A DNA stretch of 64,000 bases. It comes from Candidatus Deferrimicrobiaceae bacterium (lineage in GTDB: Bacteria; Desulfobacterota; Deferrimicrobia; Deferrimicrobiales; Deferrimicrobiaceae). The position numbers and the translations under genes are program-made. Positions within the stretch are counted from its first letter, which is position 1; every line of letters starts with the position of its first letter. Of this stretch, positions 1 through 64,000 are shown piece after piece. The notes under the pieces were generated by a model that ran no database searches, was not told the DNA's origin, and was given only the letters and a program-made list of their open reading frames with translations. The stretch lies in assembly GCA_036504035.1 (NCBI GenBank), contig DASXVV010000011.1, forward strand, positions 73,611-137,610, in the 5' to 3' direction.

Positions 1-854
1 CTGGCGCCGCGGTCGAAGCCGCAGACGTCGCAGGCGCGCGCCGTGGAATAGAACTTGGACTGCCAGAACATGAACATGCGATGACGCTCGAGGTAGTCCA
101 TGGAGCCCCAATACCAACGGTTGGACTTGGGCTTCGGGGCAAAGAAGTTGGTATAGAAGTCGTCGATATTGTTGCCCGGACGGTAATTGGCCGGAAACGG
201 GAACTGCCCGCCCGCCTTGGTGTCTTTCCCGTCGGTGTGGCACTGCTCGCAGATCATGTCGGCACGGTCCTTCGGGAGCTTGGCGGGATTGACGATGTCG
301 GCCGCGGCCTGGCTCTTGGCATGTTTGTCGCCGGGCCCGTGGCACGACTCGCATCCGATGGACGGCTCGGTGAACGACTTGGTCTCGGGATCGAAGCCGG
401 TGGTGTGGCAGCCGTCGCACCAGATGGTATAAGGCTTCTCTCGCCAGTTGAACATCGAATAGGGTTCCCAGTCGTCGGCGACCAGGTTCCAGACCTTGGG
501 CAGGACGAAATAGTCGTTGTCGATGCGAGTGAGGTATTTCTGGACCCAATGGCTGCCGATCGACCAGTTGATGTCCTTGCGCTTGAAAGGAACGCGAGAG
601 AAGTCGATGGCCGCGACCGCCTTGCGGTTTTTCTTGGCGTCGCGAAGCATGTTGGCGTGCGGCGTCAGGATCCACTGGTTGTAGATCTCGTCGTGGCACT
701 CTTCGCATCGTTCGGAACCGGCGAAGCCCTTGGCGCCGGGTCCTCCGAAAGCGGAGGCGGCGGACGGCACGCACAGCAGGGCGAGCGCCGCGGAAGCCAT
801 GAGGCAAAACGCGAGCGTAACGACGGGGACAGTCGGTCGGGACGTGCGATTCAT
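1..854 (-). CDS. Multihaem c-type cytochrome, C-terminus off the window
   Basis: The gene starts at an ATG at 854 and reads without a stop through the left edge, so the C-terminus is missing. A signal peptide is followed by four visible CXXCH haem motifs (CEECH, CDGCH, CESCH, CEQCH) and a CDVCG motif that lacks the haem-ligating His. Motif order and surrounding residues (SERC near the start, a Y-L-T-R-I-D-N stretch, GCESCHG) match the cytochrome at 1997-3121, so the two are paralogues. The start lies 8 nt below the thioredoxin gene at 863, indicating one transcript. It is likely a periplasmic or exported electron carrier; the partner is unknown. Confidence 0.88.
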   Translation of the reverse strand, partial: MNRTSRPTVPVVTLAFCLMASAALALLCVPSAASAFGGPGAKGFAGSERCEECHDEIYNQWILTPHANMLRDAKKNRKAVAAIDFSRVPFKRKDINWSIGSHWVQKYLTRIDNDYFVLPKVWNLVADDWEPYSMFNWREKPYTIWCDGCHTTGFDPETKSFTEPSIGCESCHGPGDKHAKSQAAADIVNPAKLPKDRADMICEQCHTDGKDTKAGGQFPFPANYRPGNNIDDFYTNFFAPKPKSNRWYWGSMDYLERHRMFMFWQSKFYSTARACDVCGFDRGA

Positions 855-862
855 AAAATACC

Positions 863-1396
863 CTATTTGATGAAGCTGTGAATGATGTCGGAGACCTTCT
901 CGGAGGGGGAGTATCCCCCTTTTTTGTAGAGCAGGACGCCCTTGGCGTCGATGACCGCCAACGAGGGCGTGTAGTTGAAGCCGAAGACGCGGGGCAACGA
1001 GAACTTGGGGTCGACCAGGTAACGGACCCTGAAGTTGTTGGCCTTGGCGAACGGCGCAACGGTCTGGGCGCCGCGCAGGTCGACCGCGATGCACCAGGCA
1101 TCGATGCGGGTCTGGTTCCTGGCCAGGAGATCGTTGATCTCCTTGAGCTCTTCATAGCAGGCGCTGCAGGCGGTGGTCATGAAGAAAAAGAGCGTGACCG
1201 GCGCCTTGCCGCGAATCTGGCGTTCGTAGGATACTTGTCCGCCGGTGAGGGACGACAGCGAGAATTCGGGAACGCGCTGTCCGACCTCGAGCGGCTTGGG
1301 CGGCCCCGGTGAAGGCGCCGCGCCCGCGACGGCGGCAGTCGCGATCAGGAAGGCGACCGCCGTCGCGACCGAAATCCGGTAAAGGCCGCGAGTCAT
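863..1396 (-). CDS. TlpA/redoxin-like periplasmic thioredoxin (CSAC)
   Basis: This 177-residue secreted thioredoxin-fold protein has a signal peptide in the first ~27 residues, then an AhpC/TSA-like start (VGQRVPEFSLSSL) and a CxxC site, Cys77-Ser-Ala-Cys80. The cis-Pro region (YTPSLAVID) and a C-terminal helix follow, as in the TlpA/ResA family. The start codon overlaps the stop of the upstream thioredoxin gene in an ATGA arrangement, so translation is probably coupled. Proteins of this type reduce apocytochrome cysteines or shuttle thiol reductant in the periplasm. The flanking cytochrome genes fit that role, but the substrate is inferred. Confidence 0.85.
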   Translation of the reverse strand: MTRGLYRISVATAVAFLIATAAVAGAAPSPGPPKPLEVGQRVPEFSLSSLTGGQVSYERQIRGKAPVTLFFFMTTACSACYEELKEINDLLARNQTRIDAWCIAVDLRGAQTVAPFAKANNFRVRYLVDPKFSLPRVFGFNYTPSLAVIDAKGVLLYKKGGYSPSEKVSDIIHSFIK

Positions 1397-1971
1397 CTCT
1401 TCGGGAGTTCCTTGACGAGATCTTCGATGACGAACGGCAGGTCGTCGTCGGCGCCCATCGTGTTTTCACCCACATGCGAATAACGGATGATGCCCTTGTG
1501 ATCGATGACCACCTTGAGGGGGATCGGCCCGGCGAGGCCGTAGGACTTGGTGGCCACGGCCAGATCCTGATCGAGCAGGATCGGGTAGTTGAGGCGCTTT
1601 TCACGCATGATCTTCTTGACGTCGTCGACGCTGCCCGACTGGAGGACGATGGAGAGCAGCACAAAGCCCTTGTCTTTCCAGCTGTTGTGGAGTCGAACCA
1701 GGTTGGGCATCTCTTTCTTGCAGATGTCGCACCAGGTGGCCCAGAACTCGAGCATGACCACCCTTTTCTCTTTTGCGTTGGGCCCCACGTATTCGGACAA
1801 GTTCACCATGCGCCCCCGGGGATCGGAAAGATCCTTGAGACGGAAATCTGGGGCCTTGTCGCCGACCTTGAGCCGCATGGCGGTATCGCCGGCGGCAAAT
1901 GCCCCCCCCGCGGCGAACAGGACCGACGCAGCCGCAAGAATAGAAATGACAGTCTTGATCGCACCCCGCAT
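1393..1971 (-). CDS. TlpA family thioredoxin (CDIC)
   Basis: This is a 192-residue secreted thioredoxin-like protein. The ATG at 1971 was chosen because it is preceded by an AGGGGG ribosome site and gives a clean signal peptide ending near AAGGAFAA; the frame opens 37 codons earlier but with no such signal. The core has the classical W-A-T-W-C-D-I-C site (Cys81/Cys84), KKEMPNL after it and a Pro near residue 147 in GPIPLKVVID. It lies 25 nt below a multihaem cytochrome and overlaps the next thioredoxin gene by 4 nt. It probably delivers or removes electrons at periplasmic cysteines. Confidence 0.87.
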   Translation of the reverse strand: MRGAIKTVISILAAASVLFAAGGAFAAGDTAMRLKVGDKAPDFRLKDLSDPRGRMVNLSEYVGPNAKEKRVVMLEFWATWCDICKKEMPNLVRLHNSWKDKGFVLLSIVLQSGSVDDVKKIMREKRLNYPILLDQDLAVATKSYGLAGPIPLKVVIDHKGIIRYSHVGENTMGADDDLPFVIEDLVKELPKR

Positions 1972-1996
1972 TACACTGCCCCCTAAACGATTGAAA

Positions 1997-3121
1997 TTAA
2001 TGATCGACCACGACGGGCTTTTTCCAGGATTCGAAAGTATCGTAAGCCCATTTTTCGCCTTTGTCAGCATGACATTTTGCACACCGCTTGTTGATTTCCT
2101 TGTCCCAGCAATTCTGGCTGTGGATCAGGAAGAAGCTGTAGGAATGGACGTCTGCGGGCTTCGCTTCATTCACCTGATTCTGAGGTTTTTCGATATGGCA
2201 ATCGGAACAGCCGACCGCCCCGTCCTTGTGGTGGGTGTGCTGGGGAACCCGGTCTTCGAATTCGTGGCAGCCAAGGCACACGGCGTTCGGATCGGTCTTG
2301 GTGTCTTTCGGCTTGGCGTCCTGGTGGATGCCGCAAACCTCGCACCTGGAGCGCGCCTGGGCCTCGCGATCGGCCTTCCACTTCCCCCAGAGCCGATGGA
2401 TCGCGACACTGTTCGTCTCGCCCTCTTTCTTTTCGAGGGGGACGAGGAACCGCCCCAGCTCTTCGCCCGGCTTCCAGCCGATCGGAAAGAAATATTCGTC
2501 GGAAAGGTCTTTGCCGCGAACGTGGCAGGAGGCGCAGATTTCCTCGCGGCGATCCTCGGGAAGCCGACCCGGGTTGACGATATTGCTGCGGCCCGGGGCG
2601 TTGACGTGGGTTCGGCCGGTTCCGTGGCACGACTCGCACCCGATCGAGTGTTCGTAGATCGTTTTGGTGACCGGGTTGAAACCGACCGAATGGCAGCCGA
2701 TGCAATAGTTGGAATAGGGACGCTTTTGCCATCCGTATGTGCTGTATGGCCGCCACTTGTGGCTTTGGACCGACCAGAGCCGGGGCAGTATGTAGTACTC
2801 GTTGTCGATCCGGGTCAGGTAACGCTGGTCCCAGTGGCCCCCGATCGTATAGTCGATGTCTTTCTTGGAAAACGGCAAGTCGGGCGCGGTCATGTCGGCC
2901 ATGACGACCGAGGGGTCTTTCCGGGCATCCTGGACGGCCGTGCTGTGGAAAGTCTTGACCCACCCCTTGTACTGGAGCTGGTGACAGGCGACGCATCGTT
3001 CGGAGCCGACGTATTCGGGCCCCTTCACGGTCATCGTGATGCCCGAAACGGGCAAAGCCAAGAGCGCGGCGATCATCAACGCGGAGGCAAGAACCCCCCA
3101 AGTCAGTCTACGGCTTGTCAT
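1997..3121 (-). CDS. Heptahaem c-type cytochrome
   Basis: A secreted protein of about 374 residues with seven CXXCH motifs (CVACH, CIGCH, CESCH, CASCH, CLGCH, CSDCH, CAKCH) and one CEVCG that lacks the His. The ATG at 3121 overlaps the TGA of the upstream thioredoxin gene (ATGA); a TTG three codons earlier is a less likely start. It is a paralogue of the cytochrome at the left edge and keeps the same CxxCG element. The large gaps between haem motifs resemble multihaem cytochromes with folded spacer regions rather than the dense c7/c3 type. Function is inferred as periplasmic or outer-surface electron transfer. Confidence 0.92.
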   Translation of the reverse strand: MTSRRLTWGVLASALMIAALLALPVSGITMTVKGPEYVGSERCVACHQLQYKGWVKTFHSTAVQDARKDPSVVMADMTAPDLPFSKKDIDYTIGGHWDQRYLTRIDNEYYILPRLWSVQSHKWRPYSTYGWQKRPYSNYCIGCHSVGFNPVTKTIYEHSIGCESCHGTGRTHVNAPGRSNIVNPGRLPEDRREEICASCHVRGKDLSDEYFFPIGWKPGEELGRFLVPLEKKEGETNSVAIHRLWGKWKADREAQARSRCEVCGIHQDAKPKDTKTDPNAVCLGCHEFEDRVPQHTHHKDGAVGCSDCHIEKPQNQVNEAKPADVHSYSFFLIHSQNCWDKEINKRCAKCHADKGEKWAYDTFESWKKPVVVDH

Positions 3122-3660
3122 TTGTCGCAAGCGTCCTTTCCTGCCAGGATCATTTCCTCGATCTTGCGGACCGAATCGACCCGCGCCCCGATCGACGTCA
3201 AGAGGATCCGGTCGCGATTTCCGATCACGACCGTCAAGGGAACGATCCGGTCGACGTAAAGGTTGGTGATGACCTGGTTATCGTCGACCACCACCGGAAA
3301 ATCGATCGAGATTTGGCGTTTGGCCACTTCGGCGGAAAGCCTGGCGGCATCGAAGCCGTCGGCGTTCACGGCATAGATCCGGGCCTTTTCACGAAAACGA
3401 TCGTTGCGCCATACCGCGTTCAGTTGTGCGATCTTCGTCTGGCACGGCTTGCAATTGACGCCGAAGAATATCAAGACGACGTAGGGGCGTCCCTCGGCCA
3501 GCGTATCGGATGTCAGCTTTGTGCCGGAAAGCGTCGTGCAGGAAAAAGACGGAGCTAGAGGATAATCGGCGGCGGCCGATGTGGAACCGAATAGCGACAC
3601 CACCCCAAGAAGCGGGATGACAAGGGTCATCAATACGAAAGTTCTTGCGGAAGAAGGCAT
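3118..3660 (-). CDS. Redoxin-like periplasmic thioredoxin (CKPC)
   Basis: A 180-residue thioredoxin-fold protein with an N-terminal signal or anchor segment (residues ~7-30) and a divergent active site, Cys70-Lys-Pro-Cys73, in the stretch FFGVNCKPC. The start codon shares one base with the stop of the gene upstream (TAATG), and its own stop overlaps the cytochrome start downstream. It is therefore tightly bound into a four-gene translationally coupled run of thioredoxins and cytochromes. The cis-Pro region reads IVPLTVVIG. Substrate unknown; cytochrome cysteine redox control is the likely job. Confidence 0.8.
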   Translation of the reverse strand: MPSSARTFVLMTLVIPLLGVVSLFGSTSAAADYPLAPSFSCTTLSGTKLTSDTLAEGRPYVVLIFFGVNCKPCQTKIAQLNAVWRNDRFREKARIYAVNADGFDAARLSAEVAKRQISIDFPVVVDDNQVITNLYVDRIVPLTVVIGNRDRILLTSIGARVDSVRKIEEMILAGKDACDK

Positions 3661-4211
3661 TATTTCGAAACAAGTGCCTTTTTAAGCGCTTCTTCGAGTT
3701 CTTTCTCGTCGCCGGCCTTGAAGTCTTCGTGCCGATACTGGATGCGCCCGTCTTTCCCGATGACGAACGACAACGGGGCTCCCGCAAGATTGTACATGTC
3801 GGGAATCTTGAACTCGGGGTCGGGCAGCACGGTGAATTTCGGCGAATTCTGCATGCCGGGCATCTGCTTCCGGATCATCTCGGGCTTTACGCCGTCGACA
3901 TTGACGCCCAGGAAGACCACGCCCTTGGATGAGTACTGATCGAACAGCGGGTTGAGATAGCCGATTTCCTCGACGCACGAGGAGCAGCGCAGCCCCCAGA
4001 AGTTGAGGAACACGATCTTGCCCGCCTTGGTCAACTCTTCGAGGCTGACCCGATCGCCATTGAGGGAGGTCACGACGAAAACGGGAGCCGCATCGCCCGG
4101 GCCCGGCTTGTTTTCGGGCATGGCGCCTGCGCCGGCAATAGACGCAAGGACCATCGAGAGCAGGAATACCGCCAGCGGAAGCGCGGCACGATTTCGAATG
4201 TTGAAGGGCAT
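3660..4211 (-). CDS. TlpA family thioredoxin (CSSC)
   Basis: A 183-residue secreted TlpA-like protein. The ATG at 4211 is preceded by an AGAGG element and opens directly on a signal peptide (to about residue 30). The upstream extension of the frame overlaps the neighbouring cytochrome gene and is not needed. The active site is Cys76-Ser-Ser-Cys79 in FWGLRCSSC, and the cis-Pro segment is AGAPLSFVIG. It sits downstream of the 5-haem cytochrome at 4249 and overlaps the next thioredoxin gene by one base. Confidence 0.84.
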   Translation of the reverse strand: MPFNIRNRAALPLAVFLLSMVLASIAGAGAMPENKPGPGDAAPVFVVTSLNGDRVSLEELTKAGKIVFLNFWGLRCSSCVEEIGYLNPLFDQYSSKGVVFLGVNVDGVKPEMIRKQMPGMQNSPKFTVLPDPEFKIPDMYNLAGAPLSFVIGKDGRIQYRHEDFKAGDEKELEEALKKALVSK

Positions 4212-4248
4212 GTCTCGAGACCTCTCGGGTGAAAGAATAGTCTGGCGT

Positions 4249-5175
4249 TCAGTCGTCAAGCGTGTGGCAGGCATCGCACAGCGGCTGCCAATTGGGGACC
4301 AGACGGATGACACCCGACGGGTCCTTGTCGAATTGCCGCTGGGCGCCATCGGTTGCGGCGCCGACGACGCCCGATTTGTAATCGATCGGCGTGATGGACG
4401 CAGGCCCGGCCCAGCCCCTCCGGAGGATCCGCGCCCCGGTATTGGTGTACCCGGTGTGGCCGTTGGCGTGGCAAGAGATGCAATTGACCTTGTTGGCCCC
4501 CGGATATATCACTTCGCTCGTGCTCCCGGCGGGAACGGGGTTGGTGTTGTCGATGAAAAGGCGCGTGAACGCGCTTGCGGGGTCGCTGTTGGACAGGATG
4601 GTGCCGTTTGAGGTCGTGTCTCCGGTCATCGGATGGTGCCCCGGAAGCGACGCCGTGACATGGCACCCTTCGCAAAGCGTCGTGCTCGAGCTGTCGATCT
4701 GGTTCGGCTGCGCAGGGCGGAGGTCGGAGTTGAAGGACGACTCGACCAGGTTGTTTCCGCCCTTTCGGTTGAGGATGATGTTGTGGCACGACTCGCAGAT
4801 GATCTCGCCCTTGACCCCGGTAACGGAGATCGGCGGCGACGCCACGTAATTCCCGTATTTGGACAAGGCTGTGGTCGTAGACCAGGCAACGAGGCGCTCT
4901 TTGGCGGTCTGGTCTGCGGAGGAAGTGGTGCGGGAAGTCTGGTGAACGAAATGGGAGCCCCTTCCGACCACGGGAGCCACGGTGTGGCAATCGACACACA
5001 TCGCGGAAGCGCCGTTGTTGGGGACGTTGTCGGTTCCGTAGCTGGCCTTGGGCAACCCGGGATTGGCCGGATTGAGGCCGCCGTCTCCGAAAACGGACCG
5101 GGAGGCGAGAGTCAGGACGAAAGCAATGCACAAGATGTTTCGTACAACCACCGGCCGCTCCCGGACAAATTCCAA
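4249..5175 (-). CDS. Pentahaem c-type cytochrome (family A)
   Basis: A 308-residue secreted protein with five CXXCH motifs (CVDCH, CESCH, CEGCH, CISCH, CDACH). The mature N-terminus (GLNPANPGLP) and the CVDCH...CESCHNI spacing match the cytochrome at 5976-7133, so these are paralogues. The frame opens at a TTG at 5175 with AGGCGG seven bases upstream; a GTG a few codons further in is an alternative. Few, widely spaced haems joined by long Ser/Thr/Asn-rich linkers recall extracellular filament cytochromes such as OmcE/OmcS, but that is only a hypothesis from motif layout. Confidence 0.88.
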   Translation of the reverse strand: MEFVRERPVVVRNILCIAFVLTLASRSVFGDGGLNPANPGLPKASYGTDNVPNNGASAMCVDCHTVAPVVGRGSHFVHQTSRTTSSADQTAKERLVAWSTTTALSKYGNYVASPPISVTGVKGEIICESCHNIILNRKGGNNLVESSFNSDLRPAQPNQIDSSSTTLCEGCHVTASLPGHHPMTGDTTSNGTILSNSDPASAFTRLFIDNTNPVPAGSTSEVIYPGANKVNCISCHANGHTGYTNTGARILRRGWAGPASITPIDYKSGVVGAATDGAQRQFDKDPSGVIRLVPNWQPLCDACHTLDD

Positions 5176-5208
5176 ACCCGCACCGCCTGAAGAAAAAGAT
5201 ATCTGTAG

Positions 5209-5214
5209 ATTATA
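5209..5214 (-). promoter_or_regulatory. Candidate sigma-70 -10 box for the pentahaem cytochrome gene
   Basis: A perfect TATAAT on the minus strand lies 34 nt before the TTG start at 5175. The only -35-like hexamer at 17 bp is weak (TAACAT). The segment is AT-rich and follows the hairpin at 5265-5292, so an own promoter is plausible but not certain. Confidence 0.35.
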
Positions 5215-5264
5215 CTATTTGGATCAAGCGCATGTTACCAGAAAACGGGGCGGGGATTCGAGGT

Positions 5265-5292
5265 GGACGGAGGCCTTTTTCGGCCTCCGTCC
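5265..5292. terminator. Hairpin, probable terminator after the CTAC thioredoxin gene
   Basis: A perfect 11-bp stem (GGACGGAGGCC with GGCCTCCGTCC) and 6-nt loop lies just past the stop of the gene at 5301-5810. There is no long U-tract on the minus side, so it may act as a processing or attenuation stem. Confidence 0.55.
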
Positions 5293-5300
5293 TTCCCCAA

Positions 5301-5810
5301 CTAACGTTCCTGAAGGTATTCTTTCCACTGGTTGGACTTGTAGCCGAACTTGGTGTAGAGGATTTTGCCGTCCTTGACGATCAGCGTGGACGGATTGGTG
5401 CCCAGGTTGGTCGCCTGGGCGATCTTCTGCTCGGGATCGGCCAGCATCGTGAACGGAAGATTGCCGATGCGCTCGGCGCCGGTCTTGCTGTCCATGTCGA
5501 TCACGACGGCATAGACTTCGGCCTTGCCCTTGAAGCGCTCGAGATTCTCGGAGAGCTCCTGGAGTTCTTTGCGGCAGGCCGTGCAGACCGAGGAAACCAT
5601 GACGAAAACGGACTTTTCGGTCAACTTCGCCAGTTCGACCTTCTTGCTGCCATCGACGGTGCTGAGAACCACAGGCTGGAGGTTGTCGCCAATGTTCTGG
5701 CCGTACTTGATGGGTTCCGGAGCCTTGGCGACTTCTTCATCGGCCGCGTACGCGAAGACGGACAGGCCAAGCGAAAGCGCGGCAACCATGACCAATGCCT
5801 TAAGCTTCAT
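5301..5810 (-). CDS. AhpC/TlpA-like periplasmic thioredoxin (CTAC)
   Basis: A 169-residue secreted thioredoxin-fold protein with a signal peptide to about residue 22 and active site Cys76-Thr-Ala-Cys79 in SSVCTACRKEL, with a cis-Pro segment GTNPSTLIV. A strong AGGAGG sits 8 nt before the ATG. It is closest in form to the CSAC protein at 863. It lies between two hairpins (5265-5292 and 5910-5949), so it may be transcribed as a single gene between the two pentahaem cytochromes. Confidence 0.84.
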   Translation of the reverse strand: MKLKALVMVAALSLGLSVFAYAADEEVAKAPEPIKYGQNIGDNLQPVVLSTVDGSKKVELAKLTEKSVFVMVSSVCTACRKELQELSENLERFKGKAEVYAVVIDMDSKTGAERIGNLPFTMLADPEQKIAQATNLGTNPSTLIVKDGKILYTKFGYKSNQWKEYLQER

Positions 5811-5909
5811 ACAGTGGACCTCCTGGCAGGATATTGAGGCTGCTCGCCTCTTGCCTAATCATATCGGAAGTTCGGACGTCAGACTTGAATATATTATTCA
5901 CATGATAAG

Positions 5910-5949
5910 GGTTGCCCGGCAGGCGTGATCACTCGCCTGCCGGGCAACC
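5910..5949. terminator. Strong hairpin terminator below the pentahaem cytochrome gene
   Basis: A perfect 16-bp inverted repeat (GGTTGCCCGGCAGGCG and its complement) with an 8-nt loop lies 26 nt after the stop of the cytochrome at 5976. There is no clear U-run, but the stem strength and position support a transcript end. Confidence 0.65.
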
Positions 5950-5975
5950 GGTCTAAACGTGCTGCGACTGCCGGA

Positions 5976-7133
5976 TTAACGGAGCTTGTGGCAATCCTGG
6001 CAGTAGTTGAAGTCGTTGAAGCCCATCCACGTCCGGCCGTTTTCGCCGATGCGGGAGATGGAGTTCGCCGCGGTGATCGTGCCCTGGGCGTTGGTGTCGC
6101 GCAGGATCGAAGCCGCGGTGGTGGCGTCGCCCGAGTGGGGGGCGGCGTGGCAATGCACGCAGTTGATCTGCGTCGCGGTGGTGGACTTGATCTTGCTGCC
6201 GTCGTTGTTCCATGCACCGACGATCATGGGCATGGTGCCGCGGGTGTTGGCGACGCCGGTCGTCGTAACGGCCGAAGCGGCCGGCAACCAGCCGGCAGCC
6301 GAGGTGTCCTTGACGAGCGTGTCAGCCCAGTAGAGGCCCTGACCCGCGATGGCCTGGGTGATCGTGTCGGCCGTCATGACATGGTGGTTCTGGGCCATCG
6401 GAGCGCCGTTGATGTAGTGCTGGTGGTTGTTCTGCTTGTCGCCTGCAGTCACTTCGTTGGCCTTCCGGGTGTCCGCGTAGCGCGGCTGCTGGGCGGTCGC
6501 GTTGGTGGCGTACAGGAAGCCGTGGCAACCGACGCAAAGGGTAGCTTCGTCGGAAACGGACCACGGGCTGGCCTGCACCAGGTTGCCGCCGCCGGCCACA
6601 TAGGCACCGGACATCGGCGCGAGCAGGTTGTTGCCGCCGGCCACGTTGGAAACGATGTTGTGGCAGGATTCGCAGATGATTTCGTAGCCGCCGAAGGAAG
6701 ATGCGGTGGCTTGCGCCGTCGCGAGGCCGGTGTTGTCGGTGCGTGCCCCGAAGATGTAGGTCACGTTGTCGGCTGCGTTGCTGTACTTGGAGTAGACGTT
6801 ACCGCGGGCGGCAACGGGGTTGGGCCATGCGGAGATCTTGAAGTACTGGCCGCCGGTGGCGCCATCGCGCACGCCGAACCGGGAGCCGGACCAGCCGCCG
6901 CCGGTGCGGGTGTCGTGCGTGGTGCCGCCGCCGGTCACGAAGTGCGTGCCGTTGTTGGCCGAGGCGCTAGGAATACGGGAGTGGCAATCGACGCAGATGC
7001 GCGATGCTCCCGGGTTGTAGAAGGTGGTGCCGCCGGCCAGGCCCGGGTTCTGGGGATTCAGGCCAGCACCGGCTGTACCGAAGGCAAGGGCGAGAGCGCT
7101 CATGCCCAAAAGCAAGATCTTGGTGTACCTCAT
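5976..7133 (-). CDS. Pentahaem c-type cytochrome (family A, larger paralogue)
   Basis: A 385-residue secreted protein with a signal peptide ending near GTAGAG, mature start GLNPQNPGL and five CXXCH motifs (CVDCH, CESCH, CVGCH, CVHCH, CQDCH). It shares the N-terminal layout, CESCHNI motif and terminal CxxCH of the cytochrome at 4249. GGAGG lies 10 nt before the ATG. It sits 60 nt below the 9-haem cytochrome gene, so the two likely share the sigma-54-type promoter at 8910. The low haem density with Gly/Asn/Thr-rich linkers suggests an extracellular carrier, possibly a filament subunit; this is inference. Confidence 0.9.
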   Translation of the reverse strand: MRYTKILLLGMSALALAFGTAGAGLNPQNPGLAGGTTFYNPGASRICVDCHSRIPSASANNGTHFVTGGGTTHDTRTGGGWSGSRFGVRDGATGGQYFKISAWPNPVAARGNVYSKYSNAADNVTYIFGARTDNTGLATAQATASSFGGYEIICESCHNIVSNVAGGNNLLAPMSGAYVAGGGNLVQASPWSVSDEATLCVGCHGFLYATNATAQQPRYADTRKANEVTAGDKQNNHQHYINGAPMAQNHHVMTADTITQAIAGQGLYWADTLVKDTSAAGWLPAASAVTTTGVANTRGTMPMIVGAWNNDGSKIKSTTATQINCVHCHAAPHSGDATTAASILRDTNAQGTITAANSISRIGENGRTWMGFNDFNYCQDCHKLR

Positions 7134-7193
7134 CTTTTATGTACCTCCGAAAAGGATTTACGTTCGTTCGTTATCGAACTGCCGGTGCGTTGA

Positions 7194-8756
7194 TTACCAG
7201 TTGTGTGCCGTGTTGTTGAAGGTGTGGCAATCCGCGCAGTCCATGCCGGTGACGGTGACGTCGCCGAGGCCCGTGGTGGTGTTGCGCCAGGACGGCAGCG
7301 CGATCTGGAGCTTGGTGGCCGTGTCGCCGACCTTGTCGACCGAGCCGGCCGCAATGGCGCCAGCGTGCGTGACATGGTGGGAGTTGGCAACGTTCGCGCC
7401 GGTGGCCACCGAGGAACCCTTGGACTGGTCAGCTTCGTTGGGGATGCCGACGCCGCTGTGGCACTGCTTGCAAATGGCCTTGGTGCCCTGACCGAGGTTG
7501 GCGATGGACATGCCCGTGCCGAAGTGGACCTTGTGGCAGGAGGTGCAAAGCACGCGGCCGGTGGTGCCGAGCTGGTTGTATTCGTTGTTGTTGGCAGGAC
7601 CCGCATTCCAGCTTGCCGGCGTCAGCGTGGCGATCTGGAAATTGAAGTTGCCCACGCTCGAGACGTAACCGTTGGCGCCGACCGCGGTGGAGGTGCCGAC
7701 CGGGTGGCCCCACGCCGTGGTGCCGACGCGGTATTCGGAAGCATCGGCCGCCTGCGTGGTGGAGGAGCCGTGGCAACCGACGCAGAGGGGGTTCCAGCCG
7801 TTGTTGAGGTCGGCCGTCTGGATGACGGTCAGGGCGTTTTCGCCGGCAATGCCACCGTTGCGGTGCGCTGCGTGACAGGTGTAGCAGCCCATCTGCTGGG
7901 TGCTGGCGCCCCCGGTCCAGTTGTTCATTGCGGCGTTCTGGCCGGACGTCAGGTGGCCGCCACTGGCCCAGGAATTGGCCGTGCCGGTCATCGCGGCTGC
8001 GGTGAAGTTGTTGGCGACGTCGAAGATGCGCCCGCCGGTGTAGCCCTGGATGACGATGGAGCGAGCATGACGGGTGAGCGTGTTGCGGCCGGCGGCTGCC
8101 GTGTTGTCGACCAAGAAGTCGACCGGGTGGTTGCCGTCCGGATTTGCGGTCAGGTTATTGGTGGCGCGTTCGGTGTGGCACTTGTCGCAGAAGCCGTCGA
8201 GCGTGGTCGCGTTGCTCGCGGCCAGCGGCGCCCAAAGGAACGGCGCATTGGCGCTGTCGTGGACTGCGTGGCAGGAAGTGCATTCGATCGTCGTCGCGGC
8301 GGTGCCGACGTACGGCCAGGTCTGGGCGCCCGTCGTGAGGGCGGTCAGGTCCTGCGTGGCGCCCGCCGCGTTCTTGAGGGCGGACTTCAGGTGACCGTGC
8401 GAATTTTCGAAATAGACCACGTCGTAGGTCTTGGTGTTGGCCACGGCGTTATAGGTCAATGGATCGATGCTGACCGAAGTGGATGGGATCAGGGTGGCGG
8501 AAGGCCCGAGGATCGTCTGGCCGGAAACGCCCGCGTGGCAGCGTGCGAGGCAAAGGCCGCCGACGTTGCCGAACTGGTTGTCGGTCGCACCCGAGAACAC
8601 GAAGGTGGACGAACGGCCGTGGCACTGGAAGCAGCCTTCCTTCTGGGCGTTGTAAGTCCGCATGTCGTGGTGCGAGTTGTCGAACGCCGCCTGGGCCATG
8701 CCCACGCAGAACAGCAACATCAGCGGAACAAGAAGCAAAACCTTCGACTTCCTCAT
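7194..8756 (-). CDS. Nonahaem c-type cytochrome with one CX3CH site
   Basis: A 520-residue secreted protein with a signal peptide ending at AQA. It has eight CXXCH motifs plus a ninth of the form CLARCH (CX3CH) about 70 residues in. Several motifs are followed by HxxH (for example CTSCHAVH, CYTCHAAH, CTSCHKVH), typical of the doubled-CXXCH superfamily. AGGAGG lies 7-8 nt before the ATG. It is the first gene after the sigma-54-type promoter at 8910-8924 and is followed by the pentahaem cytochrome. Likely a periplasmic or cell-surface electron carrier. Confidence 0.91.
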   Translation of the reverse strand: MRKSKVLLLVPLMLLFCVGMAQAAFDNSHHDMRTYNAQKEGCFQCHGRSSTFVFSGATDNQFGNVGGLCLARCHAGVSGQTILGPSATLIPSTSVSIDPLTYNAVANTKTYDVVYFENSHGHLKSALKNAAGATQDLTALTTGAQTWPYVGTAATTIECTSCHAVHDSANAPFLWAPLAASNATTLDGFCDKCHTERATNNLTANPDGNHPVDFLVDNTAAAGRNTLTRHARSIVIQGYTGGRIFDVANNFTAAAMTGTANSWASGGHLTSGQNAAMNNWTGGASTQQMGCYTCHAAHRNGGIAGENALTVIQTADLNNGWNPLCVGCHGSSTTQAADASEYRVGTTAWGHPVGTSTAVGANGYVSSVGNFNFQIATLTPASWNAGPANNNEYNQLGTTGRVLCTSCHKVHFGTGMSIANLGQGTKAICKQCHSGVGIPNEADQSKGSSVATGANVANSHHVTHAGAIAAGSVDKVGDTATKLQIALPSWRNTTTGLGDVTVTGMDCADCHTFNNTAHNW

Positions 8757-8909
8757 CTTATTTTCCTCCTGTTTTCACTCTTTGGTAGCCTTTCGAACCT
8801 TGTTCGCCACGTCGTCCTTGATCCTCACCTCGCTTTCGGATGGATTGTGCTAATCAATCTCGACCCGGTGTGTGAAAAGACTCGACCATCAATTCCTAGC
8901 CGTAACTTT

Positions 8910-8924
8910 ACAAGGAACATGCCA
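8910..8924 (-). promoter_or_regulatory. Sigma-54-type -24/-12 promoter for the nonahaem cytochrome
   Basis: Minus-strand TGGCATG-N4-TTGT matches the TGGCACG-N4-TTGC consensus at GG and TTG with correct spacing, about 150 nt before the ATG. The next genes to the right include an NtrC-family activator and its kinase, which supports the reading. Confidence 0.5.
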
Positions 8925-9008
8925 AGCGCGATCGCGACGGATCGATTAAATATAACCGTTTAAAATCAGCAAGGTCGGACCAGGGTTCTTGGAGAGGGAG
9001 AAAAAGAG

Positions 9009-9039
9009 CCAGGCGCGCGGTGCGATACCGCGCGCCTGG
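9009..9039 (-). terminator. Rho-independent terminator after the NHL/FnIII gene
   Basis: A perfect 13-bp GC-rich stem (CCAGGCGCGCGGT with its complement) and 5-nt loop lies 18 nt past the stop at 9057, followed on the minus strand by a T-rich stretch (CTCTTTTTC). Confidence 0.8.
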
Positions 9040-9056
9040 AGGGTGATATGGCCCAG

Positions 9057-10589
9057 CTATTTGGGCATGTCGTATATGTAGACCTTGTTGCCCATCGCGC
9101 TGAGGATGTAAAACCGCCCCGCCTTTTCGTTATAAACGAAGGAGGACGCCAGGTTCGTCGACAGCTTGAACATGCCCTTCTGCTCGATATCGGCGTAGCT
9201 GGCGAGATACTTGAAATCCTTGTCGAATTCCTTGAGGACCTGCATCTGGCTGTCGAACACGAACATCCCGCCGTCTTTCTTGAAGTATAATCCGCCAATT
9301 CCCTGGAACTGGTCGAGCTGGCCGCCGACGCCGCCCAGGACCTTGATGAGCTTCTTGGTCTTGGGGTCGAAGACCTTGATCTGGGCGTTCATCGCCAGGA
9401 TGGCGTAAAGATTGCCGTCGTACGGGTTGCAGTAGAGGATGCCGACGCCCGGCATGTCTTCGGGGGCGATGGTCTGGGCATTGAAAGTACCGGTCATGCG
9501 CCCGAGGACCGCGAGCTCCTTTTTGCCGGAGGGGTCAAGCTGGATCAGCTGGAACCGCTTGCCGTCGGAGATCCAGTAGTTGCCTTCCTTGTCCTGCGCG
9601 ACGAAGTTCGGATTGTTGACCGATCTTTTCTGGGGATCTTCGGGATAGGTGATCTCCTGGACGACCTTCCCGTCGGCGCCGACCTTGCGGACCATCGCTT
9701 CGGCATAGAAGACCAGGAGGAAATTGCCGTCCTTGTCGGGCACGATCGCCGACGGGTGTGACCACTTGGGATCGAGGGTGATCCGGTGGAGAAACTTTCC
9801 GTCCTTGTCGACGAACTGGATGCTGTTGCGGTCGAGAACGGCCAGTTCGCCGTTGTCGAGGAGGGTCATCCAGGCGGGCGCCTCGAATTCGTAGAGATCT
9901 TCCCCGGCGAACGTTCCCTTGGGAACCGGCTTCTTGACCAGGATCTTCATATCGGACACCTTGACCACTTCAACCGTCTTGGCTTCCTGGAGAGCCGATT
10001 TTTCGGACTCGGTGTTGTTCTTGTCGACGGCGGTCACGCGGTAGAAGTAGGTCTTCATCTTGTCGATCTTGCGGTCGGTGTAGATTTCCTGCTGAAACGA
10101 TCCGAGCAGGTCGTAGGGGCCGTCTTTCTTATCGGAACGGTAAAGATTGAAGAAGACGGAGCCGACCGGATTCGACCAGCGTAGGGTAATCGCATCGGCA
10201 GCGGGGATGACCCCCGTGAACGCCGGCGGTTTCAACGGCTCGACGCCCCTGAGAGCCGCGACGGGGGAAAAGTCGGTGTCCTTGCCGCCCGCGACGCCGA
10301 CGACCTTGTATTCGATGGTCTTGGTAACCGGCGCATCGGCATCGTTATAGGTGTTGACCGGGCCTTTGTAGACTTCCTTGAAATCTTCGGAGCCCATCTT
10401 CTTGAACAGCCGGTACTCGGTCGCCCCGGGAACCGGGGTCCACATGATGATGACCGCCGCACCAGCACGAAGCGGGAAGCCGGGCATCCACATCGGTCCG
10501 GCTGCCTGCGCGACCCCCGCCATGGACATCATGACAACGGGAACCACGAGCAGCCCGAAAAGCAAAATTCGCTTTGCAAACTGTTTCAT
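9057..10589 (-). CDS. Secreted FnIII/NHL beta-propeller protein
   Basis: A 510-residue protein with a signal peptide (to ~29), then two fibronectin type III-like domains (about 38-115 and 120-205, each ending in a Y-Y/F-x-V-x-A-V strand) and a C-terminal NHL-type six-bladed propeller (about 230-510; blades with DNGELAVLD, DKDGNFLLV and KDGGMFVFD). The start overlaps the prolyl isomerase stop (ATGA). NHL propellers beside prolyl isomerases and multihaem cytochromes are reported in Geobacter-type extracellular cytochrome loci, where a role in cytochrome export or assembly is suspected. No catalytic residues are visible, so a scaffold role is likeliest. Confidence 0.8.
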   Translation of the reverse strand: MKQFAKRILLFGLLVVPVVMMSMAGVAQAAGPMWMPGFPLRAGAAVIIMWTPVPGATEYRLFKKMGSEDFKEVYKGPVNTYNDADAPVTKTIEYKVVGVAGGKDTDFSPVAALRGVEPLKPPAFTGVIPAADAITLRWSNPVGSVFFNLYRSDKKDGPYDLLGSFQQEIYTDRKIDKMKTYFYRVTAVDKNNTESEKSALQEAKTVEVVKVSDMKILVKKPVPKGTFAGEDLYEFEAPAWMTLLDNGELAVLDRNSIQFVDKDGKFLHRITLDPKWSHPSAIVPDKDGNFLLVFYAEAMVRKVGADGKVVQEITYPEDPQKRSVNNPNFVAQDKEGNYWISDGKRFQLIQLDPSGKKELAVLGRMTGTFNAQTIAPEDMPGVGILYCNPYDGNLYAILAMNAQIKVFDPKTKKLIKVLGGVGGQLDQFQGIGGLYFKKDGGMFVFDSQMQVLKEFDKDFKYLASYADIEQKGMFKLSTNLASSFVYNEKAGRFYILSAMGNKVYIYDMPK

Positions 10590-12391
10590 TTCATTCTCCC
10601 TTCCTTGGATGACATCTTTGAGTATGTAGAGGAAAAGCGGTCGTATTCCGGTGTGAACTGGATCTTGTTGTTTTTCTTCAGGCCGGACAGGACCGACTTG
10701 ACGACGCCCTCGCGCTTGCCGGCCATGACGGCCTTTTCAAGGCTGGGCTTGTCGGCCTGCTCGAAGGGGATGACCCCCTTTTCGCGGACGCCGTTGACCC
10801 GGGCGACGATATAAAGGTCGACGTTCTCTTTCTTGGCCCGAAGCTTGATCGGCTCTTTCGAATATTCGCCGACCTTGAGCTTCTTGACGTCGGCAAACTG
10901 GGGAGCGATCGTGGCCTCGGGAACGAACCCGAGCCGTCCCCCCTTGAGCGTCTTGTTGTCGGACCATTTCTCGGCGACCTCCTCGAAAGGGGTCCCCTTG
11001 GCCAGCAGCCCGTAGATCTCGTCGAGGCGCGACTTGGACTTGGTCTCTATCAGGGAGACATCGAGAGAATGCCCGACGCTGAATTCGGCCAGGTGCTTGT
11101 CGTAATAGTCCTTCATCTCGGGGCCCGTCACCTGAATGTCGCGGCAGCGGTAATTGATGAACTCGCGTGCGAGCACCTCTTCTGTAAGCAGCTTTTCCTG
11201 GAGACTGCGGGCGGGTTCCTGCGCCTTCAGCCCCAGGCGGGCAACCTCTTGCGCGACGGCATAATCCTCGGCACGCTTGTTGGCGATGATCTCGAGTGTG
11301 TTTTCACCGTGGATGAGCCCCGTACCCGAGGGATCGACCAGGTCGACCAGGAAGAAATCGACGCTGTCGACCTTGAACGCGGACTTGAGCATCAGCGGCT
11401 CGATCGACTGCTTGTTCGCGCGCGCCTTCATGTAGCCGTCGATCACCGCCTTGTTGAGGACGATCTTGTGCTTCTTGATCACCTTCGCCTTGTAATCGTC
11501 CCAGACCTGTTTCCCCTTTTGGGCGAGGACCTCCTTGCGGCCGTTCGGGAGCCATTCGATCTTTTGCGATTCGGGCATCTTCCGGTCGAGCAGCCTGAAC
11601 ACGGACTGGCCGAGCGTGGTCTCGATCACGGGAGACAGCTCGCCTTTCTTGAGCCGGAAGATCGACGCGATCACCTTGGGATCGTACATGGTCGACCCCC
11701 GCTTGATATAACCGACCTTGCCGCCGTTTTTCGCGGTGAGCCCGAGGGATTCCTGCTTGGCGACGTCGTCGAAGGATTCGCCCGCGGCCATGCGCTTGCG
11801 GAACTGCTCGGCCTTTTCCGGGGAATCGGCGATGAACTGCTGGACGGAGACGAGTTCCTCGAATTTGGGTGCCTTGGCCAGCACTTCCTTGTCGGTGACC
11901 TTGATGGAGGGCTGCACCACCCGGGTCCATAAAACGTCTTTCCAGATCTGGTTGCAGCGCGATTCGATCTTGGACCGGGAGCGGGGTAGCTTGTCGACGC
12001 CTTCCTTGACCGCCATCGTGGCCAGCAAACGATTGTTGATCATGGAATCGACCAGTTCCGGCAGAACCTGGGGCCCCTTTTGGGCCTCGGGCCCCGCGAT
12101 CACGTCCATGTACATCCGGAATTCGATCGCGGGAACGGGGACCTGGTTTACGAGGAACAACGGCTTTGGGGATGCACCGGCAAGGGCGGCGTCAACGGCG
12201 GCCATGTTGTCGGAGGGAAGGCTGGGGGCTGTTGCCGCCAGGGCATTGTCGGCCAAGGCATTGTCGCGGGCGGGAGACGCGGTTTTGGACGAATCCGGAC
12301 CCGAGCATCCGACTGCAGCGAACAGGCAAAGCGCCAGGACCGGCGCAGCCATTCGCCTCCGAGAATCGACGTTTTGAATTGCGGTAACCAA
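10586..12391 (-). CDS. Lipoprotein prolyl isomerase with two parvulin domains
   Basis: A 601-residue SurA/PrsA-like protein. The TTG at 12391 is preferred: GGAGGA lies just upstream and this start keeps the positively charged DSRRR before the lipobox AAVGC. The ATG 13 codons in would lose that charge. An N-terminal SurA-like helical region is followed by a first parvulin domain (about 170-265) and a second near 435-550 (KGGRLGFVPE...). It overlaps the NHL gene by 4 nt and follows the sigma-54 regulator by 31 nt. Probable role: folding of exported cytochromes or the propeller protein in the periplasm. Confidence 0.85.
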   Translation of the reverse strand: MVTAIQNVDSRRRMAAPVLALCLFAAVGCSGPDSSKTASPARDNALADNALAATAPSLPSDNMAAVDAALAGASPKPLFLVNQVPVPAIEFRMYMDVIAGPEAQKGPQVLPELVDSMINNRLLATMAVKEGVDKLPRSRSKIESRCNQIWKDVLWTRVVQPSIKVTDKEVLAKAPKFEELVSVQQFIADSPEKAEQFRKRMAAGESFDDVAKQESLGLTAKNGGKVGYIKRGSTMYDPKVIASIFRLKKGELSPVIETTLGQSVFRLLDRKMPESQKIEWLPNGRKEVLAQKGKQVWDDYKAKVIKKHKIVLNKAVIDGYMKARANKQSIEPLMLKSAFKVDSVDFFLVDLVDPSGTGLIHGENTLEIIANKRAEDYAVAQEVARLGLKAQEPARSLQEKLLTEEVLAREFINYRCRDIQVTGPEMKDYYDKHLAEFSVGHSLDVSLIETKSKSRLDEIYGLLAKGTPFEEVAEKWSDNKTLKGGRLGFVPEATIAPQFADVKKLKVGEYSKEPIKLRAKKENVDLYIVARVNGVREKGVIPFEQADKPSLEKAVMAGKREGVVKSVLSGLKKNNKIQFTPEYDRFSSTYSKMSSKEGRMK

Positions 12392-12422
12392 GTGTCCTCC
12401 GTGGGAACGCGGTGCTATTTTT

Positions 12423-13855
<1,433 letters not shown>

Positions 13856-13856
<1 letters not shown>

Positions 13857-15361
13857 CAGAGTTTCTCCTTGGGGAGGAATACCGAGAATACGGCGCCACG
13901 CTCGGGGCCGTTGGCCGCGGAGATCCTGCCGTCGTGCATATCGAGAATCTTGCGGGTCATCGAAAGCCCGAGGCCGGTCCCGTTCTCCTTGGTCGTGAAG
14001 AAGGGCTGGAAGATCTTGCCCAGTCTGTCGGCCGGGATACCCGGACCGTCATCGGCAATGCTGGCCATGACGAAGCGGTTTCGATGCTTGATGTCCTCGA
14101 ACTCGGCCGGGACTTCGGAGTAGGTGCGGACCGTCAGCGTGCAGCCGTCGGGATTGGCCTGCAGCGCGTTTAGCGCGAGGTTGAGGAATACCTGCTTCAA
14201 CTGTTCGGCATCCATCTCGATCTCGGGCATCGCCGGATCGAAGTCGCGGACGATCTTGGCCCGTTTACCCTCCCGGATCTGCTGCACGAGGAAGAGCACC
14301 TTGTCGATGACGTCGTTGAGGTTGCCGGGCGCAAAGCGCGGCTCGGTGTAGCGCGAGAAATTGAGCATGTCGCGTATGGTGTTGTCGAGACGCTTGATGA
14401 GCACCATCATCTCTTCGACGATCTCGCGCTTGACGTCGCCCTCGGGAAATTCGCGAGCGAGGACCTGGGCTGCGCCATAAATGCCGGCCAGCGGATTCTT
14501 GATCTCGTGGGCGATGCCGGCCGCCATCTCGCCCAGCGAAGCCAGCCGGTCGGCGCGAACAAGCTGGCGGTGGTGGAACCGCTCGATCTCGGCCTGTGCC
14601 TCGGCCAACTTTCGGATCATCTCGTTGAAGCTGCTGCCGAGCCGCCCGAGCTCGTCGCCGCTTTGCAGGTCGACCTTGACGTCGAGATGCCCGGCCTCGA
14701 CCGACATCATGGTGTCGACCAGCCGGGAAACGGGGGTGGAGACGAACCGCTTGAGCATGATGCTGTTGAGCAGCGAGGTGAGGAGGATGGCCAGGCCGGT
14801 GAAAGAGAGCAGGATCAGCCGGTTCGATTCGATCTTTTTCTCGGTTTCTTCCATCGAGAGGCAGACGTCGAGGATGCCCAGGACCTCGCGGCCGGCCGGG
14901 TGGCAGCGGCGACACGACGGCTGGTTCTCGATCGGCTCGACCATGCAGAAGGAGCGGTGCCCTGTGCTCGTGCTCGCGAACGGCGTGCTGCGGTCGGGGC
15001 CAGGCTTGCGATAGGTGTCATAGTCAAGTTCGTCGGTGAGCTTGCCGATCTCGGAGAGCTTCGCGGAATAGAGGATGACGCCGTCATCGTTGAACACGCG
15101 CATCTTCTCGACACCCGGCAGCGCGCCGACCGTGTGGAAGATGGAGATGAGCGAGTTGGCGTGGCCGCTCTCCATGCCGATGCGGATGGTGTTCTTGAGC
15201 GCCCGCGTCAGGATCTGCGCCTGAAGCTTGGTGGCTTCGATCGCCTGGTCGGACTGGATGCGGTACATCAGGTAGGACGACGTGCCGAAAACCACCACCA
15301 GGGAGATGCTGATGGCGAGCGACATGCGGAAGAAGAGAGAGCGGGGGAGAATCCTCATCAC
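13856..15361 (-). CDS. Sensor histidine kinase with periplasmic haem c motif
   Basis: A 501-residue kinase: TM1 ~13-33, periplasmic domain ~34-180, TM2 ~181-203, HAMP ~204-256, HisKA with phosphoacceptor His285 (GIAHEIKNP), and an ATPase domain with DDGPGIP and GTGLGLS. The periplasmic domain contains C150-R-R-C-H154, a canonical haem c site, followed by GREVLGILDV as in PAS/Cache sensors. Haem-binding periplasmic PAS-like sensors are known in Geobacter chemoreceptors. It is translationally coupled to its response regulator. Likely senses redox state or a diffusible haem ligand; the actual signal is unknown. Confidence 0.92.
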
Positions 15362-15377
15362 CGGGGGGGGCCAGGAA

Positions 15378-15403
15378 TCCCGGCGCCCTCGAGGGCGCCG
15401 GGA
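15378..15403. terminator. Hairpin between octahaem cytochrome and kinase genes
   Basis: An 11-bp perfect palindromic stem (core CCCGGCGCCC/GGGCGCCGGG) with a TCGA loop lies 11 nt past the cytochrome stop at 15414. There is no U-tract; it could be a weak terminator or an mRNA-stabilising stem that sets cytochrome against regulator levels. Confidence 0.5.
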
Positions 15404-15413
15404 CCTTGCGAGA

Positions 15414-16361
15414 TCATAGTTGGTGGCAAGTCTTGCAAAGCTGCCCCTGGCTCTTGACGAAGAGGCGCCGCTCGGGCGACTGGTGCGGCGCGTGGCAGCC
15501 GATGCATGCCATCTCGAGGGTGCCCGCCGTGTTGTCGACCGGGAAGTCGGGCGGGATCGTGGTCAGCTTGCCTTTCGACACGGCCGACCGGTGCTGGCTG
15601 TGGGGGCTTTCGTGGCAGGTCAGGCAAAGCAGGTTGCCCGTCTTGATCAGCTGCTTGGCCCCCGGTCCCGCGTGGGGGCTATGGCAAGCGACGCAGTCGC
15701 CGTAGCTGACGGGCTTGTGGACAACGCCGTCCTCGGGAAATGGATCGTGGCACTCGCGGCATCCCTTCTCGGTCTTCAGGAGCTTGGGAAACGAAGAAAA
15801 GTGGGGATCGTGGCAGGAGGTGCACTCGCCGCCCGCGACGGGCGTATGAACGAAGACTGTCTTGCCCTCTTCGACCTTGGTGAAATCGGTGTGGCAGGCG
15901 TAGCACGATTCTTTCTGGGGCTTGGACGACAGCTTGCCGTCCTCGAACGTGTGGCAGCCCTCGCAGCCGTCGTCGAGCGCGGGATGGAGCTTGGATGAGA
16001 GGAAGACGTAGGGCTCCTCGCTCTTTTTCCCCTGGAGCATGAAGCGGTCCATCTTGGCGTTGGGCAGGTAGTAGATGCGGACGCGCTTGCCGGCAACTTC
16101 GAGGAAGTTGAGCCCAGGGTTGAGCGCGATCTCGCCCTTCTTGAAATTGTCTCCTTCGATGCCGGTCAGCGCCTTGAAGTTGATGGTCGCGCCCAAGGGC
16201 GTCGCCTTGTCGGGAGAGAAGATGAATACCTTGACCTTCCCCTCGGATGAAAGCATCAGGTCGGGGGGGTAAAGGACAACCGGGCCGTCGGCTGCGCGAG
16301 CGGTCGCGGAAAAGAGCAGGAATAACATCACCAGGATGCGGAGCGTGTTACGGGTGTTCAA
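15414..16361 (-). CDS. Octahaem c-type cytochrome
   Basis: A 315-residue secreted protein: signal peptide to ~23, a haem-free beta-rich N-terminal domain (to ~130), then eight CXXCH motifs in 180 residues (CEGCH, CYACH, CTSCH, CRECH, CVACH, CLTCH, CIGCH, CKTCH). Repeats of the type GECTSCHDPH and GDCVACHSPH place it in the doubled-CXXCH superfamily. The TTG start at 16361 has AGGAGG 9 nt upstream and overlaps the Fe-S protein gene by 14 nt. The domain plan matches the 5-haem protein at 18579, suggesting relatedness. Confidence 0.9.
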   Translation of the reverse strand: MNTRNTLRILVMLFLLFSATARAADGPVVLYPPDLMLSSEGKVKVFIFSPDKATPLGATINFKALTGIEGDNFKKGEIALNPGLNFLEVAGKRVRIYYLPNAKMDRFMLQGKKSEEPYVFLSSKLHPALDDGCEGCHTFEDGKLSSKPQKESCYACHTDFTKVEEGKTVFVHTPVAGGECTSCHDPHFSSFPKLLKTEKGCRECHDPFPEDGVVHKPVSYGDCVACHSPHAGPGAKQLIKTGNLLCLTCHESPHSQHRSAVSKGKLTTIPPDFPVDNTAGTLEMACIGCHAPHQSPERRLFVKSQGQLCKTCHQL

Positions 16362-17223
16362 GAGCGGAGACCTCCTCGATTCTTTCCGTTCCGTTCCCGG
16401 CTTGCGGCTGCGTGGGCAATCCGAAGGGGTTTCTTTGGAAGACGGTCGTTAGTTTGAGGCTGGGGCAGCGGGTGCAGTCGAGACAGCGCAGGCAGTCGGG
16501 GTTGGTCCAGTTTCGGTCGGGACGGATATCGACCGGGCAGATCTTCTGGCACTTGCCGCAGCGGGTGCACGTCTCGGCGTTCCAGGCAAGCTGGGCAAGA
16601 CTGGATTTGTTGAACAGGGAAAAGATGGCGCCCAGGGGACAAGCGGCCCGGCAGAACGGACGCTTGATCATCGTGGACGTGCCGACGATGAACATGAGCA
16701 TGGCGACCTTGACCCAGAATAGCGCCTTGATCATGGACCGGACGTTGAGATTGAGGGTGACCCAAGGCAAGCCGCCGATGAGCGTGCCGCAAGGGCAGAG
16801 TTTCGAGAACCAGTTTTCGTGGGTCAGGAACGGAATGATGAACACCAGCCCGACCAGTACGAAGTAGCGGAACCAGCGGGTCCAGACCGGCATGGACGCC
16901 TTGTAGGCCCTGATCTTGTAAAGCAGGTCCTGCAGGAATCCGAATGGGCACAGTGTGCCGCACGTCATGCGGCCGACGGACGCGCCGATGACGGCGAGCG
17001 TGCCGGCCCCATAGTAGGGGACGGTGCCGGTAACCATGAAATGCTGGAGCGTGCCGATGGGGCAGGATAGCAGCGCCGACGGACAGGCGTAGCAGTTGAG
17101 CAAGGGGCTGCACATCCCTTTCAACGACCCCTGGTACAGGGAAGCCGTCAGGAAGCCCTGAAGATAGGAGTTGGGAAGGAACGTGCCCAGTCCCTGGAAG
17201 ATGCGGCGTTTCAGGAAGCCCAA
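16348..17223 (-). CDS. NapH-like 4Fe-4S membrane protein
   Basis: A 291-residue polytopic protein with about four membrane segments, CxxxCP motifs on both sides (TCGTLCPFG, CRAACPLG) as in NapH/CcoG/RdxA, and two C-terminal 4Fe-4S cluster motifs (CTRCGKCQKICP and CLRCLDCTRCP). It probably carries electrons from the quinone pool or cytoplasm to periplasmic cytochromes. The start is a TTG with AGGTGG 7 nt upstream. It sits between a 39-residue membrane peptide and the octahaem cytochrome, which is its likely partner. Confidence 0.88.
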   Translation of the reverse strand: MGFLKRRIFQGLGTFLPNSYLQGFLTASLYQGSLKGMCSPLLNCYACPSALLSCPIGTLQHFMVTGTVPYYGAGTLAVIGASVGRMTCGTLCPFGFLQDLLYKIRAYKASMPVWTRWFRYFVLVGLVFIIPFLTHENWFSKLCPCGTLIGGLPWVTLNLNVRSMIKALFWVKVAMLMFIVGTSTMIKRPFCRAACPLGAIFSLFNKSSLAQLAWNAETCTRCGKCQKICPVDIRPDRNWTNPDCLRCLDCTRCPSLKLTTVFQRNPFGLPTQPQAGNGTERIEEVSALEHP

Positions 17224-17296
17224 TGGATTGCCACCTTGACGATTTCCCCTCGTTGACCGCGATGCTGCGGGATCACCCGACCCCGATGCACGAAAG

Positions 17297-17416
17297 TCAA
17301 AGCATCGCGGCGTTGAACATGACCTCGCCGATCTCTTCGCGGAAGATGCCGTAGCCCAATAGGGACACAGCAGCCAGGACCGTGACGAGAAACGCGATAG
17401 GGCGCATATTCTTCAT
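17297..17416 (-). CDS. 39-residue single-pass membrane peptide
   Basis: An ATG at 17416 with AAGGAG 6 nt upstream opens a 39-codon frame ending TGA at 17297. It begins MKNMRPIAF, has one hydrophobic helix (about residues 7-23) and an amphipathic acidic tail (FREEIGEVMF). It lies 26 nt after the thioredoxin/TPR gene and 73 nt before the NapH-like gene, in the same direction. The good ribosome site, membrane helix and operon position argue it is real. A small accessory subunit of the NapH-like complex is one guess; no family was recognised. Confidence 0.7.
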   Translation of the reverse strand: MKNMRPIAFLVTVLAAVSLLGYGIFREEIGEVMFNAAML

Positions 17417-17442
17417 GCCGTGCTCCTTGATCAGCGGAATAG

Positions 17443-18570
17443 TCAGTCTCCGCTCAAAAGCCATGCCTTGCGATACATCGACGCGGCGCGCGCCAAATTG
17501 CCGGCCGCCTCATAGGCGAAGCCGGCCATTGCGTTCGCCTCGGGATCGTTCGGATTCAACGCGAGGGCGTCGGCGATCAATTTGTCGGCGTCGGGAAGCT
17601 TGCCCTTCTTGCCCAGGATCGCCGCCTTGAGCAGCATGGCCGGGGGATAAGCGCCGTTCTTTGCGAGCGCCAGGTCGATCTCGCGCTCGGAATCCGCGAT
17701 CGAATCAAGTCGCCAGTATACCCGCGCAAGCCCGGTCCGCGCCACTACGTTTTCGGGTTCGGCGGCAATCGCCGCCTCGAATTCGGCCTTGGCCTCGGTA
17801 GCGCTCGCACGAACCTTCTTGGCGCGAATGAGAAGAATCTCGCCCAGCATGACCCGCGGCGCCGCCCAGGCCGGATCGGCGGTGGCCGCGGCCTTCAGCT
17901 TTGGTTCGGCCTTGTCGGACATCCCCGTGAGATAAAGGCGCCGCCCGAGATTGTAGTTGAGCAGCGCGGCGTGGACCGGCTTGTGCCCGGTTTCGACCTT
18001 GGCAACCTCGGCGGTCTCGGGTTTCCGGAGACCGAGCATCACCTCGACCTGCGCACGGATTTCGCCCGAGGCGAACGAGGGATATCCGTTGAGGGTGGAG
18101 CGGACGATGCCTCCCTCGCCGAGGACCGCCGTGGACGGAACGGCAACGACCCCGTAATTGCGGTAAGTATCTAGCCCGGCATCGAACAGCACCGGGAAGG
18201 AGATGCCGAGGGCGGCGACCTTTTCCTTGATGCTCTTGATGTCTTCTTCGGACCCGTGTTCGTGCTCGACGTTGAGGGCGACGATCTTCAGCCCCTTCGG
18301 GCCAAGCTCGGCGGCGAACTTCTGGAGATCGGACAGCTCGGCCATGGCCCGGTCGCTCCAGGTGGCGAAGAAGACGAGGATGACAGCCTTTTCCTTTTTG
18401 TACCCGTCGAGGGTGACTTCGCTGCCGTCTGCGGCTTTCAGCTTGAACGAAGGCGCCTCGCTGCCTTCAGCGACATTCTTGAACGCGGCGGCGGAGGGGG
18501 GAGAGACGAAAAGCAGAACGGCAGCGGCCAGCGAAATGGCGGAGAAAAACGTAGCGGTACGGCTCGACAT
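17443..18570 (-). CDS. Cysteine-free thioredoxin-fold/TPR protein (first of two)
   Basis: A 375-residue secreted protein starting at the ATG at 18570; the longer frame upstream overlaps the cytochrome gene and is rejected. After a signal peptide (~28) comes a TlpA-like domain (~35-185) in which the active site reads FFATWSDRAMAE: both cysteines are replaced (Ser72, Ala75). The cis-Pro segment (VAVPSTAVLG) is kept. The C-terminal half (~215-375) is tetratricopeptide repeats. There is no cysteine anywhere in the protein. It cannot do thiol chemistry and probably binds a partner, perhaps apocytochrome. It is a paralogue of 19338-20351. Confidence 0.87.
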   Translation of the reverse strand: MSSRTATFFSAISLAAAVLLFVSPPSAAAFKNVAEGSEAPSFKLKAADGSEVTLDGYKKEKAVILVFFATWSDRAMAELSDLQKFAAELGPKGLKIVALNVEHEHGSEEDIKSIKEKVAALGISFPVLFDAGLDTYRNYGVVAVPSTAVLGEGGIVRSTLNGYPSFASGEIRAQVEVMLGLRKPETAEVAKVETGHKPVHAALLNYNLGRRLYLTGMSDKAEPKLKAAATADPAWAAPRVMLGEILLIRAKKVRASATEAKAEFEAAIAAEPENVVARTGLARVYWRLDSIADSEREIDLALAKNGAYPPAMLLKAAILGKKGKLPDADKLIADALALNPNDPEANAMAGFAYEAAGNLARAASMYRKAWLLSGD

Positions 18571-18578
18571 GTCAGGAC

Positions 18579-19328
18579 CTACTTCTGATGATAAGGTTTG
18601 TCTGATGCGTGGGGATCGTGGCACTGGGTGCACGGCTTCCCCTTGGATCTCGTCATGTGCTTCTCGGAGCTTTCCTGGTCGTGGCACATCACGCAAAGGC
18701 TCAACGGCTCGGCCACGGTCAGAGACTTGTGGGAAGAACCGTGGGGATCGTGGCACGCGGTGCATTCTCCCGCGCCCATCGGGCCATGGACGTTCTTTCG
18801 TCGGTCCTTGCGCTGGTGACAACGGTAGCACATCTTGTCTTTCGGACCGGCCATCTTGAACGAAGCGTCTGCCGCCGGATGACAGCCGCCGCACTTTTCG
18901 AGGGAAGGGTGCGAAACGTAGTCGGGCTTGCCGCCGGCGTTCACCGTGATCGTGAATTCATTCTTGCCGGATCGGGCGACGATCGTGTTCTTCCCCGGAG
19001 ATAGCGTGACGAGGCAGTAAAACCCGTCACGCTCGAGGGTGGCCTGCCCGGCCATGGAGCCGTCGACGAACAGGTCGACTCTCCCCCCCTCTTCGGATGT
19101 GCGACCGATGATCATCGTCTTGCCGGCCGGGAGATTCGCTCCTTCTGCGGGAGCCAGGATCGCAAAACGCGACTTCGGGAGCTTCGTTTCGATGACCAGC
19201 GGGCCGGTGGGTGCCGACTTGGGAGGCGGCGCGGCAACGGCGGGGGACATGAAATCCCCCGCCGTCAACGCCAGGAACAGGACAAATGCGGTGCGGACAC
19301 CGAGCGCGAGCGACTTTCCGTTCTGCAT
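18579..19328 (-). CDS. Pentahaem c-type cytochrome with N-terminal beta domain
   Basis: A 249-residue secreted protein with a signal peptide to ~32, a haem-free beta-sandwich-like domain (~45-130, PAEGANLPAG...FVDGSMAG) and five CXXCH motifs (CGGCH, CYRCH, CTACH, CVMCH, CTQCH), two of them followed by DPH. The layout parallels the octahaem protein at 15414. It sits between the two cysteine-free thioredoxin/TPR genes, 8-9 nt from each, so the three are almost certainly one operon and perhaps one complex. Confidence 0.89.
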   Translation of the reverse strand: MQNGKSLALGVRTAFVLFLALTAGDFMSPAVAAPPPKSAPTGPLVIETKLPKSRFAILAPAEGANLPAGKTMIIGRTSEEGGRVDLFVDGSMAGQATLERDGFYCLVTLSPGKNTIVARSGKNEFTITVNAGGKPDYVSHPSLEKCGGCHPAADASFKMAGPKDKMCYRCHQRKDRRKNVHGPMGAGECTACHDPHGSSHKSLTVAEPLSLCVMCHDQESSEKHMTRSKGKPCTQCHDPHASDKPYHQK

Positions 19329-19337
19329 CGGCGCGCC

Positions 19338-20351
19338 CTACTCCTTGATGAGCTTTTCGACAGCTTTTCTATAATAAAGGACGGCGTTTTTCATGTCGCC
19401 CTTCTTTTCATAGGCCATGCCGAGCCAGTACCAAGCTTTTTCGGGCTTGGGATTGAGCTGGGCCGCCGCCGTGATCTCGGTGATGGCGTTATCGATGGCA
19501 CCCTTCTCAAGATGAACCGCACCGATGCCGAGTTGCGCCTCGCGGTTCGTCGGAGCGATTTTCTTCGCCTCGTCGAACTGGACGAACGCGTTGTCAAGCT
19601 GTTTCAACGCGACAAGCGATTCGCCGTAGGCGATGCGCGCATGGACGTTCTTGGGGTCGAATGCGACCGCCTTGGCGAACGCGGCGCCCGCCTTGTCGAT
19701 CATCCCGCGCTTCATGAGCGTTTTGCCGAAGTTGAGCTCTTTCTCGGCCTCGCCCTCTTCCTTGCTCTTCTTGGGGATTTCGACCGGCGTGATGAGCTTC
19801 TGGTATTCCTCTTCCTTCATCAGCCCGGCCATGACCCTGGCCTTGCCGCCGACCAGGTCCTTGAAGTCGCGGCCGTGACTGGCGTGCTCGAAGGCGAACT
19901 TGCCATCCTTGCCGATGATGCCGGTGGTGGGCAGGATGTAGAGGCCGTAGTCGGAATATACCTTTTGGTCGCGATCCATCAGGATCGGGAACTTGACGCC
20001 CAGGTCGGCCGTGATCTTCTTGGCGTCTTCGACGTTGTCGGTGTAGGAGGCGACAATGATGAATTCGACGCCCTTGCCCGTCAGCTCGTTGCTGAGTGTC
20101 ACCAGGTCCTTGATCTGGTCGACCGAGCGGTCCTGCGACAGCTTGAGGAACGACAAGACCGTGACCTTGCCGCCGTCGGGCTTGAACTCGAAAGGTTTCC
20201 CGTCGGCATCGTTCAGCGAGAAGGGGAGCGCCGGAGCGCCCTCTTTCAGGTTACGGAACGCCGAACCGGTCCCGGGCACGGTGAAGACGATAAGCCCGAC
20301 CAGGATGGTCGACACGAACAGGGAAGCACGATTCTTGACGATCCTCAACAT
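19338..20351 (-). CDS. Cysteine-free thioredoxin-fold/TPR protein (second of two)
   Basis: A 337-residue secreted protein from the ATG at 20351. After a signal peptide (~30), an AhpC/TlpA-like domain has SFLKLSQDRSVDQ where the CxxC would be (Ser72, Arg75); the protein has no cysteine at all. The cis-Pro segment ILPTTGIIG is kept. C-terminal TPRs (about 205-337) end in WYWLGMAYEKKGDMKNAVLYYRK-like helices. It follows the 15-haem cytochrome by 10 nt. A chaperone-like role in handling cytochromes is inferred from the paired paralogue and position. Confidence 0.87.
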   Translation of the reverse strand: MLRIVKNRASLFVSTILVGLIVFTVPGTGSAFRNLKEGAPALPFSLNDADGKPFEFKPDGGKVTVLSFLKLSQDRSVDQIKDLVTLSNELTGKGVEFIIVASYTDNVEDAKKITADLGVKFPILMDRDQKVYSDYGLYILPTTGIIGKDGKFAFEHASHGRDFKDLVGGKARVMAGLMKEEEYQKLITPVEIPKKSKEEGEAEKELNFGKTLMKRGMIDKAGAAFAKAVAFDPKNVHARIAYGESLVALKQLDNAFVQFDEAKKIAPTNREAQLGIGAVHLEKGAIDNAITEITAAAQLNPKPEKAWYWLGMAYEKKGDMKNAVLYYRKAVEKLIKE

Positions 20352-20361
20352 TCCCGTCCCC

Positions 20362-21669
20362 CTATTCGTATTTGACCGGATTGACGCGGTCGTAGGACTT
20401 GGGCTTGTGGCAGCCGACGACGCAATTGCCGCCGTTCTGGGTCTTGGTGAACTGGACTGGAAGCATCCAGGACTTGCCGAACGGGACCTCTTTCCGGATG
20501 TGTTTTTCCTGATCGCCCGCGTGGACTTCGTGGCACGCCTTGCAGGACCGCCCCTTCTCCTTGTTGACATGGAGGAAGTGCATATTGACGTCGCCGTTCC
20601 GGAAGTTGGTCAGCTTGGTCGTGACCTTGTCGAGCGCGATATCCTTGTTGTGGCAGTCGAAGCACATCGCGTAGTTCTCGGTGGCGTACGGCTTGTAGAA
20701 CTCGGACGGGAAGTACTTCTTCAGGATCTGGGGATTCTTGCTCCCGTGCGGATCATGGCAGGCATAGCAGTCGTTCTGCTGGACGGGCCCGTGAAGGTTC
20801 TTGGCGGCCCGGACCTTGGCCCCCATTTCCTTGTGGCAGGTGTAGCAGATGTCCTTGGTGTGCGTCTTGAGCTGCCGCGGATAATCGGAGGAGTGCGGCG
20901 TATGGCATGTGGTGCAGGGCCCCTTGTCGAGCGCCGAGTGGCGTACGGTGGCCTGCTCCATATGCGCCTTGACCTTGGGGTGGCACGAGTAGCAGAGTGC
21001 GACCCCTTCGCCGGACAGCATGAAGTTGTGGTCGGAATTGTGGGCATCGTGGCACTTGAGGCACGACTCGAGCGCAGGCTTGTGCGGGTACTTGCGGGAG
21101 AATTCGGCCTTGCGGTCTTCGTGGCAAAGGAAGCAGGCGTCGTTGCCGCGCGCTTCGAGCTGGTGCGGGTTGGGCGAGGAGTGCGGGTTGTGGCAGACGT
21201 TGCAGTCGCCCGATGCGACCGGGCCGTGGAGGAACTTCTTGATCTGCTGGGTGTTCTTGTGGCAGAGGTAGCACAGGTCGGAGGTCTTTTTCTTCTTGAG
21301 CTGCTTGGGCGCGTCGGACTGGTGCGGATCGTGGCACCCCGTGCATTCGCCCCGCTTGACCGGCGTGTGCTTGTATTCGAAGCGATCGACCGGCTTTTCC
21401 TGGTGGCACTTGTCGCAGAGCGCCTTGCCCTGGGCAACGAGCGTGAAATCGGGCTTCTTGTCCTTGTTCGGATGCCCCTTGCGCGCCTCGGCGTGGCAAA
21501 CGGTGCACATGCCCGCTCCAACGGGACCGTGGACATAGGCCGCCTTACCCATCGTGGCGTGGCATTCGGCCGTGACACACGCATCGGCCGCAGACGCCTT
21601 TCCGGAGAGAACTGCCGTTCCGAAGATCCCAAGTAGCAATGCTACCAGGCCAAGCCAGAACTTTCGCAT
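20362..21669 (-). CDS. Pentadecahaem c-type cytochrome
   Basis: A 435-residue secreted cytochrome from the ATG at 21669, with a signal peptide ending at ASA. Thirteen CXXCH motifs are flanked by an N-terminal CVTAECH (CX4CH) and a C-terminal CVVGCH (CX3CH), giving 15 probable haems, one per ~27 residues. Repeated HGPV...CxxCHDPH units mark the doubled-CXXCH superfamily. The Lys-rich linkers suggest a basic periplasmic or surface protein. It follows ccsB by about 59 nt and heads the run of cytochrome and thioredoxin/TPR genes. Confidence 0.92.
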   Translation of the reverse strand: MRKFWLGLVALLLGIFGTAVLSGKASAADACVTAECHATMGKAAYVHGPVGAGMCTVCHAEARKGHPNKDKKPDFTLVAQGKALCDKCHQEKPVDRFEYKHTPVKRGECTGCHDPHQSDAPKQLKKKKTSDLCYLCHKNTQQIKKFLHGPVASGDCNVCHNPHSSPNPHQLEARGNDACFLCHEDRKAEFSRKYPHKPALESCLKCHDAHNSDHNFMLSGEGVALCYSCHPKVKAHMEQATVRHSALDKGPCTTCHTPHSSDYPRQLKTHTKDICYTCHKEMGAKVRAAKNLHGPVQQNDCYACHDPHGSKNPQILKKYFPSEFYKPYATENYAMCFDCHNKDIALDKVTTKLTNFRNGDVNMHFLHVNKEKGRSCKACHEVHAGDQEKHIRKEVPFGKSWMLPVQFTKTQNGGNCVVGCHKPKSYDRVNPVKYE

Positions 21670-21728
21670 TCGCAACCTCCCTGCCCCAAGTTGGTTATTG
21701 TGCGAAAAACTTTTCCCCCTGTAGCTGA

Positions 21729-22598
21729 TCAGCCCCCACCATAGGAATGCAACCCGGCCAGGAACAGATTGACGCCAAGGTAGCACATGATGGTGGAAAG
21801 GAAACCTACAATCGATAAAATAGCGGCCCGCTTGCCGTGCCAGCCGCGGGTAACCCGGGCGTGGAGGAAGGCGGCGTAGACCAGCCAGACGATGAGCGAC
21901 CAGGTTTCTTTGGGGTCCCAGGACCAATAGGTGCCCCAGGCGTAATTGGCCCAGGCGGCGCCGGTGATGATGCCCGCCGTCAGGAACGGGAAGCCCCAGA
22001 TGATGGCCTTGTAGACCAGCTCGTCGAGCTGCTTCGCTGCGGGGAAAAGCGTGACGACCCCGCTGGTGCGCTTTTCCGCTTCCTGCTTCGCCTTGAGCAA
22101 GTACATCACCGCGACCCCGGCCGAAACGGCGAACGCCGCGTAGCCGATGAAGCAGGTGATGACGTGGGCATGGAGCCAGTAGGACTGGAGCGCCGGGTTG
22201 AGCGGCGTGATCGCGCCGCCGCCGCCCTTGAAGTGGGCGAACACCATGGTCGCGAAGGCGATCGGGATGACGAAGGCGCCGAACACGAGCGAATGGTATT
22301 TTCTCTCGACGAACAGGTGGAAGAGGACCACCGCCCACGCGAAGAATACGAGCGATTCGTAAAGGTTCGTCACCGGAATCCGGCCGATGCCCATCTGGTA
22401 GGATTCGACCCAGCGCAACCCGAGCGCGACGAACGAGGAGATGGCGGCCAGGATGCAGATCCAGGTGCCGCCCCGGGAAATCGACGGCTTGTCGCCGTAG
22501 AGCCCCACGAGATAGACGACCGAGGCGACGCCGAGCAGAATCATCGTGAAGTCGAAGAAATAGACGTTGTTACCGATGTTCGCGACGGTGGGTTCCAT
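21729..22598 (-). CDS. ccsB: Cytochrome c biogenesis protein CcsB/ResC (WWD family)
   Basis: A 289-residue polytopic membrane protein with the tryptophan-rich haem-handling signature near residue 220 (WAWGTYWSWDPKETWS) and conserved His residues, the hallmark of the System II haem lyase subunit (called CcsB, CcsA or ResC). It forms a complex with ResB that exports haem and attaches it to CXXCH motifs. The start shares a base with the resB stop (TAATG). Its place directly ahead of a 15-haem cytochrome suggests a maturation system dedicated to this cluster. Confidence 0.95.
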   Translation of the reverse strand: MEPTVANIGNNVYFFDFTMILLGVASVVYLVGLYGDKPSISRGGTWICILAAISSFVALGLRWVESYQMGIGRIPVTNLYESLVFFAWAVVLFHLFVERKYHSLVFGAFVIPIAFATMVFAHFKGGGGAITPLNPALQSYWLHAHVITCFIGYAAFAVSAGVAVMYLLKAKQEAEKRTSGVVTLFPAAKQLDELVYKAIIWGFPFLTAGIITGAAWANYAWGTYWSWDPKETWSLIVWLVYAAFLHARVTRGWHGKRAAILSIVGFLSTIMCYLGVNLFLAGLHSYGGG

Positions 22599-23983
22599 TA
22601 GCTTTGCAGCTCCTTCAATTCGCCTTGTATTTTCTCAAATTTATTTTCGAAGGCAAGCCGGTTGCGCGTCGCGGCACCGCCCACGGCCACATCGACCTTG
22701 CCCTCGGGGGCAGGCGTGATGCGGACCCAGACGCGCTGGTGGGACATGAAGAAGGCGATCATGATGCCGATGACCATGAGCGTGCACCCGAGCCAAACCG
22801 TGTTGACACCCGGGTCGTGGGCCACCTGCAGCCCGGTGAAGGTGACCTGCTCGACGCCCTGGAGCGAGACGATGAAGGCGTCGCCCCGCTTGCGATCGGC
22901 CTCGGGATCGGCCGCCGGCAGCCACTCGGTGACGGATTGCTGCCCCGGCTTCTCGATCTGGACCTGGATCGCCTGGCCCTTGCCCTCGAAGTTGTCCTGG
23001 AAATCGAGGATGCGCACGATACCCATGCCCGGAACGCCGAACGCCTCACCGCGGGTGAACAGCAGGTGGAACGTCTCGGGGGGCATGGATCCGTCGGCGC
23101 GACGAAGGAGCATGCGCGCCGAAGGCTTGTCCTGGCCGTAGCTGGACTGATAGAACCAGACGCCCTTGTAGCGCAGCGGGTCGTTGACCACGATCTTCTT
23201 GCGGACGACCTCGCGGCCGTTCTCGAGAATGCTGAGGTCGGAGGCATATTCCTTCGGCTGTTCGGTCGGGTTACCGAACTGGTCGCGGTAATACTCGACC
23301 CAGAAGTTGTTGCAACGGACCTTGAATCCGACGTCCTTCAGGTCGGACCCGCCCCTGACCGGGATGAACTGGGCGGCATCGCCGATGGGAAGACCGAGAA
23401 ATCCCTTGTAGCCGATCACGTTCCCGATGATCGCCCCCAGGAAGATGATGATGATCGAGAGGTGGGTGATGTAGACGCCGAAGCGGGAGATGATCCCCTT
23501 CTCGGCATAAAGGTGGACCGCCTCACCGTCGTTCGTGACGACGGGCGCGGTGAAGGCGGAGGCGAGGGCGCCCGTGTACCTGGCGCTCCACTCGGAAACG
23601 CTCCCCTTCTTGCGCCACTTGCCGGCGAGCGAAAGCGATTTTTCGAACTGTTCATCGAAAATCTTCTTGGGATTCCGGACGATCTTGAGGACGCGCGGCA
23701 GCCGGTCGATCGTGCAGCAGGTCAGGTTGACCGTAAACAGCACCAGCAATCCGTTGAACCAGAGCGAGTGGTACATGTCGAACATGCCGGTGGAGTTCAG
23801 GATCTTGACCAGCCAGTCCTCGTAGACCTGGCTGTATTTCTCGATCGACTGGTTCTGCTCGATGATCGTACCGAAGATCGAGGCGGTCGCCAGCAGAATG
23901 AGGACCGTGATGGCCAGCTTGAGCGAAATGAGAAGTTCCCATGCCCGGTCGATCGGGGATTGCGCGCGTTTCTCGTCAACCAT
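22598..23983 (-). CDS. resB: Cytochrome c biogenesis protein ResB
   Basis: A 461-residue membrane protein with an N-terminal hydrophobic hairpin, a large periplasmic domain and a TM segment near residue 410 (TLMVIGIMIAFFMSHQRVW), as in the ResB/Ccs1 family. With CcsB it forms the System II haem lyase that ligates haem to apocytochrome c outside the membrane. AAGGTG precedes the ATG. It is the first gene of the long minus-strand run and is preceded by a 13-bp palindrome at 24011. Confidence 0.94.
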   Translation of the reverse strand: MVDEKRAQSPIDRAWELLISLKLAITVLILLATASIFGTIIEQNQSIEKYSQVYEDWLVKILNSTGMFDMYHSLWFNGLLVLFTVNLTCCTIDRLPRVLKIVRNPKKIFDEQFEKSLSLAGKWRKKGSVSEWSARYTGALASAFTAPVVTNDGEAVHLYAEKGIISRFGVYITHLSIIIIFLGAIIGNVIGYKGFLGLPIGDAAQFIPVRGGSDLKDVGFKVRCNNFWVEYYRDQFGNPTEQPKEYASDLSILENGREVVRKKIVVNDPLRYKGVWFYQSSYGQDKPSARMLLRRADGSMPPETFHLLFTRGEAFGVPGMGIVRILDFQDNFEGKGQAIQVQIEKPGQQSVTEWLPAADPEADRKRGDAFIVSLQGVEQVTFTGLQVAHDPGVNTVWLGCTLMVIGIMIAFFMSHQRVWVRITPAPEGKVDVAVGGAATRNRLAFENKFEKIQGELKELQS

Positions 23984-24010
23984 TGCCAGTCACCTTCAAT
24001 TGTCGGGATT

Positions 24011-24023
24011 GTATACTGTATAC
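24011..24023. promoter_or_regulatory. GTATACTGTATAC palindrome ahead of resB
   Basis: A perfect 6-1-6 palindrome lies 28 nt before the resB start, in an AT-rich stretch (GTATACAAT could serve as a -10 on the minus strand). It may be an operator; no regulator was identified. Confidence 0.35.
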
Positions 24024-24057
24024 CTTGCAGGAAGCGCTCAAGTCAAAGGATAAAAGG

Positions 24058-24083
24058 CGAGGGCGGGGAGATCCCCGCCCTCG
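24058..24083 (-). terminator. Rho-independent terminator after the tetrahaem cytochrome
   Basis: An 11-12 bp stem (CGAGGGCGGGG/CCCCGCCCTCG) lies 24 nt past the stop at 24107, followed on the minus strand by CCTTTTATCC. It separates this operon from resB. Confidence 0.75.
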
Positions 24084-24106
24084 TCATTTTAAAGCCCGTG
24101 CGCACC

Positions 24107-24445
24107 TTACTTCTTGTGGCACTCGTCGCACTTGGTCGGGCCCTTCTTTTCCTTCTGATGGCAACCCTTGCACTGCTTGTGGAAGGCTTCCTTGGCTTCG
24201 AGCTTCTTGCCGTCCGCCTTTGCCGCATGGCACTTGGAGCACTTCTCTTCCTTGCCGGCCTCGTTCTTGTGGTGACAGTCCTTGCAGACCTTCACCTTGG
24301 CCTGGTGGGCCTTGTGGTCGAACGTGACAGCGGGCTTCGACTTCTGAAACTCCTTGATGACGATCTTCTCAGGGTTCGCGAAAGCCGTGCCGAAGGCAAA
24401 AACAACCGCCAAGGCCACTACCATAAACGCCGCAAACTTCTTCAT
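24107..24445 (-). CDS. Small tetrahaem cytochrome (c3/c7-like)
   Basis: A 112-residue Lys-rich secreted protein with a signal peptide to ~23 and four CXXCH motifs (CKDCHH, CSKCH, CKGCH, CDECH). The FDHKAH segment ahead of the first motif and CKDCHH after it are typical of class III c3/c7 cytochromes such as PpcA, though PpcA has three haems and standard c3 uses some CX4CH motifs. It probably acts as a soluble periplasmic electron shuttle. It lies 26 nt below the FAD/Fe-S oxidoreductase gene, so the two may be functionally linked. Confidence 0.9.
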   Translation of the reverse strand: MKKFAAFMVVALAVVFAFGTAFANPEKIVIKEFQKSKPAVTFDHKAHQAKVKVCKDCHHKNEAGKEEKCSKCHAAKADGKKLEAKEAFHKQCKGCHQKEKKGPTKCDECHKK

Positions 24446-24471
24446 TGGAACTCACCCCCTTCCGTGTTGGT

Positions 24472-26364
24472 TTATAACCAGAGATTGCACCTGGCACAAC
24501 GTTCGGCCTCGCGGCGAACGCTTTCTTCGGTGAACCCCTTTTCGACTTCTTCAAACGTGCAACGACTTTCTTCGGCCATGAGCTTGGGACCATGGAGCCG
24601 AACCCGCCACTCGGGGCGATCGGTGACCTGGGGTTCGGGCAGGCGGCGATAATTGTCTTCGAACCGCGCCTTCTTGACCTCTGAGACGCACAGGCCGCCA
24701 TAAATATTCAATGCGGCTGCGCGACCGGAAGCGGAGGCTTCAACAACGGTCGCGGGGCCCCTGACGCAGTCGCCGCACATATAGGCGGGAATTGTAGAAT
24801 CCTTCCCCGTGGAAATCAACTGGTAAACGTGATGGCCCGGATCGACGAGCCGGCGGGACGAACCGGCCGGGAGGAATTCCATCGCAGGACGGCTTCCGAT
24901 GGCCATGATAACAACGTCGGCTCCGACCTCGAACTCGCTTCCCGGGATGGTGCGCGGCAGGATGCGCCCCTTGGGATCAAGGTCGATCCGCTCGACCTGG
25001 AGCGCCTCGAATCCGCAAACACGGCCGTCGCGCATGAGAAATTTCTTGGATGCGGTGCCGGGGAGCAGCTTGATTCCCTCATCGAGCGCCTCCTCGACTT
25101 CCCACTTGAACGCGGGCATGGTCTCGCGTGACTCGAGGCAGGTGATCGTGACATCGGGCGCCCCGAGCCGGACCACGGTTCGGGCGACGTCGATCGCGAC
25201 GGCGCCGCCCCCGATGATGACGACCTTGCCCTGGAGACGGACCGGCTCCTTACGCTTGACCTTGGCGAGAAACGTGAGCGCGTCGTGGAAGCCTTCGTTT
25301 TCGCCCCCCGTCCCGGGGAGGCGGATCGCGGCGTTGGTGCCGACGGCGATCAACATGGCGTCGAATCCTTCGCGGGCGAGATCGGGGAACGACAGATCGG
25401 CGCCGAATTTCCGGCCCCCCTGGAAGTGGACCCCCCGGGCGAGGATGGCCCGGACGTCGGAGAGCAACGCCTCGTACGGGAACCGGAAGTCGGTGACGCC
25501 GTATCGGATGGTGCCGCCCGGCTCCTCGTTTTCGTCGTAGACAGTGACCTTGCAGCCCAGCCTTGCCAGCGTGTTCGCGGCGGACAGGCCCGCAGGGCCA
25601 GCTCCGATGACGGCGATGCGCGGCGAGGGAATGCCGTCGACGATCTCATTGGAGGGGGCGACGCCGGCCGCATAGCCCCGGTCGGCGGCGAACCGCTTGA
25701 TTTGCATGATCGAAATGGGAGCGTTCCATTCGTTCCTGACGCATTTCTGCTCGCAAGGATGGGGACAGGCGCGCCCGCAGAATGCGGCGAAGGGCAGCTT
25801 GTCGTGCACGAGCGCCAGCGCTTCGACCGGGTGCCCTTCACGCACGAGCGCAAGATAATCGGGGATGTCGACGCCGGAGGGGCAGGCTGCCTGACACGGA
25901 GCGAGAATCGTCTTGAAACCCCTGGCGGCGTCCTTGCGCGCAAGGTACCAGATGTAGCAGAAGGCAAGGATGAGGACGAAGTGACCGTAGGTCGCGGCGT
26001 GCCAGACGTCGAGGAACGCCTTGCCGGCTGCCCCGTGCCCCATCATGCGGAACGCGGACCGGATGGAAGGCCCCTGCCACACATTGACCATGAGCCCAAG
26101 CGCAAGCGGGATCAGGATGGCCCAGAAGAATCCGATGCCGTAGCGGCCACTATAAATATGGCCTGCCCCCGGCCAGAAGCGGGAGAGCGTGGCGGCGTTA
26201 CGTCGAATGCGCTCCCGGTTGATCTCCCACAGGAGGCGGTCGCGCTGCCCGACGCGGCCGCCGCATCGCCGGCAACGCTTTTCTTCGCCCTTCCGGTCGA
26301 CCTCGCAGAGGAGGCAGTCCTTGTAGCCGTAACGAAGCAGGTTTTCAGGACGCAGAAAATCCAT
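24472..26364 (-). CDS. Membrane-anchored GltD-like FAD/Fe-S oxidoreductase with zinc ribbon
   Basis: A 630-residue fusion. Residues 17-34 form a zinc ribbon (CLLC-x10-CRRC); ~45-170 hold two or more hydrophobic segments; then comes a GltD-type Fe-S region (CQAACPSGVDIP, CGRACPHPCEQKC), an FAD Rossmann motif (VIGAGPAGLSAA) and a second nucleotide-binding motif (VVIGGGAVAIDVA), ending CARCNLWL. The ATG at 26364 is chosen over a TTG 13 codons earlier, though neither has a strong ribosome site. The catalytic half resembles NAD(P)H-dependent GltD/NfnB proteins. The downstream tetrahaem cytochrome suggests NAD(P)H-linked electron exchange at the membrane, but domain topology is unproven. Confidence 0.82.
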   Translation of the reverse strand: MDFLRPENLLRYGYKDCLLCEVDRKGEEKRCRRCGGRVGQRDRLLWEINRERIRRNAATLSRFWPGAGHIYSGRYGIGFFWAILIPLALGLMVNVWQGPSIRSAFRMMGHGAAGKAFLDVWHAATYGHFVLILAFCYIWYLARKDAARGFKTILAPCQAACPSGVDIPDYLALVREGHPVEALALVHDKLPFAAFCGRACPHPCEQKCVRNEWNAPISIMQIKRFAADRGYAAGVAPSNEIVDGIPSPRIAVIGAGPAGLSAANTLARLGCKVTVYDENEEPGGTIRYGVTDFRFPYEALLSDVRAILARGVHFQGGRKFGADLSFPDLAREGFDAMLIAVGTNAAIRLPGTGGENEGFHDALTFLAKVKRKEPVRLQGKVVIIGGGAVAIDVARTVVRLGAPDVTITCLESRETMPAFKWEVEEALDEGIKLLPGTASKKFLMRDGRVCGFEALQVERIDLDPKGRILPRTIPGSEFEVGADVVIMAIGSRPAMEFLPAGSSRRLVDPGHHVYQLISTGKDSTIPAYMCGDCVRGPATVVEASASGRAAALNIYGGLCVSEVKKARFEDNYRRLPEPQVTDRPEWRVRLHGPKLMAEESRCTFEEVEKGFTEESVRREAERCARCNLWL

Positions 26365-26469
26365 AAGTCTTTTACTTCTAGTCTCTCGCAGGCGAAAAAT
26401 CAAGGGGATAGGCGGTCAAAGGCAAAAAGGCTTTATACGACACAAGCCGGCAATATAGCAGAACGGGCT

Positions 26470-27401
26470 CTTCCTGGCTATTCGCTCGACGGCCGGTGCG
26501 CGTTCACCGGCTCACGCTCGGACATCCTGTCCTCGCTGCCGCCGGCGGCCTCGGCGCGCTGCCGGCGCCATCCACGGCGCCTCATCCTCGCTATTCGCTC
26601 GGCGCTTGCCTCAGAGCTCGAATCCCCGTCACGAATATTACCAGACGGATTCTCGCTCCCCTTGGGGACAATGTGTTTGGGATAGAGTCCTGATATGTTG
26701 GCGTTTGCGGGGATTCGCCTACGCAAGCCGAACATCCTGTTCGTCTTGCTCCGGCCCGGGTCGTCTGCCTGCCGCGGCCATCCATGGCCGCTCTTCCGGG
26801 CTACTCGCCCGGCGACAGTCTCCCGTTCGAATCCCCCTGGGGACAATGTGTTTGGGAAAAAGACTTCGTATGTTGGCGTCTTGCCAAGGGATTCGCCTAC
26901 GCAAGCCGAACATCCTGTTCGTCTTGCTCCGGCCCGGGTCGTCTGCCTGCCGCGGCCATCCATGGCCGCTCTTCCGGGCTACTCGCCCGGCGACAGTCTC
27001 CCGTTCGAATCCCCCTGGGGACGATATGTTTGGGAAAAAGACTTCGTATGTTGGCGTTTGCGGGGATTCGCCCTCCCTTCGCGCACATCCTGTGCGCTCG
27101 TTCGGGTCCGGCTTCCGGCCTTACGCCCGCATCCATGCGGGCTCATCCTCGCTATTCGCTCGGCGGCCGGTGCGCGTTCGAATCCCCCTGGGGACGATAT
27201 GTTTGGGAAAAAGTCCTGATATGTTGGCGTTTGCGGGGATTCGCCCTCCCTTCGCGCACATCCTGTGCGCTCGCTCGGGCCCGGCTTCCGGCCTTACGCC
27301 CGCATCCATGCGGGCTCATCCTCGCTATTCGCTCGGCGGCCGGTGCGCGTTCGAATCCCCCTGGGGACGATATGTTTGGGAAAAAGACTTCGTATGTTGG
27401 C
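26470..27401. repeat. Tandem array of ~175-bp structured repeats ending at tRNA-Glu
   Basis: Four clear units: 26704-26878 (175 bp), 26879-27056 (178), 27057-27229 (173) and 27230-27402 (173). A decayed unit covers about 26470-26703. Each ends with GTTCGAATCCCCCTGGGGAC (27003-27022, for example), a spacer of the GATATGTTTGGGAAAAAG type, and ATGTTGGCG. Each begins with a sequence resembling the tRNA-Glu 3' end on the other strand (GGCG...GGGGATTCG). Unit lengths are not multiples of three, so the overlapping plus-strand reading frames are not evidence of protein. Inside each unit are hairpins with constant loops and varying stems. No transposase was seen nearby. Confidence 0.85.
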
Positions 27402-27421
27402 GTCCCCAGGGGGATTCGAAC
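27349..27421. repeat. 20-bp inverted copy of the tRNA-Glu 3' end
   Basis: GTTCGAATCCCCCTGGGGAC at 27349-27368 is the exact complement of 27402-27421, which is the T-arm/acceptor 3' half of tRNA-Glu. They are separated by 33 nt containing a U-rich run on the minus strand. A transcript reading past tRNA-Glu could pair its 3' end with this copy. Confidence 0.85.
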
Positions 27422-27473
27422 CCCCGTCGCCGCCGTGAAAGGGCGGTGTCCTTGGCCTCTAGACGATGGGGAC
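27398..27473 (-). tRNA. tRNA-Glu (TTC)
   Basis: A 76-nt cloverleaf with encoded CCA. Acceptor GTCCCCA/TGGGGAC, anticodon loop CCTTTCACGG with anticodon TTC, and T-arm GGGGGTTCGAATCCCCC. It lies 15 nt after tRNA-Lys on the same strand. Confidence 0.95.
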
Positions 27474-27488
27474 GCATGAAAAACAAGT

Positions 27489-27564
27489 TGGTGAGCCCAG
27501 CGCGGGTCGAACGCGCGACCCTCTGATTAAAAGTCAGATGCTCTGCCAACTGAGCTATGGGCTC
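27489..27564 (-). tRNA. tRNA-Lys (TTT)
   Basis: A 76-nt cloverleaf with encoded CCA. Acceptor GAGCCCA/TGGGCTC, anticodon stem-loop CTGACTTTTAATCAG with anticodon TTT, and T-arm with GTTCGAC. It is first in a two-tRNA unit behind the promoter at 27579-27608. Confidence 0.95.
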
Positions 27565-27578
27565 GACCGGAACGGAAG

Positions 27579-30506
<2,928 letters not shown>

Positions 30507-30556
30507 GGGATAAGGACCTCCAAAAGGGGGGTTTTAGGACTGATGCGCAAACCAGT

Positions 30557-30585
30557 TATCTACCAGACGGCAACCCGAAAGTCAA
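30557..30585 (-). promoter_or_regulatory. Sigma-70 promoter of serA-purA
   Basis: Minus-strand TTGACT, 17 bp, TAGATA, ending about 50 nt before the serA ATG. Confidence 0.65.
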
Positions 30586-30597
30586 TTTGACGGAAAA

Positions 30598-30629
30598 GGG
30601 GCAGGGAAGAGTCGCCTCTCCCCTGCCCC
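30598..30629 (-). terminator. Rho-independent terminator after the CxxC-rich protein gene
   Basis: On the minus strand, GGGGCAGGG-g-AGAG, a 4-nt loop, CTCT-t-CCCTGCCCC is followed by TTTTCC. It stops transcription from 30723 before the serA promoter. A second palindrome (CGCCGGGCCCGGCG, 30683-30696) lies between it and the stop codon. Confidence 0.8.
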
Positions 30630-30722
30630 GAACCCGCATTTCCCACCGCACGGACCGCGACGGGATTTGCGGTTTAACCCCCCGCCGGGCCCGGCGAGGG
30701 CGGAATTACGGGTGAAAATGCC

Positions 30723-31217
30723 TTATTTCTTCGGCGCCGCCCCGGACTGGGGGCATTCCTTGCAAGCCTTGTCTGCCTTGGTCGCCTTGCCGCCCTTGGT
30801 CGCCTTGCCGGCGTGGGCTCCCTTGGGGCAATCCTTGCAATTGTTGTCGTTGGGGCAATTTTTGCAGTCCTTTGCCGCCCGGGCCTTGGCCTTGACGACC
30901 TTGGAAAGGGCGTCGCCCCGGAAGGTAACCGTGACCTTGTCGCCCACCTTGACATCGTCGAGCTTGACGCCTTCGGCGGCCTTGAGCGTGACGGTCTCCT
31001 TGCGGCCCTTGACGGCGAGCGTGCCGGCAGCGGCATCGACCGACTCGACCGCGCCGGTGATGACGCGCACCTTGGAGACCTTGCCGGCGGCCTTCTTCGC
31101 GGGCGCTTCCTTGGCGGCGGGGGCGGCAGCGGGCGCCTTGGGCTCTTCGGCGACGGCCGCGCCCGCGACGGTCAGGGCGAAGCAACCGGCCATCATCAGT
31201 GCCAACAGCTTATTCAT
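30723..31217 (-). CDS. Secreted CxxC-rich protein with beta-barrel-like domain
   Basis: A 164-residue protein from the ATG at 31217 (AGGAGG 9 nt upstream) with a signal peptide ending at AVAEE. An Ala/Lys/Pro-rich linker leads to a small beta domain (VITGAVESVDAAAGTLAVKG...VTVTFRG), similar in pattern to DUF5666/OB-like domains. The Lys-rich tail has three CxxC pairs (CKNC, CKDC, CKEC) without the His needed for haem. Metal or thiol binding is possible. It has its own sigma-54-type promoter and lies next to an NtrC-type regulator gene. No family assigned. Confidence 0.78.
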   Translation of the reverse strand: MNKLLALMMAGCFALTVAGAAVAEEPKAPAAAPAAKEAPAKKAAGKVSKVRVITGAVESVDAAAGTLAVKGRKETVTLKAAEGVKLDDVKVGDKVTVTFRGDALSKVVKAKARAAKDCKNCPNDNNCKDCPKGAHAGKATKGGKATKADKACKECPQSGAAPKK

Positions 31218-31262
31218 GGGGAAAATCCTCCTGTGGAAAAAATGTTTGTCGGGATTGAGCAA

Positions 31263-31277
31263 TCAATAATGGTGCCA
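31263..31277 (-). promoter_or_regulatory. Sigma-54-type promoter for the CxxC-rich protein
   Basis: Minus-strand TGGCACC-N4-TTGA has a perfect -24 half and a -12 half off by one base, about 46 nt before the ATG at 31217 and just beyond an NtrC-family regulator gene. Confidence 0.5.
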
Positions 31278-31393
31278 AAGCGGACCCGGTCCCGGAAGCC
31301 AGACGGGAGGGGCAATGCAAGGTCTTGCCCCGCCTTTCGACGGGCCGGCCTGTCCCAAATCGGCCTGCGATTCCCCATTTGGGGATTCGCCCG

Positions 31394-32755
31394 TCAGGGG
31401 GCGATGATCCCGAACTTCTTGAGCCGGTAGATGTATGTTTTGTAGCTCATCCGGAGCAGCTCGGCCCCCCGCGTATGAACACCCCCGGAGCGCTCGACCG
31501 CCTGCCGAAGCAACCCTTCTTCGACCGCCTCGAAATCGACGCCCTGCGGCGGCAGCTCGAAGGCGCGCTGGACTCCGGCAGCGCCGGCTTCGTCGCTCAA
31601 TTCGGGAGGAAGCTCTTCGGGAGTGATGACGCCCGCCTCGGCCAAAACCACCGCACGCTCGATCACCGACGCGAGCTCGCGGATATTGCCCGGCCAACCA
31701 TAGCGCATCATCAGCCGCATCGCCTCCTTCGAGATCTCGCGGACCGGGGGAATCCCCTTTTCGCCATGCTTCCCGAGAAAGTGGAGCGCCAGCGCCGGGA
31801 TGTCGGAGATCCGCTCCCGCAGCGGGGGGAGCGACACCTTGAGGATGTTGAGGCGATAAAACAGGTCGGCCCGGAAAGACCCGGCCTTGACGGCATCTTC
31901 GAGTCCCCGGTTGGTGGCCGCGACGATCCGGACGTCGATCGGGATGTTGTCCTTTCCCCCGACCCGCCGGATCTCCCGCTCCTGCAGCGCACGCAGCAGC
32001 TTGGCCTGGATCTCGAGCTTGACCTCGGCGATCTCGTCGAGGAACAGGGTGCCTTTCTCGGCCGCCTCGAACAGCCCGATCTCGCGCCGGTGCGCCCCGG
32101 TGAAGGCCCCCCGCTCGTGGCCGAACAGCTCGCTTTCGAACAGGTTCTCGGGAAGGGAAGCGCAGTTGACCGCAAGGAACGGGGCGTCGCTTCGGTCGCT
32201 CATCGCGTGGATGTTGCGGGCCACCACCTCTTTTCCCGTGCCGCTCTCGCCCGTGAGCAGAACGGTCGCTTCGCTGCGCGCGATGCGGGGGAGGATCCGC
32301 TTGAGGTCGCGGATCTTCGGGTGCTCGCCGATGATCTCGGCCGCGCCGGGAAACAGCTTTTCGGACAGGACGCGGTGGGATTCGCGCAGCCTAAGGTTCT
32401 CGAGCGCGCGCTCGATGATGATGAGGAGGCGGGCCCGGTCGACGGGCTTTTCCAGATAGTAGTAGGCGCCCCGCTTGATGGCGTCGACCGCGGTCTGGAT
32501 CGTGCCGTAGGCGCTCGTCAGCAGGATGGGCATGCCCGGGTTTTTCTCGTGCAGGGCATCGATCAGCTCGACGCCGGTCATGCCGGGCATGATGAGGTCG
32601 GTCAGCACGAGATCGACCGGCTCGCGTTCGACGGCCCGCAACGCCTCTTCGGCGCTGCCGGCCAGGATCGTCGCATAACCCTGGCTGCGCAGGATGGATC
32701 CGAGGATCTCGCGCTGGTTGTGCTCGTCGTCGACGACGAGGATGGTTCCCGTCAT
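31394..32755 (-). CDS. NtrC-family sigma-54 response regulator
   Basis: A 453-residue protein: receiver (Asp53 in LTDLIMPG), AAA+ domain with Walker A GESGTGKE, intact GAFTGA loop and Walker B GTLFLDEIAE, and a Fis-type C-terminus (HTRGAELLRMSYKTYIYRLKK). It starts 3 nt after the kinase stop, so the pair is co-translated. The adjacent sigma-54 promoter at 31263 is the most obvious target. Confidence 0.94.
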   Translation of the reverse strand: MTGTILVVDDEHNQREILGSILRSQGYATILAGSAEEALRAVEREPVDLVLTDLIMPGMTGVELIDALHEKNPGMPILLTSAYGTIQTAVDAIKRGAYYYLEKPVDRARLLIIIERALENLRLRESHRVLSEKLFPGAAEIIGEHPKIRDLKRILPRIARSEATVLLTGESGTGKEVVARNIHAMSDRSDAPFLAVNCASLPENLFESELFGHERGAFTGAHRREIGLFEAAEKGTLFLDEIAEVKLEIQAKLLRALQEREIRRVGGKDNIPIDVRIVAATNRGLEDAVKAGSFRADLFYRLNILKVSLPPLRERISDIPALALHFLGKHGEKGIPPVREISKEAMRLMMRYGWPGNIRELASVIERAVVLAEAGVITPEELPPELSDEAGAAGVQRAFELPPQGVDFEAVEEGLLRQAVERSGGVHTRGAELLRMSYKTYIYRLKKFGIIAP

Positions 32756-32758
32756 GGC

Positions 32759-34222
32759 TTAAGCGGCTCCATTCGCTGCCCCCGGGAGCAGGATGCGGAT
32801 GCAGGTGCCCTTGCCCTCCTCGGAGGTCAGCGTGATGTCGCCGCCGTGCGCCTCGACGATCCGCTTGGACAGGATGAGCCCGAGTCCCAGCCCCGTGCTC
32901 TTGGTGGTGAAGTAGGGCTCGAAGATCTTCTCGCGGTCGGCCGGGGCGATTCCCGCGCCGGTATCCTCGACGGAGATCGCGTATCCGCCCCCCTCGGCCG
33001 GCCCGGAGGCGATGCGAAGCACCCCGCCGCTGGGCATGGCGTCGAGTGCGTTGCCGACCAGGTTGAGCACGGCCCGCCGGATCATGTCGGGATCGATCAG
33101 CAGCGGGGGAGAATCGGTGAAGGTTTTCTCGAGGTGGACTTTCTGGGCGCGAAGCCGCGGGCCCGCCATCGCCATCACGCTGTCGATGATCTCGGGGATG
33201 CTGACGCTCGCGAGCGCGAGCGCGGGGGGGCGGCCGTACATGATGAAGTTGGTGACCAGCTCGTTGAGCCGCAGGATCTCTTCCTTGATCCGGTGGATGG
33301 TCTGCGATTTTTCGGCGCCGGCCTCGGGCGTCACTCCGACCGTCAGCGCATCGAGATGGTCGACGGCCAGCCCGATCAGGTTGAGCGGGTTGCGGATCTC
33401 GTGCGCCACCCCGGAAGCGAGGCGCCCCAGGTGCGTGAGGTACTGCGTCTCCCGGATCTTTTCCTCGAGCTCCCGGTTCTGCCGCAGTTTGGCGATCATC
33501 TCGTTGAAGGAGCGGGTGAGCCGCCCGACCTCGTCGTTGCCGGTCTCGGCCAGCGTCTGGGACAGGTCTCCGGCCGCGACCTTCTCGGCCGCCCGGGCCA
33601 GCTGCTCGACCGGCCGGACGTAGTGGGAGGAAATGGAGACCGCCAGCGCAAGGCCAAGCGAGAAGATGGCCATCATGCTGACGGTACGGAGATAAAGGTT
33701 CCTCCGGATGGTGTCGGTAAAATCCTCGATCTGCATGCGGACGTGGATGTAGCCGAGCGAATCGCCCCCCACCGTGACGGGGATGACCAGATCCTTGGAC
33801 TGGATCTTGCCCTCGCTCGGCGGCCCCTCCTCGCCGAAGGTGGCGTTGATGATCAGCTGCTTCTTGGAGGGAAGCTTGATCTTCGAATGCTTCCCGATCT
33901 CCTTTGGGTTGGTGCTGTCGATGACCCCCATGTCCTCGCCGATGATCGACACCTCGCGGATGCCGGAGCGCTTGAGCCCCTCGACGTAGCCGCGGAGGCG
34001 GTCCTGCTCGGTCTCTTCGGGCGCCGTGAGCTGGTCGACGCTGACCCGAATGGCGTTGGAGAGCTCGAGGAAGCTTTTCTCGAGATCCTGCTTGAGCGAC
34101 TCGCGCCCCCAGTAGTACGGCACGACGACGGCCGACATGGTGCAGGCGAACAGGATGAACATCACCATCGTGAGCTTGAATTGCAAGCCCCGGTCGCGGA
34201 GAGACAGGCGAAATCCGGCCAT
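32759..34222 (-). CDS. Membrane sensor histidine kinase (HAMP/HisKA)
   Basis: A 487-residue kinase: TM1 ~17-36, periplasmic domain ~37-178 (all-residue type without haem motif), TM2 ~180-198, HAMP ~200-252, HisKA with His274 (GVAHEIRNP) and an ATPase domain with DTGAGIAP and GLGLGLIL. It follows the DUF3332-like lipoprotein gene and precedes its response regulator. The ligand is unknown; the neighbouring lipoprotein and CxxC protein hint at envelope stress. Confidence 0.93.
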   Translation of the reverse strand: MAGFRLSLRDRGLQFKLTMVMFILFACTMSAVVVPYYWGRESLKQDLEKSFLELSNAIRVSVDQLTAPEETEQDRLRGYVEGLKRSGIREVSIIGEDMGVIDSTNPKEIGKHSKIKLPSKKQLIINATFGEEGPPSEGKIQSKDLVIPVTVGGDSLGYIHVRMQIEDFTDTIRRNLYLRTVSMMAIFSLGLALAVSISSHYVRPVEQLARAAEKVAAGDLSQTLAETGNDEVGRLTRSFNEMIAKLRQNRELEEKIRETQYLTHLGRLASGVAHEIRNPLNLIGLAVDHLDALTVGVTPEAGAEKSQTIHRIKEEILRLNELVTNFIMYGRPPALALASVSIPEIIDSVMAMAGPRLRAQKVHLEKTFTDSPPLLIDPDMIRRAVLNLVGNALDAMPSGGVLRIASGPAEGGGYAISVEDTGAGIAPADREKIFEPYFTTKSTGLGLGLILSKRIVEAHGGDITLTSEEGKGTCIRILLPGAANGAA

Positions 34223-34255
34223 CGGCTTCTGGCGTCCTTTCCCGGCGGCGGCCGG

Positions 34256-34837
34256 CTAGCCCCGGATGCCCGGAAGCGACTTGAACCGCGCTTGCAGCGT
34301 TTCGACCTCGGCAGGGGCGTGGCGCACGGAGAAGGCGGCGCCCGCGGCGCGGCCGTCGACCGTTACGGCGCCGTCGGCGCCGAGACGTGCGACCGAATGG
34401 CGCGTCTCGAGCCCGTTCTCGAAGAGCGACGCGCGGACCACGCCGTCGCCCGCGTCGCGGATCACGAGCGAATCCATCCGCTTGCCCGCCCGGAAACGGT
34501 CGAGCGTCGCCAGCGTACCCTTGCCGTCGCGGGATAACGTCATCGCCATCGTGTCGGTTCCTTCGGTGTGGACCCGGGTCACCGCCATCGGATTCTCGCC
34601 GGTCCAGAACTCGACGACGTTGAAGACGACGAAGTCGAGGAAGGCCGAAAATCCGTAGACCGGGACGATCACGAACGCCCACGTGACCGCACTTCGGACG
34701 TACTTGTCCTCGACCGAGCGGTTGAGATCGTAGATCATCCGGGTGAGCTGGAACTTGCCGTAACAGCCGACGGACAGGGCGGACAAGGAAAGGGTGGTCG
34801 CGAGCGCGATACCCTTGATCACACGGCGCATGGACAT
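34256..34837 (-). CDS. DUF3332-like lipoprotein
   Basis: A 193-residue protein with a lipobox (LSVGC, Cys near residue 25) then YGKFQLTR, a conserved stretch rich in Trp/Tyr (TWAFVIVPVYGF, FNVVEFWTGENP) that I recognise as the DUF3332 pattern, and a C-terminal beta-rich part. Function of the family is unknown. Gene order with the downstream kinase and regulator (33-nt gap) suggests it is an accessory to that two-component system or its target. Confidence 0.8.
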   Translation of the reverse strand: MSMRRVIKGIALATTLSLSALSVGCYGKFQLTRMIYDLNRSVEDKYVRSAVTWAFVIVPVYGFSAFLDFVVFNVVEFWTGENPMAVTRVHTEGTDTMAMTLSRDGKGTLATLDRFRAGKRMDSLVIRDAGDGVVRASLFENGLETRHSVARLGADGAVTVDGRAAGAAFSVRHAPAEVETLQARFKSLPGIRG

Positions 34838-34903
34838 GCTGCTTACCCCCTTGCTGGGATTGTGGATTCGGCGACCATTGTATCAGGATGGTAATATCTC
34901 CCC

Positions 34904-35629
34904 ATGAAGAATCCCCTTCCCCGCTCGTCCTGGATCAAGATCGCCGCGTTCGTCATGATCTTTTCCGGAGTCTGTTGGCTTCTCTTCCTGTCGCCGGCCG
35001 GCGCGATGCTCGCCTCCGCCGACGGCCGGGCGCAGCTCCTGGCCCGGATGAACGCGCTCGTGTCCGGCGCGGGCCCGTTGGGTCCGCTCGTGTTCATCGG
35101 GGTGATGATCGTCGGGCTGCTCTTCCTGCCCGCCACGCCGTTCGTCCTGGCGGGCACCCTTCTGTTCGGCAAGTTCGCGGGCTCGCTCTACAACTTCGTG
35201 GCGGCGATGGCGGCCGCCGCGATCTCGTTCGTCCTGGGCCGCTACTTCCTGCACGGGCTCGCCCACCGGCTCCTGTCGGGAAAGCTCGCCGGCCTGAACG
35301 CGAAGGCCGAGGCCCACGGCTTCTCGGTTGTTTTCTACCTCCGGCTCGCCTGGTTTCCTTTCATCGTGCTCAACTACGGCGCCGGCGCATCGCGGATCCG
35401 GTTCGGCGACTATATCTGGGGCACGCTCCTGGGCAGCGTCGCCCCGTTCTTCATCGCCTCGTTCTGCTACGGCAGTTTCTGGGAGATCGCCCGCACCTAC
35501 CAGTCGCCGGCCGACCTCGCAACGTTCGACGTCCTCTTTCCTGTCGCGCTGATCATCTTCTCGCTGTTCCTCCCCCGGATCGTCCGGAGATTCCGCAAGG
35601 GGGCGCTGCCGGAAAACGGTGCAGTGTGA
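34904..35629 (+). CDS. TVP38/TMEM64 (DedA-like) membrane protein
   Basis: A 241-residue polytopic protein with about five hydrophobic segments and the SNARE-associated/VTT domain pattern: LFLPATPFVLAGTLLFG, a middle RLAWFPFIVLNYGAGASRI and GDYIWGTLLGSVAPFF. Family members are thought to move lipids between bilayer leaflets. It is transcribed divergently from the DUF3332-like gene across a 66-bp gap and overlaps the glycosyltransferase gene, suggesting a joint envelope role. Confidence 0.9.
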   Translation: MKNPLPRSSWIKIAAFVMIFSGVCWLLFLSPAGAMLASADGRAQLLARMNALVSGAGPLGPLVFIGVMIVGLLFLPATPFVLAGTLLFGKFAGSLYNFVAAMAAAAISFVLGRYFLHGLAHRLLSGKLAGLNAKAEAHGFSVVFYLRLAWFPFIVLNYGAGASRIRFGDYIWGTLLGSVAPFFIASFCYGSFWEIARTYQSPADLATFDVLFPVALIIFSLFLPRIVRRFRKGALPENGAV

Positions 35630-36321
35630 CGCGGGTCTCGATCGTGATCCCGGCGCTGGGCGAGGCGGGGCAGATCGCCGACTGCATCCGGAGCGCCCGC
35701 GATGCCGGGGCGGACGAGGTGATCGTCGTCGACGGCGGCAGCGCCGACGGCACCGTTGCCGAGGCGACGCGCGCCGGCGCCGATCGTCTCCTGTCGAGCC
35801 CGCCCGGGCGCGCCCTCCAGATGAACGCCGGGGCCGCCGCAGCCGGCGGCGACTTCATCCTCTTCCTGCACGCGGACACCCGCCTTCCCGCGGGGGCCTG
35901 CAAATCGGTCAGGAAGGCGATGGCGGACGGACGGGTCGTCGGGGGGGCTTTCCCCCTGGCGCTCGGCGCCTCGGGGAGCGCCGGGCAGTGGACCCGGATG
36001 CTGCTCCGGCTGACGGGGAGGATGATCGGCGTCCGGTCGCGGCTGTTTCGCGCCTATACCGGCGACCAGGCGATCTTCGTGCGGGGAAGTTTCTTCGAGC
36101 GTATCGGGGGTTACGAGCGGGTCGCGCTGATGGAGGACGTTCGGCTCTCGGCCGCGATGCGGCGGGCGGGAAAAACCGTGCTGCTCGGGGAACGGGCTAT
36201 CACGTCGGCTCGCCGCTGGGAAGCGCGCGGGCCGCTGCGGACCATCCTGCGGATGTGGTCACTGCGCGCGGCGCACGCGCTGGGCATGTCCGCCGAACGG
36301 TGCGCGAAATATTACCGCTGA
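35626..36321 (+). CDS. Family 2 glycosyltransferase (TIGR04283-like)
   Basis: A 231-residue cytoplasmic GT-A enzyme: SIVIPALGEAGQI at the start, VVDGGSADGT, a DXD-type FLHADTRLP, and a C-terminal GDQAIFV...LMEDVRLSAAMRR. This matches the rSAM/selenodomain-associated transferase 2 group. The GTG at 35626 overlaps the TVP38 stop (GTGA), so translation is coupled; a longer in-frame opening through the TVP38 gene is a shadow. Donor and acceptor are unknown. Confidence 0.88.
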   Translation: MTRVSIVIPALGEAGQIADCIRSARDAGADEVIVVDGGSADGTVAEATRAGADRLLSSPPGRALQMNAGAAAAGGDFILFLHADTRLPAGACKSVRKAMADGRVVGGAFPLALGASGSAGQWTRMLLRLTGRMIGVRSRLFRAYTGDQAIFVRGSFFERIGGYERVALMEDVRLSAAMRRAGKTVLLGERAITSARRWEARGPLRTILRMWSLRAAHALGMSAERCAKYYR

Positions 36322-36600
36322 AGCGGATGCCCCGGTTTCCCGGGCTCCGCGGGAGGGGGGGGGGGGATCGTCGCCTAGTCCCGTCCGGCGACGCGGACCG
36401 GAGTATCCCCTTTCGGAGGACGTCTGGTCCGGTCCATCCATGGCCCGGCCTGCGACTCCACCCCGCCCCGCGCCGCCATCCATGGCGGCAGACCCGAACG
36501 TCGCGGGGCGGATAGGCCTCCTTCAGGGGACACCCCGGCTCCGCTTTGCCTCCCGGGAGGGGCGACGACCGTGGCTGCCTCCGCGGCGGGCGCCCCTCGC
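36322..36600. other. Convergent intergenic region with paired hairpins and a G12 run
   Basis: No gene was seen between the stops of two convergent genes. It holds two hairpins with ATCCAT loops (GGTCCATCCATGGCC near 36429 and GCCGCCATCCATGGCGGC near 36473), several GC palindromes and a run of 12 G (36355-36366). The hairpins resemble those of the 26.5-27.4 kb array. Confidence 0.55.
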
Positions 36601-39153
36601 TTACTCCCAGGAGATGAGCAGCGGCGTGAGCGGGTTGACCAGGTCGGGGTGGAGAGGAACGGCGCGCGCCGCGTAGCCGTACCGGCCGGTGAGGACTGTG
36701 GGCAGGTCGGCCCGGAAGACGTCTTCGCCGTCTTCGCGGCCCTCGTGCATCGCGCGGACGATCCGCCCGTCGCGGATCTCGTTGCTCGAGTCGAGCGGGC
36801 CGTAGAGGATCTCGACCGCGACATCCTCGGGCGACAGGTCGCCGAGCGCCGCGCGGACGGTCAGCTCCATCGCGTTCCCGACGACGATCTCCTTGTCCTT
36901 GCGCCGCTCGGCCGTTCGTACGGACACGCGGCTCCAGGCCCCCCGCACCCGCTTTCGCCACTCGGCCAGATGCTTCGCCCCTTCGAGCCCGTCGGCCGAT
37001 AGCCGGCTTCCCACCTGGTGGGCCGCCAGATAGAACCGCTCGGCATATTCCCCCACCATCCGGTTGGTGTTGAAGACCGCGCCCAGCTTGCGCACGGCCG
37101 ACTTCATCATCCCGATCCATTCACGCGGGAGGTCGGACCGGTCGCGCTTGTAGTAGAGAGGCACGATCTCGCGCTCGAGCAGGTTGAAAAGCGCCTCGCA
37201 CTCGACCTGGTCCTGCTCCTCGGTGTCGGTGTATTCCTCGGAGCCGCCGATCGCCCACCCGGTGTCGAGGTCGCTTCCCTCGGCCCACCAGCCGTCGAGG
37301 ATCGACACGTTGAGCGCCCCGTTGACCGCGGCCTTCATGCCGCTGGTGCCCGACGCCTCGAGCGGCCGGCGCGGCGTGTTGAGCCAGACGTCGACCCCCT
37401 GCACCAGGTAGCGGGCGACGTTGATGTCGTAATCCTCGAGGAACACCATCTGGTGCCGGACGCGCGGGTCCTGCGTGAAGTGGACGACGGAGCGGATGAT
37501 TTCCTTGGCCGGAAGATCCTGCGGGTGCGCCTTGCCCGCGAAGATGATCTGGACCGGCCGGTCGGTGTCGGCCAGCAGCTTCGCCAACCGCTCGGGCTGC
37601 CGGAACAGAAGCCCAGCACGCTTGTAGGTGGCGAAGCGGCGGGAGAACCCGATCGTGAGCGCATGCGGGTTGAGGACCTCTTCGGCCGCGTGGAGCGACG
37701 CCGCGCCCGCCCCTTGCCGGAGAAGCTGCTTCTTGAGCCGCTTGCGCACGAAGAAGACCAGCCGTTCCTTGCGCGCCTCGTGCACCCGCCACATCTCGCC
37801 GTCGGGGATGGCGGAGATCCGCTCCCACACCTTGTGGTCCGCAGGCTTCTCGATGAAGCGGGGGCCCAGGTAGCGAAGGTAGAGGTCTTCCATCTCGTGG
37901 CTGAGCCAGCTCAGCGTATGCACGCCGTTGGTGATGCTGCCGATCGGAACCTCGGACTCGGGCAGCGTCGGCCAGAGCCCCTGCCACATCCGGCGCGACA
38001 CCTCCCCGTGGAGCCGGCTCACGCCGTTGGCGAAGGCCGCGTTGCGCAGCGCGAACACGGTCATGCCGAACCGGGGCGCCTGCCCCTCGGGCTCGCACCC
38101 CTGCCCGAGCGCCAGGAAGCCGTTCCAGTCGAGCCCGAGCGCATCGGCCATCGGCGACAGGTACCGGCGAAGCAGCTCGGGGTCGAACACCTCGTTGCCC
38201 GCGGGAACCGGCGTGTGAGTCGTGAACACGTTGGTGGCGAACACCAGCTCGCGCGCCGCCTCGTAGTTGACCCCGTGGTCGGCCATCAGCATGCGGATCC
38301 GCTCGAGGATCAGGAGCGCCGAGTGCCCCTCGTTCATGTGGTAGGCGGTCGGGGCGAGCCCCAGCGCCTTGAGCGCCTTGACGCCGCCGATTCCCAGCAC
38401 GATCTCCTGCCGGAGCCGCTGCTCGCGGTCGCCGCCGTAAAGCGTGGACGTGATCTCGCGCGCCCGTGGGGAATTGCTCCGCACGTTGGTGTCGAGCAGG
38501 TAGAGCGGCGTGCGCCCGACCTGCACCCTCCAGACGCGCGCGGTCACGTTTTCGCCCGCAAGATCGATGTCGATCGTCAGGTGCTTGCCGTCGGGCCCGT
38601 GCATGAGTATCACGGGCATGTTGTACCAGTCGTTGTCGGGGTAGAGCTCCTGCTGCCAGCCGTCGAGGCTGAGCTGCTGCCGGAAGTAACCCTTCTGGTA
38701 GAGAAGCCCGACGCCCACGAGCGGAAGCCCCAGGTCGGAGGCCGACTTGAGGTGGTCGCCCGAGAGGATCCCCAGCCCGCCGGAATAGATCGGGAGCCCC
38801 TCGTCGATGCCGAACTCGCAGCAGAAGTAGGCCGTCAGGAAGCCCTTCGCGTCGGCGTGGCGCTCCTGGAACCAGGTGTTCGCGCCGAGGTATTCGGTAA
38901 AGGTGCGGTGGACCCGGTTGAGGTTGGCCACGAAGCTCTCGTCGCGCGCGGCCTCCTCGAAATCCTCCTGCGAAAGAAGGCCAAGCATCAGCACCGGGTT
39001 TTGATAGGAGCGCTCCCACAGCTTCGGGTTCAGCCGGATAAACAGCTGGACCGCTTCCCAGTTCCAGGAGAACCAGAGATTGCGCGCGAGGTCCTCGAGC
39101 GGCTTGAGCGCCGCGGGGATGTCCGGGCGGACGTGGAAATGGCGAACCTTCAT
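36601..39153 (-). CDS. glgP: Alpha-glucan (glycogen) phosphorylase
   Basis: An 850-residue enzyme of the TIGR02094 type, releasing glucose-1-phosphate from glycogen or maltodextrin. The ATG at 39153 gives MKVRHFHVRP and overlaps the acyl-CoA synthetase stop by 4 nt; the longer frame is a shadow. Signatures: NLWFSWNWEA, the glucan/active-site stretch GGLGILSGDHLK, TNGVHTLSWLS, and the PLP-binding region EASGTSGMKAAVNG. It works in storage polysaccharide mobilisation. Coupling to a fatty acyl-CoA synthetase gene is unusual and may be only transcriptional. Confidence 0.95.
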   Translation of the reverse strand: MKVRHFHVRPDIPAALKPLEDLARNLWFSWNWEAVQLFIRLNPKLWERSYQNPVLMLGLLSQEDFEEAARDESFVANLNRVHRTFTEYLGANTWFQERHADAKGFLTAYFCCEFGIDEGLPIYSGGLGILSGDHLKSASDLGLPLVGVGLLYQKGYFRQQLSLDGWQQELYPDNDWYNMPVILMHGPDGKHLTIDIDLAGENVTARVWRVQVGRTPLYLLDTNVRSNSPRAREITSTLYGGDREQRLRQEIVLGIGGVKALKALGLAPTAYHMNEGHSALLILERIRMLMADHGVNYEAARELVFATNVFTTHTPVPAGNEVFDPELLRRYLSPMADALGLDWNGFLALGQGCEPEGQAPRFGMTVFALRNAAFANGVSRLHGEVSRRMWQGLWPTLPESEVPIGSITNGVHTLSWLSHEMEDLYLRYLGPRFIEKPADHKVWERISAIPDGEMWRVHEARKERLVFFVRKRLKKQLLRQGAGAASLHAAEEVLNPHALTIGFSRRFATYKRAGLLFRQPERLAKLLADTDRPVQIIFAGKAHPQDLPAKEIIRSVVHFTQDPRVRHQMVFLEDYDINVARYLVQGVDVWLNTPRRPLEASGTSGMKAAVNGALNVSILDGWWAEGSDLDTGWAIGGSEEYTDTEEQDQVECEALFNLLEREIVPLYYKRDRSDLPREWIGMMKSAVRKLGAVFNTNRMVGEYAERFYLAAHQVGSRLSADGLEGAKHLAEWRKRVRGAWSRVSVRTAERRKDKEIVVGNAMELTVRAALGDLSPEDVAVEILYGPLDSSNEIRDGRIVRAMHEGREDGEDVFRADLPTVLTGRYGYAARAVPLHPDLVNPLTPLLISWE

Positions 39154-40808
39154 GGCTTGATCCCTTCGAGGCCGAACAGCTTGATGACGTCCTCGCGAAG
39201 TTTGTATTTCTGGATCTTGCCGCTCGCCGTCTTCGGGAAATCGTCGACGAAGGCAATGTATCTCGGCACCTTGAAATTGGCGATCTTCCCCTTGCAGAAG
39301 TCGATGAGCTCCTTTTCGGTTGCCGTGACGCCGGATCGCAGCCGGACGCAGGCGCACACCTCCTCGCCGTATTTCACGCTCGGGACGCCGACGACCTGCA
39401 CATCGAGGACGTGGGGATGGGTGTAGAGGTATTCCTCGACCTCGCGCGGGTAGATGTTCTCGCCGCCCCGGATGATCATGTCCTTCGCGCGCCCGGTGAT
39501 CGAGTAGAAGCCGTCCTTGTCGACCATCGCCAGGTCGCCGGTGTAGAGCCAGCCGTCCTTGTCGATCACCTCTTCGGTCGCCTCGCGGTTCTTGTAGTAG
39601 CCCTTCATGACGTGGTAGCCGCGCGTCGCCAGCTCGCCCGGCGTGCCGACGGGGAGCTCCTTCCGCGTCTCGGGATCGACGATCCTGGCCTCGACCCCGG
39701 GGAACACGCGCCCGACCGTGGACACCCGCTGCTCGAACGTGTCGTCCGTGCGGGTCTGGGTGATCCCCGGCGAGGATTCGGTCTGGCCGTAGACGTTCGT
39801 GATCTCGGTCATGTTCATCTTCTCCATGACCGCCTTCATGATCTCGGTCGGACAGAGCGAGCCCGCCATGATGCCGGTGCGCATCGACGAAAGGTCGTAC
39901 TTGCCCGGCTCGGACTTTTCCAACAGCTCGAGCTCGGCGATGAACATGGTCGGGACGCCGTGGACCGCGGTGCACTTCTCCTTCGTGATCGACTCGAGGA
40001 CGGCCGCCGGGTTGAAGTGCTGGACCGGCACCATCGTGCTCCCGTGGGTGACGCACGCCATGGTCCCCAGCACGCAGCCGAAGCAATGGAAGAAGGGCAC
40101 CGGGATGCAGAGCCGGTCCTTCTCGGTGAACAGCATGCGCTCGCCGATGCAGTAGCCGTTCATCACCAGGTTCCGGTGCGTAAGCATGACGCCCTTCGGG
40201 AAGCCGGTGGTGCCCGACGTGTAGAGGAGGGCGATGACGTCATCCGGGTCGCACGACTGCTCGATTTCCAGGAGCGCAGAGGGAGGGATGTTCTCGCCCA
40301 TCGACATCATCTCGTCCCAGTTCAACATGCCCGGCATCTTCTCCTGCCCGATGTAGACGACGTTGCGGAGATGCGGGAACTTGTCGGACCGGAGCGCCCC
40401 CGGGTGGGCCTTCTTCAGCTCGGGGCAAACTTCGTAGAGCGTGTCGGGGTAGCTGACGTCCTTGAAGCCGTCGATCAGGATGAGCGTGGCGGCGTCGCTC
40501 TGCTTGAGCAGGTATTCGAGTTCGAAGGGACGGTAGGCGGTATTGACGGTGATCAGCACGGCACCCATGCGGGCCGCGGCGAACTGGAGGAGTACCCATT
40601 CGGGATAATTGGTCGCCCAGATCGCGACGTGGTCGCCTTTCCGGACCCCCATCGCCATGAGCCCCCGGCACAGCGCGCGACACTGCTCCCGGAACTGCCG
40701 GTAGGTCAGCCGGAGCCCCCGGTCTACGTAGACCAAGGCGTCGTTTTCGGGAAATTGCCGCGCGATCTCGTCGACCATCCGCCCGGTCGTAACGTTCAGA
40801 AAATCCAT
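39150..40808 (-). CDS. AMP-binding acyl-CoA synthetase
   Basis: A 552-residue adenylating enzyme activating a carboxylic acid to acyl-CoA. The P-loop LLYTSGTTGFPKG, YGQTESSPG, the hinge motif DGWLYTGD and catalytic Lys in KTASGKIQK are present. The ATG at 40808 with GAGGGG 5 nt upstream is preferred over a codon 15 nt earlier. The family covers medium- and long-chain fatty acids and related acids; the substrate cannot be told from sequence alone. Confidence 0.94.
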   Translation of the reverse strand: MDFLNVTTGRMVDEIARQFPENDALVYVDRGLRLTYRQFREQCRALCRGLMAMGVRKGDHVAIWATNYPEWVLLQFAAARMGAVLITVNTAYRPFELEYLLKQSDAATLILIDGFKDVSYPDTLYEVCPELKKAHPGALRSDKFPHLRNVVYIGQEKMPGMLNWDEMMSMGENIPPSALLEIEQSCDPDDVIALLYTSGTTGFPKGVMLTHRNLVMNGYCIGERMLFTEKDRLCIPVPFFHCFGCVLGTMACVTHGSTMVPVQHFNPAAVLESITKEKCTAVHGVPTMFIAELELLEKSEPGKYDLSSMRTGIMAGSLCPTEIMKAVMEKMNMTEITNVYGQTESSPGITQTRTDDTFEQRVSTVGRVFPGVEARIVDPETRKELPVGTPGELATRGYHVMKGYYKNREATEEVIDKDGWLYTGDLAMVDKDGFYSITGRAKDMIIRGGENIYPREVEEYLYTHPHVLDVQVVGVPSVKYGEEVCACVRLRSGVTATEKELIDFCKGKIANFKVPRYIAFVDDFPKTASGKIQKYKLREDVIKLFGLEGIKP

Positions 40809-40889
40809 GAGATCCCCTCCCAAGCATCGAATATGGCGCGGACAGTATACAAAGCCGCTGTGGAATAGGGCAATATATCGGATCAGGGG

Positions 40890-43775
40890 GTGACGTTGCA
40901 GAACGCGCTATCGCGCAGGGAACGCCTGGTCCGGCAGGCGATGCTGCCCGTGCTGATGCTGGCAGGCGTGGCGGGCAATCATTTCCGCGTGCCCTTCCTG
41001 CTCACCTCCGACCTCCTGTTCGGCTCGATCCCCGCCATGATGGTGCTGCAATGGTACGGGAGCGCGTGGGGGATCCTCGCCGCGCTCGTCGCCTCCGCCT
41101 ATACGACCCTTCTCTACAATCACCCTTGGGCGATGGTCACTTTCACGGCCGAGGCGGCCGTCGTCGCCCTCCTCTGGCGGCGCTTCAAGGTCGACCTCGT
41201 CGTCGCCGACGTGCTCTTCTGGTTCCTCGCGGGCATGCCCTGCTACTTCTTCATCTACACCGGGCTGCTGCACGCCGAGACGACCAATGCGCTCTTCATC
41301 CTCACCAAGAACGCCGCCAACCAGATCCTCAACGCGCTGGTCGCCCGGACGCTGGTGATCCTGCTCTCCTTCACCCCGCTGGTCAGGCCGTTCGGCGTGC
41401 GCGAAAGGGTCAGCTTCCGCGAATCGCTCTTCGCGGCGCTCTCCTGCTTCGTCCTGATCCCCGCCCTCGCCATGGTCGTCGTCAACGGCCAGGCCGAAGG
41501 TGACCGCATCGTGTCCGATGTGCGGACGAACCTCCTCAACGTGGCGGACCAGGGGAAGAACATCCTCGACGCGTGGCTCGGCGACAACGTGCGGGCGGTC
41601 GCCGCCGTCGCCGCGGTGGTCGAGCCCGGGAAGATGCCAGCCAACATCCGGATGAGCCTCAGAACGCTCCGGTCCGCCGCCCCGGGGCTGCTCCGCCTGG
41701 GCGTCGTCGACGCGCGGGGAATCGTGCGGGCGCACGACCCGGAATTCGACGAGCTGGGGCACTCGACCATCGGGGTCGACGTCTCGAGCCAGCCGTTCGC
41801 CGCCGAGGTCGCGAGGACGCACGCCCTGGTCATCTCCGACGTGGTCCGTTCCCGGCTCGGCCGGCCCCGGCCGATCGTCATCCTGGCCCACCCCATCCTG
41901 CGCGGCGGCGAATACCTGGGGTACGTCGGGGGCGTCATCGACCTCGCCGCCTGGGACAACCTCATCGATAAGGCGGCCGGGAAGTGGAACGTCCGCGTCA
42001 CGCTGATCGACCGGAACATGAACGTCGTCGCCTCCAACCGCCCGGACCTCGCGCTGATGCAGCACTACGACTGGCGACTGGGCGGCGAGGTGCGGCTGAT
42101 CCGGAACGCCCTTTGGCACCGGCAACCGCGGCGCGCCGCGAACGTCCCCGGGACCGAACAGATGCGGCAGAGCGTCTACGTCACCGAGATCGACCTCCGA
42201 CCGGCCACCGGCTGGAGGCTCGTGCTCGAGACGCCCCTGGCGAACTACCAGAAGAACCTTTATTCCCGCTATTACTTCACCCTGACGCTTCTGCTCGGCA
42301 TCTTCGCACTCGCCCTGGCGGGCGCGCACGTCGTCAGCAGCCGGACCGTCCGGAACATCGAGCGGCTCGACCGGATCAGCTTGGGGTTGCAGGACCGGCT
42401 CGCCCGGCAGGAGCCGATCGTCTGGCCAGAGAGCCGCATCGCCGAAACCGCGTCGCTGATCCGGAATTTCCGGTCCATGGCCGAGGCGCTCGCCGCACGG
42501 TTCCGGGAGCTCGCCGCGCTCAACGAGACGCTCGAGAAGCGGGTCGGCGAACGGACGGCCGCCCTGCACCGGGCGAATGCCGATCTGGTGGCCGGGATCG
42601 AGGAGCGAAAAAAAGGGGAGCGTGCGCGGCAGCAACTCGAGGAGGACCTGCTCCGCTCCCGGAAGCTCGAGTCGCTCGGCGTGCTGGCGGGCGGCATCGC
42701 CCACGATTTCAACAACCTCCTGACGGCGATCCTTGGAAACATCACGCTCGCCTTGACCGTCTCGGAGCCGGACGGGGAGGTCAACCGGCGGCTCGTCGAA
42801 GCAGAGAAGGCCTCCCTGCGCGCCCAGGACCTGACCCAGCAATTGCTCACCTTCTCCCGGGGCGGGGCCCCCGTCCGGAAGGCGGCCTCCATCGGCGACC
42901 TGATCTCCGAGACGGCCGGCTTCGCGCTGCGCGGCTCGAACGTCCGTCTCGACTATGCCCCCGAGCCCGGCCTGTGGCCCGCCGAGGTCGACCCCGGCCA
43001 GATCAGCCAGGTGATCAACAACCTGATCATCAACGCCAACCAGGCGATGCCCGCCGGGGGCCTGGTGACGATCCGGACCGGTAACGCCGTCGTGCAACCC
43101 GACGACCCGCTGCCGCTTCTCCCCGGCGACTACGTGACGATCTCGGTGTCGGACCAGGGCATCGGCATCCCCGAGGATCATCTGGAACGGATATTCGATC
43201 CGTACTTCACCACGAAGCAGAAAGGGAGCGGCCTGGGACTCGCCACCGTCTACTCGATCGTCAAGCGGCACGACGGCCACATCGATGTCGTCTCCCGGCC
43301 GGGGAAGGGCGCCACGTTCCATATCTGGCTCCCGGCCGTCCGCCACGCGGAGCCGCCCGCCCGCGAGCACCACGAAGATCTGACCTCCGGCACCGGCCGG
43401 ATCCTCGTGATGGACGACGAGCCGTTCGTCCGCGATGTCATCGGCGCGATGCTGGAGCGGCTGGGATACCGGCCGGATTTCGCGGAGCACGGGGAAGAGG
43501 CCATCGCGTTGTACCGGGAGTCGATGGCGGAGGAATCCCGGTACAACGCGATCATCATGGACCTGACGGTACCGGGCGGGATGGGCGGGGTCGAGGCGGC
43601 ACAGCGGCTGAGGGAGATCGATCCCGCCGTGCGGCTCATCGTGTCGAGCGGTTACTCGAACGACCCGGTGATGGCCAACTTCCGCGACTACGGGTTCGTG
43701 GGGGTGGCGCGCAAGCCGTTCCGGATCGGCGACCTGAGCCGGGTGCTCGAAGAGGCGCTTTCGGGCCGGGGATAG
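40890..43775 (+). CDS. Hybrid sensor histidine kinase (MASE-like, Cache, receiver)
   Basis: A protein of about 960 residues: an N-terminal membrane region of ~6 helices (to ~200), a periplasmic Cache-like domain (~200-450), TM (~460-485), coiled coil, HisKA with GGIAHDFNNLL, an ATPase domain (GSGLGLATVYSIVKRH) and a C-terminal receiver with Asp in IIMDLTVPGG. The frame opens at a GTG at 40890 that overlaps its own G-run; a TTG two codons later with GGGGG 5 nt before is equally good. No response regulator gene is adjacent, so phosphate probably passes to a distant partner. Confidence 0.9.
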   Translation: MTLQNALSRRERLVRQAMLPVLMLAGVAGNHFRVPFLLTSDLLFGSIPAMMVLQWYGSAWGILAALVASAYTTLLYNHPWAMVTFTAEAAVVALLWRRFKVDLVVADVLFWFLAGMPCYFFIYTGLLHAETTNALFILTKNAANQILNALVARTLVILLSFTPLVRPFGVRERVSFRESLFAALSCFVLIPALAMVVVNGQAEGDRIVSDVRTNLLNVADQGKNILDAWLGDNVRAVAAVAAVVEPGKMPANIRMSLRTLRSAAPGLLRLGVVDARGIVRAHDPEFDELGHSTIGVDVSSQPFAAEVARTHALVISDVVRSRLGRPRPIVILAHPILRGGEYLGYVGGVIDLAAWDNLIDKAAGKWNVRVTLIDRNMNVVASNRPDLALMQHYDWRLGGEVRLIRNALWHRQPRRAANVPGTEQMRQSVYVTEIDLRPATGWRLVLETPLANYQKNLYSRYYFTLTLLLGIFALALAGAHVVSSRTVRNIERLDRISLGLQDRLARQEPIVWPESRIAETASLIRNFRSMAEALAARFRELAALNETLEKRVGERTAALHRANADLVAGIEERKKGERARQQLEEDLLRSRKLESLGVLAGGIAHDFNNLLTAILGNITLALTVSEPDGEVNRRLVEAEKASLRAQDLTQQLLTFSRGGAPVRKAASIGDLISETAGFALRGSNVRLDYAPEPGLWPAEVDPGQISQVINNLIINANQAMPAGGLVTIRTGNAVVQPDDPLPLLPGDYVTISVSDQGIGIPEDHLERIFDPYFTTKQKGSGLGLATVYSIVKRHDGHIDVVSRPGKGATFHIWLPAVRHAEPPAREHHEDLTSGTGRILVMDDEPFVRDVIGAMLERLGYRPDFAEHGEEAIALYRESMAEESRYNAIIMDLTVPGGMGGVEAAQRLREIDPAVRLIVSSGYSNDPVMANFRDYGFVGVARKPFRIGDLSRVLEEALSGRG

Positions 43776-43784
43776 CCCCGGTTT

Positions 43785-44849
43785 TCAGGCCGGCGCCTGG
43801 AGATACTGCTCGAACTGCTTCTTGTCGACCGCGCAGCGGTACGCCTCGTCGGGGGTGACGCGACGCGTTTTCAGAAGGTCGAGGATGTGCTGGTCCATCA
43901 ACTGCATCCCGTCTTTCTTGGAAGTCTGGATGATCGACGGGATCTGGAACGTCTTCCCTTCCCGGATCAGGTTGCCCACGGCCGGGGTTCCGATCATGAT
44001 CTCGAATGCCGCGGCGCGCCCCTTGCCGTCGGCCGTTTTCAGGAGCTGCTGGCAGACCACCCCCTTGAGCGATTCGGAGAGCATCACGCGGATCTGCGCC
44101 TGCTGGTCGGTCGGGAACACATCGATGATGCGGTCGATGGTCTTGGCCGCCGTGTTAGTGTGCAGCGTCCCGAACACCAGGTGGCCGGTCTCGGCGGCGC
44201 TCATGGCGAGCTGGATGGTCTCGAGGTCGCGCATCTCGCCGACCAGGATGATGTCTGGGTCCTCGCGCAGCGCCGCCCGCAGCGCCGTGGTGAAGCTCTC
44301 GGTGTGCGCCCCGACCTGCCGCTGGTTCAGGTGCGATTCCTTGTCCTGGTGGATGAACTCGAGCGGATCCTCGAGCGTGAGGATGTGCTCCTTGCGGGTG
44401 GCGTTGATGAGATCGATCATCGCCGCCAGCGTCGTGGACTTGCCCGAGCCGGTGGGCCCCGTCACCAGCACCATCCCCTTTTTGAAATTGGTCATCCTCC
44501 GGACGCCGTCGGGGAGCCCGAGGTCGTCGGCCGACAGCACCTTGCTCGGGATGATCCGGAAGACGGCCGCGATGCCCCGATGGGTCATCAGGATGTTTCC
44601 CCGGAAGCGCGCCAGCTCGGGGACCGAGTAGGCGAAGTCGAGGTCGTTCTTCGACTCGAAGTGCGCCTTCTGGTCGGGGCTCAGGATCTCGAACAGGAGC
44701 CCCTTGAGATCTTCGTGTCCGATCGGCTTGAAGTTGAGCTTGGTCATCTCCCCGTGGAGCCGGAAGATCGGAGTGGTGTCCGCCGACAGGTGGAGGTCGG
44801 AGGCACCCTGCTCCTTCATCATCTTGAATAACGAATCAATTCGCGCCAT
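43785..44849 (-). CDS. pilT: Type IV pilus retraction ATPase PilT
   Basis: A 354-residue hexameric ATPase: Walker A GPTGSGKST, Asp box and His box region, Walker B LVGEMRDLET and the PilT-type NLIREGK motif. It powers pilus retraction for twitching and DNA uptake. GGAGA precedes the ATG. It lies 27 nt below a degenerate GspE/PilB-like gene and was probably co-transcribed with it. Confidence 0.95.
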   Translation of the reverse strand: MARIDSLFKMMKEQGASDLHLSADTTPIFRLHGEMTKLNFKPIGHEDLKGLLFEILSPDQKAHFESKNDLDFAYSVPELARFRGNILMTHRGIAAVFRIIPSKVLSADDLGLPDGVRRMTNFKKGMVLVTGPTGSGKSTTLAAMIDLINATRKEHILTLEDPLEFIHQDKESHLNQRQVGAHTESFTTALRAALREDPDIILVGEMRDLETIQLAMSAAETGHLVFGTLHTNTAAKTIDRIIDVFPTDQQAQIRVMLSESLKGVVCQQLLKTADGKGRAAAFEIMIGTPAVGNLIREGKTFQIPSIIQTSKKDGMQLMDQHILDLLKTRRVTPDEAYRCAVDKKQFEQYLQAPA

Positions 44850-44876
44850 GAAACGGTCTCCTGCAGCCGGTGCGTG

Positions 44877-46496
44877 TTATAGGACGAACGCGGCGATGTA
44901 TTCATCGGGGGAAATCTCGCCGGACGCCAGCAGCGCCCGGCCCGTCGCCTCGATCCCCTCGTCGCGGGGGGGGAATTCGAACCGCCCGCGCAAATCGCCC
45001 GTGAACGGGACCGCGTCGAGCAGGAAGCTGCGCCCGCCGTGCCCGGTATGATCGCAGACGGGGCATCCGGGGCTGCGGAAAAACCGCTCGGGCAGGGCCG
45101 GAAGCGCGAGCGTCGCGAGATCCTCGGGCGAAGGAACGTACTCCTCCCGGCACGCGGGGCAAAGCGTCAGCACCCCACGGCAGGCGACGACGCCCCGAAG
45201 GTGGCCCGGGATGAAGGCGCGCCGCTCCTGGAGACGGTCGAGATGCGTGAACAGCGCGGACCGCGCGTCGAAGGGCAGCCCGACCAGCACCAGCTTGCCG
45301 CGCATGGCCACTTTCCCGGCTGCAGCGAAGAGGCGCTCGTCGGTCGCGTCCTCGATGGCGACGATGTCGGCGTCGTGGTCGATCGACGCCAGGACCAGCC
45401 CCTGCGCCTCGGCTTCGGCTCGCCCGCGAAGGGAAATGCGCGGGAACCTGCCCGACCCGCCGCCGACAGCCTCCCCGAACAGCAGCACGTTGCGGCCTCG
45501 GGTGTCCAGAATCCCGAGGTAGAGGTCCATCAGCCGGCGCCGCGCGTCCTCGTCCCGGCCGCAGAACAGGATGATCCCGCGCCCGGCCTCGGCCAGTGCC
45601 GCAAACGCCGTCTTCTGCTCCGGAGAGGCCAGGAACGACTCGATCGCGTCGGGGAAGGGTGCGAGGACCCGCTTCCGGACGGTCATGCAGTCGGCGTCGG
45701 CCCCCTGCAGGAGCGCGAGCTGGAAGCCGTGCTCGCGGCCCTCGATGCGGGTGGAGAAGGTTCCCCACTGCGCGGCCGACTCCCCCTCAAGAGCGCCGAG
45801 GCGCCGGAGCCGGCCGACCAGGATCTTGTATCCCTCGTACGGTAAGCGGCCGACTTCGCGGAGGGTTCCCGATTCGCGGGCGGACAGGATGGCCCTGCCG
45901 TCGCCGGGCTGCCCGACCAACGCCTCCCACCGCTCGAGGACCATCTGCTTCAGGAACAGATCCGCGCAGCTGGTGCCGGTCATGTCGCCGTTTACCCGGG
46001 CGAGCGCCTGGGGGGGAATGATCTCCGTCTCTAGACAGAGCGACGCCTCGACGGCCGGCCGGCCGTAGAACAGCGCCTGCATCTCCTGGACCTCGCGCGC
46101 CATGGCGATGGATACGGCCACACCCAGCCCGGTCGCCTCCTCGACCGCGCGGACGGCCTCCTTGTCGAGCGGGTCGATCATGGCGATGGAGATCTCTTCG
46201 CCGATCCGGAGCAGCGGGATCAGCCCGTGGCGGCGCGCCAGCTCGGCGGGAACGGCCTTGACGGCTTCGGGGTCGATCGCCTTGGGATCGAGCCGGACCA
46301 GCGGGATGTTGAGCTGGTTGGAAAGGGCCCAGTCGATATCCTCCTGGGTCACGCTCCCCTGGCTGACCAGCAACTCCCCCATCCGGCCGCCCTGGCGCTC
46401 CTGGGCCTCGAGCGCCTTGCGGACGTCGTCATCGGTGACGATCCGTGAACGGTAAAGAATTTCGGTCAGAGACCCTTCCCTGATCAGTTCACCCAT
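44877..46496 (-). CDS. GspE/PilB-like protein with degenerate ATPase site
   Basis: A 539-residue protein with a GspE N-terminal (MshEN) domain (~1-150: LGELLVSQGSVTQEDIDWAL-like) and a C-terminal ATPase-like region. The Walker A position reads ILFCGRDEDARRRL, without the GxxxxGK(S/T) loop. The tetracysteine zinc element of GspE is kept (CPAC ... CPVC). The ATG at 46496 has GGAG upstream; a GTG five codons earlier is possible. It probably does not hydrolyse ATP and may bind c-di-GMP through its MshEN domain or act as a regulator of the pilT-driven machine next door. Confidence 0.8.
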   Translation of the reverse strand: MGELIREGSLTEILYRSRIVTDDDVRKALEAQERQGGRMGELLVSQGSVTQEDIDWALSNQLNIPLVRLDPKAIDPEAVKAVPAELARRHGLIPLLRIGEEISIAMIDPLDKEAVRAVEEATGLGVAVSIAMAREVQEMQALFYGRPAVEASLCLETEIIPPQALARVNGDMTGTSCADLFLKQMVLERWEALVGQPGDGRAILSARESGTLREVGRLPYEGYKILVGRLRRLGALEGESAAQWGTFSTRIEGREHGFQLALLQGADADCMTVRKRVLAPFPDAIESFLASPEQKTAFAALAEAGRGIILFCGRDEDARRRLMDLYLGILDTRGRNVLLFGEAVGGGSGRFPRISLRGRAEAEAQGLVLASIDHDADIVAIEDATDERLFAAAGKVAMRGKLVLVGLPFDARSALFTHLDRLQERRAFIPGHLRGVVACRGVLTLCPACREEYVPSPEDLATLALPALPERFFRSPGCPVCDHTGHGGRSFLLDAVPFTGDLRGRFEFPPRDEGIEATGRALLASGEISPDEYIAAFVL

Positions 46497-46598
46497 CCTG
46501 CGTTTCTCCACTGGATCCGTCTTTTCCGCACCCCGAGATTATCTCCCAATTTTGCGACGGCAGAAGGGGGCAAATGCGGCGGAAGGCGGGAAAATCGC

Positions 46599-48008
46599 CT
46601 AGCGGGTCAGCCAGGAACGGGAGCGCAGCGTCGCAGCAGCGTAGGGGAAGATCCAGAACATCGTCAGGAAGAAATAATAAGAGTAGATGACCCCGTACAG
46701 GAAATCCCACGACCGCTCGCTGCGCAGGTAATAGAGCATGTTCAGCAGCGATATCCCCCCGATGGCGAGAAACAGGCGAAGGATGGTCTGCGGGTCGTCG
46801 ATCGACCAGACGACCAGGAGGGCGAGCGTCGCGTAGGCGACCGGGTACCGCAGGTTCGTGATGATCTTGTCGACGATCGCGATGATCCGGGGACCCGCCG
46901 GGCGGCGCCAGACGACCCGGGCGAACCGGATCTCCTCCTTGATGTTGCTGCGTTCCCACCGGATGTACATGCAGCAGAGCTTCCCGTAGGTCTCGGGGAC
47001 GATCGTGCGCACGATGCCGGTGCGCTGGTAGACCGTGTCGTAGCCGTCCTCGAGGATGTAGTTCGTCAGCGCCCGGTCTTCCCCGTAGGTGCAGGGCGCG
47101 CCCAGGAAGGTCTGCTCGAGCCAGCGTGCGAGCGCGTTGCGGACCGCGTCGGCGCGATAGGCTGCAAGCGCACCCGGGCAGCAGTAGACCGTCCGGTAGG
47201 TGGACTGCACCGAGCGCAGGAAATCGAAGGAGAGGACGTAGCGCACCCGCAGCATCCGCGGGATGATCCCCCCCCCGAGGTTGTAGACCAGCACCTTTCC
47301 GGCCACCGCGCCCACCTTCGGATCGCGGAACGGGCCCGCCATCGCGAGAAGCGTCCCGGCGTCGATCACGCTGTCGGAATCGATGGTGAGGAAGACATCC
47401 CCGCGTCCCCGGCGAAAGCCCTCGGCCAGCGCCGCCCTTTTTCCCTGGTTCCGCGGGAAGCGGACGGGGGTCACCAGGTCCGGGTGGCGCTGCGCGGCGC
47501 GCTGGATGCACGCCCACGTGTCGTCGGTGCTGCCGTCATCGACGACGAAGATCTCGAGTCGATCCTTCGGGTAGTTCGCCGCCACCACGGAATCGATCGT
47601 CTGCTCGACCATCGCGCCTTCGTTATAGGCCGGGATGATCACGGTCAGCGACGGGGCCTCGTCCGGCACGGCGGCGGGGAACGGGCGATAACGGAACCAG
47701 AGCAGGGTGCGAAACGTCAGCATGAGGAGGCCCATCAGGAACCAGAGCAGGCTCGGACGCTCGATGACCCTCACCCAGTGCCGCGTCTCGACGACGCGGA
47801 CCCAAGGGTCGTAGGCGTGCCCGTAGATCCCCAGCCACAGGAGCCCCCCGAGCCCCAGGAGGATGGCGCTGCATAAGGCCAGGTCCAAAGGGCCGGACCA
47901 CGGTTGCGGGCGCGATGCCGCAAGGAGCTGCTCAGAAATGGCGATCCGCTCAGTCAACGGGCGATTCTCCGAATTCGTGGATATGTTCGAAGGATGGAAT
48001 AGTAGCAT
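46599..48008 (-). CDS. Processive membrane glycosyltransferase family 2 (NodC/HAS/PgaC type)
   Basis: A 469-residue protein with two N-terminal TM segments (~30-105), a GT-A domain with VDDGSTDDT, FLTIDSDSV, GEDRALTNYI and the R-W motif in YIRWERSN, and three or four C-terminal TM segments. This architecture belongs to hyaluronan, chitin and poly-N-acetylglucosamine synthases, which polymerise and export in one step. The ATG at 48008 is chosen over a TTG four codons earlier. No partner exopolysaccharide genes are adjacent, so the polymer is unknown. Confidence 0.88.
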   Translation of the reverse strand: MLLFHPSNISTNSENRPLTERIAISEQLLAASRPQPWSGPLDLALCSAILLGLGGLLWLGIYGHAYDPWVRVVETRHWVRVIERPSLLWFLMGLLMLTFRTLLWFRYRPFPAAVPDEAPSLTVIIPAYNEGAMVEQTIDSVVAANYPKDRLEIFVVDDGSTDDTWACIQRAAQRHPDLVTPVRFPRNQGKRAALAEGFRRGRGDVFLTIDSDSVIDAGTLLAMAGPFRDPKVGAVAGKVLVYNLGGGIIPRMLRVRYVLSFDFLRSVQSTYRTVYCCPGALAAYRADAVRNALARWLEQTFLGAPCTYGEDRALTNYILEDGYDTVYQRTGIVRTIVPETYGKLCCMYIRWERSNIKEEIRFARVVWRRPAGPRIIAIVDKIITNLRYPVAYATLALLVVWSIDDPQTILRLFLAIGGISLLNMLYYLRSERSWDFLYGVIYSYYFFLTMFWIFPYAAATLRSRSWLTR

Positions 48009-48267
48009 GACTTTCGGCAAACCTCGGGCGAATGCTGCGGGCGGGAACCTGCGTGCGCGACATCCGGTAATTATTTACATAAAAGCGGCACTTGTTTCCC
48101 CGTAGCTGGATATCCCGGAGGCCTGCCCGGCTTAACCCTTCGGATACTTTAACGGTTTTCATCTCTCTTCCATGGCCTGCGACTTGCAATGATCAGACCG
48201 TTCCTTACATACGTGCCATGGACAAGCCTTCCCTTCTCCCACCCCCAACCCAAGAAGGAGGTTCGGC
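48009..48267. other. Divergent intergenic region
   Basis: This region lies between the glycosyltransferase (minus) and FnIII lipoprotein (plus) genes. It holds the sigma-54-type promoter at 48173-48188 and a structured stretch (about 48095-48160) with complementary segments around CCCGGAGGCCTGCCCGG. No riboswitch class was recognised and no gene was seen. Confidence 0.5.
48173..48188 (+). promoter_or_regulatory. Sigma-54-type promoter for the FnIII/haem lipoprotein
   Basis: TGGCCTG-N4-TTGCA matches the -24/-12 consensus at all core bases with exact spacing. The predicted start site is ~70 nt before the ATG at 48268. Confidence 0.65.
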
Positions 48268-50577
48268 ATGACAATTTATCCGGCAACCCGTAGAACGACT
48301 TCCGGGTCGCGCATCCTTTGCGCGATCCTGGCCGCGGCAATCACGGCCCTGCTGGCCGGTTGCGGCGGAGGCGGCAGCACCGCCGCCACATCCCCCGCCA
48401 CCACCGCAGTCAGTCGCGGCGCCATCGCCAGCGTGGGGGCCGGAAACATCATAGTCGCGGGCGTCACCATCGATACGACCCAGGCCACCGTCACCATGGC
48501 CGACAACACCGATGCCCCGGTGCTGAAACCCGGCATGGTGGTCACCGTCAAGGGAACCTTCGACGACAACACCCACGCGCGGGCGAACAGCGTCGAGTTC
48601 GCCGATACCCTCAAGGGGCCCGTCTCGAATATCGATCGCGCCGCAAACACCCTGACGATCCTGGGTCAGGCGGTGCGGTTCGATCCGGCCAGGACGGTTT
48701 TCGACGACTTCCCCGGTCCCGGCACCAGCGGAATCGCGCTTGGGCAGATGGTCCAGGTCAGCGGCTTCGCGGACAACGCGGGCGTCATCACGGCCACGCG
48801 CATCGAACGGCACCTTCCCGACTGGACACCGGCATCGATCGTCGAACTCAAGGGAACCGTCGGTTCCGTAGTGGACAATACGTTTACCATCGGCAACCTG
48901 ACCGTCGACTTCACCGGGATCACGCTTCCGGCAGGCATCATCGCCGGCAGCTTCGTGAAGATCGAGGGACGGATTCCGTCGCTGGCAAGCACGATGATCC
49001 GGGCGACCCGCGTCGAGATGTTCGCCGAGGAACCGCCGGAAGCGGAAGGCAAGCACGTCGAAATCGAAGGAATCGTCAGCGGTCTGGCCGGGAACCGGTT
49101 CCTGGTCGGAACCACGCCGGTCAACGCCGGAACCCTTTCGCTGGCAGGCGTCGCCAACGGCGCCCGGGTCGAGGTCGAGGGAACGCTGGTCGCCGGCATC
49201 CTGGTGGCAACGCAGATTTCCCTGGAAGGCGCGGCGCCCCCGCCGACCACCGCCCCCGCCGCACCGACCGGCGCCATGGCCACGGGAGGCTTCCGGCAGG
49301 TGACGGTTGCCTGGAATGCCGTCGCCGGGGCAACTTCCTATAATCTTTACTGGTCCACGACGACAGGCGTCACGCCGACCACCGGCACGAAGATCACGAA
49401 CGTGACCTCGCCCTACACCCAGATGGGGCTCGCGGACAGCACGACCTACTTTTACGTCGTCACCGCTGTCAACGCCGTGGGCGAAAGCCTGGCGTCGGCG
49501 CAGACCTCGGCCATGACCACCAGCGCCTTGATGATCCCCCCGGCCCCCATCGGCGTGTCGGCCGTCGGCGGCGCGCGGCAGGTGACGATCTCCTGGGCAC
49601 CCGTCACCGGCGCCGTCTCGTACCGCATCTTCTGGGCGACGATCCCCGGAGTCACCCCGGCCACGGGGACCCAGATCCCCAATATCACCGCCTCGACCTA
49701 TGTCCAATTGGGGCTGGCCGACAACACCACCTACTTCTACGTCGTCACCGCGGTCAACGCCGCCGGGCAGAGCATCCCGTCGGCCCAGGTTTCGGCGACG
49801 ACTTCGCCCGCCCCCGCCACCGCTCCGGCCGCGCCCGTCGGGGTTGTCGCCGCCGGCGGCACCCGCCAGGTGACCGTTTCGTGGGCCCCGGTGGCCAACG
49901 CGACGACATACCGCATCTACTGGAGCACGACAACCGGCGTCCTGACGACGACGGGTACCCTGATCGACAACGTCACCTCCCCCTATACCCAGACGGGGCT
50001 CCTCGACGGCACGACCTATTTCTATATCGTCACGGCGGTCAACGCCGTCGGCGAGAGCCCGGCGTCCGGCCAGGTCTCTGCGACAACCGCGCCTGCGGCT
50101 CCCACCGCGCCCCCCGCTCCGGGCGGCCTTAACGCGGTCGGCGGCACCAACATGACGAACGTCTCCTGGACGGCTGTGACCGGCGCCACCTCGTACAACC
50201 TTTACTGGGCGACGACGACCGGCGTCACCCCGACGACGGGAACCGCGATCCTGGGAGTTACCAGCCCCTACCGGCACATCAACCTGGCAGCCGCCACGAG
50301 CTACTTCTATGTTGTCACCGCGGTCAACGGCGTCGGCGAGAGCCTTCCTTCCGCCCAGGCTTCGGCGACCACCTCTGCGCTCGACGGCCTGGCGCTGTAC
50401 GGCAACTGCGCCGCCACCAGCTGTCATGGCGCGTTCGCGACCTCGGGGCTGAGATCGCCGCCCCGGACCGCGGCCCAGATCCAGTCGGCCATCAACGGAA
50501 ACGTCGGCGGCATGGGATTCCTCTCCACGCTGACGGCCGCCCAGATCCAGGCGATCGCCGACGTCCTGACTTTCTAA
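48268..50577 (+). CDS. Lipoprotein with DUF5666-like, four FnIII and a CX4CH cytochrome domain
   Basis: A 769-residue protein with AAGGAGG before the ATG and lipobox LLAGC (Cys near 31). The N-terminal third is about four short beta repeats of DUF5666 type (ending in VEFAD, IERHL, VEMFA, ISLEG). Four FnIII domains of ~90 residues follow, each with VSW, SYNLYW or TYRIYW, and TTYFYVVTAVNAVGES. The last ~65 residues look like a class I cytochrome c, but the haem motif is CAATSCH (CX4CH), with a Met-containing GGMGF loop as possible sixth ligand. It is likely an outer-membrane or surface-exposed adhesive electron carrier. Confidence 0.85.
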   Translation: MTIYPATRRTTSGSRILCAILAAAITALLAGCGGGGSTAATSPATTAVSRGAIASVGAGNIIVAGVTIDTTQATVTMADNTDAPVLKPGMVVTVKGTFDDNTHARANSVEFADTLKGPVSNIDRAANTLTILGQAVRFDPARTVFDDFPGPGTSGIALGQMVQVSGFADNAGVITATRIERHLPDWTPASIVELKGTVGSVVDNTFTIGNLTVDFTGITLPAGIIAGSFVKIEGRIPSLASTMIRATRVEMFAEEPPEAEGKHVEIEGIVSGLAGNRFLVGTTPVNAGTLSLAGVANGARVEVEGTLVAGILVATQISLEGAAPPPTTAPAAPTGAMATGGFRQVTVAWNAVAGATSYNLYWSTTTGVTPTTGTKITNVTSPYTQMGLADSTTYFYVVTAVNAVGESLASAQTSAMTTSALMIPPAPIGVSAVGGARQVTISWAPVTGAVSYRIFWATIPGVTPATGTQIPNITASTYVQLGLADNTTYFYVVTAVNAAGQSIPSAQVSATTSPAPATAPAAPVGVVAAGGTRQVTVSWAPVANATTYRIYWSTTTGVLTTTGTLIDNVTSPYTQTGLLDGTTYFYIVTAVNAVGESPASGQVSATTAPAAPTAPPAPGGLNAVGGTNMTNVSWTAVTGATSYNLYWATTTGVTPTTGTAILGVTSPYRHINLAAATSYFYVVTAVNGVGESLPSAQASATTSALDGLALYGNCAATSCHGAFATSGLRSPPRTAAQIQSAINGNVGGMGFLSTLTAAQIQAIADVLTF

Positions 50578-50595
50578 CCGTCCTGCGAAACCCAA

Positions 50596-50628
50596 AAAGG
50601 GGAGCTCCCCGCCGGGAAGCTCCCCTTT
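50596..50628. terminator. Bidirectional terminator between lipoprotein and M16 genes
   Basis: A stem GGGGAGCT/AGCTCCCC (50599-50606 with 50618-50625), extended inside by CCC/GGG pairs, is flanked by an A-run on the left and TTTCC on the right. It serves two convergent genes. Confidence 0.8.
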
Positions 50629-50653
50629 CCTATTTCATCCGATCCAGGCTACG

Positions 50654-53314
50654 TCAACGCGGCGGCGGCCCCTCCGTCACCTGGACGAAATCGCCCGGAC
50701 GAACCCACTTGAAGAACGCCTCGCGGACCTCCTGCGCCGTGATCTCCAGGTAACGCCTCGCGGCCCGGACCGGCTCGTCGAGCGAAAGCCCCGTTTCGGA
50801 AAGATGGGCAAGCATCCCGGCGATCGCGTCGGTGCTCGACTCCGAAAGCGGGATCCGGCGGAGGAGGATACTCTTCGCCTGGCGCAACTCGTCCGGCGTG
50901 ACCGGCCGGCTCCGCATCGACTCGAGGTCGCGCGCCACCAGCGCCCGGGCTTTGGATACGTTCTCCGGCTCGCAGGCGAACTCGACGGAAAAGACCGATC
51001 GGGTCCTGCCGGCATTCAGCCGCGCGCCGACGTAATAAACGAGGCCCGCCTCTTCCCGAAGATGGCGGTAGAGCCGGGTGGCGTAGAATCCCCCCGCCAG
51101 GACGTGCGTCCCCACCTGCAGCGGGTAATAATCGGGGTCGAAGCGCGTGATCCCGACGGTCTCGGCGAGCGTCGCATCGACCTGCACCCGAACATCGTTG
51201 GGAACCGTCGCAGCGGACGGTGGGTTCCGGGGGACCGCCGGCAGGTCGGTCGCGGGCTTCGGCCCCTCGGCCTTCCAGCCTCCGAAATATTTCTCGACGA
51301 CGGCGCGCGCCTGGGCAGCCGTGACCTGCCCGATCACGACGATCGTGGCAAGGTCGGGACGGAAGGCCGAGGCGTGATACGACCGGATATCCCCCAACGA
51401 AAGCGAAGAAACGCTCGCCTTCGTCGCCTGGCGCAGCGAGGGATCCGTCGGCGGGAAGAGGCCGGATTGCAATGCCCGGCGCGAGAGAGTCGCCGGGGAC
51501 CGGATCTCGCCATCGACCGCGTCGGCCGTCTCGGTCCGGACCACGGCAAACGCGTCCTCCGGCAGCGCCGGGTGGAGCAGGTTTTCCGATAGCAGCTCGA
51601 CGCCCCGCTCGAACCGGTCCGACAAGACATGCAGCGAGAAACCGGTCCCGGCACTCGCGTCGGCGCCGATATCGTCGAGCGCCTTCTGGAAGGCCAGCCG
51701 GTCGAGCGATCGGGTCCCGTACGGGAAGAGGCCGCCGAGCACCCGGTCGACCCCCTCCTTCCCCGCCGGCACCTGAATGTCGGGATTATTCCGGATGGTG
51801 CCGACGAGCGTGACGGTCGGGCTGACCGTCTCGGGCTGGACGATGAGCCGGAGCCCGTTGGGGAGCGTCGTGTCGACCGGCGCGAGCCTGGATGCGGGCA
51901 CCCGGGGCGATTCGACCACCCGACGGGCCCACGCGGGCATCTTGACGTTCTTCGTGCGCTCCCCGCCGAACGATTCGGTCCCGCCGACCCCTTGCGAGGG
52001 GACCGGCTTTCCGGATTCGCGCGGCGTGAGCAGCGCCACGACCGCGGTCTCGTTCACGAGGTACTTCGCTGCGACCCGGTTCACGTCCTCGACGGTCACT
52101 TTCCGGATCGCCTCGATGTCGTCCTCGGGCGAGCGGCGCCCCTCGACGGCCAGCGCCTGGGACCACTCGAACGCGAGCCCGGCCACCGAGTTCTTCATGA
52201 AACCGGCCTGGGCGATCTCGTGGCGCTTCGCCGCCTCGACCAGTTCGGCCGGCACGCCGGTCTTCGCATATCCGCCGACGATCTCCTTGAGCCGGCCGAC
52301 CAGCGCCTCGCCGTCGCCCCCTTTCGGGAACGAGGCCTCCGCGCTGCCGATCGCCGCCTTCGGCAGGGGGTCGTCCCCGAAGCCGGCCGATAGCGCTTTT
52401 CCCTGAGGGACCAGCGCATACAGGTCACCGCGCCGGCTGTCGAGCACGTCGGAAAGGATCGTCCCCGCGGCGAAGTCGGGGCTGTCGTAGCCGGGCAGGC
52501 GGTAGGCGACGACCGCCCGCCCGTACGGCAGGTCGGTCTCCATCGCGATCCGCGCGGGCTTAAGCGGCCCGACCTCGAACCGGCGGCGTGGAGGCAGGGG
52601 GCGGCGCGGAATCGGGCCGAACAGCCGCTTGACCTCGGCGAGCGTCTTTCCCGGGTCGACGTCGCCCGTGACGACCAGGATCGCGTTGTTCGGCGCGTAC
52701 CAGTCGCGATAGAACTTCCGGAGCGTCGCCCCCGTCGTCTGCCGGAAAGAATCGCGCGTGCCGAGGGCGGTGTGGTCGTAAGGGGTGCCCGGGTACACCG
52801 CCTGGAGCAGCCGGATGTAGAACGAGTAGCCCGGGTCGGAGAGGTCGCGGGCGATCTCCTGCTCCATGGCCCCCCGCTCCTTCACCCAATCCTCCTGCCG
52901 GTCGAGCACGCCGCGCATCCGGATCGACTCGATGCGGAGGGCGACGCCGAGGGCGTCGGACGGGATCGTCAGGTGATAGCCGGTGGTCACCTGCGACGTG
53001 CCGGCATTCGCGTCGCCGCCGAGCGCCGCGCTGATCGCGGAGAACTGGGACGACGTGAGCCCCGGGTGGCCGCGAAACATCATGTGCTCCTGGGCATGGG
53101 CCATCCCCGGGAAGCCGTCCGGGGCATCGACGGCGCCGACCAGGTAGTTGACCTGGGTCGTCACCACCGGAGCCAGGACGTTGGGCACGATCACCACGCG
53201 CAGCCCGTTGGGAAGCGTCGCCCGGACGGCGTCGCCGGCCGCCTGCGCCTGAACTGATAACAGCAGCAACACACAGACGATGTGCGCCGCCAGGAACGAT
53301 TTGCGGTTCTTCAT
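50654..53314 (-). CDS. M16 family zinc metalloprotease (double domain)
   Basis: An 886-residue secreted protein: signal peptide to ~26, then two M16 halves. The first carries the inverted zinc motif H73-A-Q-E-H77 and a downstream Glu in ERGAMEQEIARD. The second half (~450-886) lacks HxxEH, as usual for the inactive partner domain. Family members degrade peptides in a closed chamber. It stands alone between a terminator and a segment carrying a tRNA-Ala remnant. The substrate is unknown. Confidence 0.93.
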   Translation of the reverse strand: MKNRKSFLAAHIVCVLLLLSVQAQAAGDAVRATLPNGLRVVIVPNVLAPVVTTQVNYLVGAVDAPDGFPGMAHAQEHMMFRGHPGLTSSQFSAISAALGGDANAGTSQVTTGYHLTIPSDALGVALRIESIRMRGVLDRQEDWVKERGAMEQEIARDLSDPGYSFYIRLLQAVYPGTPYDHTALGTRDSFRQTTGATLRKFYRDWYAPNNAILVVTGDVDPGKTLAEVKRLFGPIPRRPLPPRRRFEVGPLKPARIAMETDLPYGRAVVAYRLPGYDSPDFAAGTILSDVLDSRRGDLYALVPQGKALSAGFGDDPLPKAAIGSAEASFPKGGDGEALVGRLKEIVGGYAKTGVPAELVEAAKRHEIAQAGFMKNSVAGLAFEWSQALAVEGRRSPEDDIEAIRKVTVEDVNRVAAKYLVNETAVVALLTPRESGKPVPSQGVGGTESFGGERTKNVKMPAWARRVVESPRVPASRLAPVDTTLPNGLRLIVQPETVSPTVTLVGTIRNNPDIQVPAGKEGVDRVLGGLFPYGTRSLDRLAFQKALDDIGADASAGTGFSLHVLSDRFERGVELLSENLLHPALPEDAFAVVRTETADAVDGEIRSPATLSRRALQSGLFPPTDPSLRQATKASVSSLSLGDIRSYHASAFRPDLATIVVIGQVTAAQARAVVEKYFGGWKAEGPKPATDLPAVPRNPPSAATVPNDVRVQVDATLAETVGITRFDPDYYPLQVGTHVLAGGFYATRLYRHLREEAGLVYYVGARLNAGRTRSVFSVEFACEPENVSKARALVARDLESMRSRPVTPDELRQAKSILLRRIPLSESSTDAIAGMLAHLSETGLSLDEPVRAARRYLEITAQEVREAFFKWVRPGDFVQVTEGPPPR

Positions 53315-53462
53315 CGCGATTGATTCCTCCGCCGTTTGCGATTCATGGAACTTCTTGCTGGTTTCACGGGGTCGACGCCTTGCCGGGCGGCGCGGACAAG
53401 GCCTCCGGCCGTTCCCGGGCGTCGCGGTCGTCGGGGAATTTCCCGACGATCTCCCGGTACAA

Positions 53463-53499
53463 GGAGAACTGAACGGGATCGAAACGTCGACCTCCTGAA
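53463..53499 (-). pseudogene. Decayed tRNA-Ala 3'-half fragment
   Basis: Positions 53469-53499 match 54715-54745 of the intact tRNA-Ala at 29 of 31 bases, in the same orientation, and the GGAG of the acceptor side is present after a 2-nt insertion. The match covers the T-arm, variable loop and start of the anticodon stem. Together with the intact tRNA it brackets rsgA as direct repeats. Confidence 0.8.
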
Positions 53500-53519
53500 G
53501 ACGAAATGGCGGATCGCCT

Positions 53520-54578
53520 TCAGCGGTCGTTCATCCGCTTCTTCGCCGCCTTGACGAAGCGGCCGAAGGCCTTGTCCTTCTGCCGTTTTTCAAGATACGA
53601 CAGCTCGTTGTACTCGAGCTCCTTCCGGAGCTTGAGGTAGCTGGCGTACCGGTCTCCATCCAACTCGCCGCTCTCGACTGCCGACCGGACCGCACAACCG
53701 GGCTCGTTCTCGTGACGGCAATCGGCGTAGCGGCATTCGGCAGACCGGCAGGCGATCTCCTCGAACCCGAGGGCGACGCCTTCGCCCGCCCCCATCAAGC
53801 CAAGCTCCCGCATACCGGGTGTGTCGATCAGCATCGCCCCTTCGGCGAGAAGGACGAGCTGCCGGCGGGTGGTCGTGTGAATGCCCTCCCCCGTGCCGCT
53901 GACGCACTTTGTGTCGAACGCCTCCCGCCCCAGGAGCAAGTTGACGAGCGTCGTCTTCCCGACCCCCGACGAGCCGAGCAGGCAACAGGTTCTCCCCGGG
54001 GACAGCCGCCTCCGGAACTCTTCGATCCCGGCGCCCGTGACGTTGCTGATTCCGAGGACGTCGGCATCGGTGAGGGAGCCCACGATCCCGAGCTTCTCTT
54101 GAAGTTCCTCGCCGGAAATCAGATCGGTCTTGGTCAGGACGACGACCGGTTCCACGCGGCCGTCCGCGGCCATCACCAGGTAACGCTCCAGCCGGCGGGG
54201 ATTGAAGTCGAAATGGCACGACTGGATGATGAACGCGGTATCGACGTTGGCCGCGATCATCTGGAAGTCGACGCCATCCCCCGCGCTCTTGCGGCGAAGG
54301 AACGACCTGCGCGGGAACACCTGGTGGACGATTGCCGCCCGCCCGTCGTCGTAGTACCGGACCTCCACCCAGTCCCCGACGCACGGAAGCTCGGCGGGGT
54401 TTCCGGTCAGGTAGGAGAGCTTGCCGGAGAGCTCGGCAGGAACCTCGCTCCGCTCGTTCCTGACGAGGTACGAACCGCGGTCCACGGCCGTTACGCGCGC
54501 GAGACTCCGCTCCTCTCCTATTGAAGGGGGGATGTTTGCATCAAACCTTCCATCGAACCCGAGATCCGACAGTTCCAT
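53520..54578 (-). CDS. rsgA: Ribosome small-subunit GTPase RsgA
   Basis: A 352-residue circularly permuted GTPase that tests 30S maturation. Order G4 (LTKTD) - G1 (LLGSSGVGKTTL) - G3 (DTPG) shows the permutation; an OB-like N-terminus (CVGDWVEV) and a zinc knuckle (CRSAECRYADCRHENEPGC) complete the family plan. The ATG at 54578 (GGAG 7 nt upstream) is preferred to openings further out. It lies inside a segment flanked by tRNA-Ala and a tRNA-Ala fragment. Confidence 0.94.
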   Translation of the reverse strand: MELSDLGFDGRFDANIPPSIGEERSLARVTAVDRGSYLVRNERSEVPAELSGKLSYLTGNPAELPCVGDWVEVRYYDDGRAAIVHQVFPRRSFLRRKSAGDGVDFQMIAANVDTAFIIQSCHFDFNPRRLERYLVMAADGRVEPVVVLTKTDLISGEELQEKLGIVGSLTDADVLGISNVTGAGIEEFRRRLSPGRTCCLLGSSGVGKTTLVNLLLGREAFDTKCVSGTGEGIHTTTRRQLVLLAEGAMLIDTPGMRELGLMGAGEGVALGFEEIACRSAECRYADCRHENEPGCAVRSAVESGELDGDRYASYLKLRKELEYNELSYLEKRQKDKAFGRFVKAAKKRMNDR

Positions 54579-54663
54579 CGACCTGCTCCACTTGATCGGT
54601 CCACCCCGATCTTGGTGCATCATGACTTCATCAATAATAAAGAGCCCAACGAACAGCACAAAG

Positions 54664-54696
54664 AAAAAAACCCCTCGCAGATCGCTCTGCAAGGGG
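54664..54696 (-). terminator. Rho-independent terminator of tRNA-Ala
   Basis: Minus-strand stem CCCCTTGCAGA/TCTGCGAGGGG with a 4-nt loop, one G-T pair, and a run of seven T, starting 11 nt after the tRNA 3' end. Confidence 0.9.
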
Positions 54697-54706
54697 TCGG
54701 AATTTC

Positions 54707-54782
54707 TGGTGGAGCTGAACGGGATCGAACCGTCGGCCTCCTGAATGCCATTCAGGCGCTCTCCCAGCTGAGCTACAGCCCC
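54707..54782 (-). tRNA. tRNA-Ala (GGC)
   Basis: A 76-nt cloverleaf with encoded CCA, the G3-U70 identity pair in the acceptor (GGGGCTG/CAGCTCC), anticodon stem-loop CTGAATGGCATTCAG with anticodon GGC, and T-arm GTTCGAT. Confidence 0.96.
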
Positions 54783-54800
54783 ACACCATGGGAACTTTGG

Positions 54801-54830
54801 ATATTACCCCAACGCCCGGGGGAAAATCAA
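54801..54830 (-). promoter_or_regulatory. Sigma-70 promoter of tRNA-Ala
   Basis: Minus-strand TTGATT, 18 bp, TAATAT, ending 18 nt before the tRNA 5' end. Confidence 0.6.
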
Positions 54831-55459
54831 CCTACTTTCTTGGTCCCGGCCGTGGGCGCAGATAGCAGGTAGACCGCATTCTCGGCGAACAGGTTGGGGT
54901 GCGAGCCGCCGTAGACCTTGCCCCCCCGGATGCCGGTCGAGAGGAAGATCCGCTTCTCGACGACGATGTCGGTCTTCTCGCAATAGCGGTCGAAGTCGCG
55001 GATCGAGCAGAAGTGGATGTTGGGCGTGTCGTACCACTCGTAGTTGAGGAAATCGGTCCGGGGCATGCGACCCTTCGTGAGCAGGTACCAGCGCATGCGC
55101 CAGTAGGCGAAGTTCGGAAAACCGACGATCACCTTCCTGCCGACCCGAAGCATCTCCTGGAGGACGACCGCCGGCTTCTTGGCCGCCTGGATGGTCTGGT
55201 TGAGCAGGACATAATCGAAAGAGGCATCGGGGAAATCGCGCAGCCCTTCGTCGATGTCGCCCTGCAGCACGGGGAGCCCCTTTGCGATGCAGTCGCGCAC
55301 GCCGGCGTCGTCGATTTCGATGCCGAGCCCGCGGACGCCCCGCTCCTTGACGAGCTTGTCTAGCAGCGATCCGTCGCCGCACCCCAGGTCGAGCACGTGG
55401 GTGGCTTGCGGGATCAGCCCCAGGATGACGCTGTGGTCGATGCGGGTCAGCGGGTTCAC
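54827..55459 (-). CDS. metW: Methionine biosynthesis protein MetW
   Basis: A 210-residue class I SAM-methyltransferase-fold protein ([12 protein letters not shown] as motif I, LNQTIQ and [12 protein letters not shown] typical of MetW). It commonly pairs with MetX in homoserine acetylation or succinylation. The GTG at 55459 overlaps the metX stop (GTGA). Confidence 0.95.
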
Positions 55460-56625
55460 GAGGCGGCCGGCGCCTTGACCCCGCCGGCGACGGCGAGGTT
55501 GGCCAGGTAGTTGCCGATGATCGAATCCATCTCGCCCGGGAGCAGGAACGAGTCGTGGCCGAAGCTGGACTCGATCTCGCAATAAGTGGCGTCGATCCCG
55601 TTGATCAGCAGCGACTTGACGATCTCCTTGGACTGGTAGGGCGGATAGAGCCAGTCGGAGGTGAAGGAGATCACCAGGAACTTGCACTTCGCCCGCGCCA
55701 GCTCGGCGGTCAGGGAGCCGCTCGGCATCGACAGGTCGAAATAGTCGATCGCCTTGGTCGTGTAGAGGTAGGCGTTGGCGTCGAACCGCTCGACGAACGC
55801 ATCGCCCTGATAGTGGAGGAAGCTCTCGACCTCGAAGTCGATGCCGAAGTTGTATCCCAGCGCCTTCTTGCCCCGCAGCTTGCGACCGAACCGCTCGTGC
55901 ATCGCCTCATCGGACCGGTAGGTGATGTGCCCCACCATGCGCGCGAGCGACAGCCCGCTGCGGGGAAGCTCGCCTCCGTAGTAGTCGCCTCCGTTGAAGT
56001 GGGGGTCGGCCATGATGGCCGCGCGTCCGACCTGGTTGAAGGCGATCTGCTGCGGGGAATGCTTGGAGGTCGTGGCGATCGGAATCGCGGCCGCGACACG
56101 GTCGGGGAACAGCACCGACCAGACGAGCGCCTGCATCCCACCCATGGAGCCGCCCAGGACGGCGAGCAGCCGGTCGATTCCCAGGTGGTCGATCAGCTGC
56201 GCCTGCGCCCGGACCATGTCGTTGACGGTGATGACCGGGAACGTGAGCCCGTACGGCTTGCCGATGGCCGGATTGATCGACGCCGGCCCCGTGCTGCCCT
56301 GGCAGCCGCCGATGACGTTGGAGCAGATGACGAAATAGCGGTCGGTGTCGACCGGCCGGCCGGGGCCGATGAGGTGGTCCCACCAGCCCGGCTTCGGGTC
56401 GTCGGCATGGTAGAGCCCCGCCGCGTGCGAATCGCCGGTCAGGGCGTGCTGGATCAGGATGGCGTTGCTCTTTTCTCGATTGAGGCGGCCGTAGGTCTCG
56501 TAGGCAAGCGTGATGGGGCCCAGCCGTCCCCCACCCTCGAGCGCCATCTCGTGGGGAGGTTCGCAGAACGTGAAGAACTGCCTTTTCACCAGCCCGACCG
56601 CGCCGGGCTTCTTCGACTGGGGCAT
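55456..56625 (-). CDS. metX: Homoserine O-acyltransferase
   Basis: A 389-residue alpha/beta hydrolase that transfers an acyl group (acetyl, or succinyl in some MetX proteins) to homoserine in methionine synthesis. Nucleophile Ser is in [10 protein letters not shown], the oxyanion/CoA stretch is [12 protein letters not shown], and the Asp/His of the triad are near SDWLYPP and GHDSFL. It is translationally coupled to metW. Confidence 0.96.
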
Positions 56626-56717
56626 CTTGATCCCGTTAACCTCGCGATATCAATCGTAACTTTTCATTCTAGCCGGGATTCGAACGGGGTGTCAAATCGG
56701 GAAGGCGACGGCGCCGC

Positions 56718-57305
56718 TCAGCCGGCGGGGAACGCGGCGACGATCTCGGCCAGATCGCGCAGGATCCTGGCGGTCGCCCCCCAGATGGTGTGAGGCCCGT
56801 AGTCGAGGAACCAGACCCGGCCGGGCTCGTCCATAAAATCGCCGGGCGCGGACCGATAGAGGTCGAACCGCCCGAAGTGCGACAGCGGGGCGTCGAACGC
56901 CTCGGCCATCTCGAACGGCGCGAGCCGGAAGCGCGTCTCGGGCGGGATGAGGGCGACGATGGGCTGGATGAAGAAGCCTGTAACGGTCGGGACCGGAAAC
57001 ATCGCTCCCAGCAGGTCGGCCTGCTCGGGGCGGATGCCCATCTCCTCGTGGGCCTCGCGCAGCGCCGCGGCGCACAGGTCGGGATCGGAGGGCTCGCGGC
57101 TCCCGCCGGGGAAACAGATCTGCCCCTTGTGGTGCGGGACCGCCTCGGTCCGGCGGGCCAGCACGATGCGCAGCTCGCCCGAGACGACGCGCAGCGGAAC
57201 AAGGACGGCCGCCGACCGGAGTCCCCCGGGAACCGCATCGTCGCGGTGCGCGGGGAGGAGTGTTTGCCTGAGATGCCGGAGCAGCGCCTCGGGCGTTAGC
57301 GCCAC
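56718..57305 (-). CDS. Nudix hydrolase, CoA pyrophosphatase type
   Basis: A 195-residue NudL-like enzyme. The Nudix box reads GGSREPSDPDLCAAALREAH plus EEMGI, preceded by the family's upstream signature around HKGQICFPGG. It likely hydrolyses CoA or acyl-CoA to 3',5'-ADP and phosphopantetheine. The GTG at 57305 overlaps the TlpA-like gene by 10 nt; the much longer frame upstream is a shadow. Confidence 0.88.
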   Translation of the reverse strand: MALTPEALLRHLRQTLLPAHRDDAVPGGLRSAAVLVPLRVVSGELRIVLARRTEAVPHHKGQICFPGGSREPSDPDLCAAALREAHEEMGIRPEQADLLGAMFPVPTVTGFFIQPIVALIPPETRFRLAPFEMAEAFDAPLSHFGRFDLYRSAPGDFMDEPGRVWFLDYGPHTIWGATARILRDLAEIVAAFPAG

Positions 57306-58537
57306 ATGGACACCTCGACGATGTCGCCCGGGAGCAGGTCGACGGACAGCTTCCGGGGGCCGACGTTGAGGGTTTTCAGCGACTCGACCACCTTCGCCGG
57401 CGCCGCGTGGGAGACGAGCACATATTCGGCGCGGTCGCGCGTGGTCGAACGGTCGGCGCGGATGGACGACAGGTAGGGGAAGTCGTTGGTGAGCGATTCG
57501 ATGAACGTCTTCTCCTCGATCTGGGTGGCGGCGGCGAAGCGGATGCGCAACGTCGATTTCGCGATCGTGAAGCCGTCGGCGTCGAGTTGTTCCCGGATCG
57601 CGGGAAGCGCGATCTTGATGCGGCGATAAAGCTGCATGTCCCGGTCGCGCTCGATCGTTTCCTGGTTGACCACTTCGAGCACCCTCGGCAGGTTGAGCCG
57701 GTCGATGAACTGGTCGAGCGCGTCTCGGCGATATTGCGGCGTGCGCAACTCGAGCCCGTACCGGACGTAGCAGGTGGGCGCCCGCTCCTCGCCGTTGAGC
57801 GTCACGCCGAGGCGGATCAGCGCGCGGCGGATCGCCTCGCGCCGAAGGTAGTCCTCGCCCTGGGTGCGTGCCCGCGCCAGCGCCTCGGGACGCGACTCGT
57901 CGAGGTCGAGCGGCTGATACCACTTGCCGTTGCGGTACTTGCCGCAGATCGAGGAGACGGCGTCGAAGTCGAAGACCGCTTCGGACTCGACTTCCTTCAG
58001 CGGCACCGGGGAAGCCGAGACGACCAACTTCTCGATGGCGCTCAGGACCGACAACTCACGCCCGTTGTCGAATCCCTCGATCACCTCGCGCACGACGCCG
58101 TCCTTGTCGATATAGATGAGCGTGGGCATGTGGAGGATGCCGAGCCTTTGGAACACCTCGCCCTTTTCGTCGAACAGGATGGGCAGCGTCAGCTTCCCCC
58201 CCTCGGCCGCCGAGAACCGCTCGATGAAGGCGCGCACCCGGACGAGCCCCACATCGCCGTCCTCGTTGACGGCCACGACCGCCATCTTTCCGGTGCCGTA
58301 CTTGTCGGAAAGCTTCTGGAGGGCGGCCATTTCCTCGGTGCACGACTTGCAGTAGATCGACCAGAAAGTGAGGATGACCGGCACCTTCCCCGTGTAGGCG
58401 TCGAGCGAGATCGGAGCGCCCGAGGGCTGCTTCCCGGCCACCGCCGGCGCCTTCTTGCCAATCAGGTCTCGTGGAGCCGCCTGCGCGATCCCGGCCGTCA
58501 GAACGAGCGTCAGCAGCACCGTTGTCATGCGTCGCAT
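57296..58537 (-). CDS. TlpA-like thioredoxin with long C-terminal domain
   Basis: A 413-residue secreted protein with a signal peptide to ~20, then a TlpA/redoxin domain with Cys63-Lys-Ser-Cys66 (FWSIYCKSCTEEM) and cis-Pro in LHMPTLIYID. A further ~230 residues, probably alpha/beta, resemble no domain I recognise. The ATG at 58537 (GGGAGG upstream) is chosen; an ATG 12 codons earlier overlaps the carboxyltransferase stop (ATGA) and is also possible. Its place in a carboxylase operon is unexplained. Confidence 0.8.
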   Translation of the reverse strand: MRRMTTVLLTLVLTAGIAQAAPRDLIGKKAPAVAGKQPSGAPISLDAYTGKVPVILTFWSIYCKSCTEEMAALQKLSDKYGTGKMAVVAVNEDGDVGLVRVRAFIERFSAAEGGKLTLPILFDEKGEVFQRLGILHMPTLIYIDKDGVVREVIEGFDNGRELSVLSAIEKLVVSASPVPLKEVESEAVFDFDAVSSICGKYRNGKWYQPLDLDESRPEALARARTQGEDYLRREAIRRALIRLGVTLNGEERAPTCYVRYGLELRTPQYRRDALDQFIDRLNLPRVLEVVNQETIERDRDMQLYRRIKIALPAIREQLDADGFTIAKSTLRIRFAAATQIEEKTFIESLTNDFPYLSSIRADRSTTRDRAEYVLVSHAAPAKVVESLKTLNVGPRKLSVDLLPGDIVEVSMWR

Positions 58538-58569
58538 GTCGAACCCTCCCGTCCGCGTCATCAGAATGG

Positions 58570-60597
58570 TCATTCGCCTTCCGGCCCGATCGCTGCGAGC
58601 AATTGCCCTTCTTCGACCCGGTCGTTCAAGCCGACCGCGATCTCCTGGAGGATGCCTGCGATGGGTGCCTTGACGGCGTTTTCGGTCTTCATCACTTCGA
58701 TGTTCATGATCTCTTCGCCCTTGCGGACGTGGTCGCCCGGCTTGAGGGCGCGATCCTTCGTGCCGATGCGCCAGACGTTGCCCGTGACCGTGGCGCCGAT
58801 CTCGCCCCGGTTCGACGGGGCCGCTTTCCGGACCACCTTCTTCGACGAGAGCGATTCGGGCAGGTCGACCGGGAAGACGTGCATGATGTTGTCGACCGAC
58901 AGGACGACGTGTTTAACGCCGCCGATCCCCTCGCCGATCGAGACCAGCTTGATGACGTGCGGCCGCCCCTCGAGATCGAGCTCGATCGCGTCGCCCGGCT
59001 CGCGCAGCCCGTTGAGCCAGACCGGCGTCGGGAGGACGGTCGTGTCGCCATAGGTAGCGCGGAACCGCAGGAAGTCGACGGTCGCCTTGGGATGCTGGGT
59101 GTGGAGGACGAACTCTTCGTCGGTGGCCGGGCGACCGAGCTCGAGCTCCATCGTCTCGCGCGACCGGGCGAGATCGTCGTCCGGGAGCATGGACAACGGC
59201 GACGCGTTGAGCCGCTCGGCTGCCACGCGGTCTTCCCATTCGTCGCCGAACGCGCTCCGGTAGACCCAGTCCTTCGGCCACCCGAAAGGAAGCGGGCCGT
59301 ACTTGCCCAGCAGCAGGTTCTTGAGGTCGTCGGTGGCGCCGGAGTAAAGCCGCAGCAGCACGTTCTCGTCGGCCTGCGACAACGCCTCGAGCCGTTCGCC
59401 GCCCTCGAAGTAGCGCTCGAGGATGCCAAACAGCTTGCGGATCGCCGGCTCGCCGCCGTCCTTGTTGAGCCGCTGAACGATCGAGGCCCACGTGGTCCAG
59501 GTGATCTGGGAACCGGGCGTCACGTCGAAGTACTTGATGATCCGGTTGCCGTACGCCATCCCCTTGAGGATGTGCGGCATCAGGTCGAGGAAGCCCCCCT
59601 TCTCGGCCTGCTCGAACGACGACGGGAAGGCGCCGCCGGGCATCCGGTGCCGGACGACGTCGCTCGAGAACCCCTTGAACTGCGATTCGAACCGCTCGTA
59701 GTGGCGGATGAAGCCGTGGATCACCTCGGACGCCTTCTCGGCCAGCGGGGTGTCGAGCCGCACGGTGAAGCCGAGGTCGCGCAAATAGCGGGCCAGAGGA
59801 AGGACCGGCGGGTGGCCGTAGAAGCGGGAGAAGCCGTCGTCGGTCACGTCGAACAGCTTGACGCCCGCCTGCGCCGCGGCCGCCATGGCCGGGATCGCGA
59901 GCCCGTCGGTCGCGTGCCGGTGGTACTGGAGGACGAGCCCCGGATAGCGCTGGAGGATCGCGTCGACCAGCCGCGCGATTCGGGACGGCGTCGCGACGCC
60001 CGCCATGTCCTTGATGCACAGGATGATCTGGTCGGTCCCGCCGCACAGGTCGACGATCTCGTCGGTCACGCGAAGGTAGTAGGCGTCGGAGCACTCGGGC
60101 GATTCGGTGAACGAGATGGCCGGCTCGAAGATCCTGCCGCCCCCCATCACCTCTTCGGCGATCAGGGCCATGTTGGGGATGTAGTTGAGGAAGTCGAAGC
60201 AGCGCCACACGTCGATCGTGGGCAGGAAGGCGCGGACGGCAAGCTGGATGACGTTGCGCGGGTACATCCGGTAGCCCCACAAGTTGGTGGAGCGGATGAG
60301 GGTCTGCGTGAGCGACCGGGGCGCTTCCTCGGACCAGAGGCGCGCCTCCTCGAACGGGTCGATCAGGTTGTTCATCAGGTCTTGATGGAGGCGGGCGCCG
60401 CCGTGGACCTCGAGCGAGAAATAGCCCGCGGCGTCGTAGAGCGGGATCAGCTTGCGGAGGTCGAACAGGGTGAAGCGATTCTTGAAATCGCTTTGGCCCG
60501 TATCTCGCGGGCCGGTCTGCGTGAAGCAGATCTCCTTGCCGTCCCGAAGCCCCTTGAGGATCTTCTTCGGGTCTTTCCTGCGCACGCTCCCCCTCAT
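58570..60597 (-). CDS. pycB: Biotin-dependent carboxyltransferase (pyruvate carboxylase subunit B type)
   Basis: A 675-residue protein: an HMGL-like TIM barrel (~20-290; FTQTGPRDTGQSDF, CIKDMAG, YHRHATDGLA), a PycB/OADA conserved domain, and a C-terminal biotinyl domain with the Lys in IEVMKTENAV. It transfers CO2 from biotin to pyruvate, or removes it in oxaloacetate decarboxylase relatives. The ATG at 60597 with a G-rich site 5 nt away is preferred to one at 60615. It is downstream of and partnered by the biotin carboxylase. Confidence 0.88.
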   Translation of the reverse strand: MRGSVRRKDPKKILKGLRDGKEICFTQTGPRDTGQSDFKNRFTLFDLRKLIPLYDAAGYFSLEVHGGARLHQDLMNNLIDPFEEARLWSEEAPRSLTQTLIRSTNLWGYRMYPRNVIQLAVRAFLPTIDVWRCFDFLNYIPNMALIAEEVMGGGRIFEPAISFTESPECSDAYYLRVTDEIVDLCGGTDQIILCIKDMAGVATPSRIARLVDAILQRYPGLVLQYHRHATDGLAIPAMAAAAQAGVKLFDVTDDGFSRFYGHPPVLPLARYLRDLGFTVRLDTPLAEKASEVIHGFIRHYERFESQFKGFSSDVVRHRMPGGAFPSSFEQAEKGGFLDLMPHILKGMAYGNRIIKYFDVTPGSQITWTTWASIVQRLNKDGGEPAIRKLFGILERYFEGGERLEALSQADENVLLRLYSGATDDLKNLLLGKYGPLPFGWPKDWVYRSAFGDEWEDRVAAERLNASPLSMLPDDDLARSRETMELELGRPATDEEFVLHTQHPKATVDFLRFRATYGDTTVLPTPVWLNGLREPGDAIELDLEGRPHVIKLVSIGEGIGGVKHVVLSVDNIMHVFPVDLPESLSSKKVVRKAAPSNRGEIGATVTGNVWRIGTKDRALKPGDHVRKGEEIMNIEVMKTENAVKAPIAGILQEIAVGLNDRVEEGQLLAAIGPEGE

Positions 60598-60619
60598 CCC
60601 TTCCCCCCGGCCCATGTGA

Positions 60620-62064
<1,445 letters not shown>

Positions 62065-62068
<4 letters not shown>

Positions 62069-62961
62069 GACACGTCGGTGCCGGAGAGGATCGTCAGCGC
62101 CTCGCGGTACTTGAGCGACGTCTTTTCGATCACGTCGGCGGGCAGCGAAGGCCCCGGCGCGGTCTTGTCCCATGGAAGCGTGAGCAGGTAGTCGCGGACG
62201 AACTGCTTGTCGAAGCTGGGCTGCGGGCCGCCCGCCGCATAGCCGGCCGCGGGCCAGAAGCGGGAGGAGTCGGGCGTGAGCGCTTCGTCAATGAGAATGA
62301 GTTGCCCCTCGAAGATGCCGAACTCGAACTTGGTATCGGCGATGATGATTCCCTTGGTCAGCGCAAAGTCGGCCGCGGCCTGGTAAAGCGCGATCGCGGT
62401 GCTGCGGACCTTTTCGGCAAGCGCCGGATCGATGATCTGCTTCATCCGCTCGAACGTGATGTTCTCGTCGTGCGAACCCGCTTCTTCCTTGGTGGAGGGG
62501 GTGAAGATCGGCTCGGGCAGCTTCGAGGACTCGACCAGCCCCGCGGGAAGCTTCACGCCGCAGACCTCGCCCTTCGCCTTGTATTCGTTCCAGCCGGAGC
62601 CCGACAGGTAGCCGCGGACGACGCACTCGACCGGCAGCGCATTCGCCCTCCGGCACAGCATCGAGCGCCCGGTAAGGACGGCAGCGTGGGCACGGGCGGC
62701 CTCGGGATATTCGGAGGGGTCGATCGAAAGCATGTGGTTGGGGACGATCGAGGCCAGCTTGCCGAACCAGAATGCCGAGATGCGCGTGAGTACCTCGCCT
62801 TTGTACGGGATGCCGTCCGGCAGGATGACGTCGAACGCCGACAACCGGTCGGAGGCGACCAGGAGCATTTTCCCGTCGACCTCGTAGATGTCGCGCACCT
62901 TGCCGCGCCCGAGCAGCTTCATCCCCGACAGATTCGTCTCGACCACCGTCTGCTGACCCAT
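62065..62961 (-). CDS. purC: SAICAR synthetase
   Basis: A 298-residue enzyme joining CAIR and aspartate with ATP in purine synthesis. It belongs to the longer (yeast-type) class: GKVRDIYEVDG, SDRLSAFDV, CVVRGYLSGSGWNEY and ADTKFEFG are present. First gene of the operon purC-pycA-pycB-tlpA-like-nudix; all junctions overlap or lie within about 35 nt. Confidence 0.96.
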
Positions 62962-63004
62962 GATGCCCCCCGTATCCAGAATCGATATTGAAGTGGAAAC
63001 CTCA

Positions 63005-63033
63005 ACTATATCAGACGCGAAACAACCGCCAAA
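63005..63033 (-). promoter_or_regulatory. Weak sigma-70 promoter candidate for purC
   Basis: Minus-strand TTTGGC, 17 bp, TATAGT, about 44 nt before the purC ATG. The -35 is poor, so this is tentative. Confidence 0.3.
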
Positions 63034-63069
63034 CCGATTTCGAAGCGGGCGGGGAATCGCATGGGGCGG

Positions 63070-64000
63070 TCAGGATTCGCCGAACTGGAGGGCGTGGAGC
63101 CTTGCGTAGATGCCGCCAGCGGCGATCAGTTCGGCGTGGGTCCCGGTCTCGCGCACCTTCCCCTTGTGGAGGACGACGATCCGGTCGGCGGATAGAACGG
63201 TCGCGAGCCGATGGGCGACGACCAGCGCGGTGCGGCCGCTGCGCAGCCGGTCGAGCGCCCGCTGCAGCGCGCCTTCGGTGACCGGGTCGACGCTCGAGGT
63301 GGCTTCGTCGAGGAGGAGAACCCGCGGGTCGCGCGCCAGTGCCCGGGCGAAGGCGACCAGTTGCCGCTGCCCCACCGACAGGGAACCGCCCCGTTCGCCG
63401 ACGGGCGTGTCCAGTCCCTTCGGCCAGGCGGCCGCGAACTCGGCCACGCCGGTCGCGGCCAGGGCGTTGTCGACCGCCTCCCCGCCCGCCCGGATGTTGT
63501 CGATCACGGTGCCGGAGAACAGGAACGGGTCTTGTTGCACGAGTGCGAAGGTGCGGCGCAGCGTCTCCCGCGGGATCTGCCGGATGTCGCGTCCGTAGAG
63601 GAGGATCGTGCCCCGGTCGAGCTCGTAGAGGCGGATCAGCAGCGCGAGGATCGTCGTCTTGCCCGCCCCGGTCGCCCCGACGATCGCCCCCGTCTCCCCT
63701 TCGCCGATGGCGAAGGAGACGTCGCGCAGCACCGGCTCCCCGCCGTATGAGAACCAGACGCCGCGGAACTCGACCGCGGGTGCCCGAACGGCGGGGACGG
63801 CGGGGACGGCGCCTTCCGGGGCAGGCGGGGGCGCGGCGGCCTCGGCGTCCGCGAGGTATTCGGGCGACGGCGCGCCGTCGAGAACCCGGAAGATCCGCTC
63901 GCACGCCGACAGCGCGGTCTGGAGGATGTTGTATTTGTCGCTCATGTCCTTCAGGGGGTCAAAGAAGCGGCGCGCGTATTCGAGGAAGGCCACCAGTGTC
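63070..64000 (-). CDS. ABC exporter (membrane-ATPase fusion), N-terminus off the window
   Basis: The last ~310 residues of an MsbA/MdlB-type ABC half-transporter run off the right edge. The end of the membrane domain (FFDPLKDMSDKYNILQ) is followed by an Ala/Pro-rich linker and the ATPase: Walker A GATGAGKTT, Q-loop LVQQDPFLF, signature LSVGQRQ, Walker B VLLLDEATSSVD and H-loop AHRLAT. The linker between the domains is longer and more Pro/Ala-rich than usual. The substrate is unknown. Confidence 0.92.
   Translation of the reverse strand, partial: TLVAFLEYARRFFDPLKDMSDKYNILQTALSACERIFRVLDGAPSPEYLADAEAAAPPPAPEGAVPAVPAVRAPAVEFRGVWFSYGGEPVLRDVSFAIGEGETGAIVGATGAGKTTILALLIRLYELDRGTILLYGRDIRQIPRETLRRTFALVQQDPFLFSGTVIDNIRAGGEAVDNALAATGVAEFAAAWPKGLDTPVGERGGSLSVGQRQLVAFARALARDPRVLLLDEATSSVDPVTEGALQRALDRLRSGRTALVVAHRLATVLSADRIVVLHKGKVRETGTHAELIAAGGIYARLHALQFGES

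Follow-up and report, generated by a model that had tools for sequence, protein, structure and literature searches.

Multihaem cytochromes and periplasmic thiol-disulfide chemistry usually meet only in cytochrome assembly. Several described systems resemble the locus that we analyse here. One is OcwA of Thermincola potens (PDB 6i5b), of the c554/NrfA/MccA superfamily, with which two cytochromes of our locus, cyt1 and cyt2, share a homologous haem scaffold. Counterparts of OcwA haem sites 1-4 and 7-9 are found in the cyt2 family. However, the full OcwA set is not: there is no site at haem 5, the haem 6 site reads CxxCG, and cyt2 carries seven haems. The passages on OcwA that we examined name no thioredoxin partner. 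Oxidoreductases of the ResA/CcmG/TlpA/SirH type have their fold, a CxxC active site and probable secretion signals (judged by eye) in common with five thioredoxins of the locus, but these five score under the NCBIfam cut-offs, are tied to particular cytochromes and occur several to an operon. Operons of SEEP-SRB1 and Desulfuromonadales, in the parts of PMC5539420 consulted, likewise combine a beta-propeller-like protein, a prolyl isomerase and secreted cytochromes. None of the 16- and 26-haem cytochromes of the SEEP-SRB1-type operon is found among the genes called between 1 and 26 kb of our window, and a text search of the main text of that paper found no mention of thioredoxin. The selenocysteine multihaem cytochromes ExtKL and MccSep (PMC13188914, in the sections consulted; PDB 9wt8) are alike in having an added reactive chalcogen residue, but the match is confined to the N-terminal haem region and no selenocysteine was found here. 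Our literature search, which covered open-licence PMC papers, found no description of thioredoxins paired with cytochromes that have lost a haem-site histidine.

The window is a stretch of 64,000 nucleotides from a groundwater bacterium of Candidatus Deferrimicrobiaceae. Its positions 1-8756 hold, all on the minus strand, five multihaem cytochrome genes and five genes for secreted TlpA/ResA-type thioredoxins with the active sites CSAC, CDIC, CKPC, CSSC and CTAC. The preliminary description had counted the same ten in under 9 kb, and the gene calls bear this out. In order of transcription (cyt5, cyt4, CTAC, cyt3, CSSC, CKPC, cyt2, CDIC, CSAC, cyt1) the features are as follows.

7194-8756, minus strand: cyt5, 8-9 haem cytochrome (eight CxxCH and one CX3CH).
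5976-7133, minus strand: cyt4, pentahaem cytochrome whose opening motif resembles that of cyt3.
5301-5810, minus strand: CTAC thioredoxin, TlpA-type (AhpC-TSA E 1.6e-12); orthologues adjoin cyt4 in G001, G002 and G015.
4249 to about 5175, minus strand: cyt3, pentahaem cytochrome.
3660-4211, minus strand: CSSC thioredoxin, TlpA-type (AhpC-TSA E 4.5e-17; clade of 18 rows).
3118-3660, minus strand: CKPC thioredoxin, TlpA-type (AhpC-TSA E 2.5e-10; clade of 12 rows).
1997-3121, minus strand: cyt2, heptahaem OcwA/c554-type cytochrome (OcwA E 2e-24, and 2.6e-46 with relatives added).
2330-2344, minus strand: CEVCG, former haem site in cyt2 with cysteines C260 and C263, aligned with OcwA haem 6.
1393-1971, minus strand: CDIC thioredoxin, TlpA/ResA-type (AhpC-TSA E 1e-23; ResA structures E about 1e-16 to 1e-10; clade of 23 rows).
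863-1396, minus strand: CSAC thioredoxin, TlpA-type (AhpC-TSA E 7e-15; clade of 10 rows in f1, f2 and f24).
1-854, running past the window edge at base 1, minus strand: cyt1, octahaem OcwA/c554-type cytochrome (Pfam Cytochrome_C554 on an orthologue).
18-32, minus strand: CDVCG, former haem site in cyt1 with the histidine lost and both cysteines retained (from the sequence and the alignment column).

Translational overlaps join CSSC to CKPC (1 base), CKPC to cyt2 (4 bases) and CDIC to CSAC (4 bases), and elsewhere in this set of ten, neighbouring genes are separated by 8-165 bases. Several thioredoxins had been described as translationally coupled to cytochrome genes; this holds for CKPC with cyt2, but at no other junction does a thioredoxin gene overlap a cytochrome gene. 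The array extends upstream to about 24.4 kb, with these further features.

9057-10589, minus strand: FN3/beta-propeller-like secreted protein (Pfam Mala_s_1-like E 6e-10; FN3 and propeller named by eye).
10586-12391, minus strand: double PpiC-type prolyl isomerase (Rotamase E 2e-20).
12423-15361, minus strand: sigma-54 response regulator and HAMP kinase, the latter with CxxCH in its extracytoplasmic part.
15414-16361, minus strand: cyt6, octahaem.
17443-18570, minus strand: redoxin-TPR protein without CxxC.
18579-19328, minus strand: cyt7, pentahaem.
19338-20570, minus strand: redoxin-TPR protein without CxxC.
20362-21669, minus strand: cyt8, with 13 CxxCH and two wider-spaced motifs.
21729-23983, minus strand: CcsA and ResB of cytochrome c biogenesis system II (CcsA: Cytochrom_C_asm E 9e-57; ResB named from its position beside CcsA).
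24107-24445, minus strand: small cytochrome with four CxxCH, presumably PpcA-like.

The new finding is a dithiol site in the cytochromes. In both cyt1 and cyt2 a CxxCH motif has become CxxCG, with both cysteines retained; complete cyt1, of 420 aa, has eight CxxCH besides CDVCG, four of its haem motifs lying inside the window. One alignment column separates two sets of cytochromes: 15 relatives keep CxxCH there, whereas in 45 others the residue after CxxC is G, K, R or C. Both sets were drawn from the stronger matches and not at random. The histidine-less proteins form a single clade, in which the histidine may have been lost once.

The match between the cyt2 family and OcwA spans about 300 aligned residues. 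Three of three MAFFT modes, in an alignment with OcwA that left out cyt1_L115_2655 and cyt2_L136, place the altered site at OcwA haem 6, whereas one HMMER alignment placed it at haem 5. On the three MAFFT alignments and the site count we dropped the assignment to haem 5, the active-site haem of OcwA, and take haem 6 as the probable counterpart. Since haems 5-9 of OcwA superimpose on NrfA (PMC6703420), haem 6 would by sequence order correspond to NrfA haem 2, near which a partner-docking patch is located (PMC12285233). An AlphaFold2 model of cyt2, built with seven sequences in the alignment, has a pLDDT of 44, and the cysteine pair is therefore located by sequence only. No non-haem CxxC was found in cyt3, cyt4 or cyt5. 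Searches against solved structures gave nothing for cyt3 and cyt4 and only a weak stretch in 7tfs for cyt5; a nanowire identity for these three found no support there.

All five thioredoxins have a CxxC and exceed the curated cut-off of Pfam AhpC-TSA. None reaches the curated score of the NCBIfam ResA, DsbE or TlpA models, the highest score being 91.9 bits where 170 are required. Four of the five keep the acidic residue that follows CxxC in ResA (by eye), and ResA is among the solved structures closest to CDIC. Could the five simply be recent duplicates? The tree rejects this: each falls in a clade of its own, an old and separate lineage, and further genomes carry its orthologues in the corresponding position.

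The order CSSC-CKPC-cytochrome-CDIC recurs in several families of the phylum. The array is not a product of chance, since different genera and families share both the gene order and the orthologues, and the thioredoxin/cytochrome pairs are conserved outside this genome. The preliminary description withstood both checks that it had set itself, on conservation of the pairs and on recent duplication. The preliminary description had proposed that each thioredoxin is matched to a cytochrome. For CSSC, CKPC and CDIC the match to cyt2 has good support. That of CSAC to cyt1 holds up in families f1 and f2, but rows of a related CSAC type in f24 do not adjoin cyt1. The match is weak for CTAC and is not one-to-one overall. 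Up to three thioredoxins accompany one cyt2, and in some families the thioredoxin and cytochrome genes are unlinked. For example, f46 retains a CDIC orthologue next to a CGPC thioredoxin, though unlinked from cytochromes.

Of the 45 histidine-less proteins, 34 have a thioredoxin gene no more than 1 kb away and 11 are thioredoxin-free over that distance, versus none with such a neighbour among the 15 CxxCH relatives (Fisher p 1.5e-7, with related rows). This association does not represent many independent trials, because the histidine-less proteins are one clade, in which histidine may have been lost, and thioredoxins gained, just once each. CDIC orthologues (>150 bits) occur in 12/14 genomes with histidine-less cytochromes, 0/14 with the CxxCH type only and 0/20 haem-rich controls. 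In all, 73 genomes were matched, with the site inspected chiefly in the stronger matches. Genomes with histidine-less cytochromes have 7-22 thioredoxin matches each, versus 0-4 and 1-6 in comparison genomes. The range of 1-6 is that of the 20 haem-rich controls, counted as lacking histidine-less cytochromes; they were hand-picked and include weak cyt2-profile matches with an uninspected site in G161, G198, G221, G240, G243, G254, G313 and G321. Haem-rich genomes of the same phylum reach about 1030 net CxxCH motifs. Across 34 controls the number of thioredoxins climbs with that of haems (Spearman 0.53), but we reject the idea that the one simply tracks the other, given how few thioredoxins the haem-rich controls hold. 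The earlier argument that generic maturation would not need five such proteins stands on the same controls.

Further modules are found elsewhere. The genome encodes a second, related histidine-less cytochrome with 11 haems, whose site reads CDLCK, CDICK, CDLCR, CDACG or CSACN across loci. Downstream of it lie CPRC and CP[NLY]C thioredoxins at 12/12 loci, a count that is not blind, the loci having been selected in part for a known neighbouring thioredoxin coordinate. Lysine follows the second cysteine in nine of the 12 proteins, while the remaining three have R, G or N; the conserved lysine of CXXCK, the atypical haem site of NrfA, is thus not a constant feature of this protein. Its N-terminal hydrophobic segment looks anchor-like in f1 and signal-peptide-like elsewhere (by eye). 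An identity as a membrane-anchored quinol dehydrogenase of the NrfH type was dropped, the NrfH model scoring 31.7 bits against a cut-off of 134.2. Of 395 genomes sampled, 20 encode a fusion of redoxin and decahaem domains. Every one of them belongs to the 22 genomes of this sample that have histidine-less cytochromes (a tally combined from several searches), and a CEPC thioredoxin gene lies directly upstream of each fusion. A second copy in the source genome has lost its CxxC.

We read part of the array as a dedicated thioredoxin-cytochrome redox module, tentatively and at a little under an even chance. In cyt1, cyt2 and the 11-haem protein, one haem site of the OcwA/c554-type scaffold would be without its usual haem and would now present a pair of invariant cysteines. 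The TlpA-type thioredoxins encoded nearby would be dedicated partners that exchange electrons with this pair, and the pair could pass electrons to or from the adjacent haems. Periplasmic thiols would in this way be coupled to the haem network of extracellular electron transfer, whichever direction the electrons might take, and the sequences suggest that sulfur chemistry may be linked to haem-based respiration. An exchange of electrons between thioredoxins and haems had been proposed before; it now has a physical handle in the cysteine pair and the redoxin-decahaem fusion, but the exchange itself is something we infer. Redox sensing and a thiol-respiring pathway, named in the same proposal, are possible roles. 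CTAC and cyt3-cyt5 lie outside the dithiol reading, since cyt3-cyt5 have no free CxxC, and a similar docking role is assumed for them. CTAC nevertheless sits between cyt4 and cyt3, a position that counts against the dithiol reading.

The same idea can be taken further, to a haem-dithiol oxidoreductase in which the partner-docking haem of the NrfA/OcwA scaffold would be replaced by a redox cysteine pair, with a family of dedicated periplasmic thioredoxins as the currency in which electrons pass from thiols to the haem network outside the cell or back. This is possible, if doubtful. It would comprise three co-occurring modules: cyt2/cyt1 with CSSC-CKPC-CDIC-CSAC, the 11-haem cytochrome with CPRC-CPxC, and the redoxin-decahaem fusion with CEPC.

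The main rival to the dithiol reading is dedicated maturation. Each thioredoxin would be a specialised reductant or chaperone of the neighbouring apocytochrome, comparable to SirH for SirA or to the dedicated haem lyases that serve unusual haem sites, and the histidine-less site may bear an atypical haem. Why, then, do same-phylum genomes whose net CxxCH motifs run to about 1030 manage with 1-6 thioredoxins, and why is thioredoxin adjacency seen with the histidine-less proteins but not with the relatives that keep CxxCH? Behind the second cysteine stands G, K, R, N or C, which is more variety than a single haem ligand should show, although the lysine of the nine 11-haem proteins does recall the NrfA site, and a redoxin that 20 genomes retain in fusion with a decahaem domain is hard to see as a transient factor. 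That said, maturation is favoured by the closeness of CDIC to ResA, by CcsA/ResB within the same array and by the CcsA that adjoins a CASC-CGPC pair in G004 (locus L061). Deletion of sirH in Shewanella slows the onset of sulfite reduction (PMC6976685), which we also count on this side. CcsA/ResB and the SirH precedent suit maturation equally and count against the dithiol reading. On balance we hold dedicated maturation to be a serious but rather unlikely account.

A redox switch, in which thioredoxins open and close a disulfide that gates the cytochrome while the pair stays off the electron path, is improbable. The cytochromes to compare would be those of the MtrC type, with their redox-active disulfide in the mature protein. 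The array does include a kinase with an extracytoplasmic CxxCH, but a switch alone leaves three thioredoxins per cyt2 and the redoxin-decahaem fusion unexplained. Less probable still is that the pair forms a structural disulfide or binds a metal, with thioredoxins as mere folding helpers, which would predict neither the fusions nor 7-22 thioredoxins per genome, even though invariant cysteines do not by themselves prove redox activity and the histidine was apparently lost once. Generic maturation enlarged to serve many haems, the clustering being due to chance, is strongly disfavoured and the least probable of all: the TlpA/ResA fold of all five thioredoxins and the rise with haem number fit it, but controls with equal or more haems hold far fewer thioredoxins and the orthologue-specific gene order is kept across families.

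If finished cytochromes are coupled to thioredoxins, as the dedicated module would have it, thiols could supply electrons to extracellular electron transfer, withdraw them from it or gate it. The setting of such coupling, if true, would be uncultured groundwater and sediment bacteria, and it would account for the 7-22 TlpA-like proteins of some genomes.

Ten genes occupy positions 1-8756 of the window, on the minus strand, and encode five cytochromes with several haems each and, in equal number, secreted proteins of the thioredoxin fold, which we name by their active sites. The 5′ to 3′ order is cyt5, cyt4, CTAC, cyt3, CSSC, CKPC, cyt2, CDIC, CSAC, cyt1, with overlaps between CSSC and CKPC, CKPC and cyt2, and CDIC and CSAC. 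The window itself is C11:73611-137610 of a 3.17-Mb genome in 14 contigs; cyt1 extends beyond its edge, and the whole gene encodes 8 haems. Upstream, the array extends to about 24.4 kb.

Members of the upstream extension, and further sites in the window
beta-propeller-like protein
PpiC
two-component pair
three further cytochromes
17443-18570 (-) and 19338-20570 (-), two redoxin-TPR proteins without CxxC
CcsA/ResB
PpcA-like small cytochrome
8535-8552, CX3CH site (CLARCH) in cyt5
13856-15361 (-), HAMP-containing histidine kinase whose extracytoplasmic part has a CxxCH (CRRCH, residue 150)
20362-21669, cyt8, with 13 CxxCH, one CX4CH-like and one CX3CH site

The kinase is possibly a c-haem sensor; the CxxCH recurs in its orthologues at loci L048 and L064, and a sigma-54 regulator adjoins it. 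L064 and L065 come from groundwater and represent two other members of this genome's family. Redoxins related to the CxxC-less pair, and likewise lacking CxxC, lie near cyt1 in family f23 (L105, L112, L184). Directly 3′ of cyt1 is a 633-aa membrane-type protein (L013:17293-19194), found at the same place in other f1 genomes and without a match in a Pfam scan; the genes after it look glycosyltransferase-like by eye.

Cytochromes cyt1 and cyt2 are relatives of one another and of c554-type proteins with eight haems. When 60 proteins of this kind are aligned, 15 have CxxCH at one motif column and the other 45 have CxxC with G, K, R or C as the next residue. These 45 ‘His-less’ proteins all retain both cysteines (45/45), none has the haem histidine (0/45), and they form a single clade (support 98) that includes an 11-haem protein encoded elsewhere in this genome. 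Of 12 such 11-haem proteins, nine have CDLCK or CDICK at this motif and the other three have CDLCR, CDACG and CSACN, so the histidine has no single substitute residue. Among solved structures, OcwA is the closest. In alignments by three MAFFT modes the altered site falls at OcwA haem 6 and OcwA haem 5 is missing, while one HMMER alignment favoured haem 5; this mapping uses sequence only, as AlphaFold model quality was too low for use. According to an excerpt of PMC6703420, OcwA haems 5-9 superimpose on NrfA, hence haem 6 would equal NrfA haem 2, the haem close to the docking place of the electron donors NrfB and NrfH (PMC12285233, in part).

The altered site is coupled to thioredoxin genes. 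Of the 45 His-less proteins, 34 have a redoxin gene no more than 1 kb away, versus 0/15 of the CxxCH proteins; one of the 34 redoxins (L112) lacks CxxC. By our own tally the same holds for 11 of 14 additional His-less proteins, several of these loci having been picked with that in view. A CDIC orthologue (>150 bits) is present in 12/14 genomes with His-less proteins, the exceptions being G025 and G281, and in 0/14 with the CxxCH type only. Family f46 still retains CDIC, which sits with a CGPC thioredoxin on contigs other than those of the cytochromes. A CDIC profile (E 1e-10) has 7-22 matches per genome in the 14 His-less genomes and 0-4 in the 14 CxxCH-only genomes. In 20 haem-rich control genomes, which have more haem motifs by the median (520.5 vs 458.5), there are only 1-6; thus thioredoxin number is not set by cytochrome number alone, although across the 34 controls it does increase with haem number (Spearman 0.53).

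The five thioredoxins are old and largely matched to cytochromes. In a tree of 135 redoxins the five window thioredoxins take five separate places, each with its own positional orthologues: CDIC (23 rows, SH-aLRT 99), CSAC (10, 99), CSSC (18, 93), CKPC (12, 94) and CTAC (4, 93), which rules out recent duplication. Same-genus genome G001 has an identical order from cyt5 to cyt1, with sites CTAC, CSSC, CIPC, CDIC and CSAC. Three f1 genomes (G012, G008, G015) retain cyt2-CDIC-CSAC-cyt1; a fourth, G014, has CDIC, cyt1, cyt2 and a CSSC-type protein, rearranged and without CSAC. The order CSSC-type, CKPC-type, cyt2, CDIC is found again in families f23, f89 and f97 (L101, L103, L106, L107, L108, L113), with motifs CGPC, C[SAG]PC and CDIC, and in f24 (L120, L121) it runs on into cyt1; the pairs are conserved outside this genome. 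The preliminary description suggested that each thioredoxin is matched to a cytochrome, or that the thioredoxins exchange electrons with haems. The matching largely stands, given the old lineages and recurrent order, except that the partners do not pair off one to one and that, of the five, CTAC has the narrowest distribution.

Thioredoxins accompany haem proteins in further modules. At 12/12 loci the gene after that of the 11-haem protein encodes a CPRC thioredoxin, and next comes a CPLC, CPNC or CPYC thioredoxin, the second of the two lying about 0.9 kb further along in G047 (L171). Among 395 genomes of the phylum, 20 encode a full-length fusion of an N-terminal redoxin to ten CxxCH, and all 20 are among the 22 of that sample with His-less cytochromes (own tally). 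In 20/20 the redoxin of the fusion retains C[ST][ST]C and the gene immediately upstream encodes a CEPC thioredoxin; this genome has a second copy that has lost the redoxin cysteines. By our tally, 12 of its 20 AhpC-TSA proteins are encoded in or beside multihaem genes. Elsewhere, tandem CASC and CGPC thioredoxins (L014:9998-11130) have no cytochrome nearby, are conserved in several genomes and in G004 (L061) adjoin CcsA; they are a candidate generic maturation pair. Two other loci are rich in haem motifs: L053:3567-7445 (G046) encodes a 1292-aa protein with 21 CxxCH and has a CAAC thioredoxin and a cytochrome with 9 haems nearby, and G000:C2:814-6675 has 32 listed CxxCH motifs on one strand over about 6 kb, as one very large cytochrome or several.

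We tentatively favour a partnership in which the target of the thioredoxins would be the cysteine pair of the finished cytochromes, through which they would exchange electrons with the haem chain. Such traffic is chemically reasonable by analogy with Shewanella, where extracellular disulfide reduction depends on Mtr cytochromes (PMC10986466, in part). The main rival, that the thioredoxins serve dedicated maturation, seems to us less probable; it draws on the presence of CcsA/ResB in the same array and, from part of PMC6976685, on the delay in sulfite reduction when SirH, a TlpA-like protein from the operon of an unusual cytochrome, is lost. That the cysteine pair is a redox switch controlling the cytochrome is improbable; it has a precedent in the disulfide control proposed for OmcA and MtrC (PMC6703420, in part). 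CTAC and cyt3-cyt5 are left unexplained by the dithiol of the partnership and by the fusion alike; the sequences of cyt3-cyt5 contain no free CxxC.

Every component falls in a known fold family. A search of the open-licence literature found no description of this conserved combination, in which the same genomes have a cysteine pair at a former haem site, dedicated thioredoxins and a redoxin-decahaem fusion. Only direct electron transfer between haem and dithiol, if true, would make the system categorically new.

Follow-up and report, generated by a model that had tools for sequence, protein, structure and literature searches.

Mobile DNA that enters tRNA genes usually owes its tRNA specificity to an integrase, with one tRNA per element, and integrons work through folded single-strand sites. 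Among the closest described systems are the Islander-type islands of tyrosine integrases, for which the T-loop is a known attachment subsite and duplication of a tRNA fragment a hallmark (PMC4383910). Like the element reported here, these islands insert in the T-loop region of tRNA and tmRNA genes, restore the tRNA 3' end and leave the displaced 3' fragment as a direct repeat. Integron attC sites, including attC clusters that lack an integrase, are structure-conserved hairpin DNA sites that also form tandem arrays without an integrase, and many carriers of our element have an integron integrase. REP/BIME palindromes and PATE or MITE elements share with it that they are short, palindromic, intergenic, dispersed and without an ORF. 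In the deltaproteobacterium Geobacter metallireducens, a multicopy intergenic repeat runs into a tRNA gene; the source says that it 'continues as' a tRNA-Asn gene and describes it as an alignment, with function unknown (PMC2700814). Compared by description only, that repeat is a possible earlier sighting of the element. The open literature yielded no description of a mobile element of this kind; a prior description elsewhere is possible. The absence of a described counterpart in the open literature agrees with the first-pass annotation, which had called the element unfamiliar, and its novelty is provisional.

The window, a stretch of 64,000 nucleotides from a Candidatus Deferrimicrobiaceae genome, contains a tandem array at 26657-27403 (TRF; period 173, 4.3 copies, score 837). 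Its four units, of 173, 173, 178 and 175 nt, end at tRNA-Glu(TTC) on the minus strand. We refer to the tRNA's own C56-A76 segment as T, to an inverted copy of the tRNA 3' end as iT and to a direct copy as T'. In tRNA orientation, a unit consists of a spacer (29 nt), iT, a hairpin core of 105-107 nt and T'. The features are as follows.

27398-27473, minus strand: tRNA-Glu(TTC), host gene of the array (ARAGORN; Rfam tRNA, 61 bits)
27398-27418, minus strand: T segment (C56-A76) of tRNA-Glu, from the sequence
27369-27397, minus strand: spacer 1, from the tRNA 3' end to the first iT, from the sequence
27349-27368, minus strand: iT of unit 1, exact reverse complement of the tRNA-Glu 3' end, GTCCCCAGGGGGATTCGAAC
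27244-27348, minus strand: hairpin core of unit 1 (R1 match 27224-27369, 131.9 bits)
27324-27338, 27303-27310 and 27259-27265, minus strand: core motifs of unit 1, respectively CGCCGAGCGAATAGC, the CATGGATG loop and the CAGGATG loop
27225-27243, minus strand: T' of unit 1, direct and partly decayed, CGAATCCCCGCAAACGCCA, from the sequence
27052-27224, minus strand: unit 2 (R1 match 27051-27196, 128.6 bits), with spacer 27196-27224, iT 27176-27195, core and T' 27052-27070
26874-27051, minus strand: unit 3 (R1 match 26876-27023, 135.0 bits), with spacer, iT 27003-27022, core and T' 26874-26895
26699-26873, minus strand: unit 4 (R1 match 26698-26845, 143.7 bits), with spacer, iT 26825-26844, core and T' 26699-26717
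26489-26668, minus strand: stand-alone class B element (R1 match 26489-26637, 75.5 bits, and reading of the flank)

The first-pass annotation had recognized the tandem array leading into tRNA-Glu, and it had placed tRNA 3' ends in both orientations within it. Both orientations are present, but their assignment has to be exchanged: the exact 20-nt copies (plus-strand GTTCGAATCCCCCTGGGGAC, n = 4: 27349-27368, 27176-27195, 27003-27022 and 26825-26844) are the inverted ones, and the copies it called degenerate are direct. These T' copies are partly decayed (CGAATCCCCGCAAACGCCA; CGAATCCCTTGGCAAGACGCCA in unit 3). The 'decayed unit' that it had counted as an array member (26489-26637) belongs instead to a stand-alone subclass, class B; its own inverted repeat, GGAGCGAGAATCC ... 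GGGGATTCGAGCTC, does not derive from tRNA-Glu and is followed by a core as in the array units. Nor is tRNA-Glu the building material of the repeats, as had been supposed: one constant core is combined with tRNA-derived ends that differ from one host tRNA to the next. Its view that the repeat is non-coding stands. ORFs of 306, 231 and 161 aa run through the repeats (26606-27526, plus strand; 26784-27479, plus strand; 26478-26963, minus strand). The long ORFs across the array repeat with the units and are likely spurious, a source of false gene calls. The array is unlikely to be an assembly artefact: its design is found again in many independent assemblies, one of them from a Treponema isolate.

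The array is not a local feature: the genome that carries it (G000) holds 22 BLAST matches to one unit and 21 matches to a covariance model, most of them at other tRNA genes. Beside the BLAST matches, ARAGORN placed tRNA-Leu(CAG), Lys(CTT), Arg(TCT), Ser(CGA) and Leu(CAA), and the ends at these five match the local tRNA, not tRNA-Glu. The model, a check that the first-pass annotation had suggested, was built from 12 copies. It detected the element in 20 of the 24 host-family genomes, in 21 of 297 from a phylum-wide sample (sporadically outside the host family) and in 15 of 198 from Spirochaetota. Cultured carriers include Treponema sp. C6A8 (NZ_JHVB01000001). A strict DNA pattern searched across 84,980 species matched 'Deltaproteobacteria' MAGs, many Treponema and Spirochaetales, and one Latescibacterota; it also matched one 'Betaproteobacteria' MAG, which comes from the same sample and may be mis-binned. 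Class B elements without a tRNA were found at further loci (L027, L028, L071, L108, L116, L124, L133, L143 and L144); their hallmark is a conserved GGAGCGAGAAYCC...GGGTTCGAGCTCC inverted repeat preceding the core common to tRNA-linked copies. One genome, G012, has 40 family matches, many of class B, and several lie at contig ends; the repeat therefore breaks assemblies.

Of 115 fetched matches, 70 follow the 3' end of a same-strand tRNA or tmRNA gene at a distance of less than 300 nt. When matches in Spirochaetota and Latescibacterota were picked solely by the model, 23 of 25 showed this placement; of the two that did not, one had been positioned from an assumed coordinate and actually adjoins tRNA-Leu. 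Class B elements stand alone. Hosts include tRNAs of at least fifteen specificities, namely those for Glu, Leu, Ser, Arg, Lys, Asn, Thr, Ala, Met, Pro, Gln, Tyr, Gly, Val and SeC, together with tmRNA. Copies at tmRNA occur in G000 (L099, G000:C8:63800-65000) and, outside it, in several Treponema and Spirochaetaceae (L165, L173, L180, L185 and L198). For the 70 copies near a tRNA or tmRNA, the longest stretch shared with the own tRNA averaged 12.6 nt inverted and 16.1 nt direct, compared with 7.0 and 6.4 nt for tRNAs of other isotypes. T' is clearly recognizable in 63 copies: its first base is exactly C56 in 40 of these and U55 in 15, a 55/56 boundary, and in most it ends at about the tRNA 3' end, whether or not CCA is encoded; T' is usually an exact copy of 18-22 nt of the adjoining tRNA. 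The direct repeat extends over the tRNA 3' end plus 0-54 nt. As in tRNA-targeted islands, the displaced tRNA 3' fragment forms a direct repeat and the target gene is restored.

Two rival readings were weighed. The first is a MITE, or palindromes of REP/BIME type or IS200/IS605 origin that a Y1 transposase mobilizes; these would also be small, palindromic, dispersed and free of ORFs. However, neither REP/BIME nor PATE/MITE elements are tied to tRNA 3' ends or have ends rewritten at each locus. The ends track the host tRNA, and there is therefore no constant terminal inverted repeat; a short constant target duplication is likewise missing, and the earlier suggestion of a MITE fails on both points. 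Several carriers also lack a Y1 transposase: none was found in G000, with its 21 matches, or in G001, G002, G141, G298, G311, G425, G483 and G508. We rejected a REP/IS200 origin on this ground and give the REP, IS200 and MITE reading as a whole almost no credence. The second reading is a local satellite: slippage during replication, together with palindrome-driven duplication, would have produced the repeats at tRNA 3' ends, with no mobile element involved. Tandem arrays (four units at Glu, three at Ser, two at a displaced Leu) and the homogenization of units inside an array speak for it. 'Satellite', a term used in the first-pass annotation, nevertheless describes the tandem arrays only. A core common to three phyla and many tRNAs cannot form locally each time, and those tRNAs of G000 that have no core have no inverted copy either. 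We consider a purely local origin hardly tenable.

Comparison of copy presence between related genomes, also proposed at the outset, revealed seven orthologous tRNAs (SeC, Val, Arg-TCT, Arg-TCG, Lys, Gly-CCC and Leu-TAA) that are filled or empty among three congeneric genomes. Several of these cases involve divergent MAGs with only loosely alignable flanks, and SeC is the cleanest. Here, the flank that follows CCA in the empty genome is the flank that follows the distal T' in the filled genome; the extra DNA is therefore enclosed by two copies of the tRNA end. Within a single genome, cores beside different tRNAs can be 85-92% identical and yet have locally matched ends, as in the pairs Lys/Arg in G000, Leu-GAG/Arg-TCG in G010 and Thr/Ala in G004. 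The nearest neighbor of a core was found at a tRNA for the same amino acid in 31 of 63 cases, compared with a null expectation of 9. Cores thus cluster by amino acid, and much of the distribution therefore reflects inheritance at the same tRNA, not jumping. Judged from sequence comparison, inheritance at a site and jumping both appear to contribute.

In 16 of 55 copies, the spacer recognizably repeats the native flank or terminator that follows T' (4% among mismatched pairs, taken as the null); examples are L248, L164 and L006. The fresh direct repeat therefore runs from C56 to beyond the terminator, enclosing iT and core. The rest of the 55 copies, which show no clear flank duplication, may be old, or their spacer may arrive with the element. 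We saw no excised or circular form and no element-borne gene; the element, at about 150 bp, has no coding capacity.

We consider it probable that copies of a non-autonomous mobile DNA element have piled up in the array, and that this element inserts into tRNA and tmRNA genes at the T-loop. We also put forward, tentatively, that the element could represent a new class of non-autonomous DNA transposon, which would target the near-universal T-loop of tRNA and tmRNA genes, travel as a folded hairpin, have its ends rewritten for each host tRNA and occur in at least three phyla. The mobile unit would comprise the inverted end and the hairpin core, some 130 nt, and would move as a folded single DNA strand. 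Its core ends (..CGAACC / GGTCGA.., GGTTCGA-like) would base-pair with the conserved GGTTCRA of the T-loop. Primer extension or template switching would produce one inverted and one direct local copy of the tRNA 3' end, and the ends would in this way be rewritten at every new tRNA. We infer this local-copying step from its end products: tRNA ends occur in the order direct, inverted, direct, and the core separates the last two, as expected if copying took place at the T-loop. The insert would then start with an inverted copy of the segment of that host tRNA from C56 (or U55) to the 3' end, and the same segment would flank the insert as a direct repeat, which in fresh insertions would also include the native terminator. 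The host gene would stay intact because its 3' segment ends up on both sides of the insert. Arrays would grow by repeated insertion or by unequal exchange between direct repeats.

If the element does fit itself to every tRNA and to tmRNA, this would be a new way of inserting into essential genes, as one core could colonize any tRNA gene without breaking that gene. It would point to a T-loop copying mechanism that acts on single-stranded DNA, account for the tRNA-end repeats that disrupt assemblies and yield spurious ORFs, and add a host-level substrate where prophages and islands integrate.

The main rival reading is that a tyrosine recombinase, perhaps an integron integrase, acts in trans on mini integrative elements that enter the T-loop by ordinary site-specific integration; the spacer and inverted T-arm would then belong to the att site of the element, and the tRNA 3' end would be restored. 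Attachment at the T-loop and duplication of a tRNA fragment are known from islands (PMC4383910). All 18 tested carriers have tyrosine recombinases, and G000 encodes an integron integrase (TIGR02249, 471 bits). Among Spirochaetota, an integron integrase is present in 8 of 15 carriers versus 13 of 183 non-carriers (P = 1.7 × 10−5), and folded single-strand sites are the integron mode of action. However, the phylum of G000 shows no such association (8 of 21 versus 100 of 276, P = 1.0), and G216, a single-contig, 100% complete genome with six copies, has no integron integrase. The 55/56 junction differs from the integron G|TT crossover, lying two bases from it, and the element has tRNA-specific ends and the T-loop GTTCRAN instead of RYYYAAC/GTTRRRY boxes. 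A canonical attC of G000 (L260, 2332-2435) is unlike the element. Furthermore, a moving circle would carry the donor 3' end into a new tRNA, whereas a single core was observed beside tRNAs of every kind, each time with ends that match the local gene. Islander-type islands are specific for one tRNA and have an integrase; the element, at about 130-150 bp, has none, uses one core for all tRNAs and differs in its extra inverted tRNA end, its tandem arrays and the flank duplication in fresh copies. We regard movement by a tyrosine recombinase as unlikely, and an integron integrase as sole mobilizer was rejected, as the association is found only in Spirochaetota and the junction is wrong. Retro-copying was likewise rejected because reverse transcriptase (RVT_1) is absent from 11 of 18 carriers, including the single-contig G216. 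The repeats may still be read as a recombination-site array, another of the first suggestions. L260 (G000:C8:246273-248060) itself contains a complete integron integrase with one or more canonical attC sites (GTGCCTAAC...GGCGTTGGGC) behind it, unrelated in sequence to the tRNA elements.

The hairpin structure is strongly conserved. Across 116 distinct aligned copies, 93.5% of cells are paired, and double changes occupy 688 cells versus 228 after shuffling. Outside the closing stem, G-U and A-C pairs number 36:32, with neither strand favoring G-U over A-C, whereas the tRNA stems of carrier genomes show 35:1. The ratio is 10:7 in Spirochaetota and Latescibacterota. Decayed copies could account for part of the parity, but it persists (15:18) when only the 71 most intact rows are counted. 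Because G-U and A-C are equally rare, the structure is kept regardless of strand wobble, as is expected of DNA hairpins or of templated palindrome correction. Single-strand DNA folds beat shuffles in four of five tested copies (z from −4.1 to −8.8); the fifth, unit 1, reached a z of only −1.5. The element thus resembles attC sites in conserving a folded DNA strand, by covariation, by G-U and A-C parity and by DNA folding.

The same alignment bears on whether the repeat could be a functional tRNA-linked RNA selected beside tRNAs, for example a CsrA decoy with GGA loops or a tRNA-like minihelix that is processed out of read-through transcripts. Covariation is strong, the closing stem imitates the acceptor/T-arm helix, and the conserved loops CATGGATG and CAGGATG resemble CsrA motifs. 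Yet the stems lack the preference for G-U over A-C that tRNAs of carrier genomes have, core loops vary to CACGATG or GACCTTGCGGA, and presence is polymorphic among congeners. An Rfam search returned nothing beyond two tRNAs and weak, sub-gathering matches overlapping tRNAs. A functional RNA is very unlikely, and a CsrA-sponge RNA was rejected, as the suggestive loops are opposed by the parity and the loop variants. Selection on DNA or RNA had been proposed initially; judging from these alignments, it seems to act on DNA hairpins, not RNA.

Neither 50,697 phages nor 72,556 plasmids gave a blastn match, and carriage by phages or plasmids was rejected. One viral-classed contig (L232, IMGVR_UViG_3300044712_001904, minus strand) ends in a tRNA-Leu 3' fragment followed by an element cluster; it is a prophage attachment site abutting a host element array. 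In G000, a stretch of about 46 kb that starts with a tyrosine integrase (G000:C9:199846-246548; L229, L231 and L024) sits between tRNA-Leu(GAG) and two elements whose ends match tRNA-Leu(GAG), and is apparently an island inserted between this tRNA and its element array. A second tandem array in the same genome (L025, G000:C6:223567-224057) follows tRNA-Ser(CGA) with three intact units and one decayed, and it forms a near-perfect palindrome through the terminator and the tRNA end.
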